Below, one piece after another: positions 1-24,249 of a stretch of 24,249 bases of DNA (the first letter of the stretch is position 1; each line of letters starts with the position of its first letter). The stretch is from positions 1 through 24,249 of the forward strand of contig QXWX01000100.1 of the NCBI GenBank assembly GCA_009911175.1. Direction: 5' to 3'. This stretch comes from Lachnospiraceae bacterium. Its GTDB lineage: Bacteria; Bacillota_A; Clostridia; Lachnospirales; Lachnospiraceae. The notes beneath the pieces are model-generated. The model saw only the letters and a program-made list of their open reading frames with translations. It was not told where the DNA came from and made no database searches. A program made the position numbers and the translations under genes.

Positions 1-60
1 GCGGAGCGAATCAGAAAATACGGGTTTGCGTTTGAAGGGAAGAAGGTTCTGATCGGGTAA
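1..60 (+). CDS. C-terminal end of a truncated upstream gene, function unknown
   Basis: The first 60 bases are open in frame 1 and end in TAA at 58-60. They encode 19 residues ending in FEGKKVLIG. Codon use resembles the neighbouring genes, and a hairpin terminator follows 77 bases later, which fits a real gene end. Too little remains to name a family. The gene is convergent with the sensor kinase at 247-2055. Confidence 0.55.
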   Translation, partial: AERIRKYGFAFEGKKVLIG

Positions 61-137
61 ATAAAAAATCCTTTTGCGGTGCAGAATATCTGTCAGCAAA
101 GCAAGAATCATAATGACATATTCGAGGATGTTAAGAG

Positions 138-171
138 TACTGCTTCCCCGGCAATATACGGGGGAGCAGTA
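138..171. terminator. Bidirectional hairpin terminator between convergent genes
   Basis: A 13-bp stem (138-150 with 159-171, one G-U pair) closes an 8-base loop (gcaatata). It lies between the plus-strand gene ending at 60 and the minus-strand kinase ending at 247. Neither side has a long T run, so the terminator call rests mainly on stem strength and position. The remaining bases of 61-246 show no convincing gene. Confidence 0.6.
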
Positions 172-246
172 GCGGCCTCAATATGGTGTATGCCCGAGAC
201 TGTACTCTGCTTTTTGAAAAAATCTATTTACAATCTTTCCTTCAAT

Positions 247-2055
247 TCAGATCCCAAGCTCTCTCTTATTCCCCACTTCCTTCGGAACCTCAAACCGAAC
301 ACAAGTCCCCCTCCCCTCATGGCTTACAACCGTCAATCCTGCATTTCCGGGATAGGTCAGCACAAGCCTCTTATGCGTATTCCTCATTCCGATATGATGC
401 CCCTGTTCTTCCGCGGACTGCAGGGATTCGCGGATCTGTCTCAGCCTCTCTTTCTCAATCCCCACCCCGTTATCCAAAATATGAAACTTTAAAACCTCCC
501 CCTTCTCAAAAATCTTGATCCGAATCACCAGCGAATCCGAAGGGCAGCGGATGCTGTAATGAATGCTGTTCTCGAGCAGGGGCTGAAACAGCAGACGGAT
601 CACGCAATAATTTAAAACCGAATCGTCATAATCCCACAAGAGCACGATCTGCCCCGGATGGTGGAACTTCTGGATTTCCATATATTCCTTGCAGAACTGG
701 ATCTCGTCCTTTAAGGAAACAGAAGTTTTGGAGTCGCTGAGCGCATACCGGAGAATATCGGAAAGCGCATGGACCAGACGGCTTGCGGAGGCATGATATC
801 CTTCGTTTTTGACGATCTCCATATCAATCGACTGCAGGGTATTGAAGAAAAAATGCGGGTTGATCTGAAGCTGGAGTGCCTTCAATTCGCTGATCGTCTT
901 TTTTAACTGCCATTCTTTTAACTGCATGGTCAGCATATTATTCCGGACAAAGGTAAAAATGACCTGGTTTAAGATCAAATTGTATTCATCCAGCTTTTCG
1001 GCGTCGATAAATTCCCCGCTGTCATCCAGAGAAAGAGTTCCCTTTTCCGCGCACCAGAGAATATCCAGCAGCCGTTCAATCTGATGAAAGTTCTTATTGG
1101 TCAGATAGAGGCTGAACAAAAGGCACAGGATGGCGGCGGCGAGGCAGCCGATCAATACACAATAAAGAATATTGTACATCAGGCGATAAATGTCCCGGGA
1201 AGGAACAAGGGACAAAAAGTGCAGATCATAATCGGGATAGATAAATTCCGTCAATACATAGGAACGGCTGTTGTATTTGACAGAGGACAGATAGTGCCCG
1301 GTGTCTGTCAGGGGAAGGGAAAGCTGTTCATGAATCCCCTGCTCCTCGCTGAAATGAAGCTGTTCCGCGTTTGCATTGGAAAACAGCATACGGCCTTCGG
1401 AGTTTGTGACAAAGATAGACTCATTGGGATAGTTTTCCAGGGAGGAGAGAAGCTCGGATAAAACAGACTGATCTAAGTTGACGACAAGCACGCCGCCGTA
1501 GTAACGGATCCTTCTGTATATGGTGACCGCGCTGTGTTCCTTCTCAAAATGATAATTCTGGAAGAACCGCGGAACGATCCATTTCTCCTCATCCGGAGCA
1601 TGCTCTTTAAAGTCCCGGAGCCATTGCTGGTCGGCGGAATCCTGGATCGAGGTCAGCTTTTCACCTGTCTGAAAAAAATAATCCTTTTCGTTCGGAAAAT
1701 ATACATACACGGAATCAATGTAGGAAGAACTGGATTTTAAATTCTCGAGAATGTTGAATATGATATTTTTGGTCACATGTTCTTTGTAGTTCATGGAATT
1801 TTGATTTGAGATCCGGTACATGGACATGGAAATGGCGCTGTTCGTGTTCATCATCTTGGCGATATCATCCCCTTTTGTAAGGATTTCCTCCATGAGCTGG
1901 CTGCTGGCCTGAAACGAACTCTGCGCCTGGGTATTGGAATTTTCGCGGATCTGAAAATAAGAATACACGGTTAATAAAAGGCCGATGATCATTACGGGCA
2001 GAGAAAAAAGGAAAAAATAACGGGTAAATTTATGGATAAAATATTTTTGTTTCAT
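247..2055 (-). CDS. YesM-type sensor histidine kinase
   Basis: A 602-residue membrane sensor kinase that probably autophosphorylates on a histidine and passes phosphate to the AraC-type regulator encoded just upstream on the same strand. There are transmembrane segments at about residues 13-34 and 290-318, enclosing an extracellular sensing region of about 255 residues. A HAMP-like linker follows. The phosphoacceptor sits in INPHFFFNTL (His401). The HATPase region shows the N box (LLEN, Asn496), DNGVG (528-532) and a GHHIGMRNTHKRL motif near 552-563. This layout is that of the His_kinase/YesM family, which often controls neighbouring CUT1 sugar importers. The start is ATG, 32 bases after the regulator's stop, behind a weak ribosome site, suggesting translation coupled to the regulator. 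The divergent ABC operon at 3015 is the likely target. The ligand is unknown, probably a sugar or a binding-protein complex. Confidence 0.93.
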   Translation of the reverse strand: MKQKYFIHKFTRYFFLFSLPVMIIGLLLTVYSYFQIRENSNTQAQSSFQASSQLMEEILTKGDDIAKMMNTNSAISMSMYRISNQNSMNYKEHVTKNIIFNILENLKSSSSYIDSVYVYFPNEKDYFFQTGEKLTSIQDSADQQWLRDFKEHAPDEEKWIVPRFFQNYHFEKEHSAVTIYRRIRYYGGVLVVNLDQSVLSELLSSLENYPNESIFVTNSEGRMLFSNANAEQLHFSEEQGIHEQLSLPLTDTGHYLSSVKYNSRSYVLTEFIYPDYDLHFLSLVPSRDIYRLMYNILYCVLIGCLAAAILCLLFSLYLTNKNFHQIERLLDILWCAEKGTLSLDDSGEFIDAEKLDEYNLILNQVIFTFVRNNMLTMQLKEWQLKKTISELKALQLQINPHFFFNTLQSIDMEIVKNEGYHASASRLVHALSDILRYALSDSKTSVSLKDEIQFCKEYMEIQKFHHPGQIVLLWDYDDSVLNYCVIRLLFQPLLENSIHYSIRCPSDSLVIRIKIFEKGEVLKFHILDNGVGIEKERLRQIRESLQSAEEQGHHIGMRNTHKRLVLTYPGNAGLTVVSHEGRGTCVRFEVPKEVGNKRELGI

Positions 2056-2087
2056 AGAGCAGCTACCTGGTGTACGAACCCTTTCTG

Positions 2088-2834
2088 TCAGTCCTCAGAA
2101 ATCGTATTCCTGTATTCCCTCGGCGTGACGTTAAAATATTGCTTAAACGCGCGGGTAAAATTCTTCGGATTGTCATATCCAACCATCAGAGAAATCTCGT
2201 ATGTTTTGAAGGAGATATCATTTAGCAGCTCCGCTGCGCGTTCCATCCTGCATCGGGTTAAATAGTCTGAAAATGTAATCTCTGTTATTTTATGAAATAA
2301 TTTCGAAAAATAACCGGGACTCAGGTGAACAGATACGGCAGTATTTTCCAGAGAGGCGTCGCTTAAGTTGTTTTGTACATATTCCTTTGCCGCCGCGATC
2401 AGCTTTTGATGATACGTACTGTTCGTTTCGTCAACCGAATCCATGGAAGGATCCCCCGATTTTTCAAGCAGGTCCTTGATCCGCAGCATTGCTGCGGTGA
2501 GCTCCTCATACTTGATGGGCTTTAACAGAAAATCATGTACTTTATAGCGGATGGCCTGCTGCGCGTAGTCAAAATGCTTGTATCCGGTCAGGATCACCAC
2601 TTCAATCGGATTTTTATTTTCCCGGAGCATCCGGACCAGGTCAAGACCGGAAATGTTCGGAAGACGGATATCCGTTAAAAGAATATCCGCATGCTCGGCG
2701 GATAAATATCGGAACGCATCCTGTCCGTTGGAAAAGGAGGCGGCTACATGGATTCCCAGAGAATCCCATGGGAAAAGATGGATAAGACAATCCCGGATAT
2801 TTGATTCGTCTTCCACGATCACTAAGCTGAGCAA
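2088..2834 (-). CDS. YesN-type response regulator, receiver plus AraC DNA-binding domain
   Basis: A 248-residue regulator. The N-terminal receiver domain has the acidic pocket (VEDE, residues 7-10), the phosphoacceptor Asp55 in LLTDIRLP, Thr83 in ILTG and Lys105 in LLKP. The C-terminal AraC/XylS domain (about 150-244) has two helix-turn-helix units ending in the family's FNVTPREYR signature. The start is TTG at 2834; it is supported by a strong GAGGAGGAA ribosome site seven bases upstream and by the receiver domain beginning immediately after. It precedes its kinase in one minus-strand transcription unit. It probably activates the divergent binding-protein promoter, where repeated AATGTCA-like half-sites lie (2912-2940). 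At 248 residues it is much shorter than the roughly 500-residue YesN forms, because it lacks the long linker region. Confidence 0.93.
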   Translation of the reverse strand: MLSLVIVEDESNIRDCLIHLFPWDSLGIHVAASFSNGQDAFRYLSAEHADILLTDIRLPNISGLDLVRMLRENKNPIEVVILTGYKHFDYAQQAIRYKVHDFLLKPIKYEELTAAMLRIKDLLEKSGDPSMDSVDETNSTYHQKLIAAAKEYVQNNLSDASLENTAVSVHLSPGYFSKLFHKITEITFSDYLTRCRMERAAELLNDISFKTYEISLMVGYDNPKNFTRAFKQYFNVTPREYRNTISED

Positions 2835-2883
2835 CAGGGTTCCTCCTCAATATAAGACATAAAATGAGTCAAAATATTAATAA

Positions 2884-2911
2884 ATGATACTTATGGGAAT
2901 CATATTATCAT
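2884..2911. repeat. ATGATA/TATCAT inverted repeat in the divergent promoter region
   Basis: ATGATA (2884-2889) and TATCAT (2906-2911) form a perfect 6-bp inverted repeat with half-site centres 22 bases apart. It lies between the regulator and the ABC operon. It could be a second operator or chance in AT-rich DNA. Confidence 0.25.
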
Positions 2912-2940
2912 AATGTCAGAAGAAATGTCAAGAAATGTGT
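2912..2940 (+). promoter_or_regulatory. AATGTCA direct repeats, possible response-regulator binding sites
   Basis: AATGTCA occurs at 2912-2918 and 2924-2930, with a variant AATGTGT at 2934-2940. They lie just upstream of a TATGAT -10 element that lacks a good -35. Phased direct repeats next to a weak -35 are what an AraC-type activator would use. The link to the neighbouring regulator is inferred. Confidence 0.4.
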
Positions 2941-2959
2941 CTGGTATGAAAAATTCGAT

Positions 2960-2965
2960 TATGAT
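2960..2965 (+). promoter_or_regulatory. Putative -10 element of the first ABC operon promoter
   Basis: TATGAT lies 50 bases upstream of the binding-protein start. The -35 position (about 2937-2942) is a poor match, which suggests an activator-dependent promoter. The gene's ribosome site AGGAGG (2999-3004) sits 10 bases before ATG 3015. Confidence 0.4.
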
Positions 2966-3014
2966 AGGTTAATGGTATCACAAAACAGACAGACAAAAAG
3001 GAGGAACGTGACTT

Positions 3015-4355
3015 ATGAAAAGAAAGTATTTTGCGGTGCTGCTATCTGCCGCGCTGGCCATCACAGCTGCTTTTTCGGTGACCGGCTGCGGAAATGCAGA
3101 TCCAGATCAGGAGGCAGAGAAAAAAGAACAGAGTGCAGAAAATCCAGAGGAGGAGATCACCCTTCGGTTTATGTGGTGGGGAGATGACGTCCGGCATCAG
3201 GCGACGCTGGATGTGATCGAGCAGTATGAAACGGAGCATCCCAATGTGACCATTGAAGCCGAATACGGAGGCTATGACGGATATTTTGAAAAACTGACCA
3301 CCCAGCTTTCGGGAGGGACTGTGGCGGATATCATCCAGTACAATGCGAATACGGTTTCAGATCTGATGGCCATCGGCGATGTGTTCGTGAATCTGGAGGA
3401 TTACGCGGATGTGCTGGATACATCCGATTTCAATCAGGAGTTTATCAAAAATTTTTCCTACTATGACGGAAAGATGATCGCTGTGCCGACTGGAATCAAC
3501 GGCGGGATTTGGCTGGCTAATACGGCATTGTTTGACGAAGCTGAGGTGGACGCGGAAGAGATCAGGACCTGGGATGACTTTATCGAAGCGGGAAAAGCGA
3601 TCCATCAGGCAAATGAGTCCTGCTATCTGTTCAATATTGACATTGAGACGCTGGGAAAAGAATTATTAGGCTCCATCATGGCACAGATCACCGGAGAAGA
3701 TCTGGTCAATAAAGACACCATGGAAATGAATTTTACAAAGGAAGATCTGCAGAAGGCATTTACCCTGATCCAGGAAATGTATGCAAATGATGTGATCGAG
3801 CCGGCGGCGGACAGCGCACCCTATGCGTTAAAGCTGAATACGAATCCAAAATGGATCCAGCATGAGCTGGCAGTCGTTTACGGCGCGACATCTAACATTT
3901 TCGAAGGATACTATGATTTCCAGGATACGGCGGCCGCGCTGAGCATGCCGGAATTTGAGGACGCGAAGGAATCCGGAGTCCTGTATGTGCCGCCTCAGAT
4001 GCTGGCCATTTCCTCCAAATGTGAGCACCCGGAAGTGGCAGCGGATTTCCTGAATTATTTTTATAATGATGAGACGGCGATCCATACGCTGAAAACCTGC
4101 CGTTCGGTTCCGCCTACGGAAAAAGGACAGAAGATCTGTGAGGAAAATGGATATGCGGATCCGGTGCTGGTATCCGCAATTACAAAGGCAGGGGAAACAG
4201 GAACCATTCATCAGAATCTTTATACGCCCACAGAAGTAGTGGAAATCCTCCAGGACGCAGTCGAGAAGATCGCTTATGCCCAGGGGGACGTGGAGACGAT
4301 CACCAATGACGCGATGAGCCTTCTGGAAGAAACACTGGGACGCCTGCGGAAATAG
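3015..4355 (+). CDS. Extracellular solute-binding lipoprotein, CUT1 sugar ABC importer
   Basis: A 446-residue substrate-binding protein of the MalE/UgpB-like family 1 extracellular solute-binding group. It captures an oligosaccharide or sugar derivative outside the membrane and delivers it to the two permeases encoded next. A signal peptide (residues 1-24) ends in a VTGC lipobox with Cys25, followed by an acidic, flexible linker. The mature part begins with ITLRFMWWGDD, a start typical of the family. The start is ATG 3015 behind AGGAGG. It is the first gene of the YesMN-linked operon. A hairpin after its stop may keep its transcript more abundant than the permease part. The exact ligand cannot be read from the sequence; the downstream glycosidase-like and esterase genes suggest a decorated glycan fragment. 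Confidence 0.93.
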   Translation: MKRKYFAVLLSAALAITAAFSVTGCGNADPDQEAEKKEQSAENPEEEITLRFMWWGDDVRHQATLDVIEQYETEHPNVTIEAEYGGYDGYFEKLTTQLSGGTVADIIQYNANTVSDLMAIGDVFVNLEDYADVLDTSDFNQEFIKNFSYYDGKMIAVPTGINGGIWLANTALFDEAEVDAEEIRTWDDFIEAGKAIHQANESCYLFNIDIETLGKELLGSIMAQITGEDLVNKDTMEMNFTKEDLQKAFTLIQEMYANDVIEPAADSAPYALKLNTNPKWIQHELAVVYGATSNIFEGYYDFQDTAAALSMPEFEDAKESGVLYVPPQMLAISSKCEHPEVAADFLNYFYNDETAIHTLKTCRSVPPTEKGQKICEENGYADPVLVSAITKAGETGTIHQNLYTPTEVVEILQDAVEKIAYAQGDVETITNDAMSLLEETLGRLRK

Positions 4356-4401
4356 TAAAATGGTTAGGGCGCAAGCGGTAACTGGAAATAAAAGAACAGC
4401 A

Positions 4402-4431
4402 GGAGGGCTGACGACAACCGTCAAGCCCTCC
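4402..4431 (+). promoter_or_regulatory. Intercistronic hairpin between binding protein and permease
   Basis: GGAGGGCT (4402-4409) pairs with AGCCCTCC (4424-4431); GACG/CGTC extends the stem past one bulged A around an ACAAC loop. No T run follows, so it is more likely an mRNA-stabilising or partial attenuating element than a full terminator. It sits 15 bases before the permease start. Confidence 0.6.
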
Positions 4432-4445
4432 GGAAGGATGATGCT

Positions 4446-5324
4446 ATGAAAAGAACGAGGAGAAAGATTGGAGAAGCACAGGGATATCTGTATATTCTTC
4501 CGTGGATCATCGGATTTCTGATGTTCCAGTTGATTCCGCTGGTCAATTCGTTTCGGTATTCGATGACAAATATTAAATTGGGCGGGGAATATCAGTTTAT
4601 CGGTCTGGAAAATTACATAAGAATGTTTACGGCGGATGCGGATCTGTTCCAATCCATGCGGGTCACTGTCAAATATCTGATCATGGTCGTTCCGGCAAAA
4701 CTGATCTTTGCGCTGATCGTGGCAATGATATTGAGTATGAAGATCCGGGGGATCCGGGTGTTCCGCACCATGTATTACCTTCCGTCCATACTGGGAGGAA
4801 GTGTCGCGATTTCGGCATTGTGGCGGGTGATGTTTATGAAAACGGGAATCATCAATCACCTTCTGGGAACAGAGATCAACTGGCTGGGAGACCCGAAATA
4901 TGCGTTATTTACCATCGGATTGATTGACATTTGGCAGTTCGGCTCCTCCATGGTCCTGTTTTTCGCGGCACTAAAGCAGGTGCCGAAAGACCTGTATGAG
5001 GCGGCGCAGATTGACGGTGCCGGCAAGGTAAGAGTGTTTTTTCAAATCACATTTCCGATGATCAGTCCGGTCATGCTGTTTAACATCGTGATGCAGACCA
5101 TCAATGCGCTGCAGAACTATACCTCCGCCTATGTGGTGACAGGAGGAGGTCCGCTCAAGTCCACCAATATTATGGCCTTGAAGATCTATCAGGACGCATT
5201 CGTAAAATCAGATCTGGGGTATGCCAGCGCAGAATCCTGGCTGTTGTTCCTACTGCTGCTCTGCCTGAGTGGGCTGATTTTTCTAACTTCGAAATATTGG
5301 GTATTTTATGGGGATGAATCATGA
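4446..5324 (+). CDS. ABC sugar permease, LplB/UgpA-type
   Basis: A 292-residue inner-membrane subunit of the CUT1 importer with about six transmembrane segments, the first at about residues 17-37 (YILPWIIGFLMFQLIPLV). The cytoplasmic EAA loop that docks on the ATPase reads LYEAAQIDGAGKVRVFFQITFP, with the conserved EAA, G and final P. It pairs with the second permease 12 bases downstream and follows the binding protein. No ATPase gene is present, so a shared MsmK/MsmX-like ATPase encoded elsewhere is expected; this is known for many Gram-positive CUT1 systems. The start is ATG 4446 behind AAGG. Members of this subgroup carry diverse oligosaccharides, so the substrate is not assigned. Confidence 0.93.
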   Translation: MKRTRRKIGEAQGYLYILPWIIGFLMFQLIPLVNSFRYSMTNIKLGGEYQFIGLENYIRMFTADADLFQSMRVTVKYLIMVVPAKLIFALIVAMILSMKIRGIRVFRTMYYLPSILGGSVAISALWRVMFMKTGIINHLLGTEINWLGDPKYALFTIGLIDIWQFGSSMVLFFAALKQVPKDLYEAAQIDGAGKVRVFFQITFPMISPVMLFNIVMQTINALQNYTSAYVVTGGGPLKSTNIMALKIYQDAFVKSDLGYASAESWLLFLLLLCLSGLIFLTSKYWVFYGDES

Positions 5325-5336
5325 GGAAGGAGGGCA

Positions 5337-6182
5337 ATGGAAATGAAGAAAAAACGGTGGATGCATTGGTTTTCCCTTCTGCTGATCACCGCAGTGGGAA
5401 TCTGCATGGTCTATCCGCTGCTATGGATGTTTTTCGCGTCCTTTAAATCAAATGATGAGATCAACCTTGCGGCAGGGCTTTTGCCGGAGAACTTTGACTG
5501 GTCCGGTTTTATCAAAGGGTGGGAATCCTCCGGACAGTATACGTTTACGGATTTTTTTCTCAATACCTTTATGCTGGTGATCCCGACCGTATTGTTTACG
5601 GTGATTTCCTGCACGGTCGTTGCCTACGGATTTGCCAGATTTTCCTTTAAAGGAAATAAGCTGCTGTTCGGCGTGATGCTGTCCACCCTGATGGTGCCTA
5701 ACGCCGTGCTGATCATACCGAGATATCTGCTGTTCCGCAATTTCGGATGGCTGGACAGCTACATGCCGTTCTGGATGCCGGCGCTGTTTGCGTGCTATCC
5801 GTTTTTTATCTATCAGGAGGTGCAGTTTTTGAGGGGAATCCCGAGGGAGCTGGACGAGGCGGCCAAAATAGACGGATGCAATTCCTTTCAGATTTTCATA
5901 CGGATCCTGCTGCCGATCTTAAAGCCGTCCATGATATCCGTATGCATTTTCCAGACGATCTGGGTATGGAATGATTTTATGAATCCGCTGATCTACATCA
6001 ACAGCGTATCCAAATATCCGCTGTCGCTTGCGCTTCGGATGGGATTGGATGTCGCGGCGTCTGCAAACTGGAATGAGATCATGTCAATGGCATGCGTATC
6101 CATTCTGCCCCTGGTCATTCTGTTTTTCTGTCTGCAGAAATATTTTGTGGAAGGGATCGCGTCGTCGGGGCTGAAGGGATGA
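5337..6182 (+). CDS. ABC sugar permease, LplC/UgpE-type
   Basis: The 281-residue second permease of the first importer, with about six transmembrane segments beginning near residue 11. Its EAA loop reads LDEAAKIDGCNSFQIFIRILLP. The C-terminus (FVEGIASSGLKG) matches the usual end of MalG/UgpE-like proteins, where the tail packs against the ATPase. A GGAAGGAGG ribosome site lies just before ATG 5337, 12 bases after the first permease, so the two are probably co-translated. It forms the membrane channel with the 4446-5324 product. Confidence 0.93.
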   Translation: MEMKKKRWMHWFSLLLITAVGICMVYPLLWMFFASFKSNDEINLAAGLLPENFDWSGFIKGWESSGQYTFTDFFLNTFMLVIPTVLFTVISCTVVAYGFARFSFKGNKLLFGVMLSTLMVPNAVLIIPRYLLFRNFGWLDSYMPFWMPALFACYPFFIYQEVQFLRGIPRELDEAAKIDGCNSFQIFIRILLPILKPSMISVCIFQTIWVWNDFMNPLIYINSVSKYPLSLALRMGLDVAASANWNEIMSMACVSILPLVILFFCLQKYFVEGIASSGLKG

Positions 6183-6210
6183 AGCAAGATTAGGAAAGGA
6201 GAGAATCAAT

Positions 6211-8001
6211 ATGGAAAATTATCGATTATCAGATGAAGTCCGCCCGCCGGAAGGGCAGCCATCACAGAGTGCCTCCGGGTATACATTTCGGGCAATGGAA
6301 ATCCACGATTTTACACAGATCTGGAATCTGGATGAGATCAGGAGGCGGTTGGATTTCTGCGTAAAAAATCATATGAACGCAATGGTGTTCCACGAACCCG
6401 GGATCGAGGATAAAATTGTGTTTCCGGCAAAATTTTTGGGCGGGTCCGGAGATCCGAAAAGCTATTATGACGCATTTTTAGAGGTGGATCATCCGATCCT
6501 GAATCACGCCCTGCGGGAAAACCTGAATTTAAACAGAAGGGATTATATCAACCATGTGATCCGGGAAGCCAAAGAGGCCGGGGTTGAGATTTATTTTGAA
6601 AACAAGGAATTATGGTTTTCCGATTTTGTGCTGAAATACAAAAAAGAGTTGATGCAGGCGGACGGAACCATTTGCCCCAGCGATCCCTTCTGGTATGAGG
6701 AATTTTTGCCGTATAAATACAAAGAACTGTTCCTTGCGCTGCCGGATCTGGCCGGAATCATATGCTCCATCGGAACCGGGGAAGCGAGGCTTGCGATCAG
6801 CAATACCTTTGCCTGCGGATGTGAGCGGTGCCGGAACCTGGAGCCGGCAGACTGGTACAAAAACATGATCCTGGCCATATATCAGCCGTTCCGGGAGGCC
6901 GGAAAAAAATTGATCATCCGGGACTTTATTTATACCAAGGCGGAACAGGAACGGTTCCAGAAGGCATTCATTGATTTGCCGGAAGAGATCGTGCTGTCCC
7001 TGAAAAATACGCCTCATGATTTTTATCCTACGTTTCCGGATAATCCGCTGATGGGACATGTGGGCAGCCATCCGCAGATCACGGAGTACGATGTAAACGG
7101 GCAGTTTTTCGGATGGGGAGCCCAGCCCTCCGCCATGCTGTCGGATATCAGGCGAAGGCTTCAATATGGAAAGGAGCATCAGGTGACAGGATTTCTGGCG
7201 AGGACGGACTGGGAGGGCGTGCAGGACTGGACCTGCTTTGACAATCTGAATCTGGTGAACCTGTATGCCATTGCCGCCTATGCGGAAAATGAGAACACCA
7301 GCGAAGAAGAGATCTATCTGCGCTGGCTGCAGGGAGAGCATCTGATCAGCGGTACGCTGAGTCCCGGTGAATTGAAAAAATGCGTCAGCACGGTAAAGGA
7401 GATCATGGACGCTACATGGCCCATCGTGGAAAAAACAAATTTTGTCAACGGATGTCTGTTTTCCAATGACAGCTGCATGCATCTCACTCCGGAGCAGTTT
7501 ACCTTTATCGGCGGGACGCATCACAGCCTGAGCGAATGGGATCCGGATAAAAAGGATGCCCTGGAAATGTCGCCGGAAAACATCGGAAGGATCATCGCGG
7601 ATAAGGAAGAAGCCCATGCCCGGTGCGAAGCGCTTGCGGACCGGGTGGAAGCAGGGAATATGGGGCTGACCAAGGAAGCTTATGAGAAGATGAAGGAGCA
7701 TTTTGAATTTATGCGCTGGTATGTCCGCGGATTCCGGCTGACAGCGAGAGGATACTGCTTTGGAAGATATGTGACAGAAAAGAACGGGGCAGACATTCTG
7801 GCTGAGGGAAAAACAGCCGCAAAATTGCTGGCGGAAACCATCCGGGAGATGGAGCGCTATGGGGAAGGCATCAGAGAGACTTCATTTATAAAGAAATATC
7901 CGTTTGACGCGCAGCTGAATCCGGAACGGATCGAATTTTATACCCATGCATTGAAACGGATGCTTGAAGAAGGAAAGAAGGTGGAAAGCGTTGCACATTG
8001 A
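6211..8001 (+). CDS. GH67-like (alpha-glucuronidase-like) TIM-barrel glycosidase, substrate unknown
   Basis: A 596-residue protein without a signal peptide, so cytoplasmic, acting after import. Similarity to alpha-glucuronidase-type TIM barrels is seen in the order of motifs: GTGE (188-191) after a beta strand, a CGCERC cysteine pair cluster (202-207), KNTPHDFYP (265-273), an ITEYDVNGQFFGWG strand (290-303) and RTDWEG (331-336). In GH67 the acid and base residues lie in comparable C-terminal ends of strands, so Glu191, Glu292, Asp333 and Glu335 are candidates by inference. The C-terminal half (about 360-596) looks helical, as in alpha-glucuronidases. It begins 28 bases after the permease with GGAGAG before the ATG and overlaps the next gene. 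It probably removes a uronic or similar sugar from the imported compound. It is clearly not a close GH67 copy, so the enzyme class is tentative. Confidence 0.6.
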   Translation: MENYRLSDEVRPPEGQPSQSASGYTFRAMEIHDFTQIWNLDEIRRRLDFCVKNHMNAMVFHEPGIEDKIVFPAKFLGGSGDPKSYYDAFLEVDHPILNHALRENLNLNRRDYINHVIREAKEAGVEIYFENKELWFSDFVLKYKKELMQADGTICPSDPFWYEEFLPYKYKELFLALPDLAGIICSIGTGEARLAISNTFACGCERCRNLEPADWYKNMILAIYQPFREAGKKLIIRDFIYTKAEQERFQKAFIDLPEEIVLSLKNTPHDFYPTFPDNPLMGHVGSHPQITEYDVNGQFFGWGAQPSAMLSDIRRRLQYGKEHQVTGFLARTDWEGVQDWTCFDNLNLVNLYAIAAYAENENTSEEEIYLRWLQGEHLISGTLSPGELKKCVSTVKEIMDATWPIVEKTNFVNGCLFSNDSCMHLTPEQFTFIGGTHHSLSEWDPDKKDALEMSPENIGRIIADKEEAHARCEALADRVEAGNMGLTKEAYEKMKEHFEFMRWYVRGFRLTARGYCFGRYVTEKNGADILAEGKTAAKLLAETIREMERYGEGIRETSFIKKYPFDAQLNPERIEFYTHALKRMLEEGKKVESVAH

Positions 8002-9940
8002 TCGGAAGCGTTTTCGGGATCAGGTCATGGGATGCTGGCTGGGGAAAAATGCAGGGGGGACCCTGGGCGAGCCTCTGGAAGAAAAATTCGGCAGAAAGGA
8101 AATGTTTCATGTGGACTGGTATCCCTCCCTGCCGGAAGGCGGAATCCCCAATGACGACCTGGAGCTTCAGCTGATCTGGTTTCAGCAGCTGCAGAAAAAA
8201 GGGCCGGGACTGACGGCGGCGGATCTGACGGAAGCATGGACGGACTGCGTGGCATATAACTTTGATGAGTATGGACTCAGCAAGGAAAATATGCAGAAGG
8301 GATTGATGCCGCCTGTATGCGGCTGGCACAATAATGCCTTTCGGGATTGTATGGGAAGTCCCATCCGGTCTGAAATCTGGGCATGCGTCGCGCCGGGATG
8401 CCCGGAGATCGCGGCATGGTATGCGTTCCAGGACGCAGTTGTGGATCACGGCGGCGGGGAATCCGTGTATGGAGAAATCTTTAACGCGGTTTTGGAATCC
8501 TGTGCCTTTGTAAACGGGGACAAATTCGTGCTGTTGGAAGCTGCGCTGTCCTCCATTCCCTCCTCCTGCGTCACATATCAGTGCGTGAAACGGAGTATGG
8601 ACAATTACCATGCGGGGATGGGATATGAAGAAAACCGAAATGATCTGGTGAAAACATTTTATCATCCGGTAGCGCAGTATTCTCCCTTGAATCTGGGTTT
8701 TCAGACAATCGGATGGCTGTACGGGGAGGACTTCGGCGACGCGATCTGCAAGGCAGTGAATTGCGGATGGGATACGGATTGTACTGCGGCTACCCTGGGA
8801 GCGATCCTTGGGATCATTGGCGGAGCTTCCTCTCTGCCGGAAAAATGGACCGCCCCCCTGGGATATGAGATCGCCACCAATATGACCACCGGAGGAATCC
8901 GGAATCTGTCAGCGCCGACAGACATCCGGGAGCTTACAGAGGCAGTCTGTCAGGAGGCGGAGCGGGTTCTGCGATATTGGGGAAAAGAAATCCTGTTTTC
9001 TGATGGCGGAATTGTGGAAGCGGACGGAACGATGGAGGAAGAGGAAAGACCTGCGGTGCCGAAGCTGAAATTTTTGGAAGAATATGCGGCAGACAGCCTT
9101 GTATATTTTATGGGCGGAATGAAAGAAACCGTGCGGTATGAAAGTGACGCGGCAATTCTGGGAAACCGCATTTCGAAAATACAGGTGATACTGGAAAATC
9201 TGCATCCCGTTGAAAAGGAAATCCGGGCTGTGCTGGAAGTGCCGGAGGGCTTTTTGGCCGCGCCGCCAGAAAAACAAAACCTGCGGCTGGGGCCGAAGGA
9301 AAGCATGGAAATCGAATATGAGATCCAGGCAAAGCCGGAGCAAATTCGGGAATCCAATCTCTGCTGGCTGAAAATGCAGATAAAGAACGAACCGGCTGTG
9401 CCTGCGATTCCCATTGTATTGCTGGGAGGAAACCGCTGGATGATTTCCCAATTTCATCCGAATCAAACCATCGAAGATGACTGCGGTCTGGATGAACATG
9501 CATGGTTTGTACGTCCGCCAGAAGGATTTACAGAACAATGGCATGCGGGAAATGACCTGGAGATGGGAAACTATTTTTCCCAAAAGGGCGTTGTGTATGC
9601 CCTGCATCAGCTTTACTCTGAGGAGGAAAAGGATGTGGTCCTGGGCGTACCGAATAACGGATTTATGAAATTATATCTGAACGGGGAATGGATTCATACG
9701 ACGATACATAAAACGGCCTTGCGGGCAAACCTGGGAAACGGAGGAGCGCTGGGAGATCTGTCCAACTATAAAGTGACAAAATTGCGGAAGGGTTGGAATC
9801 AGATTCTGATCAAGCTCCAGGCGGACGAGCTGCCGGAGGCGGCCCATTTTACCATCGGAGGAATGAGCACCGTGTGTGAGAAGAATCACGGCATGCCGGT
9901 GCTGGGGCTTTGCAGAAGCAGGTTTTTGTGGGAGATATGA
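7991..9940 (+). CDS. ADP-ribosylglycohydrolase (DraG-fold) family protein with added C-terminal region
   Basis: About 649 residues from TTG 7991, chosen because AAGGTGG lies six bases upstream and the conserved GCWLGKNAGGTLG follows; an earlier in-frame TTG at 7964 has no good ribosome site. The N-terminal 330 residues carry DraG hallmarks: an acidic PNDD motif (about 53-56, in place of TDDT), a GSPIRSEIW helix near 121, DH..G...GE near 151-161, and GWDTD at about 259-263 (in place of GGDTD), which together would bind two Mg ions. DraG enzymes cut N- or O-linked ADP-ribose or related ribosides. The rest looks beta-rich and ends in a galactose-binding-like fold (about 490-640), unusual for protein de-ADP-ribosylation. 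It overlaps the glycosidase gene by 11 bases. In this sugar operon it more likely hydrolyses a ribosyl-like or other glycosidic bond in a small molecule; this is inference. Confidence 0.82.
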   Translation: MHIDRKRFRDQVMGCWLGKNAGGTLGEPLEEKFGRKEMFHVDWYPSLPEGGIPNDDLELQLIWFQQLQKKGPGLTAADLTEAWTDCVAYNFDEYGLSKENMQKGLMPPVCGWHNNAFRDCMGSPIRSEIWACVAPGCPEIAAWYAFQDAVVDHGGGESVYGEIFNAVLESCAFVNGDKFVLLEAALSSIPSSCVTYQCVKRSMDNYHAGMGYEENRNDLVKTFYHPVAQYSPLNLGFQTIGWLYGEDFGDAICKAVNCGWDTDCTAATLGAILGIIGGASSLPEKWTAPLGYEIATNMTTGGIRNLSAPTDIRELTEAVCQEAERVLRYWGKEILFSDGGIVEADGTMEEEERPAVPKLKFLEEYAADSLVYFMGGMKETVRYESDAAILGNRISKIQVILENLHPVEKEIRAVLEVPEGFLAAPPEKQNLRLGPKESMEIEYEIQAKPEQIRESNLCWLKMQIKNEPAVPAIPIVLLGGNRWMISQFHPNQTIEDDCGLDEHAWFVRPPEGFTEQWHAGNDLEMGNYFSQKGVVYALHQLYSEEEKDVVLGVPNNGFMKLYLNGEWIHTTIHKTALRANLGNGGALGDLSNYKVTKLRKGWNQILIKLQADELPEAAHFTIGGMSTVCEKNHGMPVLGLCRSRFLWEI

Positions 9941-10047
9941 ATAAAGGGATGCGGAGCGCCGGGAAAATAGCTGCTGCCGCAGCCGCGCTTCGGCGCGATT
10001 GCGCGTCAGGACGCATACTCTTCTACGACATAGAATATTGGGAGTGA
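9937..10047 (+). CDS. Possible 36-residue peptide between two operon genes
   Basis: An ATG overlaps the preceding stop (ATGA at 9937-9940), and the reading frame closes at TGA 10045-10047, four bases before the esterase start. The 36-residue product has an alanine run (IAAAAAALRR) and no recognised domain. Exact start-stop overlap at both ends fits coupled translation, but the peptide may only serve to carry ribosomes across the gap, or may be chance. It covers the UUCG hairpin at 9984-9997. Confidence 0.25.
   Translation: MNKGMRSAGKIAAAAAALRRDCASGRILFYDIEYWE
9984..9997 (+). promoter_or_regulatory. Small GC hairpin with UUCG tetraloop
   Basis: CGCGC-TTCG-GCGCG forms a 5-bp stem with the very stable cUUCGg loop. 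No T tract follows, so it is not a terminator. It may slow RNA decay or ribosomes between the DraG-like and esterase genes. Confidence 0.4.
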
Positions 10048-10051
10048 TCAG

Positions 10052-10747
10052 ATGGAATGGAAGTCGTGTATAAAACCAGGATATCTCTCGCGGGTGATGC
10101 GCGCGGACGAGAGAAGGATGGAGTTTGACTGTAAGAATCAGGTTATCCTGCAGAAGGAATGTCCGGTGGACGCTGTATTTATCGGGGATTCTATGATACA
10201 GATGTGGGAATTGTCCGCATATTTTGCAAAATATCCGCTGCGCATTCTGAACCGGGGAATCGGAGGAGACCGGACGGCTTCGCTTCTTCACCGTTTCCGT
10301 GCGGATGCGGTGCAGTTAAGACCGAAAACAGTCGTCATTCTGGCGGGGATCAACGATACATGGGATTTGGAATTTGATCATTGGAAGCAGGAATCCGGAA
10401 GGGAGCCGGGCGACATCTTACAGGATGCGCTCGGCAACATGGAACAGATTCTGCGGATCGCGTCAAAGGAAACGTTTCAGACCATATTGTGCTCGGTTTT
10501 GCCGACTTGTATGGAATGGACAAACCGGGAGCAGGAGAGGAAGAGATATGTGCGGGAATACAACAAGGGACTGAAACGGCTGGCGGAAATATATGGGGCG
10601 GACTTTGCGGATTTTTATCCGGAATTCGTAGAAAAAGACGGATGCACCCTGAAGCGGGAATGGAGCCTGGAAGGGCTCCATCCCAACGTGTTTGGGTATG
10701 ATAAGATGGCTGAGATTTTGGAGCGTGAAGTGGGCTTCAAGGGGTGA
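10052..10747 (+). CDS. SGNH/GDSL-type esterase
   Basis: A 231-residue cytoplasmic hydrolase of the SGNH superfamily, expected to remove acyl groups such as acetyl from sugars. Block I is FIGDSMIQMW with Ser47 as nucleophile. Block II is NRGIGGDRT with the oxyanion Gly near 71. Block III is LAGINDTWD with Asn101. Block V is LEGLHPN with His210. The acid three residues before the histidine is normally Asp (DxxH), but here it is Glu207, an uncommon substitution that may still work. It starts at ATG 10052 behind GGGAGTG and is the last gene of the first operon. Together with the glycosidase-like and DraG-like genes it suggests stepwise stripping of an acylated glycan fragment. There is no clear terminator after it. 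Confidence 0.88.
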   Translation: MEWKSCIKPGYLSRVMRADERRMEFDCKNQVILQKECPVDAVFIGDSMIQMWELSAYFAKYPLRILNRGIGGDRTASLLHRFRADAVQLRPKTVVILAGINDTWDLEFDHWKQESGREPGDILQDALGNMEQILRIASKETFQTILCSVLPTCMEWTNREQERKRYVREYNKGLKRLAEIYGADFADFYPEFVEKDGCTLKREWSLEGLHPNVFGYDKMAEILEREVGFKG

Positions 10748-10774
10748 AAATACTTGCCTTTTTTATTTTTTGAA

Positions 10775-10780
10775 TATAAT
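10775..10780 (+). promoter_or_regulatory. Putative -10 element TATAAT ahead of the small-ORF/toxin pair
   Basis: A perfect TATAAT lies 15 bases after TTGCCT (10754-10759), a short spacer for a standard promoter. The surrounding DNA is T-rich. It would serve the genes at 10861 and 11223. Confidence 0.4.
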
Positions 10781-10860
10781 ATAGTTGCTGGCAGTTGTCA
10801 GAGATCCCGGAGGTAGAAATCAGGGGGAATTGCATATAAGAGTATGAAACACTGAATGCT

Positions 10861-11223
10861 GTGATGGGGATTTACGGACATCCTTCAGCAAAGAAGCTTT
10901 ACGATTTGAACCATGAGTTCCACTCATGGAAACAGGCGTATCGTGACGGTATGTCCCAAAACGGTTACCATGACAAAAGAAAATTCGTTGTGAATTTTGA
11001 CGCGTTTCCGGAGGATATTAAGGCAGTAGGGGATGCTGTACGGGCATATAAAGAAACAAAGAGAATTGCTCCGAGATACGAAGTGATTAACGGCGTTACA
11101 TTTTACTATGAGAATATGGTAATGTCAGAGAAGCTGATCTCAGAGTTGGAAAAATTCTCCAGAGTATGTGAGGACGATGTGTATAGTATTTGCGAGGATG
11201 ATGGAAGGCTGGTGATTTACTGA
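10861..11223 (+). CDS. Unknown 120-residue protein coupled to a broken toxin gene, possible antitoxin or companion
   Basis: I do not recognise this family. The product is soluble, charged and without a signal or membrane segment; the C-terminus is acidic (CEDDVYSICEDDGRLVIY). The start is uncertain: GTG 10861 or ATG 10864 lack a nearby ribosome site, and the frame is open back only to a TAA at 10837-10839, so the 5' end may be lost. Its stop overlaps the start of the next ORF (TGATG at 11221-11225), a coupling common in toxin-antitoxin pairs. The next ORF resembles PemK/MazF toxins, so an antitoxin or conserved companion role is plausible but not shown. It differs from both flanking sugar operons in function and sits in a junction with other gene debris. 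Confidence 0.5.
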   Translation: MMGIYGHPSAKKLYDLNHEFHSWKQAYRDGMSQNGYHDKRKFVVNFDAFPEDIKAVGDAVRAYKETKRIAPRYEVINGVTFYYENMVMSEKLISELEKFSRVCEDDVYSICEDDGRLVIY

Positions 11224-11411
11224 TGTCACAGTCGTTTGTTGCAGGACAGGCTTTCTGGGGGGAAAATCAGGTTTCCGGATGGAGAGTTTCCCGCATATGA
11301 CCGGCCATATCTGATTGTTGATGTGGATGGAGAATAATCGAATTACTAACTGTATCATCTATAGCAGGAAAAGAGTGGAAATTAACACTTCCAACGAACC
11401 GGGAAATTTAG
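11223..11411 (+). pseudogene. PemK/MazF-like toxin gene broken by two frameshifts
   Basis: Frame-by-frame reading gives three consecutive pieces. From ATG 11223 comes SFVAGQAFWG. After skipping one base of the G6 run (11257-11262) it continues KIRFPDGEFPAYDRPYLIV up to DVDGE and TAA 11335-11337. Shifting again near 11331-11336 gives IIELLTVSSIAGKEWKLTL and then PTNREI before TAG 11409. The joined text has the PemK/MazF pattern: an FWG-I strand, an RPYLIV strand, then a VSS..GKE.KL..PTN segment. These enzymes are sequence-specific endoribonucleases. As it stands the gene is dead and also lacks the usual C-terminal end. The start overlaps the stop of the preceding ORF. The family call is from remembered motif patterns; a sequencing error could explain one shift but is unlikely to explain two. 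Confidence 0.6.
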
Positions 11412-11415
11412 TGTG

Positions 11416-11437
11416 AGCGCAGAGTGATTTCTGCGCT
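11416..11437 (+). terminator. Rho-independent terminator after the small ORF/toxin remnant
   Basis: AGCGCAGA (11416-11423) pairs perfectly with TCTGCGCT (11430-11437) around a six-base loop, followed by a T-rich TTCTTTGAT. It starts five bases after the last stop of the toxin remnant. Confidence 0.7.
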
Positions 11438-11459
11438 TTCTTTGATAAACGGGTTATAG

Positions 11460-11536
11460 TCAAGCTGCCAAAGTGTCCTGCCACGAATAGCGGAACTTCT
11501 GGATTTCTGTATATTCTTTGCAGGAATAGAGATTCT
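11460..11536 (-). pseudogene. Remnant of a second YesM-type sensor kinase gene
   Basis: Read on the minus strand, about 24 codons give SCKEYTEIQKFRYSWQDTLAA and then a stop. This matches the segment FCKEYMEIQKFHHPGQ of the intact kinase at 247-2055 (its residues 454-469). At the DNA level, 11491-11529 agrees with 662-700 at 32 of 39 positions. A TAG lies immediately upstream in frame, so nothing longer survives. Like the intact kinase, it lies divergent from a CUT1 ABC operon. The remaining bases of 11412-11688 hold only the terminator, this fragment and the promoter/operator. Confidence 0.7.
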
Positions 11537-11593
11537 AAAAAATCTGAATATTACCATAGATTTTAAGAAAATATAGAATTTTACAAAAAAAAC

Positions 11594-11622
11594 TTGACAG
11601 ATTGAAATTTGTATGTTAGATT
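11594..11622 (+). promoter_or_regulatory. Strong sigma-A-type promoter of the second operon
   Basis: TTGACA (11594-11599) is a perfect -35. A 17-base spacer leads to TAGATT (11617-11622), preceded by TG at 11614-11615 as an extended -10. Transcription should begin near 11628-11630, inside the inverted repeat that follows. Confidence 0.75.
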
Positions 11623-11655
11623 TTAATTACTTAGGAAAGTTAAATAAGTAATTAA
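11623..11655. promoter_or_regulatory. Perfect inverted-repeat operator, probable ROK repressor site
   Basis: TTAATTACTTA (11623-11633) and TAAGTAATTAA (11645-11655) are exact reverse complements separated by 11 bases, with centres 22 bases apart. The repeat begins directly after the -10 and covers the likely transcription start, a position where a bound repressor blocks transcription. ROK repressors of the XylR/NagC group bind AT-rich palindromes of similar size. The ROK regulator at 17734 is the obvious candidate; pairing is inferred. Confidence 0.65.
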
Positions 11656-11688
11656 GACGAATGAAAATCAGGGAAGGATGGGAAAAGG

Positions 11689-12603
11689 ATGATGAAAAAA
11701 TCTAAAAAGAGCAGAATATTGTTAAACCATGATTCAAGTAAGGCATTGCCTCGCATGTTAATGCTGCCGTGCATGGTCATTGTTGCTATTGTGTTCATTT
11801 ATCCTATTTGTTATTCCTTTCTAATGAGCTTTCATCAAGTGGATATATCAAATCAGGAGTGGCAGTTTGCGGGATTAAAAAATTATATTCAATTATTTCA
11901 GGATCAATATTTCCTGAAATCAATGGCAGTGACCGGGCGTTTTACAATTCTTTCCGTTTGTTTTGAGATGATCATGGGTACGCTGATGGCTGTATTATTG
12001 AATAAAAATTTTAGAGGGAGGGGCTTTGTTCGCGGCATCATGATTATCCCATGGGCGTTGCCGACCGTTGTAAATGCGATCATGTGGAAGTGGATCTTTA
12101 ATGCCAATTATGGAGCATTTAACGCATTGCTTTCACAGTTAAATCTGATAGACACATATAAGGCATGGCTGGCACAGCCAAATAGCGCATTCTATTGCTT
12201 GCTGTTTGCAAATATCTGGAAGGAAACACCATATGTTGTACTGCTTGTACTTGCGGGCCTTCAGAGTATCCCGTCAGAATTATATGAAGCGGCAAGTGCG
12301 GATGGATGTGGTTCTGTCAGAGCCTTTTTCAAAATTACATTGCCAATGTTGAAACATATCCTGCTGATTTTAGTGATTACGAAGACCATTTGGACCATTC
12401 AAACCTATGATGTAGTTTCCATTATGACAGCAGGTGGACCGGCAAGTTCCACGCAGTTAATTTCTTACTACGTACAGAAGATGTCATTTAAGTTTTTTGA
12501 TTTTGGAATGGGGGCCGCAATGTCCTATATCATTATGCTGGTGACATTTGTTTTATCGGTTACCTATGTGAAAAGTATGGCAAGGAACGGCGAAGTGATA
12601 TGA
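11689..12603 (+). CDS. ABC sugar permease of the second importer, MalF/UgpA-type
   Basis: A 304-residue CUT1 permease subunit with about six transmembrane segments, the first at about residues 22-45 (MLPCMVIVAIVFIYPICYSF). The EAA loop reads LYEAASADGCGSVRAFFKITLP. It differs clearly in sequence from the first locus permeases, so the two importers are not recent duplicates. It opens the second operon, 34 bases after the inverted-repeat operator. ATG 11689 or 11692 could be the start; AAGG lies at 11674-11677. The DNA is more AT-rich than the block before 10750. It pairs with the permease at 12620 and needs an ATPase from elsewhere. Confidence 0.93.
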   Translation: MMKKSKKSRILLNHDSSKALPRMLMLPCMVIVAIVFIYPICYSFLMSFHQVDISNQEWQFAGLKNYIQLFQDQYFLKSMAVTGRFTILSVCFEMIMGTLMAVLLNKNFRGRGFVRGIMIIPWALPTVVNAIMWKWIFNANYGAFNALLSQLNLIDTYKAWLAQPNSAFYCLLFANIWKETPYVVLLVLAGLQSIPSELYEAASADGCGSVRAFFKITLPMLKHILLILVITKTIWTIQTYDVVSIMTAGGPASSTQLISYYVQKMSFKFFDFGMGAAMSYIIMLVTFVLSVTYVKSMARNGEVI

Positions 12604-12619
12604 GAGGAGGTGAGAGATA

Positions 12620-13489
12620 ATGAAGAAGAGAAAGGTTAAGAGGCTTTTGGCACAAACGTTCATTTATATACTTGCATTAATACTCAGTGTATATGTACTG
12701 GCGCCATATGCATGGCTGATTATCTCCAGTATCTCCAGCAAGTCAGATTTGATCTCCACACCGTTGCGCTGGTGGCCGGAAACGCCCACACTGGAGAATT
12801 ATATGAAGATTATACTGGGAACTTCCGGAGGAACGACGGATGCGGCAAATCAGTTCAAGTTTGCCTTAATAAACAGCCTGGTCATTGCAGTGATAGTTAC
12901 AGTAATATCACTGATCGCAGGGGTGCTGGCGGCATATGCATTTGCCCGATTCCGGTTTAGAATGAAAAAATCATTGTTTTATTCGGTGATTATTACACAG
13001 ATGGTTCCGCCGGTAGCATTGCTGATTCCACTGTATGTAATTTTTTTAAAGATGGGACTGACAAATACAAGAATAGGATTAATCATAATTTATTTATCAC
13101 TTACGCTGCCCTTTGTCGTTTGGATTATGAAAGGATATTTAACGAACTTGCCAATGGATATGGAAGACTCGGCTCGGGTGGATGGATGTACACAGTTAGG
13201 CGCGTTTTTCAGGATCATACTGCCGCTGTCCGGGCCTGGACTTGCGTCGACGGCAATCTTTATATTTATTATGTCATGGAATGAATTTTTCTACGCAGTG
13301 AACCTGACCTCGTCTATTGCCGCGAAAACAGTTCCGGTTATTATTACGGAATTTTCCAGCAAGGCAGGATATGATTTTATAATGGCTGCAACGGGAGGAG
13401 TTTTAGCAAGTATTCCGCCGGTTATACTATCGCTGGCATTCCAGAAATTTATTATTTCGGGTCTCACGGCTGGTGCTGTAAAAGGATAG
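12620..13489 (+). CDS. ABC sugar permease of the second importer, MalG/UgpE-type
   Basis: A 289-residue permease with about six transmembrane segments starting near residue 13. The ATPase-docking loop reads MEDSARVDGCTQLGAFFRIILP: the usual EAA is replaced by DSA, a mild variation seen in this family, while the loop Gly and Pro are kept. The C-terminus (FQKFIISGLTAGAVKG) is the family's standard ending. It starts at ATG 12620 behind GGAGG, 16 bases after the first permease. The binding protein follows 27 bases later, so gene order is permease-permease-binding protein, the reverse of the first locus. Confidence 0.93.
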   Translation: MKKRKVKRLLAQTFIYILALILSVYVLAPYAWLIISSISSKSDLISTPLRWWPETPTLENYMKIILGTSGGTTDAANQFKFALINSLVIAVIVTVISLIAGVLAAYAFARFRFRMKKSLFYSVIITQMVPPVALLIPLYVIFLKMGLTNTRIGLIIIYLSLTLPFVVWIMKGYLTNLPMDMEDSARVDGCTQLGAFFRIILPLSGPGLASTAIFIFIMSWNEFFYAVNLTSSIAAKTVPVIITEFSSKAGYDFIMAATGGVLASIPPVILSLAFQKFIISGLTAGAVKG

Positions 13490-13516
13490 AAAAGAGAAGA
13501 ACAAGGAGGAAAAAAG

Positions 13517-14806
13517 ATGAAAAGAAGCAAAAGATTACAAGCGGTAATATCGGCTATGGCGTTATGTCTTGTGGTTGGCTGCAGCGCTGTGGAGGGACAG
13601 GACGGTCATACAGAAAAGGGAGAAAAAGAGAAAATCACAGTAGTTGTTCCTCGTCAGGAATTAGATACCGTAGGTCTGGTTGAGGAGTACGTACGAGAGT
13701 TTGAGGAGAAAAACGGTATAGAGGTAGAATTGATCAATGCGGCATGGGATGTATGTACAGATAAAATCAGGACAGAGCTTTCCGTTGGCGGATCGTCCTA
13801 TGATGTAGTAGATTTTGATAACTCATTGGTTGCAATGTACATTGAGAATGACTGGCTGGAGCCTCTAGATCAGTATGACGGGGCGGAAGAGATGAAGAAA
13901 ACTATGGTCGAAGGTCTGGTTGACAAATTTACAGTGGATGATTCTTTCTATGGAGTGGTCTGGAATAACGATACACATGTCTATTTATATAATGAAAAAA
14001 TGCTGAATGATGCAGGGATTGCAGAACCGCCGAAGACTTGGGAGGAATTGATTGCTGTAAGCAGGACTTTGATTGACAAGGGAATATGTAAATATGGAAT
14101 GCCAATGTGTTTTTCCGGTAATGGAGCAGTGAATGAAGTGACTTGTGCAATATATTCTTTTGGCGGAAATGTTTTCCAGAATGGGAAGCTATGTATAGGT
14201 TCTGATGAGGGAGCGCTGGAAGCGTTAAAAACTCTGGCATCCATGTTGGATGAGGGCTTGATTGATCCGGCTTCCTTATCCTATGACTATGAAGCGGCGG
14301 CAAATGTCTTTTTGAATGGCGACAGCGCATTTTTTATTCAGGCCATGCCGGGATTGTACACAACTGCAAACGACCCGGAACAATCTCAGGTGGCAGGTGA
14401 AATTAAGGCGGCACCCTATACAATAACAAACAGCAAGGATACCAATGTTGTGCTTACCGTGCCGGAAGCTTATGCAATACCAAAGAACAGCCAGCATAAA
14501 GAGGCAGCATGGGAATTTATAAAATATATGGCCTCTGTTGAATTTGATAAGGTTAAGGCTGTAGAATTAGGCGCGCTGCCTGTATACGAAGCTGTTTTTG
14601 AAGAGGAAGAGGTGTTAAATGCGCATCCGGAATTTGCAGAAATGAGCACTCAGGTAGAATATGCGAGAGGCCTGGATGACTTTACATGGTATGATGAATA
14701 TTCTAACATATTTCAGTCAGAGCTTCAGAGTCTGCTTTTAGGTAATATTACAGCAGAGCAGTGTGTTGAAAATATCCAGAAGCAATGTGCGCAGTATGAA
14801 GAATAG
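13517..14806 (+). CDS. Extracellular solute-binding lipoprotein of the second importer
   Basis: A 429-residue family 1 solute-binding protein. The signal peptide ends in LVVGC with lipid-anchor Cys22. The mature part opens with EKITVVVPRQELDTVGLVEE and shows the usual alternating lobes, including SYDVVDFDNS near residue 95 and a late LTVPEAYAIPKNSQHKEAAWEFIKY segment typical of sugar binders. ATG 13517 follows a textbook AAGGAGGAAAAAAG site. It delivers the substrate to the permeases at 11689 and 12620. The ligand is presumably the substrate of the downstream isomerase-kinase-aldolase set, a monosaccharide or short glycoside. Confidence 0.93.
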   Translation: MKRSKRLQAVISAMALCLVVGCSAVEGQDGHTEKGEKEKITVVVPRQELDTVGLVEEYVREFEEKNGIEVELINAAWDVCTDKIRTELSVGGSSYDVVDFDNSLVAMYIENDWLEPLDQYDGAEEMKKTMVEGLVDKFTVDDSFYGVVWNNDTHVYLYNEKMLNDAGIAEPPKTWEELIAVSRTLIDKGICKYGMPMCFSGNGAVNEVTCAIYSFGGNVFQNGKLCIGSDEGALEALKTLASMLDEGLIDPASLSYDYEAAANVFLNGDSAFFIQAMPGLYTTANDPEQSQVAGEIKAAPYTITNSKDTNVVLTVPEAYAIPKNSQHKEAAWEFIKYMASVEFDKVKAVELGALPVYEAVFEEEEVLNAHPEFAEMSTQVEYARGLDDFTWYDEYSNIFQSELQSLLLGNITAEQCVENIQKQCAQYEE

Positions 14807-14877
14807 CTTTAGCTACTATCAGGAAAGAAAAATGTACTGATTTATAAATGGATACAGTTTTAATCTAAGAACTCTTT

Positions 14878-14899
14878 TTCAGGCATAGAAAGGCCTGGA
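14878..14899 (+). promoter_or_regulatory. Hairpin between the transport and catabolic genes
   Basis: TTCAGGC (14878-14884) pairs with GCCTGGA (14893-14899, one G-U) around an eight-base loop. The T run is on the wrong side for a plus-strand terminator. It may set different mRNA levels for the transporter and enzymes. The isomerase ribosome site AAGGAGGAG follows. Confidence 0.4.
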
Positions 14900-14934
14900 G
14901 TTTAGAGTATATATATTACAAGGAGGAGAAAAAA

Positions 14935-16320
14935 ATGATAAAACCTAGGATTGGATTTTTGATTTTCGGTCAGCACAAGGATGGGACTCATACACATGTA
15001 GGCGGGCCGCACATGGATTATCTTTTGTTTGACAAGTGTAAGGACGCTGTAAGGTCTTATGGTATTGAACTGGTCTGCGAGGAGGTAGTAATCCGCGATA
15101 AGGATGAGGCGAAAGCGGCATTGCGAAAATTCCGTATAGACGATGACCTGGATGGTGTCATCCTGTTTTCCGGCACATGGGTGTGGTCATCCAATTTGAT
15201 CGCGGCAGTCCGGGAATTTGCTAAAACAGGCAAAGGAATTGTACTATGGACAATACCGGGTTCGGAGGGCTGGCGTACAGTAGGAGGGCTGGTTATGCAT
15301 GGTGCTTTCAATGAAATTGGAATTGAGCACAGGTTTGTATACGGCAATTATGACGAGCCGGAGCAATTGCGTAAGATTGCGGATTATTGCCGCGCGGCTG
15401 CTCTGAAAAATAAACTGAATATGGCTACCGTCGGATCCTTTGGAGGAAGGGGAATGGGGCAGACCGTGGGTGTGGCCGATCCTTCTCAGGTTATGCGGAT
15501 GTTCGGCATAGATATTGATTCCCGTGATACGACACAGCTTATTGAATGCGCGAAAAGTATTCCGGAGGAAGAAGTGAAGGCTCTGGAACCCCGTCTGATC
15601 AAACTGTTTGGAGGATTGCCTGAGGATGATGCTGTGACAGACCGCTCTTTGCGGATTTATCTTGCGCTGAAGAAAAAGATGAAAGAACTGAAATTTGATT
15701 ATTATACGATTCAGTCGTTTCCAGGCATTGGCGATGATTATACGGCGACCTGCTTTGCGCAGAGTCTGATGCTTGACGATGGAATAGGAACATCCACGCT
15801 TGGTGACTTCAATACACTGCTGACGACAATCGCGCTTACGGAATTGAGCGGACAAAGCGTCTACTATGGTGATCTGCAGGCGATTGTACGTGAAGAAAAT
15901 GAAATCCGTATTATTGGAGACGGAGCCTGCCCGCCGTCGCTTGCGGGAGAATTGGATCCTCCCGCGTATGCCCATCATGGAGTTCCCTATGAGGGGAAAA
16001 TGGATGGCTTGTCTGTACAGCTTACCTGTAAACCAGGTGAAGGCGTGATTGCGAGACTCTGCCGTATTAATGGCGAATATGCGATGACGATTGCGCGCTG
16101 CACTGTAATCGAGCCAAAACCGGAGGAACTGGAGAGCAAAAAACTGGAATGCGGATCACCGATGTGGCCCCATGCATTCTGCAGGATTCATGGAGATTTG
16201 GATGCGTTTATTGAGGGATGGAATAATGAATATGCATGTCTTGGCTACGGTGGAGATGAACTCTATGAGCAAATGGCGGCATTTTGCGATCTGACAGGAA
16301 TCCGGAAAGTACTTATCTGA
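14935..16320 (+). CDS. L-fucose/L-arabinose isomerase superfamily sugar isomerase
   Basis: A 461-residue cytoplasmic protein of the FucI/AraA superfamily, which interconverts aldoses and ketoses with a divalent metal. The N-terminal part has Rossmann-like strands (PRIGFLIFG; DGVILFSGTWVWSS). Characteristic stretches are GGLVMHGAFNEIGIEHRF (about 116-133) and GSFGGRGMGQTVGVAD (about 163-178). The C-terminal beta domain carries candidate metal ligands in the LDDGIGTSTLGDFNTLL region and His in PHAFCRIHGD. It is shorter than classical FucI (about 590 residues) and near AraA length (about 500), matching the many uncharacterised members in sugar operons. It begins behind AAGGAGGAG. It probably makes the ketose that the ROK kinase phosphorylates and the class II aldolase splits. 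The aldose is unknown; L-fucose itself is not established. Confidence 0.85.
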   Translation: MIKPRIGFLIFGQHKDGTHTHVGGPHMDYLLFDKCKDAVRSYGIELVCEEVVIRDKDEAKAALRKFRIDDDLDGVILFSGTWVWSSNLIAAVREFAKTGKGIVLWTIPGSEGWRTVGGLVMHGAFNEIGIEHRFVYGNYDEPEQLRKIADYCRAAALKNKLNMATVGSFGGRGMGQTVGVADPSQVMRMFGIDIDSRDTTQLIECAKSIPEEEVKALEPRLIKLFGGLPEDDAVTDRSLRIYLALKKKMKELKFDYYTIQSFPGIGDDYTATCFAQSLMLDDGIGTSTLGDFNTLLTTIALTELSGQSVYYGDLQAIVREENEIRIIGDGACPPSLAGELDPPAYAHHGVPYEGKMDGLSVQLTCKPGEGVIARLCRINGEYAMTIARCTVIEPKPEELESKKLECGSPMWPHAFCRIHGDLDAFIEGWNNEYACLGYGGDELYEQMAAFCDLTGIRKVLI

Positions 16321-16354
16321 TCAAGGGCGCGGGAAAAATAATTCATAATGAACA

Positions 16355-16387
16355 GCGGCTGTATGGAAGAAGAATGCATACAGCCGC
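16355..16387 (+). promoter_or_regulatory. Strong intercistronic hairpin between isomerase and epimerase
   Basis: GCGGCTGTATG (16355-16365) pairs perfectly over 11 bp with CATACAGCCGC (16377-16387) around an 11-base loop. No T run follows. It is likely an mRNA-stabilising or processing element rather than a terminator, as the next ribosome site (CGGAGGG) follows within 15 bases. Confidence 0.6.
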
Positions 16388-16407
16388 GCAGATAACGGAG
16401 GGATAAA

Positions 16408-17643
16408 ATGAAGCTGAAAGCAAAAGATTATGCGGAGTATTATAAGAAACATCTTGTGGAGGAATGCCTGCCGTTTTGGGACCGCTGTATAGACAAAGAA
16501 TATGGGGGATATTTTACCTGCTTTGACAGGGAGGGTAATCTGACAGACAGTAATAAATATGTCTGGTTCCAGGGAAGACAGGTTTATACGTATGCATTGT
16601 TATATAATCGGATTGAAAAACGTCAGGAATGGCTGGATAAAGCGTATCATGGATACAAATTTTTAGTCGAACATTGTTATGCTGGCAATGGCCGTTGGAA
16701 CCTGCGTCTCAACCAGGCAGGGGAAGTGCTTGTCGGTACGATTGCCATTTACGCGGATCTGCACTGTATACAGGGGCTGGCAGAGTTTATGCTTGCGACA
16801 CAGGGCACCATCAAAGAAGGGATGCGGATTCTGAACGACAGCTATGACACGCTTGAAAAAAATATGTTTGATCCATTTTTTAAGGAGATTTTTGAAAATA
16901 CATGGAGTGAAAAGTTTATCTGGCATGATATGTACTTAACTGCATTGAGCGTAGCGGAGGCATGTACTCCTGTCTTGGGAGAAAGGCGGACCAGCCGGCT
17001 GCTGGAGGAAAGTCTGGACAAAATTTTGTACTGGTTTACCCGTGAGGAGTATCATGTAGTATTGGAAGCGATTCGGCGTGATAATACACCAGATTTGGAT
17101 GACCTGCAAGGACGGTTTGTAAATCCCGGACATATGGTAGAAAGTATGTGGTTCTGTCTGGATACCAACCGCAGATTAAAAGATCCGAAGATGCAAAAAC
17201 GAATTCTGGATGTAATTGATTGGGCATTTGACATCGGTTATGATAAAGAGTACAATGGATTATATGCGTTTGTCGATGTTTCAGGAGGGAAGCCGAAGGA
17301 GGCTCTTGACTGGTATGTAGAATGTAATTGTGAATGGAACGACAAAGTGTGGTGGCCGAATTCAGAAGCACTTTGTGCATTTGCAATGGCATTTGCGGAC
17401 ACTGGCGATGAAAAGTATGGCGAGATGTTCGAAAAGCAGCACGCTTTTTGCCGGGATTATTTTTATGACCCGGAGTTTGGTGAATGGTACAGTTTCCTGA
17501 ACCGTGACGGTTCCGTCAAATCTTCTGAGAAAGGTTCCAGATGGAAATGTGCGTTTCATGTATTGCGTGCGTTGGTGTTTGTATATGAAGCGATGCAGAG
17601 GGCAAGCGAAAGAGAGAGGGCTCTCGAGTGTTATCAATCATGA
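16408..17643 (+). CDS. AGE-family (N-acylglucosamine 2-epimerase-like) epimerase/isomerase
   Basis: A 411-residue (alpha/alpha)6-barrel enzyme of the AGE superfamily, which contains GlcNAc 2-epimerase, cellobiose 2-epimerase, mannose isomerase and the sulfoquinovose isomerase YihS. All act at C1-C2 through an enediol formed by active-site histidines. Expected residues are present: Arg57 in FQGRQVYTYA, His242 and Glu245 in NPGHMVESMWF, Glu320 in VWWPNSEAL, and His384 in KCAFHVLRAL. The length of about 400 matches the family. It sits in the operon beside an unrelated FucI-type isomerase, so the cell may handle two epimers or feed one into the other. The exact reaction cannot be chosen from sequence alone. 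Confidence 0.88.
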   Translation: MKLKAKDYAEYYKKHLVEECLPFWDRCIDKEYGGYFTCFDREGNLTDSNKYVWFQGRQVYTYALLYNRIEKRQEWLDKAYHGYKFLVEHCYAGNGRWNLRLNQAGEVLVGTIAIYADLHCIQGLAEFMLATQGTIKEGMRILNDSYDTLEKNMFDPFFKEIFENTWSEKFIWHDMYLTALSVAEACTPVLGERRTSRLLEESLDKILYWFTREEYHVVLEAIRRDNTPDLDDLQGRFVNPGHMVESMWFCLDTNRRLKDPKMQKRILDVIDWAFDIGYDKEYNGLYAFVDVSGGKPKEALDWYVECNCEWNDKVWWPNSEALCAFAMAFADTGDEKYGEMFEKQHAFCRDYFYDPEFGEWYSFLNRDGSVKSSEKGSRWKCAFHVLRALVFVYEAMQRASERERALECYQS

Positions 17644-17733
17644 AAACCGAAAATTTAGATTTCATAACTGGCTGAGATTGTGAAAGTATTGTAATGCAAA
17701 ATAGATAAACAGGAAGAACGGCGGAGAATATTT

Positions 17734-18921
17734 ATGGAAACAGGAAAACCAGAAGTTATTGCGCAGATGAATAAGTCGGCGATCGTCCGGCTGCTGAAAC
17801 AGCATGAAAGGCTGTCCAGAGCTGATTTGACCAGGATGCTTCATATGAGCTTCCCGTCTGTATCATCAAATACAAAGCAGCTATTAGAAGATAACTATAT
17901 TATTGAATATGGCGTTTCAGCCGGAAAAGATGGCCTTGGACGTCGTTCAGTCTTGCTTGCTTTTAATGAAAAACGGGGATTTGTGGTCGGAGTCTGCTTT
18001 AATATCAATAAGATCATAACTGCATGCGCAGATCTTTTGGGCAATCCATTAAGTGTTGTGGAAAAAAATATGGATTTAACGAAGGATGGGGAATACGCTT
18101 ATACGTTGATTCGTGATTCCATAAATGAAGTACTTAATAAAAGCTCTGTTTCGCTTGAAAAACTGGAGTGCATTTGCGTGGGCATTCCTGGCATATTTGA
18201 TGAAAACAGTCAAAAGAATCGATTTGTTCCTTATCTGGATTCCTGGGAGGATATTCAGATTGTCGATCGGTTAAAGCATGACTTTGTTGAAAATGTAGTA
18301 GCTGAAAATGTCGTAAATTTAGGTGTCATCGGGGAAAAATGGAGAGGAAACGCGCAGAATTATCAGAACGTCGTATATATCGAATATGATGTTGGCATTT
18401 CTGCGGGGTTGATTTTAAACGGGGAACTATATTGCGGGCCAAACGGTCTTGCAGGAGAAGTAGGCTACATAGTCCTCGACCCCAGACAGATGGCAAAAAC
18501 ATTTTCTGACGAAGGCGCACTGGAGGAATTGATTTCAGGAATTGCCCTGTCAAATGTTTTAAATGATATCAACGACTTAAGCGAAGAGCATTTTGATATT
18601 GAACCATTAATTTTACTCAGTGATAACGGAAATGACCGGGCCGGAGAAATGATGGACCATGTTGTCCGCCATATTGCGGCAATGATCATCAATACAGTGG
18701 CAGTATTGAATCCTGAGGTCGTGATTCTGTCGGGCATAAATGGGATACAGATTGGACGGCGGTATCTGGATGTTATCACGGAATTGGTGAGAGCACATGT
18801 TCCGTTCCTTCCGCATATAGAAATATCAAAATATACAGGCAATCAGGCAGGACTGTATGGCGCATTGCGTATGTCGATCATGAATGCGGCATCGAATATC
18901 GACAACGAGCATTTTATATAG
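17734..18921 (+). CDS. ROK-family transcriptional repressor (XylR/NagC-type)
   Basis: A 395-residue regulator. An N-terminal winged helix (about residues 12-75; SRADLTRMLHMSFPSVSSNTKQLLEDNYI) precedes a ROK sugar-binding fold. Kinase features are lost: the catalytic-loop Asp is missing (AENVVNLG instead of a V-NDAN pattern), GEFGH has become GEVGY, and the CxCGxxGCxE zinc motif is absent. It should therefore sense sugar without phosphorylating it and release its operator when bound. The perfect palindrome at 11623-11655 in the operon promoter is the probable site. The start is ATG 17734 with GGAG seven bases upstream. Only weak promoter-like sequence precedes it, so it is likely transcribed with the operon and represses its own production. 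Confidence 0.9.
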   Translation: METGKPEVIAQMNKSAIVRLLKQHERLSRADLTRMLHMSFPSVSSNTKQLLEDNYIIEYGVSAGKDGLGRRSVLLAFNEKRGFVVGVCFNINKIITACADLLGNPLSVVEKNMDLTKDGEYAYTLIRDSINEVLNKSSVSLEKLECICVGIPGIFDENSQKNRFVPYLDSWEDIQIVDRLKHDFVENVVAENVVNLGVIGEKWRGNAQNYQNVVYIEYDVGISAGLILNGELYCGPNGLAGEVGYIVLDPRQMAKTFSDEGALEELISGIALSNVLNDINDLSEEHFDIEPLILLSDNGNDRAGEMMDHVVRHIAAMIINTVAVLNPEVVILSGINGIQIGRRYLDVITELVRAHVPFLPHIEISKYTGNQAGLYGALRMSIMNAASNIDNEHFI

Positions 18922-18972
18922 TTCGGCTCTGTTTGGCATTCAAAAAATTCTGGCCAGTATTCTATAGGAAAA

Positions 18973-20145
18973 ATGAAAAAACAACGATTATTGCTTATCA
19001 CGATGTTAGGCTTTCTTTTTGTGCTCGGATTAGACACTGGGGGCTTTCAGCAGATTATATTAAAAATTGCGCAAGAGTATGAATTGAGTTATTCACAGAT
19101 GAGTGGTCTGGTGACGGTAAAATGTATATCCAATTTCCTTTGTATTCTTGTATTTGGACCGATTTCAGACAGGATAGGGAAGAAATACATTCTTTTATGT
19201 GCTTCGGGAATTTTTTCCGGAGGCTGTATACTTGCCGCATGCACACATACATTTTTGTTTACGGCGACTGCGGTTATAGTGATAGGGATGGCTTTTGGTA
19301 TATGTGAAGGTTTATCATCCGCCGTTTTGGCTGATGCGTTCCCTGATCAGAGGGAGCGGATGCTGAATCTTTCGCAGGGGCTGTTCAGCGCGGGGGCGGT
19401 TTCGGGTCCGCTGCTGGTTACGGCTGTTATGCGCGGTGCCGGAGTAGATTGGCGCAGGGAGTTTTTAATACTTGCTGTTCTTATGGCTGTATTATTTGTT
19501 CTGCTGGTGGTGGTTCCTGTGCCTGGATATGTACAGGCAGCAGAGAAGGCTTTGCAAAAGGAAAAAGAAAAAAAGGCGTTTGGCGGGATTCCTGTAAAAA
19601 TGATTGGAGTTTTATTTTGCGCTATGCTTTTATATTCTGGAATGGAAAATGGTTTGGGATATTTTATAGATACATTTTTTGTACATCAGTATGATGCGGC
19701 ACAACTATCCACATTTGCATTATCAGGAATGTGGCTGGCAATGTTTTTATCAAGGCTGATCTGCGCTTCTTCTAAAGGAAAACACGAATGTGTAGTTTTG
19801 TGGTCTCTGACTATATTAATTTTCCTTTCCATCGGTCTGATACTCGCAAAGGCAAGTATGTCTGCAATGCTTATCTGTGTCCTGTTTGGCGCGGCATTTG
19901 GCCCTGTCTGGCCAATGCTGATCAGCTTTTCGGTTCGGGAGGCGCCGGCATATTCAGGAACGATAACAAGCTGGATGGCAGCAGGCAGCAGTATTGGAGC
20001 AAGTGTATTTCCGCTGTTAATGGGAAGCGCGGCTGATTTATTGGGAGATATCAGATATGCGGCCGGGGTGCTGCTTGCATTGGCGATTTCTGCTGTAGTT
20101 GTGTTCGGATTTTATCTGGCGAAAAGAGAAAACGTCAGAATATAG
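18973..20145 (+). CDS. Major facilitator superfamily transporter
   Basis: A 390-residue membrane protein with about 12 hydrophobic segments in two halves split by a charged loop (EKALQKEKEKKAF, about residues 190-203). The loop between segments 2 and 3 has the MFS motif FGPISDRIGKK (about 60-70), a match to G-x-x-x-D-R-x-G-R/K-K. The start is ATG 18973 with AGGAA close upstream. In this operon it accompanies a complete ABC importer, so it may import a second form of the sugar, or export a by-product. Direction and substrate are not visible from sequence. Confidence 0.9.
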   Translation: MKKQRLLLITMLGFLFVLGLDTGGFQQIILKIAQEYELSYSQMSGLVTVKCISNFLCILVFGPISDRIGKKYILLCASGIFSGGCILAACTHTFLFTATAVIVIGMAFGICEGLSSAVLADAFPDQRERMLNLSQGLFSAGAVSGPLLVTAVMRGAGVDWRREFLILAVLMAVLFVLLVVVPVPGYVQAAEKALQKEKEKKAFGGIPVKMIGVLFCAMLLYSGMENGLGYFIDTFFVHQYDAAQLSTFALSGMWLAMFLSRLICASSKGKHECVVLWSLTILIFLSIGLILAKASMSAMLICVLFGAAFGPVWPMLISFSVREAPAYSGTITSWMAAGSSIGASVFPLLMGSAADLLGDIRYAAGVLLALAISAVVVFGFYLAKRENVRI

Positions 20146-20163
20146 TTATATTGGAGAAGGTAT

Positions 20164-21156
20164 ATGAAATATTTTTTGACATTGGATTTAGGAGGAACAA
20201 AGACATCTGCCGCATTGTTTACGCAGGAAGGCGTCATGGTAGAGAATTATGTATATACTGTAGCATCTAAAACCTTTCATGGGGAATCAGCGGTATATGA
20301 AAATTCAAAAAAAGCATTGGAACATATCTTGGATCAGTTTAAAGTGGATATGTCAGAGGTTTTGGGAATGGGGGTTGGATGTCCCGGGCCGTTGGACGCG
20401 GATCGTGGAATTATTTTAAATGCGCCCCTAATGGGATGGAAAAATTTTCCGTTAAAGGACAGGCTGACCCAGGATTTTCAGCTTCCGGTTAGAGTTGATA
20501 ATGACTGTAATCTGGGGGCTTTGGCAGAGCAGCGTCAGGGCTGTGCGATGGGATTGAAAAATGTGATTTATGTTACGGTCAGTACGGGAGTAGGGGCAGG
20601 AATTTTAATTGACGGACAGATTTACCATGGAAAGACAGGAGGAGCAGGTGAATTCGGCCATCTCTCGATAGAAGAGAATGGCAAGTTATGTCCTTGCGGC
20701 AACAGGGGATGTCTGGAATTGTACTGTTCAGGGACGGCAATCAAGGATATCCTTGTACAGGAATCACGAAAAGGAACAAAGGGACTGGTATTCGACCTGG
20801 CGGCAGGCAATAAAGGAAAGCTGGATGCAAAATTGCTGGCAGAGGCGGCGGAGCAAGGGGATGCTTTTTCTTTGGCTTTGTTCGAAAGAATCGGAGAAAG
20901 ACTGGGATATGGTCTGTCAAATTTATTTAACCTTTTTGACCCGGATATGGTAGTTATAGGAGGCGGTGTTTCGAAAAGCCATCAATTTTTTGAGGAGGCA
21001 TTGCTCCGGGCATTGAAAAGCCGTGTGATCGGATACGTTCAGGATGGACAGATTGCGTACTCAAGTATGTGCGACAAGGTGGTACTTTACGGAGCCTGTT
21101 CTTTGATTCGTGAGGCAGTGGAGAAAGGAGAAAAATCATGTCATTTGTTACATTAA
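20164..21156 (+). CDS. ROK-family sugar kinase
   Basis: A 330-residue ATP-dependent sugar kinase of the ROK group (glucokinase, fructokinase, ManNAc or allose kinase). ATP-binding DLGGTKT is at 8-14, the sugar loop includes CPGPLDADRG (73-82), the catalytic base Asp114 lies in VDNDCN, AGEFGH is at 161-166 and the structural zinc motif CPCGNRGCLE is at 176-185. All elements needed for activity are intact, in contrast with the repressor at 17734. Its 3' end overlaps the aldolase gene by 19 bases, so the two proteins are made together; this supports a kinase-to-aldolase step in one pathway. GGAGAAGG precedes the ATG. The sugar and the position phosphorylated are unknown. Confidence 0.93.
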   Translation: MKYFLTLDLGGTKTSAALFTQEGVMVENYVYTVASKTFHGESAVYENSKKALEHILDQFKVDMSEVLGMGVGCPGPLDADRGIILNAPLMGWKNFPLKDRLTQDFQLPVRVDNDCNLGALAEQRQGCAMGLKNVIYVTVSTGVGAGILIDGQIYHGKTGGAGEFGHLSIEENGKLCPCGNRGCLELYCSGTAIKDILVQESRKGTKGLVFDLAAGNKGKLDAKLLAEAAEQGDAFSLALFERIGERLGYGLSNLFNLFDPDMVVIGGGVSKSHQFFEEALLRALKSRVIGYVQDGQIAYSSMCDKVVLYGACSLIREAVEKGEKSCHLLH

Positions 21157-21992
21157 AAGAGATTTTGAGAGGAACAAGAGAAAATGGTTACGCAGTCGGC
21201 GCATTTAATTTTAACAGCTATGAGGATGTACAGGGAATCATCAATGGCGCAGTCGCTAAGAAGGCTCCTGTCATAGTAATGGCAAGTATGGGAGCGGTGA
21301 AGTATATCGGACTGAAGGCTACGGCATATATGGTTCGCGGAATTGCGGAATCGGCGGAGATTCCGGTCTGTCTGCATTTGGACCATGCGACAGATTTGGA
21401 CTTGATTCAGAAGTGTATTGATGTGGGATTTACCTCTGTCATGATTGACGCGTCTATGAAGTCTTACGAGGAAAACATACAGGAGACCGCGTCTATCGTT
21501 GCCTATGCAAAGAAGATGGGATGCTCGGTGGAGGCTGAATTGGGAAGAGTCGGTGGAAGAGAAGAGGAAGTGATCGTTGATGAAGCTTCAGCGGCATTTA
21601 CGAATCCTGAGGATGTGCCTGATTTTGTAAAAAGAACGGGGATAGACGCGCTTGCGATTGCATTTGGGACAGCGCACGGTTTTTATAAAAAAGAACCGAA
21701 GCTTGACTATGAACGTATTGCGGCAATTGCAGAAATTACAGAGATTCCTCTGGTAATGCATGGGGGAACCGGGGTGTCAGAGGAAGGGTTCAAAAAAGCG
21801 ATCCGAAATGGCATCAGCAAAGTAAATGTGGGTACAGAATTGAAAGCGACATATGTTTCTGCCATACGAGACGTGACAGCCAGGAATCCAGGGGAGGGGG
21901 ATCCCAGAAAGTACATGTGCAGTGTAAAACAGGACTGCAGCGAGGTCGTTCAGAGAAAGATAGACATATTTGGCTGTGCAGGCAGAGGCTAA
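21138..21992 (+). CDS. Class II ketose-bisphosphate aldolase (FbaA/GatY/KbaY-like)
   Basis: A 284-residue zinc-dependent aldolase that splits a phosphorylated ketose into dihydroxyacetone phosphate and an aldehyde. Catalytic Asp82 and zinc ligand His83 lie in HLDHA, Glu134 is in VEAELG, and His180 (GTAHG) and His208 (MHGG) complete the zinc site. The phosphate-binding NVGTELK motif is at about 230-236. The length matches GatY/KbaY and short FbaA proteins. It starts at ATG 21138 inside the kinase gene, behind AAAGGAG. With the isomerase at 14935 and the overlapping kinase it forms a glycolysis-like branch. Tagatose-, fructose- or deoxy/sulfo-sugar phosphates are all possible substrates. Confidence 0.92.
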   Translation: MSFVTLKEILRGTRENGYAVGAFNFNSYEDVQGIINGAVAKKAPVIVMASMGAVKYIGLKATAYMVRGIAESAEIPVCLHLDHATDLDLIQKCIDVGFTSVMIDASMKSYEENIQETASIVAYAKKMGCSVEAELGRVGGREEEVIVDEASAAFTNPEDVPDFVKRTGIDALAIAFGTAHGFYKKEPKLDYERIAAIAEITEIPLVMHGGTGVSEEGFKKAIRNGISKVNVGTELKATYVSAIRDVTARNPGEGDPRKYMCSVKQDCSEVVQRKIDIFGCAGRG

Positions 21993-22034
21993 AACATATG
22001 GCATTTAGAGAATTATAAGAATGAGGTGGGAGCT

Positions 22035-23132
22035 TTGAGACTTTATGGAAAGAATCTGACTCGTAAAGAAATTGAAGCAAGGGTTCCGGATATTCTCCAG
22101 ATTTGCGGGACTCGTCCTTATGAGCTGACGGAGGGAGCCGCAAGGGGAACCCGCGTGGTGGATGTGGATACAGGGATTCTTTGTTATAGTGTGGTACTGG
22201 ATCGAGGGATGGACATTTCGTTAACAAAATATAAGGGAATGAATCTGACGCATCTCACGGAAAACGGGGAGGTCCATCCAGCCTTTTATGAGTCTCGCGC
22301 AAATGAATGGGCCAGGATATTCTTTGGGGGCATGCTGACTACATGCGGCCTTACATATTTGGGGCCAGCGGGAATGGATGGATGCGAAGAATTGGGACTG
22401 CATGGCCGCTATTCTGCCATTCCGGCCCGGCGGGTACGGGATTTATCGGAGTGGGACGGGGACGAGTATGCGATCATTCTGCAGGGGCAAATAGATGAAA
22501 CCGTGCAGATGGGAACAAAAATGCGTCTGGAGAGAAGTATAAAAAGCAAGGCAGGTGAAGCGGTAATCCATATTCACGATGTGGTTACAAATACAGGAAC
22601 CTCAGAAGCGCCGTTTACAATATTGTACCATATAAATTTCGGTTTTCCGCTGTTAGATGCCGGTACACGAATCCTGATACAGAGCAGAGATTCCATTCCC
22701 TTTGACGCGTATTCAGAATCAAAGATGGAGAGACGGCTTCAAGTAGAACATCCAAAGGCCGGGGCACTGGAGGAAAATTATCTATGCCCGGCTGCGGCAG
22801 ATAAAAATGGAAATGGATATGCCTTGATGGTGAATGACAGTCTGATGTCTGGTATTGGAGTTTATATCAAGTCCTCGGTTGGTACCTTACCTTACTTTTG
22901 TGAGTGGAAAATGCTGGATGAAAGGGATTATATAGTGGCAATAGAACCAAGTAATGTCAAATGTGAAAATCGAAGTGTTCTGCGGCAAAAAGGTCTGCTG
23001 CCGATTCTCAAACCTGCGGAATCAAAAGTAATGGATATAGAGATCGGAGTGCTGGAAGGGAAAGAGCAGATCAAGGCGCTGGAAAAGCACATGGCGGAGG
23101 TGATTTATAACGGAAAGGCGGTGGAACAGTAA
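22035..23132 (+). CDS. DUF4432 family aldose mutarotase-like protein
   Basis: About 365 residues from TTG 22035, chosen because GAGG lies eight bases upstream; an in-frame GTG at 22026 has no ribosome site. The family hallmark is the start LYGKNLTRKEIEARVPDILQ followed by TRVVDVDTG and LDRGMDI. The fold is the galactose mutarotase-like beta sandwich; members are found with sugar catabolic genes and are thought to act on the anomeric carbon or as epimerases, though most are untested. Candidate active residues include Glu and His in LYHINFGFP and the GLHGRYSAIPAR segment. It probably supplies the anomer needed by the isomerase or kinase. It abuts the next gene with TAAATG. Confidence 0.85.
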   Translation: MRLYGKNLTRKEIEARVPDILQICGTRPYELTEGAARGTRVVDVDTGILCYSVVLDRGMDISLTKYKGMNLTHLTENGEVHPAFYESRANEWARIFFGGMLTTCGLTYLGPAGMDGCEELGLHGRYSAIPARRVRDLSEWDGDEYAIILQGQIDETVQMGTKMRLERSIKSKAGEAVIHIHDVVTNTGTSEAPFTILYHINFGFPLLDAGTRILIQSRDSIPFDAYSESKMERRLQVEHPKAGALEENYLCPAAADKNGNGYALMVNDSLMSGIGVYIKSSVGTLPYFCEWKMLDERDYIVAIEPSNVKCENRSVLRQKGLLPILKPAESKVMDIEIGVLEGKEQIKALEKHMAEVIYNGKAVEQ

Positions 23133-23732
23133 ATGTCATATGTGATAGCAGTGGCAGGACTTCCGGCTTCTGGGAAATCTTCATTAGCGGAATATCTGGC
23201 GAGGGAGGCGCGTCTTCCTTTGATTTGTAAGGATTCTATAAAAGAGGCATTGTTTGATACAGTTGGATTTCATAGCAGGCAGGAAAAAACTACATTAAAC
23301 AGGGCTGCGCTGAAAATTATGTTTTATGTCGGCGAACAGATTATCAGAGCCGGACAGAACGTTATTTTAGAAAATAATTTTGAAAATGATGCTTATCCGT
23401 ATTTTGAAATGCTATTAGAGCATAATGATGTACACTGTATTACAATATCTGTAGGAGGGGATACGAAGACAATATATGAGCGTTATGTAAGGCGCAACAG
23501 AGATCCATCTAGGCATCGCGGGCATGTACTTTCCACGGAATATCCAGAAAAAAAGAATCCGGGGCACATCCCGGAACCGATTGCTTTTAAGGAATTTTGT
23601 CAGGGATTTCAGGAACGCGGGATGATGGATTTCAAAATTGGGGAGTCCGTAATTTATGTAGATACAACAGATTTTTCGAAGATGCGGTATGAAGATATTT
23701 TATCAGCTTTAAAACAAAAATTAAAAGAATAG
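23133..23732 (+). CDS. P-loop NTP-binding kinase-like protein (AAA_33/zeta-toxin-like fold)
   Basis: A 199-residue protein with Walker A GLPASGKSS at about 9-17 and an acidic KDSIKEALFD stretch, followed by a strand ending in ILENNFEND and a helical lid with Arg-rich YVRRNRDPSRHRG (likely phosphate binding). This is the layout of small-molecule kinases and zeta-like proteins. Its start codon directly follows the DUF4432 stop (TAAATG), and AAGGCGGTGG provides the ribosome site. Placed last in a sugar operon, it is more likely a metabolite or sugar kinase than a toxin, as no antitoxin gene is beside it. The substrate is unknown. Confidence 0.8.
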   Translation: MSYVIAVAGLPASGKSSLAEYLAREARLPLICKDSIKEALFDTVGFHSRQEKTTLNRAALKIMFYVGEQIIRAGQNVILENNFENDAYPYFEMLLEHNDVHCITISVGGDTKTIYERYVRRNRDPSRHRGHVLSTEYPEKKNPGHIPEPIAFKEFCQGFQERGMMDFKIGESVIYVDTTDFSKMRYEDILSALKQKLKE

Positions 23733-23785
23733 AATGATCATAAGGGGGTGTCGGGTAATGACATTTTTTCGACCCGTTTCCCCTA

Positions 23786-23849
23786 AAAATATAACTCCTG
23801 CGGAATTCTGTGCTTTTCAGCATGGATCCTTCTAAGGGAGTTATATTTT
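23786..23849. terminator. Long imperfect hairpin, probable operon terminator
   Basis: AAAATATAACTCC (23786-23798) pairs perfectly with GGAGTTATATTTT (23837-23849). Inside, GGA/TCC and CTGTGC/GCATGG (23808-23813 with 23820-23825) continue the fold around TTTTCA. The second arm ends in a T run followed by CTCTTG. It lies 54 bases after the last operon gene. The long inner arm makes it unusual for a plain terminator and it could be a small repeat element. Confidence 0.55.
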
Positions 23850-23859
23850 CTCTTGTTGG

Positions 23860-23964
23860 TCATCCTATTTTAAGGCGAAAAACCCCTTGCTGCTGATTCC
23901 GGCAGTGGTTGAGGATGAGAAAAAGGATCGCGATCAGGATGAAAAGAGATAAAAGTTTATACAT
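23860..23964 (-). CDS. Possible 34-residue single-pass membrane peptide
   Basis: From ATG 23964 on the minus strand, 34 codons give a hydrophobic helix (LLSLFILIAILFLIL, residues 4-18) and a polar tail. AGGA lies nine bases before the start. The longer in-frame ORF to 24210 has no family match or good start and is not favoured. The gene would be convergent with the operon and share the hairpin at 23786-23849. A real but uncharacterised small protein is possible; chance cannot be excluded. Confidence 0.35.
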   Translation of the reverse strand: MYKLLSLFILIAILFLILNHCRNQQQGVFRLKIG

Positions 23965-24106
23965 AGGCTTAATTCCTGATTGGTTTGATATAGTATATAT
24001 GGGGGGAGGAAGTGGTGTGAGAGGAGATGCGCGGAACAGGTGGTGAATTGGACGCAGTACTGAGGATCTGGGGAGGCGGACCAGTGGTTTGCAAGGAAGA
24101 ACTCTC

Positions 24107-24249
24107 ATGTCGGATGCTATGATTTCCAAATATAAAAGTAACGATTTTGTGGTAAAACAGGAAAAAAATGAGGATTTTTGCAGAATCAGAGAAAATACAG
24201 GATTTACCAACAGGCGGAATCCTTGTAAATTCTCATGTTTTATCGTAAA
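24107..24249 (+). CDS. Possible ORF running off the right edge, unknown
   Basis: ATG 24107 follows AAGGAAG with a seven-base spacer, and the frame stays open for 47 codons to the window end. The residues are polar and charged (KSNDFVVKQEKNEDFCRIRE) and match no family I recognise. The DNA is AT-rich. The stretch 23733-24106 otherwise holds the long hairpin, a possible 34-residue peptide and no convincing gene. Confidence 0.25.
   Translation, partial: MSDAMISKYKSNDFVVKQEKNEDFCRIRENTGFTNRRNPCKFSCFIV

What the first reader, a model, noticed from the sequence alone, without database searches (positions are those of the whole stretch)
14935..23732. Isomerase, ROK kinase and class II aldolase branch for an unknown sugar
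One operon joins a FucI/AraA-superfamily isomerase, a ROK kinase overlapping a class II aldolase, an AGE epimerase, a DUF4432 mutarotase-like protein and a P-loop kinase. This would carry an aldose to a ketose, a ketose phosphate and two C3 units. The standard fucose, rhamnose and arabinose routes use FucK/FucA-type kinases and aldolases, which are absent. A modified hexose is possible, including a sulfo-EMP-like route as in sulfoquinovose users with ROK kinase and class II aldolase; however, no sulfolactaldehyde reductase, sulfoquinovosidase or sulfonate exporter is identifiable here.
Basis: partly seen in the sequence, partly recalled or inferred. Interest (0 to 1): 0.75.

Follow-up and report, generated by a model that had tools for sequence, protein, structure and literature searches.

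The report
Sugar operon with a remodelled isomerase
A gut bacterium carries what looks like one switchable set of genes for taking up and breaking down an unidentified sugar, and its central enzyme belongs to a large, little-studied family that has the shape of known sugar isomerases but lacks amino acids those enzymes use for catalysis.

Summary
The genes are there as described (14935-23732), and the unit is larger: a CUT1 ABC transporter (11689-14806) and a promoter with a perfect inverted-repeat operator (11623-11655) precede it; the operator core recurs at ROK-repressor/isomerase genes of two other Clostridia. The isomerase-kinase-aldolase logic is conserved: of 36 relatives' loci with full flanks, 29 have an FGGY kinase, 25 a DHAP-type aldolase, 24 both. 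Two findings change the reading. (1) The 'isomerase' family lost two catalytic/metal positions: AraA E306/FucI E337 is Leu289 in 211 of 211 sequences and AraA H450/FucI H528 is Tyr433 in 210 of 210; 19 of 19 other superfamily members in hand keep the Glu and His. (2) The window aldolase keeps the second-phosphate motifs that 21 of 21 aldolases beside relatives lack, so a ketose 1,6-bisphosphate is likelier here than a 6-modified sugar. A sulfoquinovose route has little support; the sulfo-EMP2 kinase is PfkA-type, not ROK. The substrate stays unknown. New variant of a known kind.

The parts
11594..11622 (+). sigma-70-like promoter TTGACA-17-TAGATT
   Evidence: consensus scan, 10 of 12; the scan total (38) is not clearly above shuffles (31.2), so weak alone
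11623..11655 (+). candidate ROK-repressor operator: perfect 11-bp inverted repeat, 11-bp spacer, directly after the -10
   Evidence: core TACTTA-N11-TAAGTA recurs exactly upstream of the ROK repressor in L115 and with 1 mismatch between repressor and isomerase in L113; the best 33-mer of each of these two loci lies there, by a margin of 1-2
11689..12603 (+). CUT1 ABC permease 1 (UgpA/MalF-like)
   Evidence: homologues next to the isomerase in L008 and L073, about 7 kb away in L110
12620..13489 (+). CUT1 ABC permease 2
13517..14806 (+). sugar-binding lipoprotein SBP
14935..16320 (+). AraA/FucI-fold protein, putative aldose-ketose isomerase with remodelled active site (L289, D291, D313, D329, H348, H413, E432, Y433)
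16408..17643 (+). AGE-family 2-epimerase, nearest solved relatives are N-acetylglucosamine 2-epimerases
   Evidence: no tblastn match (E 1e-15) within 6 kb in 90 of 90 relatives' loci
17734..18921 (+). ROK-family protein, presumably the repressor (NagC/Mlc-like, winged HTH, no kinase motifs)
   Evidence: 40% and 35% homologues beside the isomerase in L113 and L115
18973..20145 (+). MFS carrier
20164..21156 (+). ROK sugar kinase, intact motifs
   Evidence: F. contorta homologue P0130 has the same longest-contig length as isomerase P0007
21138..21992 (+). class II ketose-phosphate aldolase keeping the second-phosphate motifs (SMGAVKY, DPRKY with R257)
22026..23132 (+). DUF4432, aldose 1-epimerase-like (mutarotase) protein, GTG start
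   Evidence: 3ty1; homologue within 6 kb in 18 of 90 relatives' loci
23133..23732 (+). P-loop kinase-like protein (AAA_33), candidate second kinase; last gene of the unit
   Evidence: no tblastn match within 6 kb of the isomerase in 90 of 90 loci

Best explanation
Window 11594-23732 is one inducible uptake-and-degradation unit for an unidentified sugar. Supported by comparison: the unit is preceded by an operator shared with two other ROK-repressor/isomerase loci; isomerase-fold protein, kinase, DHAP-type aldolase and mutarotase-like protein belong together across many bacterial phyla. Inferred: the ABC transporter imports the sugar; DUF4432 interconverts its ring forms; the AraA/FucI-fold protein turns the aldose into a ketose, using an active site in which the usual Glu and His are replaced (D313, D329 and E432 are the candidates for a rebuilt site); the ROK kinase adds the first phosphate (probably at C6, as known ROK sugar kinases do, recalled); the P-loop kinase or a housekeeping phosphofructokinase adds the second at C1; the class II aldolase then splits a ketose 1,6-bisphosphate into DHAP and glyceraldehyde 3-phosphate. 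Relatives with a single FGGY kinase and an aldolase without the second-phosphate site would run the same ketose through its 1-phosphate to DHAP and an unphosphorylated aldehyde.
For: Operator. Gene association: 36 loci with full flanks, 29 FGGY, 25 aldolase, 24 both, 22 mutarotase-like. ROK kinase linked to isomerase in F. contorta by equal longest-contig length 277,331. Aldolase second-phosphate motifs: kept in the window, absent in 21 of 21 aldolases beside relatives; the window aldolase passes the cut-off of TIGR00167 ketose-bisphosphate aldolase (299.9 of 215.6 bits), the L017 aldolase does not (85.3); the Arg is equated with Listeria FBA Arg257/Giardia Arg280, which 'may' interact with carbon 6 of FBP (PMC4973958, passages). 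Fold. Active-site columns; AraA E306, E333, H350, H450 named as active or essential residues in PMC11172353 and PMC3520711 (passages).
Against: The loss of the Glu and His argues against ordinary isomerase chemistry. The P-loop kinase is found in 0 of 90 relatives' loci and no P-loop homologue with a 277,331-base longest contig is among the 120 rows shown of 271, so its place in the pathway is weak. AGE is also in 0 of 90. Amino-sugar genes (NagA, NahK, AgaS/NagB-like) lie near some relatives and fit a different or mixed substrate. No glycosidase or aldehyde-handling gene is in the unit. Operator margins are small: next-best 33-mers score 21 against 23 (L113) and 21 against 22 (L115), and at 2-3 mismatches the core alone is no commoner than chance. 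In the near-identical genome the motif (1 mismatch) was not found, but its contig starts only about 150 bases before the SBP gene. Only 1 of the 6 other class II aldolases of that genome shows both second-phosphate motifs, so the motifs are not universal in the family.
Confidence: 0.5

Rival explanations
1. The AraA/FucI-fold protein is not an aldose-ketose isomerase but does other chemistry on the sugar (for example a metal-free epimerisation or an elimination); in the window the AGE protein, whose superfamily includes true isomerases such as YihS, makes the ketose.
For: Leu at the FucI E337/AraA E306 column in 211 of 211 sequences and Tyr at the H528/H450 column in 210 of 210; profile-profile alignment gives the same columns. 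AGE fold includes the SQ isomerase 7ag4 and a D-mannose isomerase family (weak matches).
Against: AGE is absent from 90 of 90 relatives' loci, many of which still have kinase and aldolase and so need a ketose. D313 is kept and E432, D329 are invariant, so a rebuilt site is possible.
Confidence: 0.3
2. The unit serves N-acetylhexosamines: AGE interconverts ManNAc and GlcNAc, the ROK protein is a GlcNAc-type kinase, the repressor is NagC-like, and the isomerase/aldolase pair handles a companion sugar of the same glycan.
For: Nearest AGE structures are GlcNAc 2-epimerases; repressor best matches NagC (108.7 of 650 bits). NagA follows isomerase-DUF4432 in L113 downstream of the same operator type; L110 has an AmidoH2-NahK-phosphohexosamine mutase-NagA run about 2 kb from the isomerase and a transporter like the window's; NagA in 4 of 93 loci, AgaS-like in 9, NagB-like in 9 (the 93 include three pieces of the near-identical contig). 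NagA passes its cut-off in L110 and L014, not in L113 (cut by the contig end) and L076. NahK and GH20 were named by eye and had no NCBIfam hit at 1e-20.
Against: No NagA or NagB in the window unit; most relatives' loci have none; the ROK kinase scores best as glucokinase (218.7 of 260 bits) rather than NagK (101.1 of 380). No background rate for these genes was measured.
Confidence: 0.25
3. A sulfo-EMP2-like sulfoquinovose route.
For: Same step order (mutarotase, FucI-like isomerase, kinase, class II aldolase) as sulfo-EMP2; the aldolase keeps an anion site that a sulfonate could occupy; Faecalicatena species use SQ by sulfo-TAL (PMC12890257, passage).
Against: Isomerase 76.6 of 700 bits for SftI; the best SftI-model match of the near-identical genome, L123 (101.2 bits, also below cut-off), keeps E-x-D while the window does not; sulfo-EMP2 kinase is PF00365 and its mutarotase SqvB or YihR, not ROK and DUF4432; no SQase, SLA reductase or sulfonate exporter recognised in the unit; relatives' aldolases lack the second-anion motifs. 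The paper on class II SF-1-phosphate aldolases was not held, so SqiA residues were not compared.
Confidence: 0.04
4. A disguised L-fucose or L-rhamnose route with replaced kinase and aldolase.
For: FucI-like fold; relatives pair it with FGGY kinases and aldolases without the second-phosphate motifs, as a 6-deoxyhexose would need.
Against: The near-identical genome has a canonical FucI (over cut-off; nearest solved relatives L-fucose/D-arabinose isomerases) beside what looks by eye like an FGGY kinase elsewhere (C31); the window aldolase keeps the second-phosphate motifs.
Confidence: 0.1

Closest known systems
L-arabinose isomerase AraA / L-fucose isomerase FucI superfamily
   Different: 15-18% identity in the structural alignments; Leu289 for the catalytic/metal Glu and Tyr433 for the metal His in all sequences examined; own invariant motifs (FGGRGMGQ, ADPSQ, TLxDFNT, YYGDLQ, GDGAxPPS, NEYA)
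Sulfo-EMP2 pathway (SqvB, SqvD, SqiK, SqiA)
   Same: Order of reactions and class II aldolase family
   Different: Kinase ROK instead of PfkA type, DUF4432 instead of SqvB, isomerase not SqvD/SftI, no sulfonate genes recognised
Tagatose/fructose bisphosphate routes (ROK 6-kinase, GatY/AgaY/FBA aldolase)
   Same: Aldolase with second-phosphate motifs and above the TIGR00167 ketose-bisphosphate aldolase cut-off; ROK kinase
   Different: Aldolase below the narrower cut-offs (345 of 423 bits FBA PRK12857, 324 of 384 tagatose type PRK09195); preceded by an isomerase-fold protein with altered site; AGE and DUF4432 added

Membership tests
AraA/FucI metal-dependent aldose-ketose isomerases | AraA/FucI fold over the full length | tested here: met
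AraA/FucI metal-dependent aldose-ketose isomerases | catalytic/metal Glu (AraA E306, FucI E337) in an E-x-D motif | tested here: not met
   Leu289 in 211 of 211 family sequences (120 proteins and 91 loci, partly the same genes); Glu in 19 of 19 other superfamily members aligned; hhalign agrees. FucI numbering recalled; AraA numbering
AraA/FucI metal-dependent aldose-ketose isomerases | metal His (AraA H450, FucI H528) | tested here: not met
   Tyr433 preceded by Glu432 in 210 of 210; His in 19 of 19 others
AraA/FucI metal-dependent aldose-ketose isomerases | second acidic ligand (FucI D361, AraA E333) | tested here: met
   D313 in 211 of 211, aligned with the Asp of the FucI FADV motif; against AraA the shift is one column
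Sulfoquinovose isomerase SqvD/SftI | score over NF048012 cut-off (700 bits) | tested here: not met
   76.6 bits; best in near-identical genome 101.2
Sulfo-EMP2 gene set | PfkA-type SqiK, SqvB/YihR, SQase, SLA handling enzyme | tested here: not met
   none recognised among the unit's ORFs in Pfam/NCBIfam scans; definition from PMC9594981
ketose 1,6-bisphosphate class II aldolase | second-phosphate site: Ser/Thr-x-Gly-x-x-Lys/Arg-Tyr/His and DPR(K/Y)Y Arg | tested here: met
   TIGR00167 299.9 of 215.6 bits; role of the Arg from PMC4973958; role of the Ser motif recalled
ROK sugar kinase | DxGGT, catalytic ND, GExGH, CxCGxxGCxE | tested here: met
   substrate not testable with these tools
DUF4432 / aldose 1-epimerase-like | Pfam PF14486 match and relation to a solved aldose 1-epimerase-like structure | tested here: met
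   284.4 bits; 3ty1 'hypothetical aldose 1-epimerase' E 1.6e-21; mutarotase activity itself not tested

The most novel reading that the evidence does not exclude
A common but unstudied AraA/FucI-fold enzyme family, spread over a dozen bacterial phyla and embedded in conserved mutarotase-isomerase-kinase-DHAP-aldolase clusters, has replaced the superfamily's metal/catalytic Glu and His by Leu and Tyr (with invariant D291, D313, D329, E432), and so catalyses sugar isomerisation by a new active-site design on a sugar with no described pathway.
Probability: 0.4. Interest if true: 0.75.

Novelty: new variant of a known kind. Interest (0 to 1): 0.58.

Why it matters
If true, a well-known sugar-isomerase fold has a large branch whose chemistry is not that of its textbook members, while sources name some of its proteins L-arabinose isomerase or L-fucose isomerase-like. 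The branch is not small: 200 stretches in species genomes encode a relative, and the protein search gave 3152 hits at E 0.001, of which I saw the best 120, none under 57% identity; the rest may include other branches. The conserved kinase and aldolase beside it mean that an environmental and gut sugar is probably degraded by a route I found no assay of, and the set of proteins to test is small and defined.

Tried and rejected
Sulfoquinovose route: rejected as above. Canonical fucose route: disfavoured because the near-identical genome has FucI elsewhere. Substrate from neighbouring hydrolases: nothing consistent; the relatives' loci show Melibiase-like GH, GH28, BNR repeats, NagA, a nucleoside hydrolase, each in a few loci. 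Getting the F. contorta locus: only the near-identical genome itself (and one 53% relative, G327) came up in the 397, 12, 392 and 395 genomes searched by family, genus, order and relatives (samples overlap), and none of the class sample's other 13 hits of 391 exceeds 58%, so the F. contorta linkage rests on equal contig length only. Placing AraA's four active residues by the first sequence alignment: E306 to L289, E333 to G312 (D313 next to it), H350 to G330 (D329 next to it); model coordinates were not among the files my scripts could read, so geometry was not checked. Other genomic copies of the operator: none with 1 mismatch in the near-identical genome. Literature: four names for this family or PF14486, 0 papers; DUF4432, 2 papers that look unrelated by title and abstract start; a five-term pathway search, 0. 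These searches cover only the open library held.

Limits: the gene-association queries were partly cluster representatives taken from the same loci, the loci include close Acidobacteria pairs, and 54 of 90 loci have less than 6 kb on one side. One search gave 14 of 391 genomes; I fetched ten of them beside the near-identical one and left out three partial matches (L107-L109). My first ORF caller found the isomerase in 73 of 80 loci; one search replaced it with tblastn, 90 of 90. Aldolase L048 is cut at its C-terminus, so DPRKY could not be judged there (20 of 20 judged lack it). Apart from the near-copies, one search aligned 21 aldolases found by similarity to the window's; the DhnA-type aldolases are another fold and were not compared.
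Full report
What is there. The window holds a co-directional run from 11689 to 23732: two CUT1 permeases, a sugar-binding lipoprotein, the AraA/FucI-fold protein (14935-16320), an AGE-family epimerase, a ROK repressor, an MFS carrier, a ROK kinase whose end overlaps a class II aldolase by 19 nt, a DUF4432 protein and a P-loop kinase. A near-identical MAG contig (uncultured Lachnospiraceae, L001, 96-99% protein identity over the nine shared genes) shows glutamate synthase genes after the P-loop gene, so the unit ends there.

Control. Just after the -10 of a TTGACA-17-TAGATT promoter lies a perfect 11-bp inverted repeat with an 11-bp spacer (11623-11655); at up to 3 mismatches it is the only match in the window and 100 shuffles gave none. 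Its core TACTTA-N11-TAAGTA occurs exactly upstream of a ROK repressor gene next to an isomerase gene in L115; among 134 loci the only other hit, L099, is the same site of the same genome. In L113 the core recurs with one mismatch between the ROK repressor and the isomerase; at 2-3 mismatches the core is no commoner than chance in either locus. Scoring the whole 33-mer at every position of both loci, the top position is this one in each: 23 of 33 in 12.4 kb of L113 (next 21, at the same place on the other strand and at 7762, just upstream of the repressor gene), 22 of 33 in 20 kb of L115 (next 21, elsewhere). The 17734 protein has the winged HTH and lacks kinase motifs, the 20164 protein has them. 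I take the former to be the repressor of the whole unit (inference).

One pathway. I fetched 80 loci of relatives from species genomes (200 of 238 candidate stretches encoded one, the best 80 were kept) and 11 more from unnamed Lachnospiraceae and Clostridia-class genomes. In 90 loci, without the window's own near-copy, tblastn within 6 kb finds a kinase in 60 (57 FGGY; the 4 ROK matches may be repressors), a DHAP-type aldolase in 44 (24 class II, 23 DhnA type), both in 42, a mutarotase-like protein in 39, an amidohydrolase in 35; in the 36 with full flanks: 29 FGGY, 25 aldolase, 24 both, 22 mutarotase-like. Non-homologous enzymes filling the kinase, aldolase and mutarotase places argue for a conserved sequence of reactions. 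AGE and the P-loop kinase occur in 0 of 90. A ROK kinase in this place is seen only in the window's kin: the F. contorta isomerase cluster (85%) and its ROK cluster (66%) both have a longest contig of 277,331 bases. The isomerase is rare in the family: 2 of 397 Lachnospiraceae-family genomes have it (the other 12 of 14 hits at E 1e-20 are 25-30% paralogues); in the class 14 of 391 (E 1e-60).

The aldolase tells the phosphates apart. The window aldolase keeps SMGAVKY and DPRKY, like the named bisphosphate aldolases printed (2fjk, 7nc7, 1rv8, 4to8; 1gvf has TPGTFKH and DPRYY), and passes the ketose-bisphosphate aldolase cut-off of TIGR00167. Its Arg257 has the number and, by inference, the place of Listeria FBA Arg257, equated with Giardia Arg280, which may interact with carbon 6 of FBP (PMC4973958, passages). 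Of 21 class II aldolases beside relatives, 0 have either motif (one is cut short). As a control, of the 6 other class II aldolases of the near-identical genome 1 has both motifs or nearly so (DPRKL, SEGAGKY), 1 a DPR only, 4 none, so the motifs do separate members of the family. If the isomerase substrate is the same across the family, which its conservation suggests, the simplest joint reading is one ketose phosphorylated once by FGGY kinases elsewhere and twice here, by the ROK kinase plus the P-loop kinase or phosphofructokinase. That needs a free terminal hydroxyl and speaks against 6-deoxy and 6-sulfo sugars. This chain is inference.

Against the sulfo reading: scores, gene set and residues all differ, though the step order is the same and SqiA residues could not be compared. 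Against a single clean story: amino-sugar genes near some relatives, including a NagA-like gene next in the run after isomerase-DUF4432 downstream of the same operator type in L113, and NagA over its cut-off in L110 and L014, and the AGE gene in the window. I could not name the sugar.

Novelty. No paper in the searched library uses the four names or PF14486 that I tried, and nothing on DUF4432 function was listed. The route's logic is known, its central enzyme family, as far as these searches go, is not. I rate it a new variant of a known kind.

Noticed in passing
window 3015-10747: A second CUT1 ABC set followed by a 596-aa protein without Pfam or NCBIfam match (6211-8001), a 658-aa ADP-ribosylglycohydrolase-family protein and a GDSL lipase, beside a divergent histidine kinase/AraC-type response regulator pair (247-2834).
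   Followed up: partly
window 16355-16387: Perfect 11-bp inverted repeat with 11-bp spacer (GCGGCTGTATG/CATACAGCCGC) between the isomerase and AGE genes; role unknown.
   Followed up: no
L115 4574-17971: Isomerase operon of another Clostridia-class genome also holds a mannitol-1-phosphate dehydrogenase-like gene and lies beside a BMP-type ABC transporter (by eye) and a RihA-like nucleoside hydrolase.
   Followed up: partly
L013 120-1229 and relatives: An amidohydrolase_2 family protein accompanies the isomerase in 35 of 90 loci (two types counted together); no function can be assigned.
   Followed up: partly
L027 4953-6140; L036 5933-6829: Two protein groups without Pfam match (395 and about 290 aa) next to the isomerase look by eye like further mutarotase-type proteins.
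   Followed up: partly
L119 11422-12834: A second FucI/AraA-superfamily protein, with the ordinary E-x-D motif, lies about 1 kb from the Leu-type one.
   Followed up: partly
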